From: Spirosoma aureum
GTDB taxonomy: Bacteria > Bacteroidota > Bacteroidia > Cytophagales > Spirosomataceae
Reading direction: 5' to 3'
Assembly (NCBI RefSeq): GCF_011604685.1
Contig: NZ_CP050063.1
Span: 6,675,001 to 6,739,000 of the forward strand
DNA length: 64,000 nucleotides
Below, in pieces: positions 1 through 64,000 of the stretch (positions are counted from its first letter, which is position 1; each line of letters starts with the position of its first letter). The position numbers and the translations under genes were made by a program. The notes below the pieces were generated by a model, which saw only the letters and a program-made list of their open reading frames with translations, was not told the origin of the DNA and did not search any database.

Positions 1-938
1 AGCGTTTTGTACAAACAGATTCGTTGACCATGCACTTTGGCGGCACCGAAGCCAATGTAGCCGTCTCATTAGCGCAATTAGGCCTCGAAACGGCCCACGT
101 TACCCGCTTCCCTGACCACGCTCTTGGGCGATCGGCAACTGGCTACCTGCGACGCTATGGCGTTGGTACCCAGCATGTTCGTTATGGCGATGGCCGCCTG
201 GGCTTGTATTTTCTCGAAACCGGTGCCGGGAGCCGCGCCAGTCAGATTGTTTATGACCGGGTCGACTCCGCCTTTTCGCGCATTACGGCCAATGATATTG
301 ACTGGGAGTCTATCCTGACCGGTGCCGACTGGTTTCACTGGACGGGTATTACGCCAGCCCTTTCACAGGGAGCGGCCGATTGCCTGTTAGCGGGCATACA
401 GACCGCCAATCGGCTGGGAGTGCCGGTTTCGGGCGATATTGTCTACCGGAGTAATCTTTGGCAATATGGTCGAAGTCCCCAGGAGATCATGCCCGCATTA
501 ACGGAAGGTTGTACGCTGATTTTAGGCAACAAATCGCTCTTTTCGGAACTTTACGGGGTTGTCGGCAGTACTTTTATTGAAGCAGGACGGGCAATGATGC
601 GCCGGTTTCCAACGATTAAATATGTAACGGACACCAAACGCAATTCGTTGAGCGCATCACACAACCAGCTATCGGCTAAGTTGTATGATGGCAGCATCGT
701 CCATAAGTCAAGAGTATATGATATTCAGCCTATTGTGGATCGAATCGGCACTGGCGATGCCTACATGGCCGGACTAATTTATGGCTTGCTTACCTTCAAT
801 GACCCGCAACGGGCGGTTGAATTTGGGTCAGCAGCATCGGCCCTGAAACATACGATTCCCGGCGACGTCAACCTGGCCACCGTAACCGAAATCGAAACAC
901 TGGAGGCCGGTGATAGTTCTGGAAAATTGAGACGATAA
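1..938 (+). CDS. kdgK: 2-keto-3-deoxygluconate kinase, PfkB family (5' end outside window)
   Basis: This is a carbohydrate kinase of the PfkB/ribokinase family, most likely phosphorylating 2-keto-3-deoxygluconate (KDG) to KDPG in the cytoplasm. The frame is open from base 3 and reads RFVQTDSLTMHFGGTEANVA, which matches the interior of KdgK proteins just after the N-terminus. The true start is therefore upstream of the window; the TTG at 24 and ATG at 30 are internal. The C-terminal PfkB signature with the catalytic Asp is present (DRIGTGDAYMAG, near 739-775). The next gene is a KDPG-type aldolase 52 bp downstream, followed by tagaturonate reductase, which supports KDG over other sugars as substrate. 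Specificity is inferred from context; the kinase fold is clear. Confidence 0.85.
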   Translation, partial: RFVQTDSLTMHFGGTEANVAVSLAQLGLETAHVTRFPDHALGRSATGYLRRYGVGTQHVRYGDGRLGLYFLETGAGSRASQIVYDRVDSAFSRITANDIDWESILTGADWFHWTGITPALSQGAADCLLAGIQTANRLGVPVSGDIVYRSNLWQYGRSPQEIMPALTEGCTLILGNKSLFSELYGVVGSTFIEAGRAMMRRFPTIKYVTDTKRNSLSASHNQLSAKLYDGSIVHKSRVYDIQPIVDRIGTGDAYMAGLIYGLLTFNDPQRAVEFGSAASALKHTIPGDVNLATVTEIETLEAGDSSGKLRR

Positions 939-990
939 TATAGGTGTGCCGTTTACAGTAGTCTATTGCACACGATAAAACTAAAAAATA

Positions 991-1653
991 ATGGCCCGTA
1001 TTTCCCGATTGGCACTTTATCAGACCATCCGCCAGGTGCCCCTTGTCCCTGTTTTTTATCACCCCGACGATGAAATTTGTCTTGGTGTCGTGTCGGCCTG
1101 CTACAAGGCGGGTGTTCGGGCATTTGAGTTTACGAACCGGGGTGATTTTGCGCATGAGCGATTTGCCAACCTCAGCCGAGTATGTTCACGAGAGTTTCCG
1201 GGGCTGGCACTCGGTGCCGGTACTGTTCTGGACGCACCAACCGCTGGCCTTTACCTTCAGCTCGGGGCCGATTTTATCGTCGGTCCGACATTCAGCGAGG
1301 AAATTGCCCGCCTGTGTAATCGCCGAAAGGTAGCGTATATGCCCGGCTGTGCCACACTGACTGAAATCACAACCGCTCACGAGTGGGGTGTCGAGATTGT
1401 GAAGGTGTTTCCGGGCGAAGTGCTGGGGCCAAATTTTATCCGGAGCCTAAGCGGACCGCTTCCCTTTGCCACGGCTATGGTAACCGGGGGCGTTGAACCC
1501 AATCAGGAAAGTTTGTCCAAATGGTTTGGTGCAGGCGCGGTAGCTGTGGGCATGGGCTCTCAGCTATTTCCTAAAGATGTACTCGCAAATCGTGCATTTG
1601 ATAAAATAGAAGCTACAGTTAGCGATGTAGTGCGTATTATTGCCGGATTATGA
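991..1653 (+). CDS. eda: KDPG/KHG aldolase family protein
   Basis: Class I aldolase that would cleave 2-keto-3-deoxy-6-phosphogluconate to pyruvate and glyceraldehyde-3-phosphate. The 220-residue length is typical of the family. Recognisable features are the catalytic Glu in FEFTNRG (E46), the GAGTV phosphate-loop region (about 75-79), PGCATLTE (about 118-125), the Schiff-base Lys in IVKVFPGE (K138), and the TGGVEP phosphate-binding loop. It lies 52 bp after the KDG kinase gene on the same strand, and the pair forms the lower half of uronate catabolism. Specificity for 4-hydroxy-2-oxoglutarate as well as KDPG is common in this family and cannot be decided from sequence. Confidence 0.9.
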   Translation: MARISRLALYQTIRQVPLVPVFYHPDDEICLGVVSACYKAGVRAFEFTNRGDFAHERFANLSRVCSREFPGLALGAGTVLDAPTAGLYLQLGADFIVGPTFSEEIARLCNRRKVAYMPGCATLTEITTAHEWGVEIVKVFPGEVLGPNFIRSLSGPLPFATAMVTGGVEPNQESLSKWFGAGAVAVGMGSQLFPKDVLANRAFDKIEATVSDVVRIIAGL

Positions 1654-1703
1654 AGAATCAACTATCCATTTTCATTTTTACGCAATAGTAAACGAATACT
1701 TAG

Positions 1704-3242
1704 ATGACTGCAGAGCAGACTGCCACCCACCCAACTATGTCTAAACTTACCCGTTCTACGCATCCCGCTCCTGTTTTTCCCGAAAAGGTATTGCAGTTCG
1801 GTACAGGCGTCCTGCTGCGTGGCCTGCCCGATTATCTGGTGCAGAAAGCCAACGCCGAAGGCCGATTCAACGGTTCGATTGTAGTCGTTAAATCAACTGA
1901 CAGTCAGACCAATGAATTTTCAGATCAGGATAATTTATATACGGTAGCTGTTCGGGGAGTTCAGCAGGGCGAAAACGTATCGGAAACAATGGTTGTTTCA
2001 GCGATTAGTCGTGTCCTGGCTGCCCAGACTCAATGGAATGAGATTCTGAAACTGGCCAGAAATCCAAAACTGCAGATCATCATTTCCAACACAACCGAAG
2101 TTGGCTTGAATTACACGGAAGAAAGTATCTTTCAGCATCCACCTCAGTCCTTTCCGGCAAAACTGACGGCGTTTCTGTATGAGCGTTTCCGGAGCGTTGG
2201 TGGCTCCAAGGCCAAAGGTATGGTGGTGATTCCAACCGAACTTGTCACCGACAATGGGCTTAAACTTCGCGACGCCGTTGAGAAACTGGCAAAATTCAAC
2301 GAACTGGGCAAGCTGTTCACGAAATGGCTTAAATTCCACGTTCGCTTCTGCAATTCGCTGGTTGACCGGATTGTCACACGTCCAACCGATGAAGCCAAAC
2401 AGGCGCTCCAGCAGGAGCTTGGTTATGAAGATGAGCTGCTGACATTTACGGAACCGTATCATCTTTGGGCTATTGAGGGTGATGACCGTGTTCGGGAAAC
2501 GCTCAGCTTTGCTGATAGCAGCACACCACAAGTCATCATTGACGAGGACATCAATTTTTACAAGGAGCGCAAGCTTCGGGTGCTGAACGGAACGCATACG
2601 CTTACGATGCCACTCGGTTATCTGCTCGGACTGGAAACCGTAGCCGATGAAATGAAACATCCGGCTATGAGCAAATTTATTGAGTCGCTGATGCTCAACG
2701 AAATCGTGCCGACGGTACCTGACTACGGTGTTCCGGGCATGGACAAAGCCGAAGTCAAGCAGTTTGCCCTTGACGTGCTGGACCGATTCCGGAATCCTTA
2801 TCTGGATCACCTGCTGCTGAATATTTCGCTTCAGGAAACGGCCAAAATGCAGGCTCGCAACGTAGCAACGATTCAGCGCTACTACGAGCAGTTCAAAACC
2901 GTTCCGAAACTTACCGCCCTGGGTTTTGCCGCTTATCTGCTCTTTATGAAAGCAATTCGCCAGGAAGAAGGCCAGTTCTTCGGCGAAATTTCCGTAGGTG
3001 GCGGTATACTCACCTATCCCATCCGTGACGAGCGTGCCGGTTACTTTTATGGTGACTGGAAAACAGTAAAGGAAAAAGACACTGCCACCGTTTTTGCATT
3101 CGTGAAAAGCGTCCTGTCCGATAAAACACTCTGGCAGGCAGATCTCACCGAATTACCCGGCTTTACCGAAGCAGTAGCCGATTATCTCGACGCACTCCTG
3201 AAATCTGGAGCCGAGGCCGTGCTTACGAAAGCAGTAGCATAA
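1704..3242 (+). CDS. uxaB: tagaturonate reductase (altronate oxidoreductase)
   Basis: Polyol/mannitol dehydrogenase superfamily enzyme of 512 residues, expected to reduce D-tagaturonate to D-altronate with NADH in galacturonate breakdown. The N-terminal dinucleotide-binding segment (VLQFGTGVLLRGL, about 30-42) and the family motif KLRVLNGTHTLTMPLGYL (about 289-306), which carries the catalytic Lys/Asn/His set, are visible. UxaB is preferred over UxuB (fructuronate reductase) because of the N-terminal pattern and overall similarity, but the two are related. An in-frame Met at 1737 (MSKLTRST) is an alternative start. The gene follows the aldolase by 50 bp and ends 2 bp before a strong hairpin. 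Confidence 0.88.
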   Translation: MTAEQTATHPTMSKLTRSTHPAPVFPEKVLQFGTGVLLRGLPDYLVQKANAEGRFNGSIVVVKSTDSQTNEFSDQDNLYTVAVRGVQQGENVSETMVVSAISRVLAAQTQWNEILKLARNPKLQIIISNTTEVGLNYTEESIFQHPPQSFPAKLTAFLYERFRSVGGSKAKGMVVIPTELVTDNGLKLRDAVEKLAKFNELGKLFTKWLKFHVRFCNSLVDRIVTRPTDEAKQALQQELGYEDELLTFTEPYHLWAIEGDDRVRETLSFADSSTPQVIIDEDINFYKERKLRVLNGTHTLTMPLGYLLGLETVADEMKHPAMSKFIESLMLNEIVPTVPDYGVPGMDKAEVKQFALDVLDRFRNPYLDHLLLNISLQETAKMQARNVATIQRYYEQFKTVPKLTALGFAAYLLFMKAIRQEEGQFFGEISVGGGILTYPIRDERAGYFYGDWKTVKEKDTATVFAFVKSVLSDKTLWQADLTELPGFTEAVADYLDALLKSGAEAVLTKAVA

Positions 3243-3244
3243 AC

Positions 3245-3320
3245 AGAGATCGGTCTACTGGTTTGGCAATACTACCTGATAGAAGGAACAAGGTATTGCC
3301 AAACCAGTAGACCGATCTCT
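3245..3320. terminator. bidirectional terminator, 28-bp perfect hairpin
   Basis: Arms 3245-3272 and 3293-3320 are perfect reverse complements of 28 nt around a 20-nt loop. The hairpin fills the whole gap between the stop codon of the tagaturonate reductase gene (+) and the stop codon of the convergent glycerophosphodiesterase gene (-), so it can terminate both transcripts. There is only a short T-rich stretch after the + arm. Confidence 0.85.
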
Positions 3321-4358
3321 TTATTTGTTGGTAATCATCGTCAATAGTAATTCGGGTTCGTTGGTGGTAATGAAATCAACCTGCCGTTCCAGAAACCACG
3401 CTAACGACTCCTTGTCATTCACGGTCCAGACATTAACCGTTAGCTTTCGTTGCTTCGCGTCGTTAATCCATGCTTCATTCTTTCTGAGTACGTTAAAGTG
3501 GTAATCCAGGCCATACAGCTGATCGGCAGCCAGTTGTTCCGGTGATTTATCCCCATTCAGATAAGCGACTTTGGCGTCAGGATTTAACGCTTTTACTTTT
3601 TTGCAAACGTCATAGTCGAAAGCGATATAATCGACCCAGGCCTGGGCTTTCATACGGTGGACTAATTTTACGACGCGTTCTGTCAGAGCCATTGACCGTT
3701 CTTTGCCCATCGTGGACGTTTTAATCTCCAGAATTAACCGGGTATGGGTTTGCTTCATGCCCTCAGTCAGGTAGGCTTCTAAAGTCGGAAACGATTCACC
3801 ATTGCTGAGTTTGAGTTTAGCCAGTTCAGCTGCTGTCGTTTTTTCGATAGCCAATCCCTGAATAGCAGCATCATGGTTTACAACCAATACCGAATCGGCT
3901 GACATATGCACGTCGAACTCGCTCCCCATGCACCCCAGTTTGATCGCATTCTGTAAGGAGGTGATTGAGTTTTCACTCGTTCCTGACTGTTTCCAGGCGC
4001 CCCGGTGCGCTATTACCTGATTCCGAATAAACTCGTCTTTCACGATCCGGAACGTATCACGCACGCTGCCGCTGGCCGTCTGCCCTTCTATGATCAGATC
4101 ATACCAGGGTTGTGGTGCTTTGGCTGCGGTGGGCTGGATCGACAATTGGTTCGCTTTGTCGAGCGAAAACAATGAAGCATTCGGGCCGCGAAGTTTAAAT
4201 CGGCTTCCTGTTCCTGTTACACGAAGCGTGCCAATGACCGTCTTTCCGGGCGAATAGGTATAATTGGAGAGCGATAAAATGGGTTGAGCAGTAGCAGTTA
4301 AATACCCCAGACAGGTCGTAAAAAGACAGTTGAGTGTAAGTAGGCGGAATTTGACCAT
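3321..4358 (-). CDS. secreted glycerophosphodiester phosphodiesterase
   Basis: GDPD-family enzyme that hydrolyses glycerophosphodiesters to glycerol-3-phosphate and an alcohol, predicted to be periplasmic. The chosen start (MVKFRLL, 4358) gives a Sec signal peptide ending near TATAQ; an upstream in-frame Met at 4418 would place about 20 unlikely residues before it. After an N-terminal beta-rich segment the GDPD domain begins at VIAHRGAW and continues with the metal and catalytic motifs SEN, EFDVH and NHD, then a TIM-barrel pattern with IAFDYD and a closing VWTVND/ITTNEPE. The gene is convergent with the uronate genes and shares their terminator. Physiological substrate unknown. Confidence 0.85.
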   Translation of the reverse strand: MVKFRLLTLNCLFTTCLGYLTATAQPILSLSNYTYSPGKTVIGTLRVTGTGSRFKLRGPNASLFSLDKANQLSIQPTAAKAPQPWYDLIIEGQTASGSVRDTFRIVKDEFIRNQVIAHRGAWKQSGTSENSITSLQNAIKLGCMGSEFDVHMSADSVLVVNHDAAIQGLAIEKTTAAELAKLKLSNGESFPTLEAYLTEGMKQTHTRLILEIKTSTMGKERSMALTERVVKLVHRMKAQAWVDYIAFDYDVCKKVKALNPDAKVAYLNGDKSPEQLAADQLYGLDYHFNVLRKNEAWINDAKQRKLTVNVWTVNDKESLAWFLERQVDFITTNEPELLLTMITNK

Positions 4359-4605
4359 AACGTGGTTCTGATAAATGAAGATTCTGGAAAAGAGCAGAAA
4401 TATAGTCTCCTTACTCATGGCGCCAATGAGCGGTCGGAAAGGGTCGTCGAAAATATACCGAATTAACGAACTTTAGAAGCTATAAATCAAGGGTATAGAC
4501 GTGATAGAACCGGTGTTTATCATTTTGTTAAGAATAGGAACACACAGCTTTCAACCGATTTATCAATCTATCAGGCTAAACGTCCGGCTAGTACCTACGA
4601 GTACA

Positions 4606-6117
4606 CTACGAAGCAGCCTGACTGAGCGTTTCAATACCCGCCTTCCGGCAGTTTTCGGCGGCCCATCGCGTTAATCCCAAGGCCAGTACAAGCTGTCGCT
4701 CGGTAGGTTCATCGACCAGTTGCTGTACGGTTGGAATAAATGAATCGTCAGGCTTTCCATTCAGATACCCTTTCAGGTAGGCCAGCATAGCCCGCTCAAC
4801 CCGATATAGCTTTTTGTCGGCCTTTAATTTCCGCTCAACAGAGCGAAGTTCATACCGCAGATAGTCCAGGTTTCCCAGATCCGTATGAACCATCAGGTTC
4901 AGCAACCTGGCCTGATTGTACCATAATTGACTCTGCACAGTAGTTCGCCCGGCGGTCATCTTATCATTCAATACGGCATTAACCTGCTTAAGCGCCATTG
5001 TCGGCTTCCCGGCATCACGGTACGTTCTGGCAATGCTTAACCGAACCAGCGCCTGCACATTTGCGGGCAAACCGGGTAGTTCGCGCTCAAGAACGGTAGT
5101 GATCGATTGAATCAGAAGCAGCGCATCCTCTGTTTGCCCCGTATCATTGAGACGAGCGAGCCGATGGAGTAACGTCAGGTATCGCGCCTGTAACGAAACA
5201 CCCTCCGGCAAAATAGTCAGCGCGGCCAGTTGATCAAGAAAATAGTCCATATCGGTATATCGTTGCAGACCACGCAGATCGGTTAGGATACCATCCAGCA
5301 GATGGATGTAATAAATCGGCGTGTCGGTCCAAAGGTCCTGGTGGCGTTGAAATAGATTATGAAGATCATAAAACGCCTTCAGGCTCCCCTCCGAATCATT
5401 GGTCATCAGAAAATAGACGGATTGAAAATGCAGGTGGAGCCGCTGTGCTTCGAACGAGTTTTTTTGCTGGCTACGGCTCACGATCTGATGTTCTTCCAGT
5501 AAGAGGTCATTCAACCGAGTTTGTTCGCCGAGGTTACGAACCAGGCCATTTTTCCAATACCGGCACAGCAGAATTTCGTAGAGTGCCGAATGCTGGTGGC
5601 TGGTCTGTTCGCGCTGCATGATCGTTTGCCACTGCTGTTGTTTACGGAGCAACAGCGTCTCATCTACTGCCGAAAATTGAATCCTGACGAGCTGTTGTAA
5701 TTCCAGCCGGGCAGCCATCAGGTAATAGAGATGTTTTTCGTTGCGCATGGCCAGCCGTTTCGTTTTTTCGATCTGGTCGAAGCCCAGCTCCGAAAGCCCT
5801 TTAGCAAATAAGATCCGGGCATCCTGCATCAGAGATGCGAGCTTGTTCTCCGTTGTTTTCTCGCATTCATAGAGTCGAAGCGCTTTCATCAATACCCGGT
5901 AAAGGTGCTTCCGAACGGGTTCGATCGATGAGCCAGGGAATTTCTTTTCCAGCACTTCATATAAAGCTCCTCCTCCCTCTAGCTGACTCTCCAGGAGATC
6001 AAATAAAAGCAAATAGGCCTTATCGCCATCCTGTAGACTACATACGAGCTTGAAATAGCGTTTTTCTGATTTCGTAAGCGTCTGAACGAGTGTATGAAGT
6101 TGGTCAATTGAAAACAT
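4606..6117 (-). CDS. helical-repeat protein of unknown function
   Basis: A 503-residue cytoplasmic protein with no signal peptide or membrane segment. It is rich in Leu, Gln and Arg and reads as a continuous series of amphipathic helices (TPR/alpha-solenoid-like), for example residues 10-140 and 300-480, but no repeat consensus is clear enough to name. No catalytic motif was seen. It starts with MFSIDQLHTLVQTLTKSEKRY. It is transcribed away from ribokinase, with a 196-bp divergent intergenic region. Proteins of this look are common and uncharacterised in Bacteroidetes. Function not assigned. Confidence 0.75.
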   Translation of the reverse strand: MFSIDQLHTLVQTLTKSEKRYFKLVCSLQDGDKAYLLLFDLLESQLEGGGALYEVLEKKFPGSSIEPVRKHLYRVLMKALRLYECEKTTENKLASLMQDARILFAKGLSELGFDQIEKTKRLAMRNEKHLYYLMAARLELQQLVRIQFSAVDETLLLRKQQQWQTIMQREQTSHQHSALYEILLCRYWKNGLVRNLGEQTRLNDLLLEEHQIVSRSQQKNSFEAQRLHLHFQSVYFLMTNDSEGSLKAFYDLHNLFQRHQDLWTDTPIYYIHLLDGILTDLRGLQRYTDMDYFLDQLAALTILPEGVSLQARYLTLLHRLARLNDTGQTEDALLLIQSITTVLERELPGLPANVQALVRLSIARTYRDAGKPTMALKQVNAVLNDKMTAGRTTVQSQLWYNQARLLNLMVHTDLGNLDYLRYELRSVERKLKADKKLYRVERAMLAYLKGYLNGKPDDSFIPTVQQLVDEPTERQLVLALGLTRWAAENCRKAGIETLSQAAS

Positions 6118-6257
6118 AGGTTTAGGGTAGGCTTATCCGTTATGCAAAGTATTTCGACCAGAAAAATGGCCACCAGCCTAAACGTCGCTACAAAAAACCC
6201 TATTTTCAATAAACCGGATCAGGAATAGCCTTGTCTGAAAAGGGTTTAGGCTTGGAC

Positions 6258-6287
6258 TTGCAATATACCTTTTACCGGATAAATTTG
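6258..6287 (+). promoter_or_regulatory. Bacteroidetes-type promoter for ribokinase gene
   Basis: A -33-like TTG (6258-6260) and a -7 element TAAATTTG (6280-6287), which matches the Bacteroidetes consensus TAnnTTTG, are separated by exactly 19 bp. Transcription would begin near 6293, about 20 nt before the ribokinase ATG at 6314. Confidence 0.5.
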
Positions 6288-6313
6288 TACCTGTCCCTTA
6301 ACACTACTTTCGA

Positions 6314-7249
6314 ATGCCAAGTCAGATTCTGGTGGTTGGTAGTTCCAACACCGATATGGTCGTCAAGGCCGAAAAATTACCCGCGCCGGGCGAAACCGTC
6401 ATTGGTGGCACGTTTTTGATGAATCCGGGCGGCAAAGGGGCCAATCAGGCCGTTGCAGCCGCCCGTCTTGTTGATTCATCGGCCGGAAAATCCGTAACAT
6501 TTGTGGCTAAAGTCGGCAACGATATTTTTGGGCGGCAGGCGCTCAGCGGTTTCGAGCGTGAAGGTATTAATACATCCTACGTATTAACGGACGCTGATTA
6601 CCCATCGGGTGTTGCGCTCATCAATGTTGACGCTTCCGGCGAAAATTGCATTACTGTCGCTCCCGGTTCCAACGCAAACCTGCAACCGGGCGAAACCGAA
6701 GCGGCTTTACAGGCTGCGGAGGCCGATGCATTGGTGCTGCTCCAGTTAGAAATTCCGTTGCCAACTGTCGAGTACGTCATTCGGGAAGCTGCCCGGCGCG
6801 GTTGCCGGGTCATTCTGAACCCAGCGCCCGCCCAGCCACTTCCGGCGGATCTGTTTCCGCATCTTTTTCTGATTACACCCAACGAAACCGAAGCCGAATT
6901 ACTGACCGGTATTCGTGTAACAGACTCCGCCACCGCCGAACAGGCGGCTTGGAAATTACGTGATATGGGCGTTAAAAACGTCGTGATTACGCTCGGCTCT
7001 AAAGGAGCCTATCTATATGAGCAACAAGGTCAGGTAATTGAAGCGCCCCCCGTAAAAGCCGTCGATACAACGGCCGCCGGTGATTGTTTTAATGGGGCTC
7101 TTGCCGTTGCGCTATCGGAAGGCAAGCCCTTACCCGATGCGGTAGCCTTTGCCTGTAAAGCGGCATCGCTCTCGGTTACCCGAATGGGCGCTCAGGCATC
7201 GGTGCCTTATCGACATGAAATGGAGTCTACAGTGCCCAGTAGGCAGTAG
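6314..7249 (+). CDS. rbsK: ribokinase
   Basis: PfkB-family kinase of 311 residues that phosphorylates D-ribose to ribose-5-phosphate in the cytoplasm. N-terminal motifs VVGSSNTDMVV and NPGGKGANQAVAAARL (PfkB signature 1, about 36-51) and the C-terminal signature DTTAAGDCFNGALAVAL with the catalytic Asp (about 255-271) are typical of RbsK rather than KdgK or fructokinase. It has its own promoter-like element upstream. The next gene encodes a secreted ADP-ribosylglycohydrolase-family protein, which could supply free ribose. The last codons overlap the left arm of a low-complexity hairpin. Confidence 0.88.
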   Translation: MPSQILVVGSSNTDMVVKAEKLPAPGETVIGGTFLMNPGGKGANQAVAAARLVDSSAGKSVTFVAKVGNDIFGRQALSGFEREGINTSYVLTDADYPSGVALINVDASGENCITVAPGSNANLQPGETEAALQAAEADALVLLQLEIPLPTVEYVIREAARRGCRVILNPAPAQPLPADLFPHLFLITPNETEAELLTGIRVTDSATAEQAAWKLRDMGVKNVVITLGSKGAYLYEQQGQVIEAPPVKAVDTTAAGDCFNGALAVALSEGKPLPDAVAFACKAASLSVTRMGAQASVPYRHEMESTVPSRQ

Positions 7250-7340
7250 ACAGTCTTCAATGAGCAGTTTTGGCGGTGCAATCCGGCTTATTTCCTACTG
7301 CCAACCGGGAACTAAAGACTGCCCACTACCTACTACCTAC
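7232..7340. repeat. low-complexity intergenic inverted repeat (GTAGGCA-like)
   Basis: Arms 7232-7257 and 7315-7340 are imperfect reverse complements (19 of 26 positions), each built from GTAGGCAGT-type short units. The left arm runs over the ribokinase stop codon and the right arm ends 28 bp before the next ATG. A second element of the same style but different unit sits between susC and susD. Confidence 0.55.
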
Positions 7341-7368
7341 TCTAACCATCTATTCCTTTTTGTTAACC

Positions 7369-8925
7369 ATGAAGAAAATACTTTTATCAGGCATTGCTAT
7401 GGCTTTATTGTCGGCGGCTATTCCACCGACTAAGCCGCAGAAAACAGCACCGAAATCAGTAACGATGGCAACAAGTGCCATTCAGGATAAAATAAAAGGC
7501 GGCTGGGCGGGTCAACTGATTGGCTGCACCTTTGGCGGGCCAACCGAGTTTCAGTTTAATGGCACATTACTCAATGACTATCAGCCCATTCCGTGGTATG
7601 ACGGTTATATGAAGCATACGATGCTTAACAATCCAGGCCTCTACGACGACATTTATATGGACCTGACGTTCGTAGACGTGTTCGAAAAGAAGGGGCTCGA
7701 TGCACCCGTCGATGAACATGCCAAAGCCTATGCTACGGCGAGCTATATGCTCTGGCATGCCAACCAGGCTGGTCGGTATAACATCCTGAACGGCATGAAA
7801 GCGCCCGAGTCAGGCCATTGGCTTAACAACCCGCATGCCGATGACATCGACTTCCAGATTGAGGCCGATTTTTCAGGGTTGATGGCTCCCGGAATGCCAA
7901 ATACAGCGGTTCAGATCGGAGATCCCATTGGCCATATCATGAATTACGGTGATGGCTGGTATGGTGGCGCTTATGTAGGTGCCATGTATTCACTCGCCTT
8001 TGTCTCCAATGATGTCAAGTACATTGTCAGGGAAGCCTTAAAGACAATTCCGCCCCAGAGTACCTTTTATCAGTGCATCGCCGACGTAATCAAGTGGCAT
8101 GACCAGTATCCTACTGACTGGAAACGCAACTGGTTCGAGATTCAGAAGAAATGGTCGGATGAGATCGGTTGTCCGGAAGGGGTATTTCGCGCATTCAACA
8201 TCGATGCGAAGATCAATTCGGCCTATATCGTGCTTGGTCTTCTTTATGGCGGAGGTGATTTTACCAAAACGATGGAGATCAGCACCCGCGCCGGCCAGGA
8301 TTCGGATTGCAACCCGGCTTCGGCGGGCGGTATTCTGGGAACAATGCTTGGTTACGATAAAATACCAGCCTACTGGAAACAGGGCTTGAAAGAAGCTGAA
8401 GATATCGACTTCAAATACACGACCATGTCGCTGAACGATGTGTATGCCATGGGCATGAAACACGCCCTTCAGGTGGTTGAACGAAACGGCGGCAAAATTA
8501 CTGGCGATCAGGTAACCATTGCCGTTCAGACACCCAAAGCGGTCAGGCTCGAACAAGCTTTTACGGGTCACTATCCTGTACAGGTCACTCACGTCCGTAA
8601 GAATCTGGAGAATGACTATACGGCGGAATTCGATGGAATTGGCTTTGTGTTAAAGGGAGAAGCCAAACCTAAAAATCGATCCAGCTGGGGTTATGAAAGC
8701 GCTTTCGCGTTTAATGCCGAACTCTATGTCGACGATAAGAAAATCGAAACAGCAAAACTTCCCGTCGATTTTACGCATCGTCGCCATGAGCTGTTCTGGA
8801 AATATCAGTTACCCAAAGGCAAACATACGGTACGGGTTAAGCTCCTGAATCCAGACCCGGAACACGTTGTTTATATTTCGGACTTGCTGGTCTATAACGA
8901 TCAGCCCGTAAAGTCCAAATTATAG
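7369..8925 (+). CDS. secreted ADP-ribosylglycohydrolase-family protein
   Basis: 518 residues from the ATG at 7369, which begins a Sec signal peptide (MKKILLSGIAMALLSAA); the frame is open further upstream (TTG at 7270) but that part is not credible coding. The body matches the ADP-ribosylglycohydrolase fold: an N-terminal DKIKGGWAGQLIGCTFGGP glycine segment, an early acidic metal site (YDDIYMDL), and the C-terminal metal-binding motif RAGQDSDCNPASAGG before GTMLGY. A beta-sandwich-like C-terminal domain follows (about 400-518). Family members hydrolyse N- or O-glycosidic bonds of ADP-ribose or related ribosides. A periplasmic location next to ribokinase suggests it frees ribose from an extracellular riboside; substrate not known. 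Confidence 0.8.
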   Translation: MKKILLSGIAMALLSAAIPPTKPQKTAPKSVTMATSAIQDKIKGGWAGQLIGCTFGGPTEFQFNGTLLNDYQPIPWYDGYMKHTMLNNPGLYDDIYMDLTFVDVFEKKGLDAPVDEHAKAYATASYMLWHANQAGRYNILNGMKAPESGHWLNNPHADDIDFQIEADFSGLMAPGMPNTAVQIGDPIGHIMNYGDGWYGGAYVGAMYSLAFVSNDVKYIVREALKTIPPQSTFYQCIADVIKWHDQYPTDWKRNWFEIQKKWSDEIGCPEGVFRAFNIDAKINSAYIVLGLLYGGGDFTKTMEISTRAGQDSDCNPASAGGILGTMLGYDKIPAYWKQGLKEAEDIDFKYTTMSLNDVYAMGMKHALQVVERNGGKITGDQVTIAVQTPKAVRLEQAFTGHYPVQVTHVRKNLENDYTAEFDGIGFVLKGEAKPKNRSSWGYESAFAFNAELYVDDKKIETAKLPVDFTHRRHELFWKYQLPKGKHTVRVKLLNPDPEHVVYISDLLVYNDQPVKSKL

Positions 8926-9060
8926 TTGAGTAAGCAGCCTATTGGGATTACCAGTGTTTAAGTGATTGAAGATCACCCTAATTTACTGAATCAATAAATT
9001 ACCCCAATAACAGGATACTGCTTAAGCAATGTGTAAGTAAATTTACCGGGCAACCGGTCT

Positions 9061-9093
9061 AAAGGCGCAGCTCCGGTAGCTGCGCTTTTTTTT
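9061..9093 (+). terminator. rho-independent terminator
   Basis: An 8-bp GC-rich stem GCGCAGCT/AGCTGCGC (9065-9072 and 9078-9085) with a 5-nt loop, followed directly by eight T (9086-9093). It lies 136 bp after the ADP-ribosylglycohydrolase-family gene and just before the next gene, so that gene needs its own promoter downstream or relies on read-through. Confidence 0.85.
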
Positions 9094-9110
9094 ATCCTCT
9101 ACCTGAAAAA

Positions 9111-10349
9111 ATGAAACAACTTTTCCTGCTTCTGCTTCTTACGCCTACCCTCTGGGCACAGTCAATACCACCACCGATACTCTATCCCAATCCGGAAGCA
9201 GCTTTACAATTGTACAGAAGCACGTTACTAAGGCTTCGGCAGGAATACACGAATCATCGCGACCTTCCAGATCTGAAATTCTTTCTGTTTGGCATGGGCG
9301 ACAGAACCAAATACGTTTACCGAAACGGACGACTCATTAACGCATTGACGGGTCATATTGAAGAACAATGGCTGGTTAAAAATGAGATCATTGTACCTTC
9401 AGAATACCTGGTACACCTGACTCTGGATGAAGGTGTTACGGTACAGATTCGGGAAGATGAAACTGGCGTCTGGATACTACAAACACCCCCGGCCAAAGCC
9501 AGAAATGTAGCTAAAATACCTAAACCCAGACGCGTCGGAGCAACCCGAAGCGTCCTGAACTTACCCCGTTTTGCCGATCATACATTTGGCACCGTTCTTC
9601 GGGTGCTTCACCACGAAATACTCATCAATGTCGTAACCGGTGCCGATGGGATCGGGCGTCCCGTTCCGAATCTCTTTGTTTATCAAAAACCGTGGTATCG
9701 CGATGCTGCACTAATGGCCATGGTCCTGCGTGAAACGGGGAACCTGCGGCTCATTCGTGACTGGATCATGTCTATCCGCGATCCATTCGACCGCAACAAC
9801 GCTGGCATTGCCGAAGCGGACAATCCCGGCCAGGTTCTGTTTCTGGTATCGCTCGTTGCCGATCAAACCCATCCGGCAGTGCAATCGGCCCTGGATTCGC
9901 TCAAGCAATTTAAGCGGGAGAATTTTATCATCGGCATAACCGATGGCGAGGAACATCCTGTTTTTCAGACCAAATGGCTCAAATACGGGTTAAAATCGCT
10001 TGGCCTTTCCGATGCGTATGTCATACCCAAACAGTATGACAGTTATTCTTCCCTTTTCTGGTGGGATTTTACAGCCGAACATGTTGCGGGCAAGAAGTTC
10101 GACGAGGAATCCAGCAATAACTATCCGTACCTGATCTGGGCCGAAGATCATTTTTACAGCCGGACAGAAAAACCGGAGAAGCGCGGTATGCTCAGCTCAA
10201 TTGATTATCCGCTCAGTTGGGAGCAGAAAGCCAGTCAGGCCCACTACCCCGGCTTAACCGTCCTGGACAAAGGCTTTGTTAAGCAAAAATTAGCCTTCCC
10301 ACACAGCTGGCACGCAGCCGAGATGTTTTTGCAATTATTGGACAGGTAG
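9111..10349 (+). CDS. secreted protein with six-hairpin-glycosidase-like features
   Basis: 412 residues with a clear signal peptide (MKQLFLLLLLTPTLWAQ). The central part contains KPWYRDAALMAMVLRETGNL followed by paired helices and several aromatic and acidic residues, a pattern seen in (alpha/alpha)6-toroid glycosidases and lyases. A Trp/Tyr/Asp-rich segment (SSLFWWDFTAEH) follows near 312-323. I do not recognise a specific family, and no substrate can be inferred. The gene is preceded by a terminator 18 bp upstream and followed by a 430-bp AT-rich region. Confidence 0.7.
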   Translation: MKQLFLLLLLTPTLWAQSIPPPILYPNPEAALQLYRSTLLRLRQEYTNHRDLPDLKFFLFGMGDRTKYVYRNGRLINALTGHIEEQWLVKNEIIVPSEYLVHLTLDEGVTVQIREDETGVWILQTPPAKARNVAKIPKPRRVGATRSVLNLPRFADHTFGTVLRVLHHEILINVVTGADGIGRPVPNLFVYQKPWYRDAALMAMVLRETGNLRLIRDWIMSIRDPFDRNNAGIAEADNPGQVLFLVSLVADQTHPAVQSALDSLKQFKRENFIIGITDGEEHPVFQTKWLKYGLKSLGLSDAYVIPKQYDSYSSLFWWDFTAEHVAGKKFDEESSNNYPYLIWAEDHFYSRTEKPEKRGMLSSIDYPLSWEQKASQAHYPGLTVLDKGFVKQKLAFPHSWHAAEMFLQLLDR

Positions 10350-10779
10350 TTACCACAGTCACGAAATGGATTCTTTTTTGTGGTAATTGTAGCTTGCTTT
10401 CAGGAATTTTATCAACAATTATACCATTTTTATATATTTATAATCACCACAAATATTTTCTAAAGTATATAAAATTTCAATTCGATCAATAGCAATAAAG
10501 GTGACTATAACACTATAGCCACCTTTATTGCTAAGTACCTATTTATAAGAAACTTACAGATCTACTTTCAAACACAAACAAGCTTATATATAATATTATA
10601 TCCTATTTGTATATATAAAATTATACTTCGACACATTAATTGATTACTTAGAGATTCAATAAAGCTGTTTTATCTAGTATTCGATCCTATTGGATGGGAC
10701 TATCAGATGACTAACAGCCACGATACTCTGCCCGTATTCAGTCAAGCAACTCTGCATAAGCAGCTTTTCTTACCGCCGT
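10350..10779. other. AT-rich intergenic region with hairpin, upstream of giant RHS gene
   Basis: This 430-bp stretch has no credible coding frame and is much more AT-rich than the flanking genes. It contains an 8-bp stem around a T-rich loop right after the previous stop (10350-10357 with 10379-10386) and a longer hairpin at 10491-10532. No TAnnTTTG element could be fixed with confidence. Confidence 0.5.
10491..10532. terminator. 19-bp hairpin (terminator-like)
   Basis: Arms 10491-10509 and 10514-10532 pair over 19 bp with one mismatch and a 4-nt loop (ACAC). It lies 142 bp downstream of the preceding gene and 248 bp upstream of the giant RHS gene. There is no terminal T run, so terminator function is inferred from position and stability only. 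Confidence 0.5.
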
Positions 10780-13700
10780 ATGAAACAATTTTTACTTCTG
10801 TTCACACTTTTAGGATGCAGCGTTTCTTTGTTTTCTACAATACACGTTATAGATGAATTGAAGCGCCGTCCTCCGCTTACGGCTAAATTACCTGTTCGTC
10901 CTCCAACGTTACGCACCAGCGTTAAGCGTGTTTTCCGAAAACCGATGGAGAATAAGGGGACGCAGATATCAATAGCAGGACCAGCTAAGCTTATTACAGA
11001 TGGACCTCATAACCTGTCTATAACTGGGCATTTACTAAAGTCAGCGTCTCTTCCGATTCAGAAACTAGCCGGACCTGACCCAATCCACTTTTCGATGCGG
11101 GCCAATAAAACGAGTGTGAGCATTGGCGAAGAGCTTGAGATAACAATCACTGCCGAATTACCGCCGATCCTGCCTAATCAACTGTTCTTTTTTGAGTCGC
11201 AGCGATCATTCAGCTTAAAGGTGCTTATGCCAGACGGGTTTGAGCAGACGGGCGGCAACTATTATGATTATCTTACTGGATCATTGTCAGTTGATAGAAG
11301 TAAAAAAGAGGAGTATACTATAAAAGGACATTTCTCAGAACCTATCAATGAGCCGTTTATTTTATTACGTGGAGTGAAAGATGCGGGCAGCTCTGATTTG
11401 TTTGAAAAGAAACAACAACTCTACATAAAAGTCGTACCTAATACTCCCGTTAGTTTAGCAAAAGCTAAAACCGCTACTGGCTGCGTCCTACAATCCCAGC
11501 CGATAGGAATTATTTATCAAACAAAGAAGACTAATTCCAAGAGGCTTCGGTCTAGTGAGACCAACTCAATTATCGTAAAAATCAAAGATTCCACACGATA
11601 TGAGTATAGTTTAGATAGTATTAATTTCCAAAAAAACAATCTATTCTCTATATCCAATACAACAGGATTCATTTTTATACGCGATACTCTTGATAAAACC
11701 TGTACTATAAGAATTCCCTATTGGTATAAGCAAAAAAAACACCTGAAAAGTATTCTTCAAAACGCGTCTCTATCAACTGACAATGACGAAAGCTGCTATG
11801 ATCCAAATTTGAGCGTAGGCTTACGCTGTGATGGAGGAACAAGTATCATATCTGCCGATAACTGCTATCCTGACGGAATTTCTATCTTCATAAAATGGTA
11901 TATAAATGGCTCTTATGACCCTTCTTATGATAACATTGGAGATATACATAATCCAAGCTTAGGCACATATCAATTTTATTGCTCGTGTGGCTCAATGAAT
12001 CCTAGCAATAACCAGAGAACCATTACCGGCAATGAGTGTTCAGCCGGCTCAGCGGATTCTACCACTTGCAACTTTACTCCGACCGCATCGACTCCCGCCA
12101 CAGCAAATTGCAGTACTCCAATTACCCTCACCAGTAGCTGCTCCGGTAGCGACTGTACGGGTATCACCACCAGTTGGTCGGGCAATGGCATCAATGCCGA
12201 TGGGACTGGAACTACGCCCTCCACTCCAGGTACTTACATCTACACCCTGACTATGGCTAAAGCAGGCTGCGATAACCAAAGTACAACTACATCAGTCGAG
12301 GTTAGCTGTGAGGATTGTACCCCTCTCTGGGAAAACCACTATAAAGAATGTGATACACTAAATAACTACCGCTGGTATGAACGGGATAATAAACTATGCT
12401 CGCCAACCTATGGAGATGAGCGGCCAGGGAGTATATTGAGTGGACCTATAACGCAGGTACGTGTGGGTGCCAATAAAACAGATTTGTGTGGAACTGAGAC
12501 CGCCACGCTACAAGCGAGCAACTGCAACGGTTATTTTTACTGGGTTGAGGATGCGTCTACCACCAATCCCAGGCAAGTCAGTGCAGGCATTTACACCGCT
12601 GGCTGCATCGGCTCCTGCAACACAACCACACAATCTATTACCATAACCAATGGATCTAACTGTACCCCAACCTCTAATCCCTGCGACTTCGCCCCTACCG
12701 CTTCAGCATCCCCGCAGTCTGTTAGTTGTGGCCAATCAATCACCCTGTCGGGCGGCTGTCAGGGGACTGGTTGTGCAGATGTCAGCTACCAATGGACAAC
12801 CACAGACTGGAGAGACCCCAACGGCCAAAGCACCATCCACGTCACAGCCCCCCAACTCAACCAGACCATTTACTACGAGCTTACCTTATCGAAGCCCGAT
12901 TGCCCCAACCAATCCAATCACACCGCGACCGCAGCAGTGGATGTTACCTGTGGTGATTGTAGCCCCCTCTGGGAAACGACCAATACTTACCAGTGCACCG
13001 ACAATCAGCTTCAGCAGAAACAAACTGCCACCAACTGTGGCCAGTACCAGGAGCAGTGGCTAGCCATCCGTTCCACGGCCAACCCTATTACCATCACTCC
13101 CTCCAGCTATTCGCTCTGCAACGGCAGCGTCATGCTGACCCTGACCGGCTGCACGGGCGCCATCGCCTGGGCCGATAGCCCCTACAATACCCCCAACTTA
13201 AATGGGTATGACAGCCGACAAATCGACCAAGCAGGGACTTATACCGCCTTCTGTTACGGCTCCTCCGGCCTGAGTTGCGATTACACCCAAACCTCGATCA
13301 ACATCGATAGCTGTACTCCCACAAACGGCCCCTGTGCCTTCTCAGCCTCAGTATCCCCGGCCCGATCTACCGTCCTGTGCTCCAATACAACTACTTTTCA
13401 GGGAGTCTGCACAGGAGAATGTGCGGGAGTCTACTACAACTGGAATGGACCCAATCTCAATGGAGAAACCAATGCTGACCTCACGCTGACACCCAACACG
13501 GCCGGAATCTTCGTCTATACGTTCTCAGTTAGTAAACTCGGGTGCGATAATGTAGCCACCACGACCGCTCAACTCGATGTCAGTTGTACGCCACCCGCCA
13601 ACCCCTGTGACTTCGCGCCAACGGCATCGGCAACTCCCCAAACCGTTACTTGTGGTCAGCCCATCACCCTCATAGGAGGCTGTCAGGGTACCGGCTGTGA

Positions 13701-16700
13701 CGGAGTCGTCTACAGGTGGTCGACCACCGGATGGACCGACCTTACGGGACAGGCCAGTCTCACCTTAACAGCCCCCAATGCCAACCAACCCCTCTACTAT
13801 GAGCTTGGGCTGACTAAAGACAACTGCCCCAACGAGGCCGAAGATGCTACTTCAGTCGCTATTACCATTAGCTGTACTTCTCCTGCCAATCCCTGCGATT
13901 TTACCTCAGGCGCATCTACTCCCGCTACGGCCCTCTGTAACTCCTCCATCACCCTAACCGGAAGTTGTTCAGGTGCTGGTTGTAACGGAGTTACCTATAG
14001 CTGGTCGGGAAATGGTATCTCGGGATCAAATGTTAACAACACGATCACCACACCTGGCGCATCAGGTACTTACATCTACACCCTGACTATGGCTAAAGCA
14101 GGCTGCGATAACCAAAGTACAACTACATCAGTCGAGGTTAGCTGTGAGGATTGTACCCCTCTCTGGGAAAACCACTATAAAGAATGTGATACACTAAATA
14201 ACTACCGCTGGTATGAACGGGATAATAAACCATGCTCGCCAACCTATGGAGATGAGCGGCCAGGGAGTATATTGAGTGGACCTATAACGCAGGTACGTGT
14301 GGGTGCCAACAAAACAGATTTGTGTGGAACTGAGACCGCCACGCTACAAGCGAGCAACTGCAACGGTTATTTTTACTGGGTTGAGGATGCGTCTACCACC
14401 AATCCCAGACAGGTCAGTGCAGGCATTTACACCGCTGGCTGCATCGGCTCCTGCAACACAACCACACAATCTATTACCATAACCAATGGATCTAACTGTA
14501 CCCCAACCTCTGATTCCTGTGCCTTCTCAGCCTCAGTAAACCCGGCCAATTCCTCCATTCTCTGTAACACCACCACCATTTTGCAGGGAGTCTGCAGCGG
14601 GGAGTGCGGGGGAGTGTCCCACCAGTGGGAGGGTCCCAACCTCAATGGAGAAACCAATGCCGACCTAACCCTGACGCCCAATACGGCCGGGACTTTCGTC
14701 TATACCTTCTCGATTAGTAAACTCGGGTGCGCCCATGTAGCCACCGCGACCGCTCAACTCAATGTTTCCTGTGGGTGTACCCCCACTTGGGAGGTAACTT
14801 CCGACTACCGTTGTGAAGAGGGACAACTCCAACGAAAATGGACGAATACTAACCTCGATTGTCCCACCTATACTGATGAGTGGCGGAACAGCGACCCTAA
14901 GGCCAGCCCCATCACTATCACCCCTTCCAGCTATACGCTCTGCAACGGCAGCGTCATGCTGACCCTGACCGGCTGCACGGGCGCCATCGCCTGGGCCGAT
15001 AGCCCCTACAATACCCCCAACTTAAATGGGTATGACAGCCGACAAATCGACCAAGCAGGGACTTATACCGCCTTCTGTTACGGCTCCTCCGGCCTGAGTT
15101 GCGATTACACCCAGACCTGGGTCACCATCGATACCTGTACAGAAACAACCTGTAGCCTCACGGCTACAGCCTCGGCATCACCACAGTCAATTAGCTGTGG
15201 TCAACCAATAACCTTGTCAGGGGATTGTCAGGGAATTGACTGCGGAAACGTCATTTACACATGGTTGGGGCAGGGAGTAACCGAACAAGCTGGGTCCAGT
15301 TTAACACTAACTGCTCCAGCTACGACCGGGACGTATGAATACACGCTTACATTAGGCAAATCTGGCTGTTCTAACACGGTACAGGCAACAACTCAAATCA
15401 CGGTAAGTTGTCAGGAACCAAGTGCCTTGACAGGTACTGTCGATGAAACAACCTGTACACGAATCCGGGGCTGGCTAGTGGATGTGAATAATGACGAACA
15501 GTCGCAAAAAGTAAGAATTTATATTGATGGCGTTCTTCAGGCAACAGTTTGGGCTGATGGCCCCCGCCCAGATGTTAGGGCTTATATAAATCAGGTACAC
15601 GGCGCAACGGGTACATACGACAAGTTTGAATTTAACTGGGCAGTTCCAACAGTTTTCGAACAGGGACGGCATGAGGTGCGTGTAACCGATACAACCGGTA
15701 ACTGGGAGTTCTCCTCTCATCCGTTGTTCTTCGGAGCAGATGCACCTACTTTAACGCCTACTTCCACTACTATTTGTGCTGGACAATCCGCCACCTTAAC
15801 AGCTGGCTGTACCGCTGGCGAAGTTGTCTGGTCGAACGGAGGCACAGGTAATGTACTTATTACTGGCAATTTAACGGCAACGATTAGCTACACTGCCACT
15901 TGTAATGCAGAGGGGTGCTTATCACCATCGGCGACGGTCACTGTTGTAGTTATTCAAAGACCTGTTTTTGGATTCTCGGCCGCTGGGTCAAACCTCATTC
16001 CTGTAGCCGCTTCCACGACTAATGGGCCAGCTAATATGACAGCTATCATCTGTTCAGGAGACTATCTGACATTAAGTGACCTCAGTTGGCCTTCGTCAAA
16101 CGTCCGGCTCATAGAACATTTCATGTCGAATGGCGTGGCAGGTTTACCTACAACCAGGCCAATGAATGATCTTGATGCTGCCACGGCGGCATCGATCTTC
16201 AATCAACGTCACGGCCCCTATACAGTAGATACTACTGGAATAGAGGGAACAATCATAGAGTCATTCACTCCCTATGTTGACACGAACGGGAATAACCAGT
16301 ATGATTCGGATATTGATTGTACCGGCGACTCAATAACTCTATTCTATCAGATCATACCCACACCGGCAAAACCAGTAGTGGTCACAGCGTCCTGTGGTGC
16401 CATATCAACAGCCCGCAGTGTTACGCTGACAGCCAGTGGCTGCTCAGATATGGTAAAATGGGAGTTGTCATCGGGTACATCGACAGGACCAGCAGTAGTC
16501 GTACATGTAAGTCAGACAACAACCTTTGGGGCTCGTTGCACCAATGCAGCAAATTGCCAAAGCGATACGGCCGCAGTGACCGTTCATTTTCTAAATCTAC
16601 AGGCCCCAACTGTTGCTACCTCAACACTAGCAATTTGCAGTGGTGAATCCGTCACCCTTTCGGCTAATGGCTGCGAAAGCGGAACTACGATCAAATGGTC

Positions 16701-19700
16701 GAATGGTATGACCGGATCATCAATCACCTTCAATCCAGCAACTACAACCACCTATTATGCAATCTGTCAACTAGACTGTGCTGAAAGTAGTAATTCCAAT
16801 CAGGTTCAGATTATGGTTCGTCCTGGCCCAACGGTGAGCGGCATACGGAGTTATACGACCGGCCAGACAATATCCTTAACCGCAACAGCGGCTGATGCTA
16901 CAAGCTACATCTGGTATGGCCCAGCCGGCTTCACGTCGACTGGTGCCCACTTGCGCATTTTTGGTGCCAATACCAACATGAGCGGTTCTTATACGGTCGT
17001 AGCCAGTTATGCTGAAGGGGGTTGCTCGCCGTCAACAGAGGTAATTATTACGGTAAACGGCCCTGTTATTCAGACTCAGACTATCACTCCCAGCATTGTG
17101 TGCGCTGAATCTATTCTGAGTATACCGTTCTCTACAACCGGTGATTTTGATGCAGGAAATAAATTTACTGCCCAGTTATCAGATAGTAGTGGCAGCTTTA
17201 GTTCACCCCTATCCATCGGCGAAACCACACCAGGCAGCGACACTAGTAGCCCTATTAGCGCAACGCTCCCAGCCAGTGTCCCACCAGGCAATGGCTATCG
17301 GATTCGGGTTATCAGTAGTAATCCACTAACTGAAGGCGAAGTTAGTCCAACTGTGTTAACTATTAATGCGCTCCCAACGGCGCCTACGCTAATGACTTCA
17401 GGTACACAGGTTTGCTCAGGAACAAGTGTTACCTTAACTGCCACTTGTTCGGCGGGTACTGTCCGCTGGTCTACCAATGATAGTGGACCGGTATTGATTA
17501 CTCCGGCGCTTACCAGCAATCAAAGCTATAGCGCAACCTGCGAGCAGTCTACTTACTGCGTCAGTTTACCGGCATCAGTTAGTCTAACGACTATCGGTTC
17601 GCTAACCATTGGTGAACCACTGGTCATTTGCACGTCAAGCAGTACGACAGCTATCGGAAGCATCGTAGTCAGCACTACGCTTAGCCAACCGAATCAGCTC
17701 GTTGTTCAGTATCAGCTCGAAAGTCAACAGACTCCTGACTCGTATTCGGTCGTTAGCCCGTGGAGCAGTAGCACCGCAACACTAACTAATCTACCGGTTG
17801 GTCAGTACCGTTTATCAGTGCGGGGAGTCAATCAGGACGTTCCAGAGCCAACGACTAGTTGTGGACTTGTTACAAAATCGATTCGTATCGACGCCTTGTC
17901 TGCCAGGGCCAGTTCGTATAGCACTACTTCGGGCAGCCCTGTCTCATTGTGGGTAGAAGGAACTCCTTTCAACAACGGCAATGCCCTCTGGACCAATGAA
18001 GGGGCTACCTTCAGCCCTTCCAGTCAACCACAGGGGCTTACCAATACATTTACCTGGGAAGCCTGGGTTAAACCCGACAACAACCTCTCGGGCGATAACA
18101 CCAACGAAAACTACGTACTCTACCCCTGGTTTGATGGAGCCAATTACTCATCAGCTTATGCCGGCCTGGGTATTGCCACCGGGAAAGATGGGATTCGTCT
18201 GGTTGGGCACACAGCCAACTACCTTCAGCAGATTCTCGATTACCGTATATCCATCACGGACTGGACCCACATTGCCGTTGTGTTTCAGGATAATGTAGCA
18301 ACTCTGTTGATCAATGGACAGGTTAAAGCCAGTAATGTGACTCCTCCTCAGGGTAAGATCATGTACCCTTCCAACTATGTCACCGGTTTGCCCTGGTCCA
18401 GAGATTTTGGTCGCTACAAAGGTGCGGTCGATGAAGTTCGGTTGTGGAATACGGCTCGTTCAACGACCGAGATAGCCCGCGACTACAAACAGGTCCTGGG
18501 TGGGCAGGAAACAGGATTACTTGCCTACTGGCGTTTTGAATTCGTTGATGAGGCAGGTGTCACCCCGGCCACAGGCAACTCTGGCTTATCGGCGACAGTA
18601 GGAGGCAATCCAGAAACACATGCGTTGGTTCCGGGCGTCAACACAGACCTTACCGCTCAGACGAGTGTCGTTACCTGGACAGCCATGCCCGGTAGTCAGA
18701 CCTTTACGGGCAATACTATCTCTGTTTCGCCGACCCAAAGTACAACGTATACCGTGACCCGGTCAGACCTGGCCTGCTCAGTACCCATAGCGATAAGCGT
18801 CGTTCAGGCGCCGTGTAATCTGACAGCTGTGGCCAACTCATATAGTATTGTAGCTGGTAGTCCCGTTTCATTGTGGATCGAAGGTACGCCCTTTAATAGC
18901 AGTAATGCCCTCTATACGAATCAGGGGCTTACTTTTACGCCTTCCAGCCAACCGCAAAGCCTGACCGGAACGTTTACCTGGGAAGCCTGGATCAAACCCG
19001 ACGTTAATCTCTCGGGCGATAACACCAACGAACGCTATGTGCTGTATCCCCGCTATGATGGCTCTGTCTACTCCTCAACTTATGCCGGACTAGGTATAGC
19101 CGCAGGTAAAGATGGTATTCGGCTAGTGGGACACACCGCCAATTATCTTCAGCAGATTCTTGACTACCGTACGCCCATCACGGACTGGACCCATGTGGCT
19201 GTTGTCTTCCAGAATAATGTGGCTACTCTGCTTATCGATGGCATAGCTAAGGTGAGCAACATGAGTCCCCCTCAGAACAAGATTATTTACCCCTATAACT
19301 ACATCACAGGGGTTCCCGATGGGGAATATGGTCGCTACTGGGGAGCTGTCGATGAAGTACGACTCTGGAACACCGCTCGCTCAACGACCGACATCGCCCG
19401 CGATTACAAACGACTGTTGACGGGTCAGGAAGCAGGATTACTCTCCTACTGGCAATTCGAGTCGATTGCCGATAACAAAACTCAGACAACCGGCACAGCT
19501 GCGCTTTCGGCGGCATTGGGAGGATCGTCCGATAGTTATAAGCTGGTAACAGGCATCAATACCGCGACTGCTATCCAAACGGATGTGGTGAGCTGGACAG
19601 CATTGCCTGGTGGACAAACCTTCACGGGAAACACCATTGCTGTTACACCCGCTAAAAGCACGACCTATGTAGTAAGTCGGAGTAGTAATCCGACCTGTAC

Positions 19701-22700
19701 AACCAGTGTGGGAATCTCGGTAGGAATTCTTCCCTGTTCGTTTTCACTGGTGGGCAGTGCTACACCAACATCGCTTTCGTGCGGAAGCCCGGTTAGCTTG
19801 TCAGTGGCACCAAGTGGGCCAGTAAGCGCTACGGCGGGTACTATTACATATGCATGGAGTGGTCCGGGCCCTGACAGTCTGATGTCCTTCACACAAAGTG
19901 GTCAGAGTTTCACAACAGTTCCGGCATCTGCCACGACCAGCGCCGGCGTTTCGACTACTTATACCTCAACAACGGGCATATCGACCGTAGCAACATCGGG
20001 ATCGAGTGTAGCCACTTATTCCGTGACGGCTACGCAGGGTTTCTGCACGACCAGTGGTTCGGTTAGTGTAGTACTGACGGGTGCCCCTAGCCTGTCAGTC
20101 AGCTCTCCACAAGCTATTTACCGGGAGGGTGAAAGTCTGACATTGACAGCGGCTATGTCATCTACTGTGGCTGGGCCAATTGTTTACGACTGGACGGGTC
20201 CGAACAGTTATACCGGTACAGGCCAAAAGGTAACAGTTCCTAAAGCTACTACAGCTATGGCTGGCTCTTATACAGTAGTGGCTACCATACCCAGTGGTTG
20301 TACGATCAGTGCCAGTCTGTTAGTAAAAATAATCCCAGATTCCTGTAGTTGTCAGGACTGTGATGCTCCAGAATGGCAATCTGAAACTATTTCAGTCGGC
20401 CCCGATAATACGGGAACTGATTATGCCAACATCGTAGAAAATACCTATCTGGCTCCAACACCATCAATTGGTGGAACTACGGAAATTAGGCAACAGATCA
20501 CTTATTTAGATGGATTTGGCAGACCGATACAGATCAATCAAACCAGTGCCAGTCCTTCTGGAAAAGATATAGTGCTACCTATCGAGTACGATGGATTTGG
20601 TCGAGCTATCAAAAACTATCTGCCTTATACCGATGCAGCAGGAGGAGGCTTTAAGGCTAATGCCGTCAGTATTCAATCCAGCTTCTATCAGGGCCTGAAG
20701 GGAGACGGAGCGGCTTTCTCAACAACGCTATTGGAACAGTCTCCGCTGCAACGGCTTACTCAGCAGGGATCCATTGGAGCAGCCTGGCAGCCCAATGGTG
20801 CTGATGCAAACAAAACCGGAGTAATTAAAGAGGCTTACCGACACAATACCGAAACAAATATACCCCAGCTAACCAGTGCCTACAGCGGCAACAACTGGAC
20901 TTTATCTCGCTATGCTGCTAATCAGTTATTTGTCAACGAAACTAAAGATGCGACAAATAATAAGGTAGAGGAGTTTACCGACCTATTTGGCCAGACTATC
21001 TGCAAAAAAGTATATAGCGGGGCGGAAGTGCTGACGACTTACTATGCCTATGATGACTTCGGTCGACTACGCTTTACGTTCCCACCCAAAGCCGCTCAAA
21101 AGCTGGAAAGCCAGGCTGATGGATCAGTAGATTTCACCAGCACAGCCACGGTTAAAGACCAGATCTTCTGGTACGTTTATGACGCTCGCGGGCGGGTTGT
21201 TGAAAAGAAAACGCCAGATGCAGCCCTTGAAGAGATGGTTTATAACCTACACGATCAGGTAGTGCTGTATCGGAATGGGATGCACCGTAGTAAAAGCCAA
21301 TGGATGTATTCCAAGTACGATGAAGTGGGCCGTATAATTAGCAAAGGCGTGTATGCCAGTGCTAACAGCCGAGACGTAGAGCAAGCCGCCGTAACGAACA
21401 GTTTCTCACCAGTTCCCGAATTTGGCGATGCTGCCTATCCAACCAGCGGGGTTACGGAGTTAAGCAAAAACTATTACGATGACTATGCCTTTACTGGCAA
21501 AAAGTCACCCGATCAGCCTACTGAGTTTGGATTAGGTACACTGGCAACCGAAAGTGGACCCATCACCCTGATTGGCAAGTTGACCGGTACCAAAGAAACT
21601 ATTTTGAAAGCATCGGGCGCGGCTGCAACAGCCAAAACCGACCTGTTGACAACGTACTACTATGACCAATATGGCCGGGTGGTCCAAACACGGCAGGAGA
21701 ACCATCTGGGCGGTGAGGACCTCTCATCAGTACGGCTCGACTTTGCTGGACGCACTTTAGAGACCAAGCTGACAACGAATGCCTTCAACAAGACAACCCA
21801 TGTATGGACACGCAACACCTATGATCGGGGTAACCGACTCAAAATGACCTGCCAGCGTATCAACGATGGTAAAAAGGAACCGGTCGGGCGGTTTACATAC
21901 AACGAACTGGGTGAGGTAACCGAAAAATGGCAGGGCTGTAAAATGCAGGTGATTACCTACCAGACTGACATTCGCGGACGGTTGACGAGCATTAATTCAT
22001 CGGACCCGGTACAGCTAAAGGCGAATAAGCAGTTCTTCGGGATGAAGCTGGAATATACCATTGACGATAACGTCTCTGCTCAGGTATGGGGTAGTGTACC
22101 GCACCTGCGGACCGGGGCTACCTTACCTGCCAAACGACGCTACGAATATAGTTATGATCCTATAGGACGGCTTAAGGGTGCTAATTACACGGGAGCCAGT
22201 GAAAACTTCTCGGTTAGTGGCATTAATTATGACCTCAATGGCAACTTGTTGAGTATGGTCCGCCGGGTAAGTACGCCTTCGCTGGGCGATAGCCCGAATG
22301 AAGATAACCTGAGCTATACCTACGCGCCTAACTCGAACCAGCTTAGGAACGTGCAGGATGCAGGAGTGGCGACCCCAACAAATCCTAAAAAAGCCCACTA
22401 CTTTAACGACCGGAATCAAACTGCCGACGATGGGAACCGCACTGACTTTACGGACGCCGACGATTATGCCTACGACGCTGCGGGTAATCTCATCCGCGAC
22501 CTGAACCGCGACATCCGTAGTATTGATTACAACGTGCTGGGCTTACCCGAAACGATTACGTTCGGTAATCAAACCAAAATATATTACCTTTATACGAGCG
22601 GAGGTGACAAACTGCAAAAACAGGGGGCGTACCTACCAAGTGAACAAGCCGGACCAATCCAGGCCGAACAGTACAGTCAGAAACAAATTGACTATTCGTC

Positions 22701-24036
22701 TGGTGTTGTATATACCGATCAGGCGATCAGTTTTATTCCGACTGCTGAAGGGCGCGCTTTACCACCAGTTACCGATACAGTCTCTGTTGAGTATAGATAC
22801 GAGTATCAGCAGACCGACCATTTAGGCAACCTGCGCTCGGCCTGCCATTGCGGAGAGAAGTTTGATGAGACTGGCAAGTTGGTACCCACAAAGGGCATTG
22901 AAGACCAGCGCACGGTGGTGCAGGAAAACCACTACGACCCATGGGGCCTCAACTTAGCCGATATTGAAACCCAGCCCAGTAGTGGTCTGGACTGGTGGCA
23001 GTTTAACCGCGGTAGTGAAAAAGCATTTGGCCCCGATGGCAGTTTTCAGTATGACACAGATTTCCGCCAGTATGACCCCACAATCGGGCGATTTGGCGGG
23101 GCAGATGGGTTAGCAGGAGTGTTGCCGGGCATTAACCCATATATGTTTGGCTTTAATAGTCCGGCTGGTTTTAACGATCCGACTGGACTATTTGGAGAAG
23201 GACCAATAAATGGAGGTACCCTTAATGTTTTTGTCAATGTAACAGCAAAAAGCGGACCTGGTATAGTAGGGAGAGGATTAACCATGCTCCCCTCTGCGTT
23301 GAGTGTAGCCAGACCCCTATTAGCTGGTAGTATCCAAACGCCTACAATTAGCTCTTCGTCTGGAAAGGTGACGATGTCGGAGACTTATATAGGGGCTAAT
23401 AGATCATCACCCCAGCAGCGGAGCCTTGGCAAAAGGACGTATAATCAGAACAAGTTGGCAGCAGAAATCATGGCTGATCCAACTAACATGGGGAGTAGAG
23501 GTGGAGCGTTCTTTGCGATGTATGGTGCTGGTGCTGGGGTAGCTCAAGAGTTGACAGGTCAGGCAATAGCTAAAGTAGGAAGCTACATTTGGAAAGGATC
23601 CACTATCACTTTATATAGAGGTACAAGTACAGTCAGTGAACTGAGGGCATTCAATGAAACAGGAATGATTATGAGTGATGCTGCAACAAATGCTTATGTT
23701 GAATCTTCATACATATCACAGAGGATAGAGGCCATTAATGCAGGTATGAATGCGTCTCGTGCTGCTCATGCACGTCAAGTAGCTACCTGGTGGGGCGAAG
23801 AATCATCTTATGTACAGGCCCATTCGGCTTTCTCGCAAGAAATTGATGTATTCGGGCCACGTAGTATGACATCATGGACTGATAACTTAGGTGTAGCAAA
23901 ATCGTATATGAATGGAGGAAAGTTGTTCAGGACGACAGTAGGACGCTGGAAGGCTTTAAAGCAGACATTACCTGGTGCGAATGAAGGAGAGTATCTGATT
24001 AAACATGGAGTACGAGCTAAAGTTATTCGCAAATAA
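10780..24036 (+). CDS. giant secreted RHS-repeat polymorphic toxin with ART-like C-terminal tip
   Basis: A 4418-residue exported protein. Order: signal peptide (1 to about 20); an AT-rich-encoded N-terminal domain (to about 420); repeated Cys-rich Ig-like modules (about 420-1545) of the form SCGQ.ITL.G.CQGTGC; a GWLVD...IYIDG beta module (about 1547-1655); further Ig/PKD-like modules; two LamG/concanavalin-like domains (about 2377-2661 and 2685-2968); a DUF6443-like start of the RHS region (about 3200); YD repeats; and the RHS core end FRQYDPTIGRFGGADGLAG..DPTGLFG (4095-4139). The variable tip (4140-4418) has LYRGT (R4280), SMTSWT (4362-4367) and EGE (4402-4404), in the order of the R-S-E triad of ADP-ribosyltransferase toxins. 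The tip and the next gene are more AT-rich than the RHS core, as expected of exchangeable toxin cassettes. Toxin activity is inferred; the RHS architecture is clear. Confidence 0.9.
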   Translation: MKQFLLLFTLLGCSVSLFSTIHVIDELKRRPPLTAKLPVRPPTLRTSVKRVFRKPMENKGTQISIAGPAKLITDGPHNLSITGHLLKSASLPIQKLAGPDPIHFSMRANKTSVSIGEELEITITAELPPILPNQLFFFESQRSFSLKVLMPDGFEQTGGNYYDYLTGSLSVDRSKKEEYTIKGHFSEPINEPFILLRGVKDAGSSDLFEKKQQLYIKVVPNTPVSLAKAKTATGCVLQSQPIGIIYQTKKTNSKRLRSSETNSIIVKIKDSTRYEYSLDSINFQKNNLFSISNTTGFIFIRDTLDKTCTIRIPYWYKQKKHLKSILQNASLSTDNDESCYDPNLSVGLRCDGGTSIISADNCYPDGISIFIKWYINGSYDPSYDNIGDIHNPSLGTYQFYCSCGSMNPSNNQRTITGNECSAGSADSTTCNFTPTASTPATANCSTPITLTSSCSGSDCTGITTSWSGNGINADGTGTTPSTPGTYIYTLTMAKAGCDNQSTTTSVEVSCEDCTPLWENHYKECDTLNNYRWYERDNKLCSPTYGDERPGSILSGPITQVRVGANKTDLCGTETATLQASNCNGYFYWVEDASTTNPRQVSAGIYTAGCIGSCNTTTQSITITNGSNCTPTSNPCDFAPTASASPQSVSCGQSITLSGGCQGTGCADVSYQWTTTDWRDPNGQSTIHVTAPQLNQTIYYELTLSKPDCPNQSNHTATAAVDVTCGDCSPLWETTNTYQCTDNQLQQKQTATNCGQYQEQWLAIRSTANPITITPSSYSLCNGSVMLTLTGCTGAIAWADSPYNTPNLNGYDSRQIDQAGTYTAFCYGSSGLSCDYTQTSINIDSCTPTNGPCAFSASVSPARSTVLCSNTTTFQGVCTGECAGVYYNWNGPNLNGETNADLTLTPNTAGIFVYTFSVSKLGCDNVATTTAQLDVSCTPPANPCDFAPTASATPQTVTCGQPITLIGGCQGTGCDGVVYRWSTTGWTDLTGQASLTLTAPNANQPLYYELGLTKDNCPNEAEDATSVAITISCTSPANPCDFTSGASTPATALCNSSITLTGSCSGAGCNGVTYSWSGNGISGSNVNNTITTPGASGTYIYTLTMAKAGCDNQSTTTSVEVSCEDCTPLWENHYKECDTLNNYRWYERDNKPCSPTYGDERPGSILSGPITQVRVGANKTDLCGTETATLQASNCNGYFYWVEDASTTNPRQVSAGIYTAGCIGSCNTTTQSITITNGSNCTPTSDSCAFSASVNPANSSILCNTTTILQGVCSGECGGVSHQWEGPNLNGETNADLTLTPNTAGTFVYTFSISKLGCAHVATATAQLNVSCGCTPTWEVTSDYRCEEGQLQRKWTNTNLDCPTYTDEWRNSDPKASPITITPSSYTLCNGSVMLTLTGCTGAIAWADSPYNTPNLNGYDSRQIDQAGTYTAFCYGSSGLSCDYTQTWVTIDTCTETTCSLTATASASPQSISCGQPITLSGDCQGIDCGNVIYTWLGQGVTEQAGSSLTLTAPATTGTYEYTLTLGKSGCSNTVQATTQITVSCQEPSALTGTVDETTCTRIRGWLVDVNNDEQSQKVRIYIDGVLQATVWADGPRPDVRAYINQVHGATGTYDKFEFNWAVPTVFEQGRHEVRVTDTTGNWEFSSHPLFFGADAPTLTPTSTTICAGQSATLTAGCTAGEVVWSNGGTGNVLITGNLTATISYTATCNAEGCLSPSATVTVVVIQRPVFGFSAAGSNLIPVAASTTNGPANMTAIICSGDYLTLSDLSWPSSNVRLIEHFMSNGVAGLPTTRPMNDLDAATAASIFNQRHGPYTVDTTGIEGTIIESFTPYVDTNGNNQYDSDIDCTGDSITLFYQIIPTPAKPVVVTASCGAISTARSVTLTASGCSDMVKWELSSGTSTGPAVVVHVSQTTTFGARCTNAANCQSDTAAVTVHFLNLQAPTVATSTLAICSGESVTLSANGCESGTTIKWSNGMTGSSITFNPATTTTYYAICQLDCAESSNSNQVQIMVRPGPTVSGIRSYTTGQTISLTATAADATSYIWYGPAGFTSTGAHLRIFGANTNMSGSYTVVASYAEGGCSPSTEVIITVNGPVIQTQTITPSIVCAESILSIPFSTTGDFDAGNKFTAQLSDSSGSFSSPLSIGETTPGSDTSSPISATLPASVPPGNGYRIRVISSNPLTEGEVSPTVLTINALPTAPTLMTSGTQVCSGTSVTLTATCSAGTVRWSTNDSGPVLITPALTSNQSYSATCEQSTYCVSLPASVSLTTIGSLTIGEPLVICTSSSTTAIGSIVVSTTLSQPNQLVVQYQLESQQTPDSYSVVSPWSSSTATLTNLPVGQYRLSVRGVNQDVPEPTTSCGLVTKSIRIDALSARASSYSTTSGSPVSLWVEGTPFNNGNALWTNEGATFSPSSQPQGLTNTFTWEAWVKPDNNLSGDNTNENYVLYPWFDGANYSSAYAGLGIATGKDGIRLVGHTANYLQQILDYRISITDWTHIAVVFQDNVATLLINGQVKASNVTPPQGKIMYPSNYVTGLPWSRDFGRYKGAVDEVRLWNTARSTTEIARDYKQVLGGQETGLLAYWRFEFVDEAGVTPATGNSGLSATVGGNPETHALVPGVNTDLTAQTSVVTWTAMPGSQTFTGNTISVSPTQSTTYTVTRSDLACSVPIAISVVQAPCNLTAVANSYSIVAGSPVSLWIEGTPFNSSNALYTNQGLTFTPSSQPQSLTGTFTWEAWIKPDVNLSGDNTNERYVLYPRYDGSVYSSTYAGLGIAAGKDGIRLVGHTANYLQQILDYRTPITDWTHVAVVFQNNVATLLIDGIAKVSNMSPPQNKIIYPYNYITGVPDGEYGRYWGAVDEVRLWNTARSTTDIARDYKRLLTGQEAGLLSYWQFESIADNKTQTTGTAALSAALGGSSDSYKLVTGINTATAIQTDVVSWTALPGGQTFTGNTIAVTPAKSTTYVVSRSSNPTCTTSVGISVGILPCSFSLVGSATPTSLSCGSPVSLSVAPSGPVSATAGTITYAWSGPGPDSLMSFTQSGQSFTTVPASATTSAGVSTTYTSTTGISTVATSGSSVATYSVTATQGFCTTSGSVSVVLTGAPSLSVSSPQAIYREGESLTLTAAMSSTVAGPIVYDWTGPNSYTGTGQKVTVPKATTAMAGSYTVVATIPSGCTISASLLVKIIPDSCSCQDCDAPEWQSETISVGPDNTGTDYANIVENTYLAPTPSIGGTTEIRQQITYLDGFGRPIQINQTSASPSGKDIVLPIEYDGFGRAIKNYLPYTDAAGGGFKANAVSIQSSFYQGLKGDGAAFSTTLLEQSPLQRLTQQGSIGAAWQPNGADANKTGVIKEAYRHNTETNIPQLTSAYSGNNWTLSRYAANQLFVNETKDATNNKVEEFTDLFGQTICKKVYSGAEVLTTYYAYDDFGRLRFTFPPKAAQKLESQADGSVDFTSTATVKDQIFWYVYDARGRVVEKKTPDAALEEMVYNLHDQVVLYRNGMHRSKSQWMYSKYDEVGRIISKGVYASANSRDVEQAAVTNSFSPVPEFGDAAYPTSGVTELSKNYYDDYAFTGKKSPDQPTEFGLGTLATESGPITLIGKLTGTKETILKASGAAATAKTDLLTTYYYDQYGRVVQTRQENHLGGEDLSSVRLDFAGRTLETKLTTNAFNKTTHVWTRNTYDRGNRLKMTCQRINDGKKEPVGRFTYNELGEVTEKWQGCKMQVITYQTDIRGRLTSINSSDPVQLKANKQFFGMKLEYTIDDNVSAQVWGSVPHLRTGATLPAKRRYEYSYDPIGRLKGANYTGASENFSVSGINYDLNGNLLSMVRRVSTPSLGDSPNEDNLSYTYAPNSNQLRNVQDAGVATPTNPKKAHYFNDRNQTADDGNRTDFTDADDYAYDAAGNLIRDLNRDIRSIDYNVLGLPETITFGNQTKIYYLYTSGGDKLQKQGAYLPSEQAGPIQAEQYSQKQIDYSSGVVYTDQAISFIPTAEGRALPPVTDTVSVEYRYEYQQTDHLGNLRSACHCGEKFDETGKLVPTKGIEDQRTVVQENHYDPWGLNLADIETQPSSGLDWWQFNRGSEKAFGPDGSFQYDTDFRQYDPTIGRFGGADGLAGVLPGINPYMFGFNSPAGFNDPTGLFGEGPINGGTLNVFVNVTAKSGPGIVGRGLTMLPSALSVARPLLAGSIQTPTISSSSGKVTMSETYIGANRSSPQQRSLGKRTYNQNKLAAEIMADPTNMGSRGGAFFAMYGAGAGVAQELTGQAIAKVGSYIWKGSTITLYRGTSTVSELRAFNETGMIMSDAATNAYVESSYISQRIEAINAGMNASRAAHARQVATWWGEESSYVQAHSAFSQEIDVFGPRSMTSWTDNLGVAKSYMNGGKLFRTTVGRWKALKQTLPGANEGEYLIKHGVRAKVIRK
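12227..12675 (+). repeat. 449-bp direct repeat, copy A
   Basis: Identical to 14063-14511 except for four substitutions (about 99%). The offset of 1836 bp is a whole number of codons (612), so both copies read in the same frame. It encodes part of an Ig-like module plus a Cys-rich linker (CTPLWENHYKEC...). Confidence 0.95.
13112..13289 (+). repeat. 178-bp identical direct repeat, copy A
   Basis: Identical over 178 bp to 14936-15113 (offset 1824 bp, 608 codons), with more diverged similarity beyond both ends. It encodes a Cys-bearing module containing LCNGSVMLTLTGCTGAIAW. Confidence 0.93.
14063..14511 (+). repeat. 449-bp direct repeat, copy B
   Basis: Second copy of the segment at 12227-12675. 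Flanking sequences differ sharply at both ends, so the boundaries of the duplicated or converted tract are well defined. Confidence 0.95.
14936..15113 (+). repeat. 178-bp identical direct repeat, copy B
   Basis: Second copy of 13112-13289. Its offset differs by 12 bp from that of the 449-bp repeat, so the two tracts are separate copy events, or one larger event followed by small in-frame indels. Confidence 0.93.
17908..19683 (+). repeat. tandem LamG-domain duplication
   Basis: Two in-frame copies (17908-18764 and 18832-19683, offset 924 bp) encode LamG/concanavalin-like domains with the motifs TFTWEAW.KPD, DWTH.AVVFQ, VDEVRLWNTARSTT and GLL.YW.FE. The copies are clearly homologous but diverged, so they are older than the near-identical repeats upstream. 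Confidence 0.85.
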
Positions 24037-24043
24037 AAGATGT

Positions 24044-24529
24044 ATGAAAAAAATAAAAGCAGAAAATGTGGATTATGGCTATCTCTTGTCGAGAGATGAG
24101 ATTCCAATCGAATTTGAGGGGGATGTTGTGGAAGATTATTTTCTGGATCGCCGTGAACTTATTACAGCCTTGCGGAGTGGTCCAGATACACGCATTGTTC
24201 TTACTAGGCTCAGCAAAGGGTTTTGGGTTGTTGATATTTTGTTTTGGGATGATTCCACTGACTTACTTCAGCTTGATGCTGGCGTATTAGCTGGAACTTA
24301 TTCTGATGCACAATTTGTCAATTCCATTCATGTTTATCCTGTCAATACAATATGCTTCAACTGTAATCATATATGGGAATCATTAGCTATATCGAGAGGT
24401 GATTATGTTGGAGCACCAGGTTTGTTATTGAAAAAAAAAACACAGAGGCACTTATTACGATGCCCAATTTGTGGAAATTCCTTTAGCATTGCCGTCGTGA
24501 AAATCATTGGCGAACATAAGGCAGCATAG
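24044..24529 (+). CDS. candidate immunity protein with zinc ribbon
   Basis: 161 residues from the ATG at 24044 (MKKIKAENVD), 7 bp after the toxin stop; an earlier in-frame ATG at 24005 would overlap the toxin by 32 bp. No signal peptide, so it should stay in the cytoplasm. The first 100 residues are acidic and alpha/beta in character. The C-terminal part carries a four-Cys zinc-ribbon pattern, CFNC (C104, C107) and CPIC (C140, C143). Position immediately after an RHS toxin tip, and the same AT-rich composition as that tip, are the classical marks of an immunity gene. I recognise no named immunity family, and neutralisation of the ART-like tip is an inference. Confidence 0.75.
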   Translation: MKKIKAENVDYGYLLSRDEIPIEFEGDVVEDYFLDRRELITALRSGPDTRIVLTRLSKGFWVVDILFWDDSTDLLQLDAGVLAGTYSDAQFVNSIHVYPVNTICFNCNHIWESLAISRGDYVGAPGLLLKKKTQRHLLRCPICGNSFSIAVVKIIGEHKAA

Positions 24530-24587
24530 ATTAATGATCGGATTATATTGAATTTTCAGTATATAATGGCACTGGATTTGATTATCA

Positions 24588-24761
24588 ATGTATAGCAACC
24601 AAAAAACACCTGAATTGGCTAATAAAAAGTTCTCCTTCGAAACCGGTAACCGTCGTTTCAAGGATGCAAATTCTGGGAAGGAAAAAGCATTTATTAGCTT
24701 CGATAAAACCGAGACAGTTTACCCAAATTTACCGAAAGACCAGATGGATAATACGAGTTAA
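24588..24761 (+). CDS. small ORF (57 aa) after the immunity gene
   Basis: An open frame of 57 codons starting MYSNQKTPELANKKFSFETG and rich in Lys, Phe, Asp and Asn. It has no recognised motif. It occupies the 295-bp gap between the immunity gene and the next outer-membrane gene. Residual toxin or immunity cassettes often lie in this position after RHS genes, so it could be a remnant or a genuine small protein. Coding status uncertain. Confidence 0.3.
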   Translation: MYSNQKTPELANKKFSFETGNRRFKDANSGKEKAFISFDKTETVYPNLPKDQMDNTS

Positions 24762-24824
24762 TAGTAGTTGATTACCTGCCAATACAGCTTAATTTAAAAT
24801 ACTTTTTACCCACCGATATATCCA

Positions 24825-25466
24825 ATGAAAAAGTTTTATTTTTTTACCTTATTCACTACTTTCTGGCTGGTCCAACAATACGCTGTTGCGCAGAAGGCAA
24901 GCACCATCACTCATCAAACGGGCCTCAAAGCGGGGCTTAACCTCTCCCGTTGGGCAGAGGGTGGTAACGGGCAAAGTTACCCGGTTTACAGCTATCGGTT
25001 GTTTAACTCTAACGTTCCGGGCCTGCAAATTGGCGTGTGGCACCAGTTCACGCTATCAAAAAAGATGGCAGTGGCCACCGAGTTGTATTTTGCCACCAAA
25101 GGCCGTTCATTTAATTACATATTGAATGACGAAGACAAGTCACACCAGGAACGAACGTTGGGTCTGACGCTACCCGTTCTATTATGCTATCAGCTAGTGC
25201 CAAAGCTTAGTATCAAGGCTGGCCCTGCTGTCAATTACATGCTTACAAAAACCATCACGTTTGATTTATTGCGGAGCCTTCTCTATATCTCCAGTTGGGA
25301 TATTTCGGCAATGGCTGGGCTATCGTATCAGCTGAATAATCGTTGGAGTACTGATCTTCGTTATGAATATGGCTTCGGCAATATGTTAAATCATGAGCCT
25401 CCAGGCTATAAAAAGATTCAGAATCGCTCACTGCAGTTGTCGGTACAGTACCAGCTTGGTCGATAA
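24825..25466 (+). CDS. outer-membrane beta-barrel protein
   Basis: 213 residues with a signal peptide (MKKFYFFTLFTTFWLVQQYAVAQ). The rest alternates hydrophobic and polar residues in short strands: GLKAGLNLS near the start, LGLTLPVLLCYQL, LSIKAGPAVNYML, ISAMAGLSYQL, TDLRYEYGFG and a closing SLQLSVQYQLGR ending near Arg. This is the pattern of the small PorT-like / OMP_b-brl family of Bacteroidetes. It lies between the toxin/immunity pair and a second RHS-like gene on the same strand and may be part of the same surface-protein cluster. Its role is unknown. Confidence 0.8.
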   Translation: MKKFYFFTLFTTFWLVQQYAVAQKASTITHQTGLKAGLNLSRWAEGGNGQSYPVYSYRLFNSNVPGLQIGVWHQFTLSKKMAVATELYFATKGRSFNYILNDEDKSHQERTLGLTLPVLLCYQLVPKLSIKAGPAVNYMLTKTITFDLLRSLLYISSWDISAMAGLSYQLNNRWSTDLRYEYGFGNMLNHEPPGYKKIQNRSLQLSVQYQLGR

Positions 25467-25523
25467 GCAGGTTTACCTGTCCGGTTCAGTGGTCATCCAC
25501 CGTAGAACACCATAACCAATCCC

Positions 25524-28500
25524 ATGAAGTACTTTCTTGCTTTATTTATCGCTGCCTTCTGGCAGCTAGGGGGCGCTACGTCTTATGCCCAGGCAACCGT
25601 CGATCAGTCAACGGGTCGACTAAGTGTTAACATGCCTATTTATACCCTAACGGAAGGGAATCTTAGCGTTCCTGTAACCCTTAGCTACGATGGGTCCGGT
25701 ATTGCGGTAGATGCTGCTGCTTCGGGCGTAGGACTGAACTGGCAACTTAATGCGGGCGGCTTCATTAGCAGGCAGGTTCGTGGCTATGCTGATGAAGGAA
25801 ACATACGAATGAGCCCACAGGCAGGATCGGTGAATATATATAAAGGGTATCTCCTATCCGGTTATCCTTCCGATTCGGCTTTTGCCTTTCTGAAAGATTT
25901 CGAACCGGACGTATTTACCCTGTCATTAAATGGGCTGGTTATCAGCTTCATGCTAAAACAGCAGGATAATACGATCAAAGCTGTTCTGCTCAACAATGAT
26001 GTTGATATAGATATACAAATAGTAAAAACTACACAAGGTACGTTTGATAACTGCTATGAACCGATCGACCTGGCTTTTTGGGAGCTGGGGCATCAAGCTG
26101 CTGAGAGCAGTTCGTATGGGGGCTTCTCCAGTTTTGTCGTTACGACTACTGATGGCCTAAAATACTATTTTGGAGAGACTGCCAATGAGCGGGAATACAG
26201 TTTTTCAAAGAAGCAGCTGGAACTTCAGGAATATGATTTACGAAGAAATAGCTTTTCGGAAAAACAACTAAATATATACCCGTCTACAACCCCTACTACA
26301 TGGCGAATATCAAGAATTGTTAATCCTAAAAATAACAATACACAAGAATATCAATCTATAAAATTTACCTATAAAAGAACACACCAGCGTATTCAACTAA
26401 GTGCTTATAATAAATCATTTAGTCCGGTATCAAGTTCGTGCCAGGATTTACCAAAAATCACGTCGAGTGATGACGAATATTTCGCTTACAAATGTGATTT
26501 GATATCAATAAAAGGTACGCTTTCTGAAATCACTATCAACGACACCAATATTCCAACACCGACAAACATCTCGTCCGTAATTTCAGGCAATACTGGTAGT
26601 GATTTTTCGATCTATGCGCGGTATGATTTACTACCACTTAATTTGCCGTCAACGATAAAAACCTGGTGTTACCCTAAAGAACCTGATTTTAAAGTAACTG
26701 ATAAAGTCATAGCAAACCCATTTATATGCCCACCAACACAATCCATCAATCACATTATCATTAACGACTTGACGAGTGGCAAAAAAAATGGAATGTATTT
26801 ACACCATAATTATTTTGACTCGTATACGCGCAATCTGTCAAACTCGACCACAGACATTCAGCCAAACTCCCGCTTAAATTTAAAAGGAATTTACCCAATT
26901 AAATTCAATAGTGATGGCACTACCGAATTAATGCCAGGTTATACGTTTGGTTATGAGGCAGGCCCACTACCTAAAGTAACCTCACTAGCCAGAGATCATT
27001 GGGGGTATTATAACGGGCAAGATGCAAACAACGTTAATGGGACTCTTTATAATTTTACAACTAGTACTAACACGGGCCCTTCATGCCCTGAAAAATCCGC
27101 CAATCTAGATGCAGTAGCGTCGTCTGCCACAGTAGGAGTTCTGAAGTATATACGCTTTCCGACCGGAGGACAACAAGGCTATGAATATGAGTTACATGAT
27201 AGCTATAACTTCGCCAGGCCGATTGGTGGATTAAGGGCGAAAATTGTTCGAACAATTGAAAATATTAGCGGTAAGGAAAGCCGAACCACTTACACTTATA
27301 AAAATAAGAGTAACACAGCTTCTTCGGGTTATCTGGCTGTATGTCCGCTTTATGGACTAGAGCGTTCAAGGTTGGATAACAATTTACAGTGGACTACTGA
27401 CTATTATGTACAACCAGACATCTACTCAACTATACTATCTCGATTCACATACGGCAGCTACATCGCTTATGAGAACGTTCGGGAAGAAATGGTCAATGAA
27501 AGCAACGAGACGCTTGGCTATACGGACTATGAATTTTTGAATTGGTCCGATAGCCAAAGCGTAAATACTTGTTCCATTCAGAGTGGGGAAGAGATTTATA
27601 ACAATCCATTCTCCAATTTACCTATCAATGCCTGCGACGATGAGTTTTTTGGATTTTTCAAATCCCCTTCAGTAGCTTACCCCTATGTCCCATCTAATTT
27701 AAATGCCCCCAGGTATGCCTTCTGGCAGGGAAAGCTAAAAAGTGTGCGTATATACCGCGTCTCATCTGGTCAGGCCGAATTGCTTCAGGAAACAACTTAT
27801 AATTATTTACTAACTGAAAAAACGGATTGTGAAGGGTTGGAGGGCGGCTTGTTTATGGCCCCTACTTACATTAAAATAGGTACAATCACCAATGGTATTA
27901 ATCCGCAGCCTATTGCACAAGTACTAAATTCAGCTTCATCTATTTCAGGATATGCCCAAACAGGTACAGGGCTTTTTGCTCCAGCATTTACAGTTGCTAC
28001 TACGGCTTTAGGTTTTGCCTCGTTTGCATTGAGTTATGCCGCTTTTATTATTCAATGGTTGAGCGTATTCTCTACGACTTATATAGAAGATGATAGCCAA
28101 TATTACATTGAAAAATATAAAACTCCTGTAAGTGAAATCCGACTTGTTAAGAGCGTAGCGCGTACCTTCAATCCATCGAATGTCAGTGCAGCACCGATTG
28201 AAATTGCTACTGATTATGTTTATGGTAGCTCGCTCCATAAGCAGGTAACCGCTGCGAAGACCTACAATACTGCAAATCCTGGCAATTTGCTATCGGAACA
28301 GCTAGTAAAATATTCACTAGACTACCTTACTGGCTCTTCCTGCATTACTACTTCCAGCGAAGATCTGGCAGGTATAATAGCCTTACAGAGCCGGAAAGCA
28401 CTTGTTCCGATTGAGGTGGTTAATAAACGGAATGGCCGAGTAATTGGAGGGCACTATTTCCAATACTATGGTATATCCGGCAAAGAAGGATTATTACGCG

Positions 28501-29420
28501 CGGTATATGCGCTGGAACTAAGTTCTCCAATACCATCGGCTTCATTTGCTATCTCAAATTCAGATGCCTCATGCTCATTTAGTAAAGATGCTAACTACAA
28601 AATTCAATATCAGATCAATGAGTATAACAACGGGGGCCTGGCAACCTCTACGAAGAAAATAAATGAAGGTGGAACATCTCTGTTTACTTTTGGCAGTGAC
28701 AATTTCCTTCCAATTGAAACAAAGTATAGGTCTGGTTCCAAGCAGTATATCCAAAAATATGAATACCATGTTCCTCTTTGGGGACCCAGTAAGATAACCA
28801 GTTCGGATAACTCTGTGGTTAATTATACCTATGATGAGTTGGGACGACCTAAAGCAATACAGGATCATAATAATGATGTTTTAAAAACATATGCTTACAA
28901 TTTTAAATCAGTCGCATTTGGTCCAGCCGTTGTGGGCACAATTCCGGGCCAATATGGGACGGTTGGCCAGCAATATTCTTATACAGCTCCCTACTCTTTA
29001 TTTGATTATTCCTCTGAAAATTCTACTTCAATTACAATCGACCCTACAGGACTACCTAGCTGGTTGGTAGCTACGGCTAATACAATAAGCGGCACACCAC
29101 CAGCCGATGCTATCGGAAATACATACACCATAAATGTACGGGCAACAGGTAGTAACGGGTCTGTTACGACTATTTCATATATACTCCGAATTAGCAACTG
29201 TTCCGGCATCGATCCTTACATCGTAACGGGTACGTTTTCGTCGTCTACACCGGTATCACTCAACGCCATTAATCGGATGGAGACGGATGCGAATCAGCCT
29301 GTTACGATAAATCCAGAAGCAACAGTACAGTTAAAAGCCGGACAACTTATTCAACTTAAACCGGGCTTCACCATTAAGCCGGGGGCTACCTTCCGGGCTT
29401 ATAATGGGCCTTGCAATTAA
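25524..29420 (+). CDS. secreted RHS/YD-repeat-like protein without toxin tip
   Basis: 1298 residues with a signal peptide (MKYFLALFIAAFWQLGGATSYAQ). The N-terminal part, beginning TVDQSTGRLSVNMPIYTL and continuing with LSYDGSGIAVDAAASGVGLNW, matches the conserved start of Bacteroidetes RHS-like surface proteins. A few YD-type motifs are visible (NYTYDELGRPKAIQDHN near 1103-1119), then a putative Ig-like module (about 1135-1230) with GLPSWL and SGTPP, then a C-terminal segment with repeated QLKPG/KPG turns (about 1235-1298). There is no RHS core end (PxxxGLFG) and no toxin tip. The middle of the gene (about 26200-28100) is AT-rich. It could be a scaffold or adhesin partner of the giant RHS protein; function unknown. 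Confidence 0.78.
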   Translation: MKYFLALFIAAFWQLGGATSYAQATVDQSTGRLSVNMPIYTLTEGNLSVPVTLSYDGSGIAVDAAASGVGLNWQLNAGGFISRQVRGYADEGNIRMSPQAGSVNIYKGYLLSGYPSDSAFAFLKDFEPDVFTLSLNGLVISFMLKQQDNTIKAVLLNNDVDIDIQIVKTTQGTFDNCYEPIDLAFWELGHQAAESSSYGGFSSFVVTTTDGLKYYFGETANEREYSFSKKQLELQEYDLRRNSFSEKQLNIYPSTTPTTWRISRIVNPKNNNTQEYQSIKFTYKRTHQRIQLSAYNKSFSPVSSSCQDLPKITSSDDEYFAYKCDLISIKGTLSEITINDTNIPTPTNISSVISGNTGSDFSIYARYDLLPLNLPSTIKTWCYPKEPDFKVTDKVIANPFICPPTQSINHIIINDLTSGKKNGMYLHHNYFDSYTRNLSNSTTDIQPNSRLNLKGIYPIKFNSDGTTELMPGYTFGYEAGPLPKVTSLARDHWGYYNGQDANNVNGTLYNFTTSTNTGPSCPEKSANLDAVASSATVGVLKYIRFPTGGQQGYEYELHDSYNFARPIGGLRAKIVRTIENISGKESRTTYTYKNKSNTASSGYLAVCPLYGLERSRLDNNLQWTTDYYVQPDIYSTILSRFTYGSYIAYENVREEMVNESNETLGYTDYEFLNWSDSQSVNTCSIQSGEEIYNNPFSNLPINACDDEFFGFFKSPSVAYPYVPSNLNAPRYAFWQGKLKSVRIYRVSSGQAELLQETTYNYLLTEKTDCEGLEGGLFMAPTYIKIGTITNGINPQPIAQVLNSASSISGYAQTGTGLFAPAFTVATTALGFASFALSYAAFIIQWLSVFSTTYIEDDSQYYIEKYKTPVSEIRLVKSVARTFNPSNVSAAPIEIATDYVYGSSLHKQVTAAKTYNTANPGNLLSEQLVKYSLDYLTGSSCITTSSEDLAGIIALQSRKALVPIEVVNKRNGRVIGGHYFQYYGISGKEGLLRAVYALELSSPIPSASFAISNSDASCSFSKDANYKIQYQINEYNNGGLATSTKKINEGGTSLFTFGSDNFLPIETKYRSGSKQYIQKYEYHVPLWGPSKITSSDNSVVNYTYDELGRPKAIQDHNNDVLKTYAYNFKSVAFGPAVVGTIPGQYGTVGQQYSYTAPYSLFDYSSENSTSITIDPTGLPSWLVATANTISGTPPADAIGNTYTINVRATGSNGSVTTISYILRISNCSGIDPYIVTGTFSSSTPVSLNAINRMETDANQPVTINPEATVQLKAGQLIQLKPGFTIKPGATFRAYNGPCN

Positions 29421-29455
29421 TTAATCAATCTACAACCATTTTACCAACCACCGTA

Positions 29456-30598
29456 ATGAAACGATTGCTCAATTTCTATACACCTGTTCTGTTAAGCTGC
29501 CTCGTAAGCAGTTCAGTAGCCTGGGGCCAGGGCACTATTATTGATAGTGGCTCGCCAACAAACAAGTGGATACTTCACAATCCCGAAGACAGTCGTAAAA
29601 CCTTATTTATAGCACCCTGGTACCCAGGCACACAGTTCTGGGATTTTGGGGCCCAAACCCAGTTCCGCTCCAATGGAGATGTCATCTTTTCGGGTAATAT
29701 GGCGGTGGGTACATCTACAAATACGCCAGCTACCTCGAAACTCGAAGTATATGGTGACCTCCGAACAACAACTGGCCGATTCAGTAGCATTTATTCTCAG
29801 AATACGGATGGTATATATCCCAACAACTCGGCCAATTTATCTGGGGATGCTCAATTGTCAATTGGGGCCAACTGGACGGGCGGCCTGTCAGACTTATCGC
29901 TCATTAACAGCAACATTGCTAATCCATCGGGAGGAGGTTTTACGTTCTGGCAAATGACAGGAGCTAATTCAAAGCGTTTTTTAGCGTATGTGAGAGGAGA
30001 TGGTAATGTTGGTATAGGGACCACAAATCCAGTATCAAAATTAGACGTGAGGGGCGGAGAAACATCAGTTGATTATTTAAACGTGAATCCGCAGGATGTT
30101 ACAAATGGAGAGGGAGGAGAAATTTCGCTGAAAGGCTCAGCCGGGAACCCAAACTGGTATATGGATTTGTACCACAACACGTTTCGCATGCATACGGGTG
30201 GCACAGTTCCTTTCCAAATTGCTACAGATGGGACTGTCTTCGCAGCGAACAGAATTGGCATCGGTACCACTGACCCAGGCACCTATAAATTAGCGGTTGA
30301 AGGCAAGATTGGAGCTCGTGAGGTAGAAGTAAAAACAGGAAGCTGGGCTGATTTCGTCTTCGCCAAAGCGTATAAACTGCCTTCGTTAGAAACCGTTGAA
30401 TTGTACATTAAAGCCGAGAAACATTTACCAAACATTCCATCAGCCGACGAAGTCAAAGCCAACGGTATAAATCTGGGAGAAATGAATGTAAAACTGCTCC
30501 AGAAAATAGAAGAACTGACCTTATATGCCATTGAGCAGCAGAAACGAATCGATCAGTTGGAAAAGAAATTTAATCTTCGGAGTAAGGATATCAAATAA
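29456..30598 (+). CDS. tail-fibre-like secreted protein with C-terminal coiled coil
   Basis: 380 residues from the ATG at 29456, which opens a signal peptide (MKRLLNFYTPVLLSCLVSSSVAWGQ). The body contains repeated GNVGIGTTNPVSKLDV and NRIGIGTTDPGTYKLAVEG motifs typical of phage-tail-fibre-like surface proteins, followed by the conserved C-terminal module EVKTGSWADFVF...KHLPNIPSADEV...INLGEMNVKLLQKIEEL and a coiled coil (about 340-375). This module resembles the intramolecular-chaperone end of such proteins but lacks a clear autoproteolytic S74 pair. It starts 35 bp after the RHS-like gene and probably belongs to the same transcript, which ends at the hairpin at 30637. Confidence 0.8.
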   Translation: MKRLLNFYTPVLLSCLVSSSVAWGQGTIIDSGSPTNKWILHNPEDSRKTLFIAPWYPGTQFWDFGAQTQFRSNGDVIFSGNMAVGTSTNTPATSKLEVYGDLRTTTGRFSSIYSQNTDGIYPNNSANLSGDAQLSIGANWTGGLSDLSLINSNIANPSGGGFTFWQMTGANSKRFLAYVRGDGNVGIGTTNPVSKLDVRGGETSVDYLNVNPQDVTNGEGGEISLKGSAGNPNWYMDLYHNTFRMHTGGTVPFQIATDGTVFAANRIGIGTTDPGTYKLAVEGKIGAREVEVKTGSWADFVFAKAYKLPSLETVELYIKAEKHLPNIPSADEVKANGINLGEMNVKLLQKIEELTLYAIEQQKRIDQLEKKFNLRSKDIK

Positions 30599-30636
30599 AA
30601 ACCATTCCGGCTCCTTGGATTTATGAGGTATATTAC

Positions 30637-30689
30637 TGACTCCACCTCGTTTGGTGTATTGCAAACGAGGTGGAGTCATTCTTCTTTTT
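30637..30689. terminator. bidirectional terminator, 17-bp perfect hairpin with T-rich tail
   Basis: Arms 30637-30653 and 30662-30678 are perfect complements around an 8-nt loop, followed on the + strand by TTCTTCTTTTT (30679-30689). It lies between the convergent tail-fibre-like gene and sulfatase gene and abuts the sulfatase stop. Confidence 0.85.
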
Positions 30690-32146
30690 CACTCATCCAG
30701 AAAAATAATACCGGTGCGGGTTATCCAGGCGTGGGTTGTCGACTCGTACTTGTCTATCTGGTCGCCACCATCGTTTCGACGTGGATCATTTTCCGCTTGC
30801 ATCCATTGGTCTAATCGTTTCTGCAAATCCTTTTTGACTTGTGCGTATTCTGAATTAGTTGTCTGGTTACGAATCGTATAGGGATCATCTTTAAGGATGT
30901 ACAATTCATCGGCCGGGCGTTTGCCGAAGCCAAGTGTAAACAACGGTTTCACGGCTGCGTCGTTGCGGTGATCCATCATATACACTTTGGTTGGCCCCCC
31001 ATCGACGTCGCCAAATACGGAAGGTGTGCCCGGAATCGTTTCATCGCCCGCAGGCATGCGATCAGGCCGGAAGTTCCGGATGTACAGATAGTCCTTCGTT
31101 CGAATGGCGCGCATTGGATAACCGGCTCCGTACTCAAATTCGGCCCGACACAGGCAATGCCGCTCGCGTTCCAGAAAAACCTCCGACCGATGAACTGTTT
31201 TCTCGCCATTCAGTATTGGCAATAGACTAATACCATCCATTTCAGGCCGTTGTTTAACTCCTGCCCAATCTAAAAACGTTGGTGTCAAGTCGATCAGGTT
31301 CACAAATGAATCGTTGCGTTTGGGCAAACTATTGCTTTTCGAAAAGCGACTGATCAGCAACGGAACATGCGTTCCATAATCATACAGGTTGGCCTTTGCA
31401 TGAGGAAACGGCATTCCATTGTCGGATGCCACCACAATGATCGTATTTTCGAGCTGGCCGGAGCTTTCCAGTTTCCTGAGCAAATCACCGATCTCGTGGT
31501 CAAATCGCTCCACCTCCGACAGGTAATCGGCAACGTCTCCCCTGATTTCCGGCACATCCGGCAGAAAGGCTGGCAGATTGATTTTTTGAAGATCAATTCC
31601 TGCTTTTTTACCATTGTTCAGGTCAAACGGGCGGTGCGGATCATTGGTGCCAAACCAGAAGAAAAACGGCTGACCTTTCGGTATGCTGTCAATAAAAGGG
31701 GCAAATACGGCCGGTTTTCCCGCCGGATTTTCGGTATAGCCCATTTTATGAAAATCGCCCGGAGCCCAGCCTTTCCGATCGAAAGCAACGGCGTAACCTG
31801 CTTTTTCCAGTAACTGTACGTAAGTTGGAATCCGGTGTTCAAGTCTGCCGCACAGGTTAACCCCTTCGCCCAGATTATGCGGGTAACGCCCCGTTAACAT
31901 AGCCGCCCGCGATGGTGTGCAGGATGGAGACGCGCAATAAGCATTGGTAAAAACGGTGCCGTTGGCAGCCAGACGATCGAGATTAGGGGTTTTGATCGAC
32001 TTATCGCCGTAAATACTGGCATATGGATAGCTCCAGTCATCGGCCAGAATGAAGAGAATATTCGGACGCACTGCGTCTTTTTCGCAGGAAAACAGGCCAA
32101 TAATGGCCAGGAAAAGCAATCCCGAAAGGCAATATAGGTATCTCAT
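30689..32146 (-). CDS. sulfatase lipoprotein (type I, Cys-type)
   Basis: 485 residues from the Met at 32146, chosen because it starts a lipoprotein signal peptide with lipobox LFSC (C21); the frame extends upstream to 32272 but without a signal. The formylglycine motif CTPSR (C76-R80) followed by AAMLTGRYPHN is intact, and the metal-binding ILADDW near the N-terminus and ASDNGMPF (Asp-Asn pair) are present. This is a Cys-type sulfatase needing an anaerobic or FGE-type maturase, not in this window. It would desulfate glycans or aryl sulfates at the cell surface. It is divergent from the antiporter, with a 274-bp spacer holding a strong inverted repeat. Confidence 0.9.
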   Translation of the reverse strand: MRYLYCLSGLLFLAIIGLFSCEKDAVRPNILFILADDWSYPYASIYGDKSIKTPNLDRLAANGTVFTNAYCASPSCTPSRAAMLTGRYPHNLGEGVNLCGRLEHRIPTYVQLLEKAGYAVAFDRKGWAPGDFHKMGYTENPAGKPAVFAPFIDSIPKGQPFFFWFGTNDPHRPFDLNNGKKAGIDLQKINLPAFLPDVPEIRGDVADYLSEVERFDHEIGDLLRKLESSGQLENTIIVVASDNGMPFPHAKANLYDYGTHVPLLISRFSKSNSLPKRNDSFVNLIDLTPTFLDWAGVKQRPEMDGISLLPILNGEKTVHRSEVFLERERHCLCRAEFEYGAGYPMRAIRTKDYLYIRNFRPDRMPAGDETIPGTPSVFGDVDGGPTKVYMMDHRNDAAVKPLFTLGFGKRPADELYILKDDPYTIRNQTTNSEYAQVKKDLQKRLDQWMQAENDPRRNDGGDQIDKYESTTHAWITRTGIIFLDE

Positions 32147-32182
32147 ACGTAGTTCCCAAGTCCAAAAAGTAGCCAGAACAGA

Positions 32183-32241
32183 TGTTAGACAGAGTCGGGA
32201 GTCGTGCCACGGTTGCAACTTTGCCCCGACTCTGTCTAACA
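32183..32241. promoter_or_regulatory. 17-bp perfect inverted repeat between divergent genes
   Basis: Arms 32183-32199 and 32225-32241 are perfect complements (TGTTAGACAGAGTCGGG and its reverse complement) around a 25-nt spacer. It sits 37 bp upstream of the sulfatase start and 180 bp upstream of the antiporter start. Because both genes point away from it, it is not an end-of-gene terminator for either. It may be an operator, a leader hairpin of the sulfatase mRNA or a mobile palindrome. Confidence 0.6.
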
Positions 32242-32420
32242 CTTGAGGCAACATCAGGCTACGAAAGAACAAAAAATTCAGTTTCCATAATACCGCTCAT
32301 AGCTATTTACCAAAACACCCGGTAGAAATGTGCGGTTACTAGTGAAGACACCTCTGATATAATTCGAATTAATCGCTGGTCGTTGAGTTTTTACCACCAG
32401 ACGAATACACCGTTCATTCC

Positions 32421-33665
32421 ATGGATATTTTCACTGCTGCCAGTGCACTGGTTGGAATCAGTGCGTTGCTCTCATACGTCAATGCCCGATTTGTGCGACT
32501 ACCCGGAACGATCGGGGTTGTTGTACTGACGCTGGTCTTAATCGTTTTAGTCCTGATCATTGGCAATGTCTCTTCGGGTTTTGCCAGAATGCTGATTGGT
32601 ATTACGGAGCAAATTGACTTTTCGAAAACGCTGCTCGATGTGATGCTGGGTTTTCTGCTCTTTGCGGCTGCCCTGCATTTCGACCTCGATGATCTGAAGC
32701 AGCAATTTCGGCCGGTATTGATTTTGAGTACGGTGGGCGTACTGTTTTCCACGGCCCTATTCGGCATTGGGTTCTATTTTCTGACGAATGCCTTTGGCTT
32801 TCCCGTTCCACTTGTCTACTGCTTTCTGTTCGGTGCGCTGATTTCGCCCACTGACCCGGTAGCTGTTGGCGCTGTACTAAAGGACTCGCCCATTCCCCGG
32901 CGCCTGGAAACGATCATTACCGGCGAATCGCTGTTCAACGATGGCGTTGGCCTTGTACTGTTTATTTCGCTACAGGAAGTAGCTGACCCCAGCGTTAATT
33001 TTTTTCTGTCTGACGCCATCCTTCTGTTCTGTCGCGAGGTATTTGGCGGCATATCAATAGGGCTGCTGATGGGATTTGTCGCTTATCGGCTTATCAAGGT
33101 CTCCGACGATTTTCACACCGTTGTTCTGCTATCGCTGGCTCTGGTTATGATTCTTTCGGTAGTTGCCAATGCACTGCACGTGTCGGTTCCGCTGGCCGAA
33201 GTTTCGGCTGGGTTGCTGTTAGGAAGTCGATTATCGGGCGCCGACAAAATCGATTCCCCCAAATTTTACCTGGATCGGTTCTGGCACTTGATGGATGAGA
33301 TTCTGAACACGATTTTGTTTGTGATGATCGGCTTGCAAATCGTTGTACTGCCATTTCTGAACAACTACTTGTTAATTGGTCTGGCCACGGTAGTGCTGGC
33401 TATCGTAGCCCGAAGTCTAAGCATTCTTCTGCCCTACCTGCTTCAGTTTCAATTGTCAAGGCTCAAACCGGGCAGCCTTCGGATTCTTACCTGGGCCGGG
33501 CTTCGGGGAGGCATATCCGTGGCGCTTGCCCTATCGCTCCCCGATTCGCCTTACCGGGAACTGATTCTGGCGAGTTGTTACTGCATCGTTATTTTCTCCA
33601 TCATTGGTCAGGGGCTCACCCTGAAAAAGGTCGTGAATTCGGTCGCGAAGAAACAAGCTTCCTAA
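32421..33665 (+). CDS. Na+/H+ antiporter, CPA1 family
   Basis: 414 residues with about 12 hydrophobic membrane segments and no long C-terminal regulatory domain. The CPA1 core motifs are visible: SPTDPVAVGAVLKD (about 141-154), GESLFNDGVGLVLF with the Asn-Asp pair (about 171-184), and GLRGGISVALALSLP near 356-370. It would exchange cytoplasmic Na+ or K+ for protons at the inner membrane. The ATG at 32421 starts directly with a first membrane helix. It is monocistronic in appearance, with 300 bp before the next gene. Confidence 0.9.
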   Translation: MDIFTAASALVGISALLSYVNARFVRLPGTIGVVVLTLVLIVLVLIIGNVSSGFARMLIGITEQIDFSKTLLDVMLGFLLFAAALHFDLDDLKQQFRPVLILSTVGVLFSTALFGIGFYFLTNAFGFPVPLVYCFLFGALISPTDPVAVGAVLKDSPIPRRLETIITGESLFNDGVGLVLFISLQEVADPSVNFFLSDAILLFCREVFGGISIGLLMGFVAYRLIKVSDDFHTVVLLSLALVMILSVVANALHVSVPLAEVSAGLLLGSRLSGADKIDSPKFYLDRFWHLMDEILNTILFVMIGLQIVVLPFLNNYLLIGLATVVLAIVARSLSILLPYLLQFQLSRLKPGSLRILTWAGLRGGISVALALSLPDSPYRELILASCYCIVIFSIIGQGLTLKKVVNSVAKKQAS

Positions 33666-33967
33666 ACGCTTATTTCTCTACGTCGAAAGCCAGCAGCCCA
33701 TTTCGCAAACTCCCCAAACAGGTTGTATCTGGGCTTTACAAATTGGAACTGGTTTAACAATTTTAGAATTGATGCCGTATATGTTGTGGCATTGGCAGCC
33801 TATACCCGTTTCCCATCCGTAGATTTTAAAAAAGCATATAATCAATGGGAAATAAATGTGAGTAAATCAAAAAAGGACAAATTAGTCACCTCCTGTACTA
33901 AAACGTTGGCCAATCGGTCATTCTGCTCCGAAGGCCTTGTCGAAGTGCATTCAATCAGGAAATTACA
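33666..33967 (+). other. intergenic region, no supported feature
   Basis: About 300 bp between the antiporter gene and a flavin monooxygenase gene. It contains an 84-codon open frame (33723-33977) that overlaps the next start and shows no signal, motif or protein-like composition, so it is not called. No clear promoter element or hairpin was seen. Confidence 0.5.
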
Positions 33968-34996
33968 ATGGAAATAGGAATTGACAGTTTCGCTTCGGCC
34001 CTGTACGGAAGCCATTCACTGAGTAGCGTGGACGCCATGGAGCAACTGCTCGACCGAATTAGTCTGGCTGACGAGGTGGGGCTACATGTCTTCGGTATTG
34101 GCGAACATCATAAAAAAGAATTTCTGGATTCGGCAACGGCGGTGATTCTGGCCGCAGCAGCCAGTCGGACAAAACGCATTCGTCTGACCAGCGCCGTAAG
34201 CGTACTGAGCACTGCTGATCCTGTGCGGGTTTATCAGAATTTCGCCACCGTAGACCTGATTTCCAAAGGGCGGGCAGAACTCGTCGTTGGGCGCGGCTCG
34301 TCGGTAGAAGCTTATCCACTGTTCGGATTTAGTCTGAACGACTACGATGCCCTGTTTCAGGAGAAACTGGGCCTACTGCTACAAATCCGGGATAACGAGT
34401 TCGTTAACTGGTCGGGCCGGTTCCGTCCTGCCATTCCGAATCTGCCGGTATATCCGCGAGCCGTGCAACCTAAACTGCCGATATGGCTCGGCGTAGGTGG
34501 CACACCCGAATCATTCATTCGGGCGGGGCAGTTGGGCCTGCCGCTGATGGTGGCCATTATTGGCGGCCACACGGCCCGGTTCCGCCCCCTGGTCGATCTG
34601 TATCGGGAGGCTGGCCGGAAAGCCGGGTTTACGCCTGATCAGTTGACTGTAGGCTTACACTCGCCGGGCTACGTCTCCTCTTCTACTGAACAGGCAATTA
34701 CCGAATATTACCCCGGCTACGCGGAATTATGGACGAAACTGGGTCGCGAACGCGGCTGGCCACCCGTTACAAAGGCTCAGTTCGATTCGCTCATGTCACC
34801 AACGGGTGTGCTGGTGCTGGGCGGCCCAGAGCAGGTAGCCGAAAAACTGCTCCGGCACAGTGAGGCATTGGGGGGCGTTGACCGGTTTACCTTTCAAATG
34901 GACAACGCGGGGTTAACGCATGATCAGCTAATGAAATCGATTGAACTAATCGGTAAGGAAGTTATCCCCCGCGTCAACGCAAGCAAAAATGGCTGA
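33968..34996 (+). CDS. luciferase-like flavin-dependent monooxygenase (LLM class)
   Basis: 342 residues with the bacterial-luciferase-like TIM barrel: an N-terminal MEIGIDSFAS strand, GIGEHHKKEF (about 44-53) for the flavin/substrate pocket, TSAVSVLSTADPVRVYQNFATVDLIS (given here as the region near 78-103), RAELVVGRGSS (about 104-114) and the later WLGVGGTPES. Family members use FMNH2 or F420H2 to oxidise small organics; the substrate is not predictable. The gene opens a series of small redox-type genes on the + strand that also includes a Crp-type regulator. Confidence 0.85.
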   Translation: MEIGIDSFASALYGSHSLSSVDAMEQLLDRISLADEVGLHVFGIGEHHKKEFLDSATAVILAAAASRTKRIRLTSAVSVLSTADPVRVYQNFATVDLISKGRAELVVGRGSSVEAYPLFGFSLNDYDALFQEKLGLLLQIRDNEFVNWSGRFRPAIPNLPVYPRAVQPKLPIWLGVGGTPESFIRAGQLGLPLMVAIIGGHTARFRPLVDLYREAGRKAGFTPDQLTVGLHSPGYVSSSTEQAITEYYPGYAELWTKLGRERGWPPVTKAQFDSLMSPTGVLVLGGPEQVAEKLLRHSEALGGVDRFTFQMDNAGLTHDQLMKSIELIGKEVIPRVNASKNG

Positions 34997-35102
34997 TGGT
35001 AAAACGGAATTACCGCTGGAATGCTGACTGTACATTTAGACGGGGCGAGCTAAGCATGGCTTGCCCCCGTGTCAGACTAATTCAAGGATCTGTAATCGAT
35101 AA

Positions 35103-35693
35103 ATGTTCTTTAGGATGGACGCCCAGACGATCATTAAACAACATATTGCTAAAACAGCTACCCTAACCGATGACCAGTTCGACTATTTTTTTTCGCACTT
35201 TAAACGCCATTCCTTCCGGAAAGGGCAGGTGGTTGTTAGTGAAGGTGAACGTGTCGAAAATGAATTCTTTGTGTTATCGGGATGCCTGAAAGCCTTTTTC
35301 ATTAACGATGAAGTGAAAATGTACATTCTGCAATTCGCCATGCCAACCTGGTGGACGTCGGACTATGATGCGTTGTACAACCAATCCCGAGCTACGATAA
35401 ATATCGACTGTATTACCGATGCCGAGGTACTCTCCATCTCGAATCAGGATCGGGAAAAAGTCTGCCAGGAACTGCATCAGGTGGAACACTTCTTTCGCTG
35501 GCGAACCAATAAAGGCTATATCGCGGTGCAAAAGCGGCTTTTATCGCTCATGACCAAGAATACCCAAAAAAGGTATGAAGAATTGCTGGCGCAGTATCCT
35601 CAGCTATACGACATCGTGCCTAAACACCTGATAGCCGCTTACCTGGGCGTATCCAGAGAAACCTTGAGCCGGCTTTACCTGGCTCATAAATAG
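35103..35693 (+). CDS. Crp/Fnr-family transcriptional regulator
   Basis: 196 residues with an N-terminal cyclic-nucleotide-binding-like beta-roll (RKGQVVVSEGERVENEFFVLSG region, about 38-60) and a C-terminal helix-turn-helix (IAAYLGVSRETLSRLYL, about 177-193). The effector-pocket Arg-Ala pair of CRP is not evident, as is usual for Bacteroidetes members. The start may be Met1 at 35103 or Met5 at 35115. The downstream genes (YceI, tautomerase, NTF2-like, nitronate monooxygenase) are plausible targets, but no binding site was identified. Confidence 0.85.
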   Translation: MFFRMDAQTIIKQHIAKTATLTDDQFDYFFSHFKRHSFRKGQVVVSEGERVENEFFVLSGCLKAFFINDEVKMYILQFAMPTWWTSDYDALYNQSRATINIDCITDAEVLSISNQDREKVCQELHQVEHFFRWRTNKGYIAVQKRLLSLMTKNTQKRYEELLAQYPQLYDIVPKHLIAAYLGVSRETLSRLYLAHK

Positions 35694-35778
35694 CCTTTAT
35701 GAATAGTGATGTAGATCACGTAACCAGCTGGAATTTCACCCCGTCCTTTGTGCTGTACTTAACGATAAGTAGCACAAA

Positions 35779-36333
35779 ATGGAAACGAAACAGTTAGATA
35801 TAGTTAGCGCACAAAGCCAGATTGAGTGGATCGGCCGGAAGGTTACCGGATCGCACAATGGTACAATTGCGCTTAAAGAAGGGGCGCTTTTTCTGAACGA
35901 AAGCGACCAGCTTATTGGTGGAACCTTCCGTATTGACACAACTTCAATTCAAATACTGGACATTGCCGATCCGGCTACCAATGCTCAATTTGCGGGCCAC
36001 CTCGCTTCGGATGATTTTTTCTCCTCCGAAAAATACCCTACCGCCACGTTTGAGATTACGTCAACCGATCGCACTACCGACACAACGTATCATATTCAGG
36101 GCGATCTGACCATCAAAGGAATTACACATCCGATTGATTTTGATGCGGATGTCACGACCAATAGCGAAACCGTCGGCGCATCTGGCAAGATCGTGATTGA
36201 TCGTACCAAATTCGGGATGAAGTTTCGCTCTGGTAATTTCTTCAAGGATCTGGGCGATACGCTTATCTACAACCAGATCGATCTGACCGTCAATCTGGTT
36301 GCGAACGTTGCTCACGAGACCCGCCCCGCTTAA
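35779..36333 (+). CDS. YceI family lipid-binding protein
   Basis: 184 residues with the YceI lipocalin-like barrel pattern: SQIEWIGRKVTGSHNGTI at the start, GGTFRIDTTSI, HLASDDFFSSEKYPTATFEI and a central GDLTIKGITHPIDFD, then FGMKFRSGNFFKDLGD near the end. YceI proteins bind polyisoprenoid or amide lipids in a long hydrophobic pocket. No signal peptide is seen here, so this member may be cytoplasmic. It follows the Crp-type regulator by 85 bp and precedes the tautomerase gene by 10 bp, so it is probably co-transcribed with the latter. Confidence 0.9.
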   Translation: METKQLDIVSAQSQIEWIGRKVTGSHNGTIALKEGALFLNESDQLIGGTFRIDTTSIQILDIADPATNAQFAGHLASDDFFSSEKYPTATFEITSTDRTTDTTYHIQGDLTIKGITHPIDFDADVTTNSETVGASGKIVIDRTKFGMKFRSGNFFKDLGDTLIYNQIDLTVNLVANVAHETRPA

Positions 36334-36343
36334 CAATACAGCC

Positions 36344-36562
36344 ATGCCTTACGTAAAGATCGAAGTAACCCGCGAAGGAGTTACGCGGGAGAAAAAACAG
36401 GCGCTGATCAAAGGCGTAACCGAACTCATCACGAATGTGCTGAATAAAGATCCGCACCTCACGCACGTGGTTATTCAGGAAATTGACCTCGATGATTGGG
36501 GTTACGCGGGCGAGCAGGTATCCATCCTACGGAAAAATGGGATAACGGCGGATAAAAAATAG
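36344..36562 (+). CDS. 4-oxalocrotonate tautomerase family enzyme
   Basis: 72 residues starting MPYVKIEVTREG. The start at 36344 is chosen because removal of Met leaves the catalytic N-terminal Pro of the tautomerase family; an upstream in-frame Met at 36299 would bury it. HVVIQEIDLDDWGYAGEQ follows the usual second-strand/loop pattern. Members tautomerise 2-hydroxymuconate-type dienols or dehalogenate small acids; substrate unknown. It starts 10 bp after the YceI gene. Confidence 0.85.
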   Translation: MPYVKIEVTREGVTREKKQALIKGVTELITNVLNKDPHLTHVVIQEIDLDDWGYAGEQVSILRKNGITADKK

Positions 36563-36677
36563 ACTCTTTATAAACGCTTCTGGCAACTATTTTTTCAGGT
36601 CATTCTGGTGACGGCAAACCTGTTTTACAATCTATAGGCTGATCTGAAAAAAATAATCGCTGCTTAACGGAACAACC

Positions 36678-37055
36678 ATGGAAACCAATCAAGAGGATAT
36701 AGCAGCGATTACGAATACGCTGAACAATTATTTTAACGGCATTTATGAAGGCGATGTCGTGCTTTTAGGGAGTACGTTTAATGCCGGAACACTACTTTTT
36801 GGGGATGTGAACGGACAGCCTTACGCCAGATTGCTGGATCAATATCTGGATGGAGTAAAGAACCGCCAAAGCCCAAAAGTGTCCGGGAAGCCCTTTAAAG
36901 GTGAAATTACCTCTATTGATGTCATCCATTCCATCGCGATGGCCAAAGTCAGGGTAAAAATGTATGACTTCAACTACCACGAATTCCTGTCATTTCATAA
37001 GCTGGATGGCTACTGGCTCATTGTCAATAAAATGATTACGCACGTTAACGAATAA
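36678..37055 (+). CDS. NTF2-like / putative lumazine-binding domain protein
   Basis: 125 residues forming a single NTF2-like cone fold: an N-terminal helix (EDIAAITNTLNNYFNGIYEGD), strand VLLGSTFNAGTLLFG, helix YARLLDQYLDGV, then the strands ITSIDVIHSIAMAKVRVKM, YHEFLSFHKLDGYWLIVNKMI. This arrangement matches the Lumazine_bd_2 group of small proteins found with redox enzymes. No catalytic residue can be named. It ends 11 bp before the nitronate monooxygenase gene, suggesting co-transcription. Confidence 0.8.
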   Translation: METNQEDIAAITNTLNNYFNGIYEGDVVLLGSTFNAGTLLFGDVNGQPYARLLDQYLDGVKNRQSPKVSGKPFKGEITSIDVIHSIAMAKVRVKMYDFNYHEFLSFHKLDGYWLIVNKMITHVNE

Positions 37056-37066
37056 CCCATACCGGT

Positions 37067-38152
37067 ATGTGGTACAACACAAAAGCAACCGAGCGGCTCG
37101 GTATTCAATATCCTTTACTGCAGGGACCATTCGGCGGTAATCTGTCATCGGTCGATCTGGTAGCTACGGTCTCGAATGCGGGCGGACTCGGTGGGTACGG
37201 AGCTTATACGTTAAGTCCAGAAGAAATCATCAGTGTGGGCAGACAGATACAGGCTGCTACCAATCAGCCTTATAATATCAATTTATGGGTTTCAGATACA
37301 GACGCACCGAACGGGACGACAGCGGATGAGCACTTTGAGCAGGCTAAACAACTCTTCAAACCGTACTTCGATGAACTGGGCATTCCTCTGCCCGACAAGC
37401 CTGCTCCATTTGCTTCCCGATTCGAGAATCAGGTCGATGCGCTGCTGCATCTGCATCCGCCGGTTTTTAGCTTTATGTTCGGCGTTCCTTCCCCAGAGAT
37501 CCTGAATCAATGCCGAAAGCTGGGCATCGTAACGATCGGTGCGGCAACTACGCTGGATGAGGCTCTGGTTTTAGAAGCCGCCGGGGTTGATCTGATCATT
37601 GCTTCTGGTTTTGAAGCGGGTGGCCACCGGCCTTCGTTTTTAGCGTCGTCAGAATCTTCGATTACGGGTACGTTTGTGCTACTCCAGTTAATTCGGGAGA
37701 AGGTAAAGACGCCCATTATCGCGGCTGGGGGCATTGCGGATGGAAAAGGAGTGGCTGCTGCGATGGCATTGGGAGCCAGTGCCGCGCAGATCGGAACTGC
37801 CTTTCTGGCTTGCGAAGAATCGAACGCGACACCGATTCACCGGCAGATGCTGTTCTCGGATGCAGCCCGGTATACCTCTCTGACGCGGGCATTTACGGGC
37901 AGGCTTGGACGGGGCATAACCAGCCGGATCGCCAGCGATATGCTCGGTAAAGAGAAGCAATTTTTGCCGTTTCCGTTGCAAACCCAATTCATGTCTTCCC
38001 TGCGAAAAGCGGCTATTGATCAGGAGAAATGGGACATGATCCTGTTTTGGGGTGGACAGATTGCACCTGTGCTGAAGCACCGGAAAGCAGGCGAACTGAT
38101 GCAGGCTATTCTGGCAGAAACAACGGCTTATTTCGACCAATTAAGTAGGTGA
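37067..38152 (+). CDS. nitronate monooxygenase
   Basis: 361-residue FMN enzyme of the 2-nitropropane dioxygenase family, which oxidises alkyl nitronates such as propionate-3-nitronate. Visible are the N-terminal GIQYPLLQGPFGG, the loop SNAGGLGGYGA (about 37-47), the flavin-site VDLIIASGFEAGGHRPS with the catalytic His (about 174-190), and PIIAAGGIADGKGVAAAMALGASAAQIGTAFL near 214-245 that binds FMN phosphate. It follows the NTF2-like gene closely and is followed by a 93-bp gap before a metallo-hydrolase gene. Confidence 0.88.
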   Translation: MWYNTKATERLGIQYPLLQGPFGGNLSSVDLVATVSNAGGLGGYGAYTLSPEEIISVGRQIQAATNQPYNINLWVSDTDAPNGTTADEHFEQAKQLFKPYFDELGIPLPDKPAPFASRFENQVDALLHLHPPVFSFMFGVPSPEILNQCRKLGIVTIGAATTLDEALVLEAAGVDLIIASGFEAGGHRPSFLASSESSITGTFVLLQLIREKVKTPIIAAGGIADGKGVAAAMALGASAAQIGTAFLACEESNATPIHRQMLFSDAARYTSLTRAFTGRLGRGITSRIASDMLGKEKQFLPFPLQTQFMSSLRKAAIDQEKWDMILFWGGQIAPVLKHRKAGELMQAILAETTAYFDQLSR

Positions 38153-38245
38153 GTAAAAGTTATTGGCCGGGGTATTTTTAGTACCAATTATTTGATAACA
38201 CTGTGTTAACTAATGACAATTAAGTACCATTAAACTCCTGAAACC

Positions 38246-39022
38246 ATGAAAAATATAATCACTGCCACATATCTGGGTGGCCCAACGGTCATTCTAGAAG
38301 TGGGTGGACTACGGCTTATGACCGATCCGACACTGGATCCGGCAGGCGCAGCATTCCCGACACCAGAGAAACCGATGTACTGGAAACTGGACGGACCGGC
38401 AATTCAGGACGTTGGTCGAATTGATGTGGTCTTGTTAAGTCATGATCAACATGGCGATAATTTAGATCGGGCGGGTCGTGAATTACTGAAACGAGTTCCT
38501 AAAACGCTAACCACCAACATAGCAGCCGAACGATTAGGAGGGACTGCCATTGGTTTATCTCCCTGGGAAAACATTGTGCTACCCACACCCGAAGGCGATG
38601 TACTGACCATTACCAGCACGCCCGCCCGGCACGGACCAGCCGGGATTGAGCCAATTACCGGGGACGTAACGGGTTTTTTACTGTCCCTCTCGGGCAACAC
38701 GCCGATTGAGATTTACCTGACCGGCGACAAGGTCTTTTATGATGGCGTCCAGGAAGTTGCCCAAAAGTTCAGGCCGCAGTATGTATTCATCTTTGCAGGG
38801 GCAGCCAAACCCAGGGGGCCCTTTAATCTTACGATGGGAACAAATGACGCCCTCGATACAGCTTCCGCCTTTCCTGAATCGAAAATCATTCCCGTTCATT
38901 ACGAAGGCTGGTCGCACTATACCGAAAACAAAGAAGTTCTCCAGCAATCGTTTGCCACGCTGGGCATTGCTGATCAGATTCTATTTTTGCCACCAGGTGT
39001 GCCCACTGCCCTGCCTGGTTGA
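38246..39022 (+). CDS. metallo-beta-lactamase-fold hydrolase, UlaG-like
   Basis: 258 residues with the short metal-dependent-hydrolase fold: AtYLGGPTVILEVGGLRLMTDPTL-type start, the metal-binding motif LSHDQHGDNLDRAG (about 69-82), a second His in TPARHGPAG, and a final PVHYEGWSHY. This group includes UlaG-like lactonases and NAPE-PLD-type phosphodiesterases; the substrate cannot be named. No signal peptide is seen. It is followed by about 250 bp without a convincing gene. Confidence 0.85.
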   Translation: MKNIITATYLGGPTVILEVGGLRLMTDPTLDPAGAAFPTPEKPMYWKLDGPAIQDVGRIDVVLLSHDQHGDNLDRAGRELLKRVPKTLTTNIAAERLGGTAIGLSPWENIVLPTPEGDVLTITSTPARHGPAGIEPITGDVTGFLLSLSGNTPIEIYLTGDKVFYDGVQEVAQKFRPQYVFIFAGAAKPRGPFNLTMGTNDALDTASAFPESKIIPVHYEGWSHYTENKEVLQQSFATLGIADQILFLPPGVPTALPG

Positions 39023-39275
39023 TGAATTGTCGCGAAAAACGATCAGGCAGAATATGGACTGGCAACGAAATACACCGGACTAATATATTCAGAAACTACT
39101 ACGGCCCTACCATGAATGCCGTTGAAGCCGCCAGCATGTCCATATCTACTACTTTCCTGAGAGCGGCCGAAAACGGTCGAACTGTAGCTCTATTTTTGTT
39201 CATAGTCATGGCACAAACCTCCTCTTTCGGTAGTTAAAGAACTAACCCTGACTAAAGGAGTATTTCAGTCAACCT

Positions 39276-40154
39276 ATGAATCTAACCATCACAGGCTATT
39301 CGACGGCTCTGTTCTCTACCTGGTATTTCATCGAAGAACTCCGACTACTGTTCGATGCCGGAGACGGTGTGGCCCCTACCCTATTGCAAAAATCCCGTAA
39401 AATTGATCACATTTTTCTCTCGCACGCCGATCGCGATCACCTGACCGGTTTGTTGCGACTCAATGAACTTATTGCCCGAGAAGGGTTACCACACCTTTAC
39501 TTTCCGACTGACGCACGGTCAATTTCGGCGCTGGAGGTATTTTCCAAGCAATTTGATGCTCGTGTCGGTCAAACCAGCTGGCTCGGTCTGACCCATCAGC
39601 AAAACGTCGCGATTCAAAAAGACATGTATGTGCAGGCTCTCCGCAACAACCATGTGGCTAATGCCCAACCGCATCAGATAAAAAGCGTAAGCTATCAGCT
39701 CTATCAACTCAAACACAAGCTCAAAGCCGAGTTGGCAGGTCTACCCCAGGAACAGTTGACCCAGATGGCTCTGACGGGCGGCCGGGAAATAATGTTAGAG
39801 GAGATCCGATTGAATCTATTAGGTTATTCGGGCGACACTCCGGCAGACCTGCTGGCACAATGGAACCACACGGGTATCCTAATTCACGAAGCCACTTTTC
39901 TGAACCGTCAGGACATCAAAGAAGTTGACCCGAACCGTAATCGTCACAGCACCTTAGAAGAGGTGTTAAGGGAAGTGGCTCAACTAAAGATCGACACCCT
40001 GATTCTGGGTCACTTTTCTTCCCGTTACTCAGCTGAAGAGATCGATTCGGCCATCAAACGGTACTGCCAACAGTATAAGGTTCAGATCCCCGTTTATCGG
40101 TTATTACCGGGACAAGTGCAGTGGAATATTTTGCAAAGCCAGCCAATCAATTAA
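39276..40154 (+). CDS. metallo-beta-lactamase-fold hydrolase, RNase Z-like
   Basis: 292 residues with motifs of the RNase Z group: HIFLSHADRDHLTGLLRL (the HxDxDH zinc site, about 47-64), a phosphodiesterase-type GYSGDT, ILIHEATFL, HSTLEEVL and LILGHFSSRY near the C-terminus. The length is close to that of bacterial tRNase Z. Whether it processes tRNA or is a paralogous nuclease or hydrolase cannot be decided, because a possible second copy lies outside the window. It is encoded on the + strand and is separated from the channel gene by a 172-bp convergent gap. Confidence 0.75.
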   Translation: MNLTITGYSTALFSTWYFIEELRLLFDAGDGVAPTLLQKSRKIDHIFLSHADRDHLTGLLRLNELIAREGLPHLYFPTDARSISALEVFSKQFDARVGQTSWLGLTHQQNVAIQKDMYVQALRNNHVANAQPHQIKSVSYQLYQLKHKLKAELAGLPQEQLTQMALTGGREIMLEEIRLNLLGYSGDTPADLLAQWNHTGILIHEATFLNRQDIKEVDPNRNRHSTLEEVLREVAQLKIDTLILGHFSSRYSAEEIDSAIKRYCQQYKVQIPVYRLLPGQVQWNILQSQPIN

Positions 40155-40326
40155 TCGTGATCCGATCTGGATACCATATGGACTACCTATCGGCATAAAT
40201 CCGGCGATGAAATCGCCAAAAGCCAAACAATTGAATGTCAGCTTGTTCTGTTTGGATAATTTTACATAAGCCAGTATCAATGACTGTTTGTTGTACCGGC
40301 AAAAATCGCCGAGGCAATGTCATATG

Positions 40327-41136
40327 TCATAGCTTTTCAGCACAGTACTTGCAATATTTAGCATCCGAATCATGCCCCTGACGGCCACAATTGGGACAGG
40401 CTTGCGGGTTAATTTCCCGCCGATTGGCTATCCCCGTTAAGCTGACGGCAACGATGCCTGTCGGAACGGCAATAATCACGTAACCCAACAGCATGATCAG
40501 GCTGGCAATCAGCTTCCCCATCCAGGTACTGGGTACAATATCGCCATAACCTACTGTGGTGATCGTTATGATTGCCCAATAAATACTAGCTGGAATACTT
40601 TTAAAGCCATTACTGTGGCCTTCAACAACGTACATCATTGCTCCCAGCGTGATGACCAGGGTAAAGATGGCCACGAAGAACACGGTGATTTTAGCCCGAC
40701 TTTCCCGCAGGGAGGCTGCTAGTAGATCAGCCGCCGAGGTGTATTCCTGCAATTTTAATATACGAAAAATGCGCAATAGCCGCAGAATTCGGATTACCAC
40801 GAGTTCATGGGAACCGAGTAAAAATAGGCTTAGGTAGGCGGGCAGAATAGCCAGAAAATCAACCAGCCCAAAGAAGCTGAATAGATATTGAAGTGGGTTA
40901 CGTACGGCAATCAGTCTAAGAATAAACTCCAGGGTGAACACAACCGTGAACGCCCACTCCAGTATCTGGAAGATTTCTTTGTTGGCTAAAGCAGGAACAC
41001 TTTCGGCAATAACAGCGGCAACGCTTAGCAAAATAAGTAGCAATAGAGCTATATCGAAGAGCCGTCCAGCCCATGTATCATTTTCAAAGACAATTGTATG
41101 CAGCCGATTGCGGATGCGTTGCCAACGAGTCTGCAT
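40327..41136 (-). CDS. voltage-gated-type K+ channel with C-terminal zinc ribbon
   Basis: 269 residues with a six-transmembrane voltage-gated channel plan: S1-S3 in the first 110 residues, an S4 segment with regularly spaced Arg (VIRILRLLRIFRILKL, about 114-129), the pore loop with K+ selectivity filter TITTVGYGD (about 191-199), and S6. The C-terminus carries a four-Cys zinc ribbon, CPNC and CKYC (about 244-264), which could be a cytoplasmic gating or oligomerisation module. It is located in the inner membrane. A possible -7 element lies at 41210-41217. The zinc ribbon is not part of classical bacterial Kv channels. Confidence 0.9.
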   Translation of the reverse strand: MQTRWQRIRNRLHTIVFENDTWAGRLFDIALLLLILLSVAAVIAESVPALANKEIFQILEWAFTVVFTLEFILRLIAVRNPLQYLFSFFGLVDFLAILPAYLSLFLLGSHELVVIRILRLLRIFRILKLQEYTSAADLLAASLRESRAKITVFFVAIFTLVITLGAMMYVVEGHSNGFKSIPASIYWAIITITTVGYGDIVPSTWMGKLIASLIMLLGYVIIAVPTGIVAVSLTGIANRREINPQACPNCGRQGHDSDAKYCKYCAEKL

Positions 41137-42288
41137 GGCGTTTCCGGGTAGATGGTAAGATGAGCCCCGTTAAGGAGAGTTATTGGCTGCAACCCAGCCG
41201 TTATTAACACAAAAGTAAAAAAAGATTATAGTCACTTACAGCACGATGAATAGATGAGCAAGGGTTCTGGAACGACACCGTATGTTGCTTTAAATCTGTA
41301 GTATGGCACAAATCTTAAACCGGCTCACCGATGCTTTTGCCAATCTAAACTTATAGGCCGGGAATTTACAGGAAAGGGTTTACAGGGAGAGTCTTCTTGA
41401 GGAGACATGACAGAAAGCTACATGGTTTTCCTCTATGTTGCACTGACGGACCATCCTACGGCCGTAAAGCCACTCATTCCCTTTTCGGTACACGGCAAAA
41501 TCGACCCGTTCACCCATACAGCTGTTTTTGGCGTTTTACCATAAACTGAACTACAAGCAGGATTAGGGCTTTCTGGTTTTCGAGCGACCGATTAATGGCT
41601 AATCATGTACAATCACATTTAGCCTCTCCGACTGAATCAGTCAAATAAACCGCTAAATGCCTAATCACTTGGTTTTAAGAGCAATCACAGTACTACTTCT
41701 GTTCCTGCAACAAGTTTAGTAATTAATGAAGGCTTTGCAACACAGGTAGGCATCATAATAAATTGCTGGCTAAGCGGGCCTAAAAATAATGGCATAGAAT
41801 ATAGCGATAATTACCTAATATAACAAAATAATATATTAATCCCTTTATTTATAAATTGTCTAATTATCAATCAACTACATTAACGAGAAATTAATGAATT
41901 GAATACTATTTTTTAAGTATAATTACCCATATTTTTTTATAGTACTATATAGCTATGAAACCAAACATGAATCCCTCTTTAGTTAAGTACCTATTTAATC
42001 AATTATTAGATAAATACGGGCACTGCGTTGTCAATTTCTACTACTTGCCAGGATCTACGAAAAATCGTGGCAGGGCTATCGTGAACGTTCCATTATCGTG
42101 ACATAGTTAAAGGTTGATTGAGCTGTAGCCTTTAACTGCTCTTTACAGAAATCTTCCAGAATCGACCAGATTTGGCCGGTAAAGTAAAACTACAGCTATT
42201 GAACGCCTGAATCAGAGTACCTACCCATCCACTTACGGTAAACTAAAATAAGGCATTTAATATGCCCAGTGAAAATCCTTAGACTATC
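41137..42288. other. 1.15-kb intergenic region, mostly AT-rich
   Basis: No gene could be supported between the divergently transcribed K+ channel and sensor kinase genes. The part at about 41800-42000 is very AT-rich. A 45-codon open frame at 41407-41544 (MTESYMVFLYVALTDHPTAV) shows some protein-like composition but no recognised motif and is left uncalled. No convincing long hairpin or repeat was seen. Confidence 0.5.
41210..41217 (-). promoter_or_regulatory. possible -7 element for the K+ channel gene
   Basis: Read on the - strand the sequence is TACTTTTG, matching TAnnTTTG. It lies 74 bp upstream of the channel start codon. No good -33 TTG was found at the usual spacing, so support is limited. 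Confidence 0.3.
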
Positions 42289-45200
42289 ATGGATAATTCT
42301 ATTGTAGAAGCTTCAGAACTAGTGCAGAGCGTGTTAATGGCCTCACCAAATGGGGTATTGGTTCTTCAGCCAATTTTTAGCATCAAAGGCAGACGACTCG
42401 ATCTGTTTCTAACATCCATTAATGCAGCAGCCCAGGAAGACCTGCACTGTCCGGCCCGTGAAGTGCTGGGGCAGTCACTCGCTCGATTTTTCCCCCATCT
42501 GGCTGACAGTGAAGCCATGGACCGCTATTGGAATGTCATTAATACCGGCCAACCGGATCAGTTCGAGATCACCAGCATTCGTTCTGGCCAATTCACGGCT
42601 AGCATCTTTGACGTATCGGTCGTTCCAATCCAACACAGTCTATTGATAACATATACAGAAATGCCCCAAACACCTTCCAATGCGGATGCGACCGAATCCG
42701 GTTCTACACTGTTGCAACAGGCCTTCGATGAATCAGCCAATGGCCTGTCCGTCTTTGAAGTTATGCTGGACGAACGCGGTCATCCCTGCGATTTTCGGCT
42801 CGTTATGCTCAATAAGGCGGGCCGGGCAATGAGTGGCTCGCTGGGTAAGGAATTAATAGGACAGACGCTCTGGGAAATGTACCCGGCCACCAAAATTAAT
42901 GGTCTTTTCGATCGATATGTCCAAGTTTGGCAAACAGGTGTCCTGTTTTCATCGGAACATTATTACCCCGAATACGATATTTGGCGGGATGTCAAAATCG
43001 TCCGGGTCGAGCAGGGCGTATTAGTGAGCTATGCTGACATTACGGCCCTAAAAAAATCGGAGGAGCAGGCACGACAGCAAGCTCATCTGGTCGATGATCT
43101 GCTAGAGCGGGTACCTGTAGGGATAGCCGTTCTAACACCGGTAACCCATGAAAGCAATGTTGGCAAACGCCAGGTATATTTTCAGGTGGTACGGGTTAAC
43201 TCCCTCTTTGAAGAAGTGATTGGCCTTGCGGCCTCCCAAACAGTTGGTCAGTTCACCGATCGGCTCTTTTCCAAAACGAATGCAGAAAATTTGCTGATTT
43301 GTGGCCTGTCAGCACTGGAAAGCGGAAAAAGCCAAGTCATTGAGCTGGAATTGACTACCTGTTCCTCTTCGCGCTGGTATCAGTTATCAGTGGCTCCCAA
43401 AGGCGAACAACTGATTGTCAGTTTCACCAACATTACTCCGCTAAAACATGCCCAGCAGCACCAGACGGAACTGCTTGATTCGGTTCTTAGCGGTTCACAA
43501 AACGCCATTCTAGCTTTTGAAGCGGTTCGAGACGCTCATGGTGCAATAGTCGATTTTCGCTACGTCCTGCAGAATGAAGCCAAGCGGCAGCTGGCAGGAC
43601 GCACCGATGAACAGACTCTGGGCCGTACAATGCTGGAGGTATTTCCGCAGGTCAGGGAAAAAGGGTTGCTGGATCGCTATATCGATGTCGTCACAACTGG
43701 CTATCCACTGCGGACTCAGACGGAATTTAATTATGGCAATAAATTGGGGTGGTACGATTTGTCGGCAGTGAAATATGGGGATGGCCTGGTACTCACCATT
43801 CAGGAAAAAACAGCTGAACAGCAGATTTTTCATCAATTACAAACCAATTCCGAGCTGCTTCAAACCATTATCAATAACACCCCTTCGGGTTTAGTGTTCT
43901 GGGAAGCCGTACGAGATGATAGGAATCAGCTAATTGATTTCCGCTACCAATTGAGTAACCAGATGAACACTATTACGACAGGATATTCGGCAGAAACGCT
44001 GATCGGTCAGGATCTGCTCAGTCTTTTCCCCCGTTTCCGCGGAAGTCTACTGGAAGAAGCCCTACGTAAAACTGTCGAAACAGGCCTAACGCAATGGATG
44101 ATGTTCACTGACTACATCGAGCCTAATGGGGGCTGGTTTGATACCCAGTTTATCCGTGTCGGTGATGGCGTATTGATGAGTTATATCGATGTCACCGAAG
44201 CGCATCAGGCTCAACTTGCCCAAAAGCAACATGCCGAATTGATGCAGCTGGTTATCAATGCTCAACCGGCAGGCATCGTTCTATATGAACCGGTTCGAGA
44301 GCAAACCATTTTTGGCCAGCCCGGGCCGATTATTGATTTTACGTATGTACTGGTGAACGAGACCGAACGTCGGCTGACCGGCCGGTCAGACAGCGAATTA
44401 ATCGGCCATCGAATGAAGCAGCTTTTTCCCAGCGAACAGGGACAGGAATTCTTTGCCATTCTGGCCGAAGTCGCTGAAACCGGCCAGCCAAAAGAGTGGT
44501 TATTCCCCTTTTTTAGTGATGGCATACGAGGCTGGTTTCAGGCGTCCCTGGTTCGTCACGGTAATCAGGTGCTCTTTACGTTCCTGGACGTAACGGAACT
44601 CAAGCGTCAGCAGCAGGCACTGGAGCATACCAATCAGAACCTTAGACGGAGCAATGAGAGTCTGCAGAAATTTGCCTACGTGGCCAGCCACGATTTACAG
44701 GAGCCGCTTCGTAAGATTCAATCGTTCGGTGATATGCTGGCTACGAATTACGGCCAGGGATTGGATGAAACGGCTCTGGATATTATTGCCCGGATGCAGG
44801 GATCAGCCAACCGGATGTCCAGGCTGATCCGGCATTTACTCACCTATTACCGTTTATCCACCCAACAGGTTCAGACAAAATCCATTCAGCTAACGAATCT
44901 GCTAACCCATGTAACTGGTAATCTATCCAGGGCGATGCAGGAGTCGAATGCCTGCATTGAATGGGGGGATCTACCTGTTGTTCAGGGTGATGAAGGGCAG
45001 TTAGAGCAACTGTTTCATAACCTGCTCTCAAATGCCATCAAGTACCGTCATCCTGGCATGTCGCCCAACATTCAGATTACCTGTCGAACGGTAGATGCAC
45101 AGAACTTACCCATTCTGGTCGTTCAGACCATTCCCTCCACGAATCACACTGGGGCACCCCACTTGTTTCACGAAATCAATATTACTGATAACGGGATAGG

Positions 45201-45396
45201 GTTTGACGAAAAATATCTGGACCGGATATTCCAGGTTTTTCAGCGTTTACATGGTAAAGATCAATATCCCGGTACAGGAATCGGGCTGGCTATCTGTCAG
45301 AAGGTGGCCGAAAACCATCGGGGTGCCCTGACGGCCACCAGCCAACCCGGTGCGGGCGCAACCTTTAGTGTCTATCTGCCCATTTCACCGGCATAG
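42289..45396 (+). CDS. soluble sensor histidine kinase with six PAS domains
   Basis: 1035 residues, no signal peptide and no membrane helix, so a cytoplasmic kinase. Six PAS/PAC-like modules can be placed at about 8-125, 140-258, 262-385, 386-505, 506-650 and 651-785, several with the typical YADIT/LDVTE-type end. A coiled linker (about 775-795) leads to the HisKA H-box ASHDLQEPLRKI with phospho-acceptor His801, then the HATPase domain with N-box LFHNLLSNAIKYRHP, G1 DNGIGFDE and G2 GTGIGLAI. No receiver domain is present. The PYP gene follows 42 bp after the stop, which suggests that this kinase is the partner of the photoreceptor; this link is inferred from gene order. Confidence 0.92.
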   Translation: MDNSIVEASELVQSVLMASPNGVLVLQPIFSIKGRRLDLFLTSINAAAQEDLHCPAREVLGQSLARFFPHLADSEAMDRYWNVINTGQPDQFEITSIRSGQFTASIFDVSVVPIQHSLLITYTEMPQTPSNADATESGSTLLQQAFDESANGLSVFEVMLDERGHPCDFRLVMLNKAGRAMSGSLGKELIGQTLWEMYPATKINGLFDRYVQVWQTGVLFSSEHYYPEYDIWRDVKIVRVEQGVLVSYADITALKKSEEQARQQAHLVDDLLERVPVGIAVLTPVTHESNVGKRQVYFQVVRVNSLFEEVIGLAASQTVGQFTDRLFSKTNAENLLICGLSALESGKSQVIELELTTCSSSRWYQLSVAPKGEQLIVSFTNITPLKHAQQHQTELLDSVLSGSQNAILAFEAVRDAHGAIVDFRYVLQNEAKRQLAGRTDEQTLGRTMLEVFPQVREKGLLDRYIDVVTTGYPLRTQTEFNYGNKLGWYDLSAVKYGDGLVLTIQEKTAEQQIFHQLQTNSELLQTIINNTPSGLVFWEAVRDDRNQLIDFRYQLSNQMNTITTGYSAETLIGQDLLSLFPRFRGSLLEEALRKTVETGLTQWMMFTDYIEPNGGWFDTQFIRVGDGVLMSYIDVTEAHQAQLAQKQHAELMQLVINAQPAGIVLYEPVREQTIFGQPGPIIDFTYVLVNETERRLTGRSDSELIGHRMKQLFPSEQGQEFFAILAEVAETGQPKEWLFPFFSDGIRGWFQASLVRHGNQVLFTFLDVTELKRQQQALEHTNQNLRRSNESLQKFAYVASHDLQEPLRKIQSFGDMLATNYGQGLDETALDIIARMQGSANRMSRLIRHLLTYYRLSTQQVQTKSIQLTNLLTHVTGNLSRAMQESNACIEWGDLPVVQGDEGQLEQLFHNLLSNAIKYRHPGMSPNIQITCRTVDAQNLPILVVQTIPSTNHTGAPHLFHEINITDNGIGFDEKYLDRIFQVFQRLHGKDQYPGTGIGLAICQKVAENHRGALTATSQPGAGATFSVYLPISPA

Positions 45397-45438
45397 CATA
45401 TCCCATTGCCATACGCACCACTACTTAACCAACCAAAT

Positions 45439-45816
45439 GTGAACAAAATACTCACTTTTTCTGATCAGGACCTGCTTGAATCGCTGGAACAGCAAACCCA
45501 TGAACAAGTGGAAGAAGCTCCCTTTGGACTGGTTCGCATGAGCCGGGAGGGCATCGTGGTCGCCTATGGCAAATTGGAGTCGTATATTACCGGTATTTCG
45601 AAGGAATATGCTCTGGGTAAGTATTATTTTACACAGATTGCGCCTTGTGCCAACAATCGGATGATCGCAGCCAAATTTGCCCAACCTGCACTGGATGAGG
45701 AATTAGACTATATCCTGACTTACGTAAGCGAACCAGTTAAGGTTCGCTTACGGCTGCTTAAATCGCCTACGAGCCGCTATCAATATTTTTTGGTTAATCT
45801 CAAGGCCGTGGCTTGA
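45439..45816 (+). CDS. pyp: photoactive yellow protein (PYP) homologue
   Basis: 125 residues from the GTG at 45439 (VNKILTFSDQDLLE), the same length as Halorhodospira halophila PYP and aligning with it end to end with one residue offset; an upstream TTG at 45406 would add 11 non-matching residues. Residues that define PYP are present: chromophore Cys70 in QIAPCANN (PYP Cys69), Tyr43 and Glu47 in AYGKLE (Tyr42, Glu46), and Thr51 in YITG (Thr50). The PYP Arg52 position is Ile53. The fold is a single PAS domain binding p-coumarate by a thioester and responding to blue light. An AMP-forming ligase gene two genes downstream would activate the chromophore. No tyrosine ammonia-lyase gene is in the window, so the source of coumarate is not seen. 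Confidence 0.85.
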   Translation: MNKILTFSDQDLLESLEQQTHEQVEEAPFGLVRMSREGIVVAYGKLESYITGISKEYALGKYYFTQIAPCANNRMIAAKFAQPALDEELDYILTYVSEPVKVRLRLLKSPTSRYQYFLVNLKAVA

Positions 45817-46064
45817 CGGGAGTAAACGCCCAACAACTGCTTTTTAAGCGGTGGCCATTGGTGACACATCCGGGCCTGTCTGGCCATAACCTGCTGGATA
45901 CATTTATCGGCTTGCTGCCGTCGGTCAGAGGGGCCATTATCGGCGCCAAGCTCGAATCAGGCTTGATCATTGAACGGGAATCTTACCGTATCCGGTTCAT
46001 CAATGGGCTCGGCATTAATCGAACGGCAGTTCAGCCTGATGATCGAGAAAATCCCGCCCTATAG
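45813..46064 (+). CDS. small unknown protein in the PYP operon
   Basis: 83 residues beginning with a TTG whose bases overlap the PYP stop (TTGA, 45813-45816), an arrangement typical of translational coupling. The sequence (LLFKRWPLVTHPGLSGHNLL... GLIIERESYRIRFINGLG) has no signal peptide, membrane segment or recognised motif and no internal Met. A GTG at about 45861 is another possible start. It sits between the photoreceptor and the ligase, so it may help in chromophore supply or signalling. Function unknown; coding status supported by tight packing rather than homology. Confidence 0.5.
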   Translation: MTGVNAQQLLFKRWPLVTHPGLSGHNLLDTFIGLLPSVRGAIIGAKLESGLIIERESYRIRFINGLGINRTAVQPDDRENPAL

Positions 46065-46129
46065 TCTACTGTTTACGTTGACGACGTAACGGATTCATTA
46101 ATCAAAGTTAATCTCCTTCACCAACGCTC

Positions 46130-47233
46130 ATGATCTGGAATTCGGGTAATGTACAACGAATTGTTCTCGATATGGCGGGTCGAATTCTCCAGCAGCAGCA
46201 TGCCGGGTTACCAACAAAAGTTTCGTCCGCATTGGACCTGTATCGCGATTTGGGCATGAATTCCCTGCAACGGATGGAACTGGCGGCCCATCTAAATGAG
46301 TTTTTTGGTCTTTTCGAAACCTCGGCCGACAACTATTTGCTGGCCAGCACCCGATTAGACTACTGGACGAACTGTATTTTACGAGCCCGTACGGAGGCCG
46401 ATGACACGCTGACGTTTCGCACATCGGGTACCAGCGGGCAAGCGGCTCCCGTGCGACACAGTATGATATCGTTGCTGGCAGAAGCTCACTATTTAGCGCA
46501 GCTCATACCCATACCCGATCAGATTATTAGCCTGGTTGGCGCCAATCACATCTATGGTTTCATTTACACCATTTTGCTGCCAGCGCTCTGGAGCCGTCCC
46601 CTGAGGTTGCTAGCGGAGGTAACAGTGGCTGATATCAGCGCCAATTCCCTGATCATTGGTACGCCCTTCACCTGGGAGTTATTGTATCAATCACTAAGGA
46701 AGGGCGCATCGATTTCCTGCCGTGGCATAACATCAACTGCCACTATGTTACCTGATCTGTTTAATCAACTCAATCAGGCAGACGTATTCCTGACGGAAAT
46801 CTACGGTTCGACGGATACAGGTGGAATAGCCTATCGTTATCATCATGAGGCTCCGTTTGCATTATTTCCCTACATAACGCTACTACCTGACGAGCCTCCA
46901 ACCATCGTCCGTTCTGACACCGGCGCTTCCTACTACATTCCTGATCGACTCGAACGAGTGACGGACCGGTCCATCCGGCTTTTGGGGCGCTTCGATGAGT
47001 CCGTCTCCATTGCTGGGGTGAACGTTCATCTCTCTCATATTCGGCGAGTCATCGAAGCATGTCCACTGGTGGCTGACTGCGACGTATATGCCAAGTCAGT
47101 ATCAGGCAGGCTGGATTTATATAGTGCCATTCGTTTGCGAACTCATACAGAATCAAACCGAGAGGCCTGCCTGCGCTGGCTTCGGGATCGATTGAGCGCG
47201 CCCGAAATGCCGAAACATGTATACCTGTACTAA
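46130..47233 (+). CDS. AMP-forming acyl/coumarate ligase with N-terminal carrier-like domain
   Basis: 367 residues. Residues 1 to about 75 look like an acyl-carrier domain, with DLGMNSLQRMEL (S45 at the usual phosphopantetheine position, with Asn in place of Asp before it). The adenylation core follows: A3 FRTSGTSGQ (about 96-104), a central region, A5 EIYGSTDTGG, and A8 LLGRFDESVSIAGVNVHLSHI. The protein stops at MPKHVYLY, just before the place where the A10 motif with its catalytic Lys normally lies, and is much shorter than typical 4-coumarate-CoA ligases (about 540). From position two genes after PYP it most likely activates p-coumarate for attachment to Cys70. Substrate and the effect of the missing A10 motif are inferences. 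Confidence 0.75.
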   Translation: MIWNSGNVQRIVLDMAGRILQQQHAGLPTKVSSALDLYRDLGMNSLQRMELAAHLNEFFGLFETSADNYLLASTRLDYWTNCILRARTEADDTLTFRTSGTSGQAAPVRHSMISLLAEAHYLAQLIPIPDQIISLVGANHIYGFIYTILLPALWSRPLRLLAEVTVADISANSLIIGTPFTWELLYQSLRKGASISCRGITSTATMLPDLFNQLNQADVFLTEIYGSTDTGGIAYRYHHEAPFALFPYITLLPDEPPTIVRSDTGASYYIPDRLERVTDRSIRLLGRFDESVSIAGVNVHLSHIRRVIEACPLVADCDVYAKSVSGRLDLYSAIRLRTHTESNREACLRWLRDRLSAPEMPKHVYLY

Positions 47234-47606
47234 TTCGAGCTAAACAGTCAGTCAACCGGCTTTGCCACTGGCTCGGCCTTAGTATTCAATTCTGCCTGCA
47301 CGATCGGGTGATTTCAGGGCAGGCCAACCCAATAATCGTTCATTTAAAACGTCTTTTTTGAAATGGTCTTATGAACCCTCATTACAAAGGACTCCATTCG
47401 CACACAGATAAAATCTTATGCACTGACTATCAGCCAGTAACGACCCAAAATTGATAGTTTTTGACCAGTTCCTGACTAAAATTAACTCTACTTTTATATA
47501 GCCTCAAGGCAACCCCTGCTAACAGGCAGGTTTCGTAAAAGCGAATTGTCCAACTGATTTTCAAGCCCTCAATCACGTCAACCAGAAGCTCGAAATTCGT
47601 TTGGTC
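47234..47606 (+). other. intergenic region, no supported feature
   Basis: About 370 bp between the ligase gene and a polytopic membrane protein gene. No credible reading frame, repeat or strong hairpin was seen. A TACTTTTA sequence at 47489-47496 resembles a -7 element but lacks the final G and a correctly spaced -33. Confidence 0.4.
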
Positions 47607-48713
47607 ATGGCTAGTATTCCGTTTATCACCTGCTTTATTTTACTACTCCCTGCACTCATTTTCATTGCGGGCTTTACCAAACCTGTTATCTCCGTTCCGG
47701 TTCTGATTGTTTATGCTTATTGGCTAGGCATTCAGATGCACCAATTGCTCAAATGGCACAGGCCATTCAGGCAAAAAATAAATGGTCTAAAACGATATTT
47801 TCCTGAATTAACGATAGCTGTACTGGCCACCACTCTCTGGCTAGCGCCATCCGGCATTGGCGGCATCGGCTATATTCATCATGATGCCAACATGACCAAC
47901 ACGACGTTTTATCATTTGATTTATGATGATTGGCCAATCTGGTTTACCACCGAGTATTTAGGCGATAAATTTACATATCAGGAATCCAGACCCTTTGTCT
48001 ATTATATTGGCTATTATCTGCCCGCAGCCCTTTTGGGCAAATTATTGGGCTGGACTTTAGGCGAGCTCAGTCTTTTTTTGTGGACCTGGCGGTGCACTTT
48101 ACTAGTGGTTTTGCACGCTCTGCTTTACATTAAACGGCAACAGATTTATCCGAAGATCTACCTGTATGGCCTGTTTCTGTTCTTGTTCTGTTTATTTGGT
48201 GGATTAGATTGGTGGGCAAACTCCTGGCTCCACGCAACCACAGAACGGGCAGAGTTATGGGATGTTCCTTTTCTATTTCTCTCGAATACCCGTTTACTCT
48301 ACTGGTCATCTCACAATAGTCTACCGGTTTGGTTATTGATGGCCCTGTTGCTAGAGCATGTACCCGAAACGGGTCAAACCAAACTCCTGGGTCCGGCTTT
48401 CGTATCGGTCTTAATCTGGACACCCATTGGCTTAATTGGGGCCATACCGTTTTGTGTACTTTATTTATTACTAGGTACGAGCCAGCAGAAATCGAATCTA
48501 TTCAATCGTTGGTCTGTGGGCTTGTCTATCGTTACGGGCCTTCTTTTAGCCACGTTTATCACCTCAAATTCATTCACCTTTCCCGTAGAGTGGTTACCAA
48601 CGGCCAGTTGGCTGCCTCGTTTTACCCCTAAATATCTGCTATTTCTAGGAACAGAGTTAATCACCACGATTGGTGTTTTCCTGTTGACTCGGTCGAGAAG
48701 TACGAGCCGGTAG
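47607..48713 (+). CDS. polytopic membrane protein, N-terminal part (ends at in-frame amber codon)
   Basis: 368 codons from the ATG at 47607 (a TTG at 47601 is in the same frame). The product has about nine hydrophobic segments with short loops and an extracytoplasmic loop near 90-130 rich in Tyr, Trp and Asp (GYIHHDANMTNTTFYHLIYDD). The layout resembles inner-membrane glycosyltransferase-like or polymer-processing proteins, but no family motif is certain. A TAG at 48711-48713 ends it in the middle of a membrane-helix-rich region; the same frame continues open for another 139 codons with matching character. Confidence 0.6.
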   Translation: MASIPFITCFILLLPALIFIAGFTKPVISVPVLIVYAYWLGIQMHQLLKWHRPFRQKINGLKRYFPELTIAVLATTLWLAPSGIGGIGYIHHDANMTNTTFYHLIYDDWPIWFTTEYLGDKFTYQESRPFVYYIGYYLPAALLGKLLGWTLGELSLFLWTWRCTLLVVLHALLYIKRQQIYPKIYLYGLFLFLFCLFGGLDWWANSWLHATTERAELWDVPFLFLSNTRLLYWSSHNSLPVWLLMALLLEHVPETGQTKLLGPAFVSVLIWTPIGLIGAIPFCVLYLLLGTSQQKSNLFNRWSVGLSIVTGLLLATFITSNSFTFPVEWLPTASWLPRFTPKYLLFLGTELITTIGVFLLTRSRSTSR

Positions 48714-49130
48714 ACCTACTTTATCCTATTGGCCTACGCTCTGCTTCTGCTTATTCCGTTTGTCCGTCTTGGTATCTGGAACGACTGGTGTAGTAAAACA
48801 TCGATGGCAGCACTGTTTGTTGTTAGTTTTCTGGCCACAAAAAATGCCGTAAGCAAGGGTCTACCGCTCTGGAGACAGATTGTATCGATTTTACTCCTGT
48901 TCGTATCGACCTTTACCGCAGGAGAAGAACTACGGGTTGCCCTTCAAAGCTTTTCGATCAATGTGCACGTGGTTCCGCGTGAGTTTCGGGATTACGGCCA
49001 ATATTACGTCACTGAGCAGCGAATTGGCAAACCCGATTCATTTTTCTTTCGTCTTTTTGCAAAAGAAACAGGCTCCACCCGAGCCGTTAAGCAACCGCCC
49101 GGATCGTCTTTTCCCGTTATTTATAAATGA
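48714..49130 (+). pseudogene. C-terminal continuation of the preceding membrane protein
   Basis: In the same frame as the gene before it and directly after its TAG codon. It encodes three further hydrophobic segments (TYFILLAYALLLLIPFVRLG, MAALFVVSFLAT, VSILLLFVSTF) and a soluble tail ending at 49130. The LIPFVRLGIWNDW segment reads as the natural last membrane part of a polytopic protein. The first in-frame Met-like start is TTG 48729, with no independent promoter room, so this is best read as the severed end of one roughly 507-residue gene. A sequencing error or stop-codon read-through are alternatives. Confidence 0.6.
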
Positions 49131-49140
49131 GGAGCCAGCC

Positions 49141-49425
49141 TCAATAACATATCTTACAGGGTCGATACCCCATATTTCGTGCTTCACTAACACTCACCCT
49201 GCTTACCTCTGACCGGCAGCGTGAGAGGCCATGACATTCAGAGCGGTGATAGGCATACGCACTTCGACTTCCACAGATTAATACAGTCGAAACGGCTGGC
49301 CGTTTGTTAGTATATCTATTGTGATAGGGGCGAGATGAAGGCGTTTGCCTGAAGGCAACCGTTGTAAACAGCATGCCAATGGCCAGGAAGAAGGCCAATA
49401 TACCCGTAGTAGATTTACTTTTCAT
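49141..49425 (-). CDS. small secreted Cys-rich protein, Ada-like metal-binding motif
   Basis: 94 residues with a signal peptide or membrane anchor (MKSKSTTGILAFFLAIGMLF). The mature part carries an ordered set of metal-binding-type residues: C51, H60, C64, C70 and the terminal CKIC (C90, C93), in the frame YAYHRSEC..L.....VSVSEARNMGYRPCKIC. This matches the short Ada-like zinc-binding module often found at the end of Bacteroidetes and Proteobacteria proteins, here standing alone. It is convergent with the membrane protein gene, with only 10 bp between the stops. Confidence 0.7.
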   Translation of the reverse strand: MKSKSTTGILAFFLAIGMLFTTVAFRQTPSSRPYHNRYTNKRPAVSTVLICGSRSAYAYHRSECHGLSRCRSEVSRVSVSEARNMGYRPCKICY

Positions 49426-49481
49426 AATGGGTGCGTCGTAGAGCTTTCACTAGTCAATAGCTACTCAGCCTAAAATGTGAA

Positions 49482-49526
49482 GCGGTTTCTCAAAACCGCA
49501 GAGGTCAGGTACTTCATTCTGACCTC
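49482..49526. promoter_or_regulatory. two adjacent hairpins between divergent genes
   Basis: A 7-bp stem GCGGTTT/AAACCGC (49482-49488 and 49493-49499, 4-nt loop) is followed by an 8-bp stem GAGGTCAG/CTGACCTC (49501-49508 and 49519-49526, 10-nt loop). They lie in the 286-bp region between the divergent small Cys-rich protein gene and the sigma factor gene. Function unknown. Confidence 0.4.
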
Positions 49527-49711
49527 ACGCCATTACCAAGCTACAGGCGGTTCCTTTCATTTCAGTATGGATCGAGAAAAATAGATCCGGGAGCGGCAGG
49601 CAGGCGGATTCAATTGCGCATGGCCGCAATTTTTATAACAATTTTCGTGATCGCCTGTAGTTTTTTGCTCCTTTCTGCTACTTATTGAAAAAGAGCATCC
49701 ATACAACCGAA

Positions 49712-50200
49712 ATGAGTACCTCCACGGAAGACACTTTTCTTCAGCAACTTAATCAGCATGTGGCGATTGCTCACAAAATCAGCCGTGTTTATCAACCAGA
49801 TGCTGACGAGCGGGCTGATCTGGTCCAGGAAATGATCTATCAATTATGGAAAGCGTATCCTTCTTTCAACGGACAATCGAAATTTTCCACCTGGATGTAC
49901 AGCGTTTGTCTCAACACCGCCCTTACCTACCACCGCAACGCGAAACGATGGCGACACGAAGCCCTGATGCCTACCCACGAGCAGTTACCAGACTCGGCAC
50001 CCAACGATAAGGAGGACACCTCTTCGCAGCTCTTTGAAGCAATTGCCGGTCTGGCACCCCTCAACAAAGCGGTTATCATCCTCTATCTGGATGGGCTAAG
50101 TTATGAAGAGATCGCCACGGTTATGGGCATAACCATCTCGAACGTGAGTGTACGATTAGTACGGATCAGAAAGGAATTGGAAATACGCTTGAAGAAATAA
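49712..50200 (+). CDS. ECF RNA polymerase sigma factor
   Basis: 162 residues from the ATG at 49712 (MSTSTEDTFLQQLN); a TTG at 49685 is an alternative. Region 2 is seen in RADLVQEMIYQLWKAYPSF and KFSTWMYSVCLNTAL (about 40-75), and region 4 in YLDGLSYEEIATVMGITISNVSVRLVRIRKEL (about 125-156, split here for reading) forms the -35-binding helix-turn-helix. It is followed 17 bp later by a four-helix membrane protein that probably acts as its anti-sigma partner, then by a hydrolase lipoprotein. No autoregulatory promoter was identified. Confidence 0.9.
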   Translation: MSTSTEDTFLQQLNQHVAIAHKISRVYQPDADERADLVQEMIYQLWKAYPSFNGQSKFSTWMYSVCLNTALTYHRNAKRWRHEALMPTHEQLPDSAPNDKEDTSSQLFEAIAGLAPLNKAVIILYLDGLSYEEIATVMGITISNVSVRLVRIRKELEIRLKK

Positions 50201-50217
50201 ATTAAAACCATGTAACC

Positions 50218-50838
50218 ATGTCAGTTATCGACGATTTGAAGAGCCAATGGAACGAAGGTAATCACACGCCTTCAGTCCTACTAACTTACGACCGATCAGC
50301 TCTTTCGGAAATTGCCCGGACGAGAGCCCGCCATCAGGTCAGCCGGGCGATGCACTATTTTTGGGGCGCTTTGACGCTTCAAATCATCGTGTATGCCTTG
50401 TTTAGCCATGTCTGGATACGATCCTGGGGAGAGCCTCGTAACCAGTGGCTCTGCCTGGCAGGTATACTTCTCTATCTGCCGTTTACGGTGATGCTGTTGA
50501 AGAAATTTAAGCAGATCGCCCTGGCCAGCCCTGGCCGGAAAGTGCCGGACGATTCGGTTCAGAAACGTATCGAGTACCAATATCTGAATCTGGTCTCATT
50601 CTATCAGTTCAAGAAACGATATGAATATATGCTGATTCCGGCTAGCTCCGCCCTGTGTATCGCTCTCCTTTTCCAGTTATATGTGCCTGGCGGCCTTGAG
50701 CAACATATATCCTCAGCGGTCTGGCTCTTTGTGCTTACCCTTTTGTCGTGCGGGTGGGCAATCCGGCGGGAGAACCGTAACCAGTTCGAACGGCCCATTG
50801 AAGGGCTGCGGCAACTGCTTAGTGAGTTTGACCAATAA
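50218..50838 (+). CDS. membrane protein, likely anti-sigma factor
   Basis: 206 residues. The N-terminal 45 residues are soluble and could bind the sigma factor; they are followed by about four membrane segments (about 47-65, 79-94, 140-157, 166-182) and a short cytoplasmic tail (NQFERPIEGLRQLLSEFDQ). The gene is 17 bp downstream of the sigma gene and 15 bp upstream of the hydrolase gene, so all three form one operon. No zinc-binding HxxxCxxC motif is present, so the anti-sigma assignment rests on gene order alone. Confidence 0.65.
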   Translation: MSVIDDLKSQWNEGNHTPSVLLTYDRSALSEIARTRARHQVSRAMHYFWGALTLQIIVYALFSHVWIRSWGEPRNQWLCLAGILLYLPFTVMLLKKFKQIALASPGRKVPDDSVQKRIEYQYLNLVSFYQFKKRYEYMLIPASSALCIALLFQLYVPGGLEQHISSAVWLFVLTLLSCGWAIRRENRNQFERPIEGLRQLLSEFDQ

Positions 50839-50853
50839 CCAATAAACAACGTT

Positions 50854-51843
50854 ATGCCGATGAAAACTGTAATATGCTTCTGTCTGATAGTGGGATTATG
50901 GGCCTGTAGCGCGCAACAGATAAGTCGCCCGGACATAACCCGACAAAGTGGGCTGGCCAGCTCCAATCATATAACCATCGCTTATGAACGGTTTGGCCTA
51001 CCCAAAAACGAAACGATCCTGTTAATCGCGGGGACCAATAGTCAGCTTACCGCCTGGCCGGTTTCTTTTTGCGAACAGTTGGCACGTGGTGGGTATCAGG
51101 TAATTCGTTTCGATAACCGCGATACCGGCCTGTCAACCAAATTTACACAGGCATCTCGCCCGGACTGGGCGGCAATTGGTCAGGCAATACAGGCCAAAAA
51201 GCCAATCCCGTTACTGTATACTCTGGATGACATGGCCGACGATGCGGCTGGCCTACTCGATTATCTGCACATTGACAAGGCTCATATTGTCGGGGCATCC
51301 ATGGGCGGCATGATTGCGCAACGGGTAGCCTACCGCTATCCAAACCGGGTGCTGTCGTTGGTCAGTATCATGGCAGGGGGTGGTAAGTCAGATTTTCCAC
51401 TTCTTGCCAAGCCGGCCGTGATGGCCAGCATTCCCCCACCAGCGCTACCTGCAGATACGACCGCTTACATTCAGCGGGAAATCAAGGTGTTCCGGACGCT
51501 GGGAGGTCAGGCATACAGGGCCGATTCAGTGCAAATCCGGAGGCAGGTCGAAGCGGATGTTCAACGTTCGTTTTATCCGGATGGCTACGAGCGACAGGGA
51601 GCCGCATCAATGGCCGGTTTCTACGCCGGTCGTGCGCAAGAACTACAAACGATTCGGGTTCCTACCCTTGTCATTCATGGTAGCGACGACCCGCTGGTGA
51701 TACCTGATGCGGGACGAAATGTGGCAGCCAGCATTCCGAATGCCCAGTTTGAACTCATCGACGGCATGGGTCATCTGATCGCAGAACCCTGGCTGGATAA
51801 ACTAGTGGCTCTGATCCTCACCAACACAGCCCGCTCCCATTGA
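50854..51843 (+). CDS. alpha/beta-hydrolase lipoprotein
   Basis: 329 residues with a lipoprotein signal peptide (MKTVICFCLIVGLWAC, lipobox LWAC; an ATG at 50860 is a slightly later start). The alpha/beta-hydrolase fold is complete: the oxyanion region LLIAGTN, VIRFDNRDTGLS, the nucleophile elbow VGASMGGM (about 148-155), the acid in HGSDDPLV, and the catalytic His in DGMGHLI. It resembles pimeloyl-ACP-esterase-like or lactone hydrolases; substrate unknown. It is the last gene of the sigma/anti-sigma operon, so its expression may be controlled by that sigma factor. A terminator-like hairpin follows. Confidence 0.85.
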   Translation: MPMKTVICFCLIVGLWACSAQQISRPDITRQSGLASSNHITIAYERFGLPKNETILLIAGTNSQLTAWPVSFCEQLARGGYQVIRFDNRDTGLSTKFTQASRPDWAAIGQAIQAKKPIPLLYTLDDMADDAAGLLDYLHIDKAHIVGASMGGMIAQRVAYRYPNRVLSLVSIMAGGGKSDFPLLAKPAVMASIPPPALPADTTAYIQREIKVFRTLGGQAYRADSVQIRRQVEADVQRSFYPDGYERQGAASMAGFYAGRAQELQTIRVPTLVIHGSDDPLVIPDAGRNVAASIPNAQFELIDGMGHLIAEPWLDKLVALILTNTARSH

Positions 51844-51855
51844 AATCAGTCCCAT

Positions 51856-51895
51856 AGCAAGCATTGGGTATCCGCCCTTAAATCTTGCTTTTTTT
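51856..51895 (+). terminator. terminator-like hairpin with T run
   Basis: AGCAAG (51856-51861) pairs with CTTGCT (51884-51889), enclosing a shorter internal GGG/CCC pairing, and is followed by a T run to 51895. It lies 13 bp after the hydrolase stop codon in a convergent gap of 83 bp. Confidence 0.5.
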
Positions 51896-51926
51896 GAAAC
51901 TCTACGGCGCTTTGCTAGTCAGTACG

Positions 51927-53279
51927 TTAAAAGTTTCCATCGAACATTGAACCTGTTTTTAGATCTTTCAACGAAAAAGAATCAACGGTTCCAATTCCGG
52001 CAAAACGGATTTTGACACCATAAATCTGATGAAGGGGCTGCGTGTAACTCGTTTTGTAGACTTGTCGATTGTTAATAAAGATAACGGCCTGTTTGTCGAT
52101 AACCCGCAGCGTTAATGTTCCGCCAAATCGCATATCTGCGCCCATAAAACTCAAATCATCCCGCAGCCCACTTTTTTGGATATCTGAATTCTGTAGCAAA
52201 ATCCAGTGAGCACAACCCGGTCTCATCACTTCAAACATGTGTTGTGACGACTCACCCCACACCGTAATTCCGACCTGTGAACAGCGAACGCCTGCTCTGT
52301 CAGGAGAGGTTTTTAGATGGGTCGTTAGCTCAAAGTTATCCCCATCAATCCTGGTCGGATGGCTATTGATAAACTCCATAAAGAACGTTCGGTTCGTGTC
52401 AATACCGGCGCGGGCAGCTTCAGGGGCGCTAACACTACGGCGTCTTTTAGCAAACAAATCCGCGACCTCAATAGGGTAAACCCGGCTGGTATCGTGCATC
52501 ATGTTGCCGGTAACGGTCCAGCCCTTTGTCTGTAAATAAACCGTCGACGTATCGCAGTTTACACCATCCCGTTGTAGTATGGCAAAATAGCGGCCCGGCC
52601 GTTCATAATAGTGCGTGGCAAGACTGTCATTTGCGTTGAGCCGCTCCCGTTTGCCATCACCAAACAGAATGGTATAAGCGCCCGATTCTCCCTTGGAACC
52701 TGAGTGCCTGAGTTGAAACACAGCTGAGTGCGGGTTTTCGCCCAGGGGGTTTCGACAAATAAGCTGAGCCGATTCGCTACTCACGCTTCGCTGCTGTATA
52801 ACCAAAAGGAGAACAGCAAGTAAAATGGCACAACCGATCAGCAAAGGCAATCGCCGGTTACGCTTCGTATTTTTCCGGGAAGAACGAGTTGGCCGATCAG
52901 CAGGCGTTGATGGCTGTGGCAGATTCTCGTCCCGGATAAACCCATTGGGTATCCGCTCGGTATGCCGGGCCGTCCATTCCTGCATTTTCACAAAATGGTC
53001 CCAGTCGGGATGGCCAATGTATACAGCCAGCGCATCCCTGGTGGCTTTCTGAGGGTAATACCGGGAATCGGTTTTAATCTTACCAAAAATACGTTTCAGC
53101 GTATTCGGGCTAATCCGTACGCGGGTCTGCCTGAAAAGTATATGACTTAGACTAACGTAGTCACTGTTAGTCCACGTGTCCCAGTCAGGCTTGCCGTACG
53201 TTTCGCTAACCCTTCGACAGCTAATGTCTAAAAAAGCGAAAACTTCGGCCTTGCCGGGTTGTCCATTCTCCGTGATCAT
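51927..53279 (-). CDS. transmembrane one-component regulator (HTH-like, TM, PKD, LamG-like)
   Basis: 450 residues. The N-terminal 100 residues resemble a helix-turn-helix-type domain of Bacteroidetes (LSHILFRQTRVRISPNTLKRIFG ... TRDALAVYIGHPDWDHF, written here with gaps). A basic stretch (about 133-143) precedes a single membrane helix (about 144-161). The extracytoplasmic part holds a PKD-like domain (YTILFGDG ... HYYERPGRYFAIL, about 200-245) and a C-terminal beta-sandwich with LamG-like features (about 290-450). The gene is divergent from susC with 173 bp between them. A membrane-bound DNA-binding sensor of the locus substrate is the natural reading, by analogy with other anchored regulators; not proven. 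Confidence 0.7.
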   Translation of the reverse strand: MITENGQPGKAEVFAFLDISCRRVSETYGKPDWDTWTNSDYVSLSHILFRQTRVRISPNTLKRIFGKIKTDSRYYPQKATRDALAVYIGHPDWDHFVKMQEWTARHTERIPNGFIRDENLPQPSTPADRPTRSSRKNTKRNRRLPLLIGCAILLAVLLLVIQQRSVSSESAQLICRNPLGENPHSAVFQLRHSGSKGESGAYTILFGDGKRERLNANDSLATHYYERPGRYFAILQRDGVNCDTSTVYLQTKGWTVTGNMMHDTSRVYPIEVADLFAKRRRSVSAPEAARAGIDTNRTFFMEFINSHPTRIDGDNFELTTHLKTSPDRAGVRCSQVGITVWGESSQHMFEVMRPGCAHWILLQNSDIQKSGLRDDLSFMGADMRFGGTLTLRVIDKQAVIFINNRQVYKTSYTQPLHQIYGVKIRFAGIGTVDSFSLKDLKTGSMFDGNF

Positions 53280-53355
53280 TCAGCGTAATAGTCTGTAAAT
53301 CTACTAATTAACTTGTCCAGAATTTTGTCAAACAAAATGGTCAGGCGTAGCATGC

Positions 53356-53384
53356 TTTCGCCGTATAATGCAAAATTACCTTTG
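53356..53384 (+). promoter_or_regulatory. possible promoter of the susC operon
   Basis: A -7 element TACCTTTG (53377-53384) matches TAnnTTTG. A TTTC at 53356-53359 is the nearest -33 candidate, with a 17-bp spacer, shorter than usual. The predicted start of transcription would be near 53391, about 60 nt before the susC ATG. Confidence 0.4.
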
Positions 53385-53452
53385 TATACTCGCATTTGAT
53401 GTGAGCACTGTAGGGGACCAATATTCCTATAATCTATAAATATCTAAATAAT

Positions 53453-56400
53453 ATGCGACAAAAGCTTTTACTGTATTACCTCGTTTTGTCCGGGTCTCTG
53501 TCACCTCTGCTGGCACCGGGTCGGCAAAGGAGTGGTTATAGTCCAGGCAAAACGTCAGAAGGTCTTTTCAGCACCATCGTTGAAGGCACGAAACAGGGGA
53601 CTGGAAAAGAGTTATCCCACTTAACAAAGATCAATCAACATCAGGTTGATGAGCGACTTATTACGGGAACCGTCACCGATGAAAAAGGAGCACCGCTTCC
53701 GGGTGTAAGTGTACTGCTGAAAGGGACCGGCCAGGCGAATCGGCAACGCGGTGTCGTTACGGATGCAAAAGGCGTGTTTCAATTAACGGTGCCAGATGGA
53801 GCCACGCTGGTTGTAAGCTTTGTCGGGTATCTGACTCAGGAAATTGTTATTGGCAGCCGGTCAACGGTTAACGTACAGCTGGCACTCGACACGAAAGCAC
53901 TGGAAGAGGTTGTTGTTGTGGGCTATGGAACACAGCGGAAAATTGAAACAACGGGCGCTATTGCTTCGATCAAAGCCGCCGACCTGTTGCAAACACCCGT
54001 CGCTAACGTAGCGCAGGGGCTACAGGCGCGGGTGGCGGGTGTACAGATCACGCAGAATTCGGGTGCGCCGGGAGGTAACGTCAGCGTTCGTATTCGTGGA
54101 ACAAACTCAATTAATGGCAGCTCCGAACCACTGTATGTTATTGACGGCATTCAGATTGCCAACTCGGGGGGCATCACCGATGTGAGTCCGCTTTCACAGA
54201 TTAATCCGAATGATATTGAGTCGATTGAAGTGCTGAAAGATGCCTCATCGACGGCTATTTATGGAGCAAGAGCCGCAAACGGCGTCGTTCTGATCACGAC
54301 CAAGCGTGGCAAAGATGGGGCAACCCGCATTAGCTACGATGGCTACGGCGGGGTGCAGCAGGTGAACAAAACGCTGGACGTACTGAATGCCCGGCAGTTT
54401 GCCCAGCTCGAAAATGAAGTCTACAAACGATCGATCTATGCTGACCCTTCGAGTCTGGGTGAAGGTACCAACTGGCAGAATCTGATTTTCCGAAAAGCGC
54501 CCATCCAGAGCCACCAGCTTTCTGTTACGGGCGGTAATCAGAAAACGCAACTGGCGCTTTCACTGAATTACTTCAATCAGGATGGTATCATTAAAAACTC
54601 CAGCTTTGATCGCTACTCGTTTCGTTCAAACATCGATCATCGACTGACTGACCGGGTGAAGATTGGTACCAGTTTATACTATGGCTATTCTGTTAATAAT
54701 GGTGTAAGTGTGGGCGGTACGGGTTCTGACGTAACCAGCAGCCGGGCAGGTGTGCTGGGGGCAGCCGTTGCGGCTCCGCCAACGCTGGTGCCTTACCGGG
54801 CCGATGGCAGTGTATATCCGTTTCAGGACCAGATGAATGGGCAATATCAGGAAGTAACGAACCCATTGAACTTCATCACGCCCATCAATCGGCAGACGAG
54901 CCAGCGGATTTTGGCCAATATCTACGTCGACTTTACTCTGTTCAAAGGATTCACCTACCGCCCTAGTTTCAATGTCGATCTGGGTAACACATTATCGGAA
55001 TTTTACTCGCCGTTGTCGCTCCTGAGTCAGTCGCAGTTAGCATCGGGGGGTGGTAGTGCATCCAACATTACGTCATACGGCCGGACGCTGTTGCACGAAA
55101 GTATTTTTACGTACCGAACCCGCCTGGCGGAGCATCACACCCTGGCGGCCACAGCGGTTTTAGCCACCCAGGCCAATGTAAATCAGAGTTATACGCAGAC
55201 AGCTTCTAACTTTCCGAACGATATAACCGAAAATAATTCTGTGGGATTAGCGGTGAATCAGCGCCTTGGCAGCGACAAAAGCAAATCCAGACTGGACTCG
55301 TATCTGGGGCGGATCAACTACGGCTACAAAGACAAATATTTCCTCGATTTGACGGCACGTGCCGATGGGTCCAGCAAATTTGGTGAGAACAACAAATATG
55401 GCTTTTTTCCCGCTATCGCCGGAGCCTGGCGGCTAGTGGAAGAGCCGTTTATGAAGTCGATTCCGGTTGTTTCTGATCTGAAACTACGTGGTAGCTGGGG
55501 CATTACCGGAAACGCGGGTGCTATTGACCCCTACCAATCGCTGGCCACGGTTGGGGCATCGGGTCTGAATTACAATTACAACCACAATCCGGTTACGGGT
55601 ATCAATCCGAATGCTATTCCTAACCCGGATCTGAAATGGGAACGCTCTACGCAGGTCGATGTGGGTATCGACGTCAGTTTGTTCAATAACCGCCTGTCCG
55701 TTGTGGCTGATTATTACAACAAACGGACTGATAACCTTTTGTTTCAGAAAGTATTGCCCATGTCGTCAGGCTATACATTCATCACCGGCAACTTTGGGTC
55801 GATACAAAACCGGGGCGTTGAACTGGCCGTCAATGGCAGGATTTTACCCGGTGGCAGAAGAGGGCTTCAATGGGATGCGTCGGCGAATATCACGTTCAAT
55901 AAAAACGAGGTGCTGGCACTCGACGGCATTCTGGATGAACTGCCCCGCTCGGCTTTCGCGCTGCTCAAGATCGGCTATCCGATGGGACTTTACCGGACCT
56001 ACATCTTCGATGGAATTAGTCAAACCGGTGAGACAATTCTACCCGGCTATGACGGCCGTCTTGGTGGCCAGAAGGTGAAAGACATTAACGGCGATGGCAC
56101 GATTACGGCTGCTGACCAGCTCATCGTGGGTAACTCACAACCCAAATACATCTTTGGTTTCTCGTCTTCGTTCCGCTACCGGGGCTTTGACCTGAATCTG
56201 TTTGTCCAGGGCGTACAGGGGAACAAACTCATGAACCTGTTCCGGTATACATTCGAAACGGCGCTTGGTCAGCAGAATGTGCTGGCGGGAATGGCCAATC
56301 GCTGGTCGGCGACGAACCCTAACAATGAGTATTCCAGTGGATTTCAGGGCGGACGCTTGCCCATTTCAGATCGATACGTGGAAGATGCATCGTTTGTTCG

Positions 56401-56617
56401 GCTGAAAAATATTTCGCTGGGTTACACGCTTCCTAAAATGAAAGGCATCAACCAGATTCGGATCTATGTCAGCGCCAACAACGCGTTTACGATCACGAAG
56501 TACTCGGGTTTCGATCCGGAAGTCAACAACTTCGGCAATGCCACCACGCAGTTTGTCGACAATGGTACGTATCCAATTGCCCGTTCGTTTCTGGGCGGAC
56601 TTCAAATCACTTTATAA
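53453..56617 (+). CDS. susC: SusC/RagA-family TonB-dependent outer-membrane transporter
   Basis: 1054 residues. After an N-terminal export region, a carboxypeptidase-D-regulatory-like domain (about 65-145) with LITGTVTDEKGAPLPGVSV leads to the SusC TonB-box-type motif LEEVVVVGYGTQRK (about 150-163) and the plug (about 165-280) with DVSPLSQINPNDIESIEVLKD and AIYGARAANGVVLITTK. The rest is a 22-strand barrel. It imports glycans across the outer membrane together with the SusD partner encoded 94 bp downstream. The glycan is probably a uronic-acid-containing polymer, judging from the CE15 esterase and lyase-like neighbours. Confidence 0.93.
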   Translation: MRQKLLLYYLVLSGSLSPLLAPGRQRSGYSPGKTSEGLFSTIVEGTKQGTGKELSHLTKINQHQVDERLITGTVTDEKGAPLPGVSVLLKGTGQANRQRGVVTDAKGVFQLTVPDGATLVVSFVGYLTQEIVIGSRSTVNVQLALDTKALEEVVVVGYGTQRKIETTGAIASIKAADLLQTPVANVAQGLQARVAGVQITQNSGAPGGNVSVRIRGTNSINGSSEPLYVIDGIQIANSGGITDVSPLSQINPNDIESIEVLKDASSTAIYGARAANGVVLITTKRGKDGATRISYDGYGGVQQVNKTLDVLNARQFAQLENEVYKRSIYADPSSLGEGTNWQNLIFRKAPIQSHQLSVTGGNQKTQLALSLNYFNQDGIIKNSSFDRYSFRSNIDHRLTDRVKIGTSLYYGYSVNNGVSVGGTGSDVTSSRAGVLGAAVAAPPTLVPYRADGSVYPFQDQMNGQYQEVTNPLNFITPINRQTSQRILANIYVDFTLFKGFTYRPSFNVDLGNTLSEFYSPLSLLSQSQLASGGGSASNITSYGRTLLHESIFTYRTRLAEHHTLAATAVLATQANVNQSYTQTASNFPNDITENNSVGLAVNQRLGSDKSKSRLDSYLGRINYGYKDKYFLDLTARADGSSKFGENNKYGFFPAIAGAWRLVEEPFMKSIPVVSDLKLRGSWGITGNAGAIDPYQSLATVGASGLNYNYNHNPVTGINPNAIPNPDLKWERSTQVDVGIDVSLFNNRLSVVADYYNKRTDNLLFQKVLPMSSGYTFITGNFGSIQNRGVELAVNGRILPGGRRGLQWDASANITFNKNEVLALDGILDELPRSAFALLKIGYPMGLYRTYIFDGISQTGETILPGYDGRLGGQKVKDINGDGTITAADQLIVGNSQPKYIFGFSSSFRYRGFDLNLFVQGVQGNKLMNLFRYTFETALGQQNVLAGMANRWSATNPNNEYSSGFQGGRLPISDRYVEDASFVRLKNISLGYTLPKMKGINQIRIYVSANNAFTITKYSGFDPEVNNFGNATTQFVDNGTYPIARSFLGGLQITL

Positions 56618-56618
56618 A

Positions 56619-56706
56619 GAGCGAAAGAGTGAATGTGCGAAAGAGCGATGAAATGCTACCGCAAAACCATTCATTCACTCATTCACACTTTCACTCATTC
56701 ATTTTT
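56619..56706. repeat. low-complexity intergenic inverted repeat (GAGTGAAA-like)
   Basis: Arms at about 56619-56655 and 56669-56706 are imperfect reverse complements built from GAGTGAAA/GAGTGAAT-type units, placed between the susC stop and the susD start. The best-matching 22 nt share 18 positions. The style is the same as the element at 7232-7340, but with a different unit. Confidence 0.5.
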
Positions 56707-56711
56707 CTATC

Positions 56712-58196
56712 ATGAAGAAACAAATTCTGCTGTTGATGGCTTTGTCGGGCCTGACGATTTCGTGCAGCGAACTGGATGAATCGGTGTATTCATCCATTTT
56801 TACGACCAACTTTTACAAAACAGCCTCCGATGCCGAAGCGGGAATCGCGTCGGTGTCTGGTTCACTGATCAACCTGTATGGCTTTCCGTTAGTGGCCGCG
56901 TCGGATTTCGCGGCCGATCAGGCTTATCCTCGTGCCGTTGTGGGTCGAAATACCATTACACTGTTTTCGTATGATCCGTACTACACAGCCCAGCGTAACT
57001 CAGGACGTCATGAAACCGAGGGCCCACAGGGTGTCTGGCGATTTAGCTACAAGGGTATCGAAAATGCCAACTGGGTCATTGAGAAAGTTCCTGCCATTCA
57101 GATGGATCCCCAGCGCCGGACGGAAATCGTTGCCGAAGCCTATGCCTTGCGGGCATTATACCACTGGACGCTCACCAAAACGTTTAACGAGATTCCAGTA
57201 AAGACCAGAGCAAGTAGCAGCGAAACTGAAGCGCTCGTTACCAAAAGTTCACGGGCCGACATCTATAAGCAGATTTACAGCGACTTAGAGCAGGCCATTG
57301 CCGGATTGCCCTCCTACTCAGCCAGTCTGGTGAAAGGTCGGCCTTCCAAAGAAGCGATTCTAGGCCTCTATGCTAAAGTGGCGTTGTACAACGAAGACTG
57401 GCCAAAAGCATTACAGATGGCGCAGACGACGATCAACTCGGGCAAATACGCGCTGATGCCAAACGTGCTTGACGTGTTCGATGTGGACAAGGAAGATGCG
57501 GCCCGTATCGAGAATATGTGGGCCGTTGAAGCCGATCGGGTAACGCCCAGCCGCTGGTTAACCGTCATGGGTATTGCCGGGCCCCGAAACAGTTCTGGCC
57601 CGGATTATGCCAAAGTATCCTTCGGGTCGTGGTTTGCGTATCAGGGTTTCTTTGACTCGTTTTCGCCCAGCGACAAACGACGTCAGTTGCTGGACACGAC
57701 CTATCGGGATGTGTCAGGTAAAATCGTTCCGCAGCGAGATATCACACCGGTAACGCCAAAAGGTGTTTTGATTCGTAAATACCGCGATCCGAACTCCATC
57801 GCAGAAGCCAACAACTGCAATTTCCCCATTATCCGGCTGGCCGACGTATACCTGGTTGCCGCCGAAGCCGAAGCGCGTCAGAATGGAGCGACAGCCGTAG
57901 CGTACGGGTACATCAATACGGTTCGAAAACGGGCGGGGCTGGGAGACCTGACTCCCGGCCTTGGCAAAGACGCTTTTATTGCCGCTGTTCTCCAGGAGCG
58001 TTCGTGGGAGCTGTTTGCTGAGGCTGACCGCTGGTTCGATCTGACCAGAACGAACACCTTCCTGACTGTAATTCCTAAAGCGGTAAACGATGTTTATCCC
58101 ACTCGTACTCCGCTGGCAAAACACCGGTATTACCCTATTCCGCTGGAAGAAATTCAGGCCAATCCGAAACTGACACAGAATCCTGGCTGGGAGTAG
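56712..58196 (+). CDS. susD: SusD/RagB-family glycan-binding lipoprotein
   Basis: 494 residues with a lipoprotein signal peptide ending at lipobox ISC (C18, followed by SELDES). Helical TPR-like scaffold segments typical of SusD are seen: FRSYKGIENANWVIEKVP, ERRTEIVAEAYALRALYHW-type (about 125-155), RPSKEAILGLYAKVALYNEDWPKAL, and the C-terminal NTVRKRAGL and ERSWELFAEADRWFDL..YYPIP. It sits on the SusC pore and binds the polysaccharide at the cell surface. It is encoded directly downstream of susC. Confidence 0.93.
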   Translation: MKKQILLLMALSGLTISCSELDESVYSSIFTTNFYKTASDAEAGIASVSGSLINLYGFPLVAASDFAADQAYPRAVVGRNTITLFSYDPYYTAQRNSGRHETEGPQGVWRFSYKGIENANWVIEKVPAIQMDPQRRTEIVAEAYALRALYHWTLTKTFNEIPVKTRASSSETEALVTKSSRADIYKQIYSDLEQAIAGLPSYSASLVKGRPSKEAILGLYAKVALYNEDWPKALQMAQTTINSGKYALMPNVLDVFDVDKEDAARIENMWAVEADRVTPSRWLTVMGIAGPRNSSGPDYAKVSFGSWFAYQGFFDSFSPSDKRRQLLDTTYRDVSGKIVPQRDITPVTPKGVLIRKYRDPNSIAEANNCNFPIIRLADVYLVAAEAEARQNGATAVAYGYINTVRKRAGLGDLTPGLGKDAFIAAVLQERSWELFAEADRWFDLTRTNTFLTVIPKAVNDVYPTRTPLAKHRYYPIPLEEIQANPKLTQNPGWE

Positions 58197-58240
58197 ATCA
58201 ATGCAGGATACTGTTCTATTATCAACTTTTTATTAATTCA

Positions 58241-60721
58241 ATGAAAACGTATTTTCTTTCTGTCTGCCTTATTGGATGGCTGCTTTCACAAGGTGATTTA
58301 TCCATCGCCCAGTCTAAAAAGTTGCCGTCTTACAGCGGAATTTACCCACAATTAGCCATGTATAATAACGAAGGTGAATGTGGTACAGGAGCTGTTGTCC
58401 CGTGGGCGGGTAATCTTTGGGTTGTAACCTACGGCCCGCATTTACCGTTTGGGTCGTCCGATAAATTATACGAAATAACCCCCGATTTAAAGCAGATCGT
58501 CCGGTCAGAAAGCATCGGCGGTACCCCCGCCAACCGGATGATCCATCCGGAGAGTAATCAACTATTTATTGGTCCCTATGCCATCGACAGCAAGGCAAAC
58601 GTTCGGGTAATTCCCTATAAAACGATGCCTGGACGTCATACGGGAAATGCCCGCCATCTGACCGATCCGACAGGAAAGATCTATTACGGAACGATGGAAG
58701 AAGGCTTTTATGAAGTAGATGTCAATACCCTGGCTCCGACTATGCTCTATGAGGATGGTAATGTCAATCGAAAAAAAGAATCGGATGAATCGAATAATCT
58801 GCAAAACACGTTGTTGCCGGGTGCACACGGCAAGGGGTTTTATTCTGGTCAGGGCGTTATGGTCTATTCCAATAATGGCGAGCCAGGTGCCAAAGCATTG
58901 GTCCAGTTCGACATTGATGCGGGCTCACTCTCGGAATGGAACGGTAAAGACTGGAAAGTAGTCCGACGAAATCAGTTTGTTGAGGTGACTGGTCCGGGTG
59001 GTATTTACGGGAATAAAAACCCGGAAACTGATCCAATCTGGGCTACCGGCTGGGATCATAAATCCGTGCTGCTGGGTGTGCGTGACAAAGCGACAGGCTG
59101 GCATTTTTTTCGACTTCCTAAAGCCAGTCATTCGTACGATGGTGCTCATGGCTGGAATACCGAGTGGCCCCGCATCCGGGATGTCGGCACAACGCAGCAA
59201 CCTGACTACCTGATGACCATGCACGGTATGTTCTGGCGGTTTCCTGGTGGTTTCACTGCAGCGAATACGGCCGGTATCAGACCCCGCTCAGCGTATCTGA
59301 AAGTGATCGGTGATTACACTCGCTGGAACGATCAGTTAGTTTTCGGATGCGATGATTCTGCTCAAAAAGAATTTCTGAATAAACGCAAAGTTAAAGGTAG
59401 CCTTGAAGGTCCCGGCCAGTCGAACTCAAATCTGTGGTTCACCCCCCTGAACTTACCCGATCAGCTTGGCCCAAACACAGCCGAGGGAGCGGTCTGGCTA
59501 AACGAACCGGTTAAAGCCAATGAAACCTCCGAGCCGTTTCTATTTGCCGGTTGGACCAATCGCTCGGCCTGGATTCAAAATAACAGCGATACCGATGTCC
59601 GGATTACGTTCGAGGTGGATAAAGCCGGAAAGGGTAGCTGGGTTTCACTGCAAACGGTGACCGTTGGTGGGCACAAGTCTACGCACGTACCCTTTAGCGC
59701 AGATACACCCGGCGAATGGATTCGGGTTAAATCGGACAAAGCCGCTAATTTATCGGCGCACTTCTCATATTCAGCGAACGATACGCGTTCTACGACCGCC
59801 GGTTCACTGTTTGCCGGGCTCAGCACTGTTTCAACGGCAAATACATCCGGTGGTTTGATGTATGGATTAGGTGCTAATCGGCGGGCATTGGGCATGGCGG
59901 CATCGACTTACAAAGGGGGGCAATCGACTGATGTTGGTTATTATGAACTGAATGCCAACATGCAACTCGTTCGGAAAGAGGATGCCGGAACGGTAAACGT
60001 TATCAAAACCAAGTTTGCTATTCCTCAGAACGTTGTGACGATTGACGAATCGAGTGTTTTGATTGTTGACGACAAGGGACGGCGCTGGCGGCTGCCACTC
60101 GGCAATAATGCCTATACTGCGTTGACAAATCAGGCCGCTCTCCGAATCTGCCGCGAAGTAGCGACAGAACGCGACCTGCTCAATTGCCACGGGACGTTCT
60201 ATGAATTGCCCGCCGAAAATGCCGATGGTTATGCTAAAATGCGTCCCGTTTCGTCTCATAATCTGCGCATCAATGATTATGCGTCATACCGTGGGCTACT
60301 GGTCATGACAGGTGTCGATATGAGTGCAGCCGGAAAGAATGAACACATTATTGTCTCGGACGATAAAAAGGCGGCCGTTTGGGCAGGAACCATCGATGAC
60401 CTCTGGAAACTGGGCAAACCAACGGGTCATGGTGGCCCCTGGAAAAACGCATCGGTGAAAGCCAATGAAGCCTCTGATCCCTATCTGATCGGCTTTTACG
60501 ACCAACGTAGTCTGCAACTTTCGCACAAAGCTGACCAGCCAGTAACCTTTACCATCGAGGCAGACCCGGTCGGCACGGGCGTCTGGATGACATATAAGTC
60601 ATTTACTGTCGCACCCGGAAAAGCGATCGACTATGAATTTCCGAAAGATTTTCAAGCCAGATGGATTCGCTTTAAAACGGACAAAACGTGCGATGCGACG
60701 ACATCGCTAAATTATAAATAG
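58241..60721 (+). CDS. secreted propeller-like protein with two repeated C-terminal modules
   Basis: 826 residues with a signal peptide (MKTYFLSVCLIGWLLSQGDLSIAQ). The first 400 residues are rich in short strands with GNLWVVTYG, GKIYYGTMEEGFYEVD and similar, fitting a beta-propeller. Two homologous beta modules follow at about 410-510 and 730-826, each with PxxAxVKANE.S.P(F/Y)L..(G/F), a W/K.S.T aromatic strand and WIR.K(S/T)DK. It starts 44 bp after the susD stop, so it belongs to the same operon and probably acts on the imported glycan outside the cell. I recognise no named enzyme family or catalytic residues. Confidence 0.7.
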   Translation: MKTYFLSVCLIGWLLSQGDLSIAQSKKLPSYSGIYPQLAMYNNEGECGTGAVVPWAGNLWVVTYGPHLPFGSSDKLYEITPDLKQIVRSESIGGTPANRMIHPESNQLFIGPYAIDSKANVRVIPYKTMPGRHTGNARHLTDPTGKIYYGTMEEGFYEVDVNTLAPTMLYEDGNVNRKKESDESNNLQNTLLPGAHGKGFYSGQGVMVYSNNGEPGAKALVQFDIDAGSLSEWNGKDWKVVRRNQFVEVTGPGGIYGNKNPETDPIWATGWDHKSVLLGVRDKATGWHFFRLPKASHSYDGAHGWNTEWPRIRDVGTTQQPDYLMTMHGMFWRFPGGFTAANTAGIRPRSAYLKVIGDYTRWNDQLVFGCDDSAQKEFLNKRKVKGSLEGPGQSNSNLWFTPLNLPDQLGPNTAEGAVWLNEPVKANETSEPFLFAGWTNRSAWIQNNSDTDVRITFEVDKAGKGSWVSLQTVTVGGHKSTHVPFSADTPGEWIRVKSDKAANLSAHFSYSANDTRSTTAGSLFAGLSTVSTANTSGGLMYGLGANRRALGMAASTYKGGQSTDVGYYELNANMQLVRKEDAGTVNVIKTKFAIPQNVVTIDESSVLIVDDKGRRWRLPLGNNAYTALTNQAALRICREVATERDLLNCHGTFYELPAENADGYAKMRPVSSHNLRINDYASYRGLLVMTGVDMSAAGKNEHIIVSDDKKAAVWAGTIDDLWKLGKPTGHGGPWKNASVKANEASDPYLIGFYDQRSLQLSHKADQPVTFTIEADPVGTGVWMTYKSFTVAPGKAIDYEFPKDFQARWIRFKTDKTCDATTSLNYK

Positions 60722-60746
60722 CCGTGGGCGCTTAACTCATAAGGTT

Positions 60747-60794
60747 GCAGCCGATGTGGTGGCGGTTTTGTGAAACCGCCACCACATCGGCTGC
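60747..60794. terminator. bidirectional terminator, 22-bp perfect hairpin
   Basis: Arms 60747-60768 and 60773-60794 are perfect complements of 22 nt with a 4-nt loop (TGTG). It lies between the convergent propeller-protein gene and the CE15 esterase gene. Confidence 0.85.
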
Positions 60795-60930
60795 TTTACA
60801 GATTAATTAAGGATGCTGGTCAGTACTGCACGTCGACAATCTCTTTTTCTCTCTTTTTAGCCAGATTTCGTTCTATTTCTTATCTCAACAATTTTAATAC
60901 ATACGAGAGAACTTACAACTAACCAACTTC

Positions 60931-62127
60931 TTACTTTTTTAAATGAGCGTTTGCAAATTTTATAAAATTGCTCCAATCGAAGGCCGTCAGGTTATGTTCT
61001 CCTTCTCGTATATGGTAGCCTAATTGTGAGTTAATAATGGGTTGATTTATAGCAGGAGGATCTGAATTTAGATTTGATTTGAGGCCGAATAAAGCATACA
61101 CTTTCTCGGCATTTTTTAACGATAAAAATGTTCCTTTAGGGTCGGCCCAAAGATCTTTCGAAGCGTTCGTCGCATAAAGCGGTCTTGGTGCGATAGCGGC
61201 AATCAGCATGTGCTGATCTATGGGCAACGAATCCTCGTTATTATTGAATTTTTTATAATGTCCTGTAAACCAGTGCGGGAAAACGGTATTGATTCGACCA
61301 ACTGTTTCGCCAAATCGCCTGCGGGATAGAGCAGCACCTGTGTTACCCGAACAATTAGTAACACATATTGCAAAACGTTGATCCTCGGCAGCCGCCCATA
61401 AAGACGCTTTGCCACCCCGTGAATGCCCCACAACGACTACCTTTTTCGCATCTATATCGGCATCTTTTTCAAAATAATCCAGTACGCGACTAGCACCCCA
61501 AGCCCAGGCACCAATGGCCCGCATACCGTTTTTTGCAGTCAATTGCTCAGGATATAACTGGAGCACTCCGTCTACGTATTTAGCCGTATCATCAGGAGCC
61601 AGATCGCTGACATGAAATGCCGCGATTGCATACCCGCTGTCAATTACCATTTCTGCCGGCCAGAAGTCACTTTTTTCCGCTCGGGTCGGGTCCGTATTAT
61701 TTTTACCCCGATTATTGATCAGCACGAAAACCGGAACTGGTTTTTTCTGCTTGTTAGGGACAAAAAGAACAAGATTTATTTTTACCGGCTTATTATTATT
61801 TACGACCTCAATAAGTACTTCTTTCAAGGTTGCTTTACCACCCATTGCGCCAGCATTTTCATTTTTTATCGAGTAAGTAAGTTGTCCATAGGATCTAGGC
61901 ATTTGGCCATACACATTCTCTTCAAAAAGTTTAATTATTTCCGGGCGCCTTACTTTTTCCCAGATCGCCTTGCTTTTAACAGCTACGTTACCAGTTGTTC
62001 TTAAAACGTCGGGTAACGTGTAAGGCGGAACTTTCGATTCGTCGTAATTTGCCTGAAAACCATTTTGGGCGTGCCCCTTGATTAGTATAACGAAAAAAAA
62101 GAAGGCTAAACTTTTTAAATATTGCAT
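60931..62127 (-). CDS. CE15-type glucuronoyl esterase
   Basis: 398 residues with a signal peptide (MQYLKSLAFFFFVILIKGHAQ). The CE15 pattern is clear: nucleophile elbow VVGHSRGGKASLW (S236), then CSGNTGAALSRRRFGETV (about 258-275), and the catalytic His in REGEHNLTAFDW (H378). CE15 enzymes cleave the ester between lignin alcohols and 4-O-methyl-glucuronic acid of xylan. It is convergent with the Sus operon. The downstream uronate would feed the KDG pathway genes at the left of the window if converted to tagaturonate or a related acid; that connection is inferred. Confidence 0.88.
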   Translation of the reverse strand: MQYLKSLAFFFFVILIKGHAQNGFQANYDESKVPPYTLPDVLRTTGNVAVKSKAIWEKVRRPEIIKLFEENVYGQMPRSYGQLTYSIKNENAGAMGGKATLKEVLIEVVNNNKPVKINLVLFVPNKQKKPVPVFVLINNRGKNNTDPTRAEKSDFWPAEMVIDSGYAIAAFHVSDLAPDDTAKYVDGVLQLYPEQLTAKNGMRAIGAWAWGASRVLDYFEKDADIDAKKVVVVGHSRGGKASLWAAAEDQRFAICVTNCSGNTGAALSRRRFGETVGRINTVFPHWFTGHYKKFNNNEDSLPIDQHMLIAAIAPRPLYATNASKDLWADPKGTFLSLKNAEKVYALFGLKSNLNSDPPAINQPIINSQLGYHIREGEHNLTAFDWSNFIKFANAHLKK

Positions 62128-62714
62128 GACGATGGATTAATGGTAAAAATTATTGACCCCTGAATACGTTTGTAAAGCCTGTCAGCCTACTTAATTATCA
62201 TCCTTCACCGATCAGGCTGACAGAGCGGTTTAAAGCTTTGTCAAAGGCAAACTCGCGCATTTAGTTGGAGGCTTAACAGGTATTGGTCAGTGGATTGCGT
62301 AACAAACTGACCACCTGTCCCTACATAATCTAAGATGATAATAATCAGAAAATTTACTCCATGAGATGGTCAGTTTTTGCAAAATAGCTGTCAGTTTCTA
62401 CCAAAAGGAGAAGATTTATACCTCCCCAACATCCATTTTGTGGCGGAACATAAGAATCGCTACCGAAAACCGGGACCATGCCGTTTGGCAGGTCAAGATG
62501 GCGTTGTAGTAGTAAATTAACTACTCAACCCACTTTCTGAAAACAAGAAACAGCAAGGCCGGCGAATGGTCCACGGCAATGTATTTCCCACAGAAAGTTG
62601 AGCCATTGCCGTAATTGGCAACCGTAAAGCTGGCTCTTTTATGGCTTCATTACGACCGAAAATCTGTCGGCTGGACAGCAGGTATGCTGTCCGATATATG
62701 TACGATACGCTGCA
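62128..62714. other. intergenic region between divergent genes
   Basis: About 590 bp with no supported gene. An 8-bp palindromic stem GGACAGCA/TGCTGTCC (62673-62680 and 62685-62692, 4-nt loop) lies 23 bp before the next start codon and could be an operator or leader hairpin. No clear TAnnTTTG element was found. Confidence 0.45.
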
Positions 62715-62915
62715 ATGAACAGACGGAATTTTGTAACACTCAGTGCTTCATCCCTTTGCCTGATTCCGGCACTGGGATTTAAGGGGATTATCCATAGAGT
62801 TCCCGCCAAACCAGCCTGGTTACTTGACTGGATAAAAATCAACGATCAGCAATTAGCCAATTATAAACCGATAAAGGTTACAGACCCAGCTAGTAGGTAT
62901 GTTGGGGGTATATGA
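62715..62915 (+). pseudogene. N-terminal fragment of frameshifted secreted (alpha/alpha)-toroid protein
   Basis: 66 residues with a twin-Arg-type signal peptide (MNRRNFVTLSASSLCLIPALGF) and the start of the mature protein (PAWLLDWIKINDQQLANY...TDPASRYVGG). The frame stops at TGA 62913-62915. Adding one base to the G run at 62904-62908 would join it to the frame that runs on from 62912. It is therefore the front part of one gene rather than a small protein. Confidence 0.65.
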
Positions 62916-64000
62916 ACGATATGGACATGCCGAATCCGCATTCTACGAGTGGGTTTATCATGCGGGCAAGCACTTTGATTGCCTGCCCGGAATCCGCTCA
63001 TTATCAATCCAGAGAGGTTCTAAAAGAGGTGGAAGATGCGGCTCGGGCTTTGCTTAAGATGCAGCATACCGATGGCACGATTGATTTGCTGGAAACCAAT
63101 TTCCATTCAACGCCCGACACCGCTTTCCTGCTGGAGAATATCATTCCGGCGTATAAATTTCTGAAGCAAGCCAATAGCAACGGTTCGGAAACAGCCATCG
63201 AATTACTAAAGACATTTTTGACAAAGGCGGGTGACGCCCTCAGTGTAGGAGGCATCCATACGCCCAACCACCGGTGGGTGGTATCGGCTGCACTGACAAA
63301 ATTAAACGAGGTGTTTCCTGATCCCCGGTACACCAAACGCATCGACCAATGGCTGAGCGAGCATATTGACCTGGACCCCGACGGCCAATTCAATGAAAAG
63401 AGCACCAATACCTATTCGCCCATCGTTGATCGATCGCTGATCATCATGGCCCGAGGCCTGAAAAAGCCGGAGCTATATGAACCGGTTCGCAAAAATCTGA
63501 TGATGACGCTTTACTACGTTCACCCGAACGGCGAGGTCGTGACGGAGGCTTCGAATCGACAGGACAAGGGCACCATCGGCACTATGGCCAGGTATTACTA
63601 CTGCTATCGCTACATGGCCCTGCTCGACAAAAACGGTGAAATGGCAGCCATATGTCGGTTAATTGAGAAGACTTGTCCCTCAGAGCAACTGGCGGGCTAT
63701 CTCGATTATTTCCTGGAAGACCCAGCACTCTGGAACGAACTACCCGCCAGCAAGCCCTTACCAACCAGCTACGCAAAAGCTTTTCCGTACTCAGGTGTCG
63801 TGCGTATCCGGCGAACGAACTGGGACACCACGCTCCTGTCGAACAATGCCAGCTGGCTCACCTTTCATAAAGGAAATGCGGTTTTACAAGGTATGCGAGT
63901 TGCGGCTTCCTTCTTCGGGAAAGGGCAGTTTCAAACCGAAAAAATTGAGCAGCAGGGCGATACGTGGGTTATGCAGAAATCGCTCGACAGCCCATATTAT
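62912..64000 (+). CDS. secreted (alpha/alpha)-toroid protein, main body (3' end outside window)
   Basis: The frame is open from 62912 (MNDMDMPNPHSTSGFIMR) to the right edge, at least 363 codons, and continues the protein begun at 62715 after a one-base frameshift. Paired helices with ARALLKMQHTDGTIDLLETNFHSTPDTAFLL-type sequence (given as region near 40-75), VGGIHTPNHRWVVSAALTKL (about 111-130) and TNTYSPIVDRSLIIMA (about 166-181) resemble the helical toroid of polysaccharide lyases and heparinase-like enzymes. The family cannot be fixed. It starts the + strand unit divergent from the CE15 gene, which fits a role in uronic-acid polymer breakdown. Confidence 0.65.
   Translation, partial: MNDMDMPNPHSTSGFIMRASTLIACPESAHYQSREVLKEVEDAARALLKMQHTDGTIDLLETNFHSTPDTAFLLENIIPAYKFLKQANSNGSETAIELLKTFLTKAGDALSVGGIHTPNHRWVVSAALTKLNEVFPDPRYTKRIDQWLSEHIDLDPDGQFNEKSTNTYSPIVDRSLIIMARGLKKPELYEPVRKNLMMTLYYVHPNGEVVTEASNRQDKGTIGTMARYYYCYRYMALLDKNGEMAAICRLIEKTCPSEQLAGYLDYFLEDPALWNELPASKPLPTSYAKAFPYSGVVRIRRTNWDTTLLSNNASWLTFHKGNAVLQGMRVAASFFGKGQFQTEKIEQQGDTWVMQKSLDSPYY

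What the first reader, a model, noticed from the sequence alone, without database searches (positions are those of the whole stretch)
42289..47233. Complete-looking photoactive yellow protein operon in a Bacteroidetes genome, with its own six-PAS kinase
The 125-residue product at 45439-45816 aligns along its whole length with PYP and keeps the chromophore Cys (C70), the Tyr and Glu that hold the chromophore phenolate (Y43, E47) and the Thr (T51). A large soluble histidine kinase gene lies 42 bp upstream and a chromophore-activating-type ligase lies downstream in the same orientation. In known systems PYP and a p-coumarate ligase are adjacent, so the locus reads as a blue-light signalling unit. 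The coupling of the kinase to PYP is inferred from gene order.
Basis: partly seen in the sequence, partly recalled or inferred. Interest (0 to 1): 0.88.

Follow-up and report, generated by a model that had tools for sequence, protein, structure and literature searches.

The report
Light sensor with odd chromophore loader
A bacterium of the Spirosoma lineage carries genes for a blue-light sensor with its own signalling kinase, and the enzyme that should attach the light-absorbing molecule is unusual: it has a built-in carrier-like domain and lacks a lysine held to be key in its enzyme class, so how the sensor gets its pigment is an open, testable question.

Summary
Window 45439-45816 encodes a photoactive yellow protein (PYP) with Y42, E46, T50 and C69 kept. 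A multi-PAS histidine kinase lies 42 bp upstream and a PYP-type coumarate ligase downstream. PYPs of Spirosoma are already named in databases, so the PYP itself is not news.

Supported: PYP and ligase co-occur (16 and 17 of 198 relatives, 16 shared). A homologous kinase lies at 17 of 18 PYP loci, two of them without ligase.

Not supported: 'complete'. The small PAS-like gene that nine of 18 loci carry beside PYP is decayed here, and this genome has no aromatic ammonia-lyase (PF00221).

New, as far as I could search: (1) PYP ligases carry an N-terminal acyl-carrier-like domain with an invariant serine (80 of 80 rows). (2) A Bacteroidota branch lacks the A10 catalytic lysine (0 of 15 rows; 64 of 65 elsewhere) and holds a branch-specific lysine, K322 (15 of 15; 0 of 65 elsewhere). 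I propose that coumarate, probably from outside, is loaded on the ligase's own phosphopantetheine arm and passed to PYP. The carrier domain is well supported by sequence; the transfer and the role of K322 are inferred.

The parts
42289..45396 (+). Multi-PAS histidine kinase (5 segments match PAS models, 1 does not; HisKA, HATPase_c), the presumed output partner of PYP
   Evidence: Pfam; homologs at 17 of 18 PYP loci; best hit of the L036 PYP-side kinase in this genome at 1055 bits, next 437
45439..45816 (+). Photoactive yellow protein, GTG start; chromophore Cys codon 45646-45648
   Evidence: TIGR02373, PDB phmmer, AlphaFold/Foldseek, residue check
45813..46129 (+). Decayed copy of a small PAS-like gene (135-139 aa in relatives); internal deletion and loss of frame; the 83-aa ORF 45813-46064 is a remnant
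   Evidence: DNA and protein comparison with L021 and others
46130..46405 (+). N-terminal acyl-carrier-like domain of the ligase; putative phosphopantetheine serine S45 at 46262-46264
   Evidence: PF00550 22.9 bits over gathering cut-off 20.8 on the domain alone; profile hits ACPs in PDB; S in 80 of 80 rows
46406..47233 (+). Short AMP-forming (ANL) ligase core of the PYP-ligase family, ending before the A10 lysine motif; branch-specific K322 codon 47093-47095
   Evidence: TIGR02372, alignment A1, loci table, K322, model

Best explanation
This is a blue-light signalling unit of the Spirosoma lineage. Shown by sequence: a PYP with the chromophore-site residues kept, a kinase that follows PYP across relatives, and a PYP-type ligase whose N-terminus is an acyl-carrier-like domain. 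Inferred: a host phosphopantetheinyl transferase arms S45 of the ligase; the ANL core activates p-coumarate and loads it on that arm; the arm hands the coumaroyl group to C70 of PYP. As no aromatic ammonia-lyase was found, p-coumarate most likely comes from outside (plant matter is a guess). Light isomerises the chromophore, and PYP alters the kinase directly or, in some relatives, with the small PAS-like protein that is broken here. Because M100, proposed to catalyse re-isomerisation, is replaced in this subfamily, dark recovery should be slow. This ligase branch lacks the A10 lysine; either single-turnover loading tolerates this, or K322 has taken over part of its role.
For: PYP. Purifying selection against S. 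endophyticum: dN/dS (NG86) 0.105 PYP, 0.151 ligase, 0.133 kinase. Co-occurrence: PYP in 16 of 198 relatives, ligase in 17 of 198 at E <= 1e-30, 16 shared. PYP in the fetched flank of the ligase in 76 of 80 loci. Kinase: 15 of 18 loci directly upstream on the same strand, 2 more beyond the ligase on the other strand, 1 without it but with another kinase; S. pollinicola has two extra PYP loci with the kinase but no ligase. Carrier domain; Ser in 80 of 80 rows, 119 of 119 and 78 of 79 proteins. Three PPTase hits in the genome. No PF00221 match.
Against: No biochemistry: phosphopantetheinylation, coumaroyl transfer and kinase control are untested. Loss of the A10 lysine argues against efficient adenylation, and the P-loop of this branch is also loose at positions 105-106 (P in 2 of 15, K in 7 of 15; others 52 and 56 of 65). 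The lack of ammonia-lyase is a trait of the genus (only G009 of the same-genus genomes has one), so it says little about PYP itself. PYP and ligase score under their curated NCBIfam cut-offs. Only 34 of 60 full-length ligases reach E 0.01 with PF00550, the window's full protein just misses its cut-off (20.1 against 20.8), and the PDB hits of the domain profile are weak (best E 4e-4).
Confidence: 0.66

Rival explanations
1. Conventional route: the ligase makes free p-coumaroyl-CoA, which then reacts with apo-PYP; the carrier-like domain is only structural.
For: Halorhodospira pCL and TAL activities are reported as experimentally shown, with p-coumaroyl-CoA as the donor (PMC12826048 section 8).
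Against: The serine is kept in 80 of 80 rows while identity to the window drops to 28-35% in L055-L119; a purely structural role would not need it. 15 PDB sequences at E <= 0.01, all carrier proteins or a carrier-bearing enzyme by name.
Confidence: 0.3
2. This ligase branch has lost adenylation and only passes on coumaroyl groups made by another ligase or taken from CoA.
For: 0 of 15 rows and 0 of 50 proteins P0061-P0110 keep the A10 tail; no cryptic tail downstream in 15 of 15 rows; [quoted passage not shown] loose P-loop at 105-106.
Against: Other columns that I take for P-loop, A5, A7 and A8 sites are invariant or nearly so (98-100, 103, 226, 272, 287, 289: 80 of 80; 225: 79; 230: 78), so nucleotide binding seems under selection; K322 is fixed exactly where A10 is gone.
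Confidence: 0.25
3. The kinase is only a neighbour and PYP signals elsewhere.
For: Coupling rests on gene order and homology; in L030 and L034 the kinase lies beyond the ligase on the other strand, and in L035 it is absent.
Against: Kept beside PYP copies without ligase; the window kinase is far above the 71 other matches in the genome.
Confidence: 0.15
4. Apo or differently liganded PYP: without ammonia-lyase and with an impaired ligase the protein binds another ligand or none.
For: No PF00221 match, A10 loss, pocket changes R52I, F62Y, T70A, F96L, M100S.
Against: C69 and E46 in 48 of 48 and Y42 in 46 of 48 Spirosoma-type PYPs; a ligase match in all 16 PYP genomes (in G099 it is split over two frames at a contig end).
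Confidence: 0.12

Closest known systems
PYP operon of Halorhodospira halophila (pyp, pCL, TAL), as told in PMC12826048 section 8
   Same: PYP fold and chromophore residues; a ligase assigned to the pCL model TIGR02372 downstream of pyp.
   Different: No TAL found; a multi-PAS kinase upstream; decayed small PAS-like gene; ligase without A10 lysine; M100 and R52 replaced. I did not have the Halorhodospira ligase itself to compare.
PYPs annotated in Spirosoma, Fibrella, Rudanella (NCBI names; Spirosoma in Table 1 of PMC6273459)
   Same: Same subfamily, 66-84% identical for P0006-P0052; kinase-PYP-ligase order in most loci.
   Different: The window strain has lost the small PAS-like gene; I found no description of the operon, carrier domain or A10 loss in the searches named under Tried and rejected.
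Ppr of Rhodospirillum centenum (PYP-phytochrome-kinase) and pyp operons with HisKA upstream (8 in Table 2 of PMC12826048)
   Same: PYP tied to a histidine kinase.
   Different: Here PYP is a separate protein and the kinase has PAS repeats without phytochrome.
EntE-EntB adenylation/carrier fusions (3rg2, 4iz6)
   Same: ANL core joined to a carrier domain.
   Different: Carrier is N-terminal; the proposed acceptor is a photoreceptor cysteine, not a peptide synthetase; the ANL core is short and lacks A10.

Membership tests
Photoactive yellow protein family | Cys69, Tyr42, Glu46 at the chromophore site | tested here: met
   C70, Y43, E47 of P0001
Photoactive yellow protein family | PYP fold | tested here: met
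   TM 0.85 to 2phy, ranks 1-40 PYP, Ppr-PYP or FAST
Photoactive yellow protein family | TIGR02373 profile match | tested here: inconclusive
   E 7e-18 over positions 3-120 but 64.9 bits against cut-off 143; PMC9664959 says the model's seed has only four PYPs (passage)
Photoactive yellow protein family | Covalent p-coumaroyl chromophore and photocycle | not testable with these tools
   needs spectroscopy
PYP-associated 4-coumarate--CoA ligase (TIGR02372) | Profile match and linkage to pyp | tested here: inconclusive
   E 3.5e-56, 190.5 bits under cut-off 334.7; PYP in 76 of 80 related loci
PYP-associated 4-coumarate--CoA ligase (TIGR02372) | A10 lysine (LPxxxxGKxxDW) of the adenylating core | tested here: not met
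   absent in window; 0 of 15 branch rows, 64 of 65 others; the motif aligns with the GK of solved ANL enzymes. So: same family by descent, not filed as a canonical 4-coumarate--CoA ligase
Acyl carrier domain (PF00550) | Curated score and DSL serine | tested here: met
   22.9 bits over 20.8 on the domain alone (whole protein 20.1); S45
Acyl carrier domain (PF00550) | Phosphopantetheine attached | not testable with these tools
   three PPTase hits in the genome only show it is possible
Canonical pyp-pCL-TAL chromophore pathway | Tyrosine ammonia-lyase in the genome | tested here: not met
   no PF00221 match in the single-contig genome; the same search rings in 5 of 14 control genomes

The most novel reading that the evidence does not exclude
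PYP is charged not by free coumaroyl-CoA but by a self-loading carrier-ligase that passes the chromophore from its own pantetheine arm to the photoreceptor cysteine, wherever this ligase family occurs; and in one Bacteroidota branch the catalytic lysine has moved from the A10 loop to a new site, K322, in the same C-terminal domain.
Probability: 0.3. Interest if true: 0.8.

Novelty: new variant of a known kind. Interest (0 to 1): 0.6.

Why it matters
PYP is a standard model photoreceptor, yet what it signals to is still open (PMC12826048 abstract), and its loading is taken to run through free coumaroyl-CoA. A carrier-like domain kept in the ligase of several phyla would change the loading model and is quickly testable. 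A branch of aryl ligases that lacks the A10 lysine while fixing another lysine would be a natural experiment on the two-step ANL mechanism. Kinases that follow PYP even without the ligase give a defined signalling partner to test.

Tried and rejected
Whole-length structure search of the ligase: Foldseek and VIA-align align residues from 1 on to full ANL enzymes, which could suggest that residues 1-90 are the ANL N-terminus. Rejected on sequence: the N-terminal profile finds ACPs in PDB and PF00550, and no ANL enzyme among the 60 hits shown; but the ranges given by VIA cannot exclude partial overlap. No structure of the domain alone was predicted.

The place of K322 in the active site could not be measured (no coordinates available); its role is a guess.

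A decayed gene in 41137-42288 was sought: no protein hit better than E 0.024 and one 93-bp DNA match to L021. Promoter-like sites in 41100-47600 are no more than in shuffles, 10 against mean 10.5.

A cryptic A10 tail in another frame after the ligase stop: none in 15 of 15 rows. L068, the one other row without A10, is a MAG sequence that ends early. Not all Bacteroidota lost A10: L103 (Bacteroidetes bacterium J049), with no PYP in its locus, keeps GK and falls outside the branch. The tree tool warns of long branches, L054 among them.

The small gene as a PAS protein: of four relatives' copies tested, two match PAS_8 at E 0.003-0.009, below the cut-off, and two match nothing; 'PAS-like' is my reading.

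Literature: 'photoactive yellow protein' with 'phosphopantethein' (3 papers), with 'acyl carrier protein' (7 papers, 6 listed), with 'Spirosoma' (1 paper), with 'M100A' (none), with 'Met100', with coumaroyl/ligase/apo: nothing on a carrier domain in the PYP ligase in the listings or in what I opened. Seen: PMC12826048 abstract, passages, sections 5 and 8; PMC9664959 passages and section 7; PMC6273459 passages and section 14; PMC8388817 and PMC3992019 passages. Only open-licence PMC papers are searched; no supplements were read. NCBI already names three of the ligases 'phosphopantetheine-binding protein' (P0076, P0080, P0100), so the domain is seen at database level.

The Fisher test on ammonia-lyases (2 of 14 against 27 of 35, p 8e-5) used 50 of 80 loci with L054 left out (it has a fragment hit), and is not corrected for kinship; I do not rest on it.

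Full report
WHAT IS THERE. On the + strand lie a 1035-aa histidine kinase (42289-45396), a 125-aa PYP (GTG 45439-45816), an 83-aa ORF (45813-46064) and a 367-aa ligase (46130-47233). The window is part of an 8.9 Mb single-contig genome; the nearest named ligase is that of Spirosoma endophyticum, 85%.

PYP. TIGR02373 E 7e-18 (under cut-off), 1otd E 3.7e-11. AlphaFold pLDDT 90.4, TM 0.85 to 2phy. In Halorhodospira numbering Y42, E46, T50, A67, P68, C69, Y94, Y98 are kept in the window; R52, F62, T70, F75, F92, F96, M100 are I, Y, A, I, L, L, S. In 48 Spirosoma-type proteins (window, P0006-P0052) E46, T50 and C69 are 48 of 48, Y42 46 of 48 (2 Phe), M100 0 of 48 (37 C, 10 S, 1 Y); eight more distant proteins (P0053-P0060) have M in 4 and T in 4; in 66 PYPs of loci L055-L119 M100 is 65 of 66. 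Met100 was proposed to catalyse re-isomerisation (PMC9664959 passage), so slow recovery is expected; that is inference.

KINASE. Pfam finds PAS, HisKA and HATPase_c; five of six segments of about 130 residues match a PAS model. In 18 PYP loci of 16 genomes (window plus 17 fetched; tandem pairs counted once) a homologous kinase (42-82% identity, alignments of 520 residues or more) is directly upstream in 15, beyond the ligase on the other strand in 2 (L030, L034), absent in 1 (L035). The L036 kinase hits the window kinase at 1055 bits; the next of 72 matches in this genome has 437. In seven loci a small response-regulator-like gene also lies upstream (cluster; two of two tested match PF00072).

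THE THIRD GENE IS BROKEN. Nine of 18 loci have a 135-139 aa protein right after PYP. Pfam support for PAS is weak, but it is 31-39% identical over at least 110 residues to the N-terminal part of a protein with a HATPase_c domain that lies between PYP and ligase in S. spitsbergense (L035) and a Chitinophagales bacterium (L054). Window 45817-46132 aligns with the S. endophyticum gene but has an internal deletion and loses frame. L037 holds a fragment; L035 has the fused form; six loci have none. PYP, ligase and kinase stay under purifying selection against S. endophyticum (dN/dS 0.105, 0.151, 0.133, NG86). So the unit here works, if at all, without that protein.

CO-OCCURRENCE. PYP in 16 of 198 relatives; ligase at E <= 1e-30 in 17 of 198; 16 shared; hypergeometric 1.2e-22, not corrected for kinship. 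The odd one, G047, is a draft whose ligase sits on a 3.3 kb contig.

LIGASE: CARRIER DOMAIN. Residues 1-92 alone match PF00550 above its cut-off (22.9 against 20.8; 9 of 20 segments at E <= 0.1); the whole protein scores 20.1, just under; 34 of 60 full proteins match at E <= 0.01. A profile of 20 segments gives 71 PDB sequences at E <= 10, 60 shown; 15 are at E <= 0.01, all carrier proteins or a carrier-bearing enzyme by name (best PigH, E 4e-4), aligned on the serine in the three alignments shown; at least one weaker hit, a Mediator subunit, is not. Helices at 5-20, 45-59 and 76-89 fit a carrier domain. A scan of genome contigs gave 242 relatives, 80 kept; PYP lies in 76 of these 80 loci, in Bacteroidota, Pseudomonadota, Thermodesulfobacteriota and Acidobacteriota. 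The serine is present in 15 of 15 rows of the window's branch and 65 of 65 others (L053 left out as cut), and in 119 of 119 proteins new (120 listed of 266) and 78 of 79 (exception P0139); these sets overlap.

LIGASE: A10 LOSS. The C-terminal LPxxxxGKxxDW motif of other members aligns with the GK of solved ANL enzymes. It is absent in 15 of 15 rows of the branch (window, L040-L052, L054), while 64 of 65 others keep the lysine (62 GK, L087 and L099 variants; L068 lacks it). P0061-P0110: 0 of 50; set: 119 of 119 (118 by pattern, P0218 by eye). Of P0112-P0139, 22 match the pattern, 4 more have GK with another ending, P0122 and P0124 were not resolved; P0111 is truncated. The 15 are one branch, support 100/100, all labelled Bacteroidota; L103, another Bacteroidetes MAG, keeps GK and lies outside. 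No tail is hidden downstream. K322 is K in 15 of 15 rows and 0 of 65 others (M in 52), in 50 of 50 proteins P0061-P0110 and 0 of 119, and by eye in the G047 ligase, which also lacks A10. [quoted passage not shown] Against an active adenylating enzyme stands also a loose P-loop at 105-106.

CHROMOPHORE SUPPLY. No PF00221 match in this genome, and only 2 of 16 PYP genomes have one: G009's lies by a FabG-like and a thioesterase-like gene, G099's by a hutI-like gene (my reading). 77 of 198 relatives have one, of the same genus only G009, so the lack is a trait of the lineage. One tannase/feruloyl-esterase family match exists. PMC12826048 already notes that TAL is in only 7 of 113 pyp operons and that uptake of coumarate is possible (section 8 read).

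VERDICT. The PYP is a member of a known kind; its ligase, with carrier-like domain and without A10, makes a new variant. The kinase link is well supported as genetics, untested as biochemistry. Loading through the carrier arm and K322 as substitute are proposals.

Noticed in passing
10780-24036: A 4418-aa ORF with DUF6443 and laminin-G-like domains, which I take for an RHS-repeat type protein; its C-terminal segment resembles, to my eye only, an ADP-ribosyltransferase-type domain (recalled, not tested).
   Followed up: partly
41137-42288: 1.15 kb upstream of the kinase; no ORF of 60 aa or more lies between 41158 and 42289, and there is no clear similarity to neighbours in relatives.
   Followed up: partly
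L027, L029: Two genomes of genus g8 (named Fibrella forsythiae and Fibrivirga algicola in L047, L046) carry two PYP genes in tandem after one kinase.
   Followed up: no
L043: A contig labelled Flavobacterium sp. SUN052 holds a ligase that sits among Spirosoma ligases (63% identity; with S. sordidisoli 99/92); mislabel or transfer.
   Followed up: no
L023:17572-17787: A second, weaker relative (32%) of the window's PAS-like remnant about 9 kb from the PYP operon.
   Followed up: no
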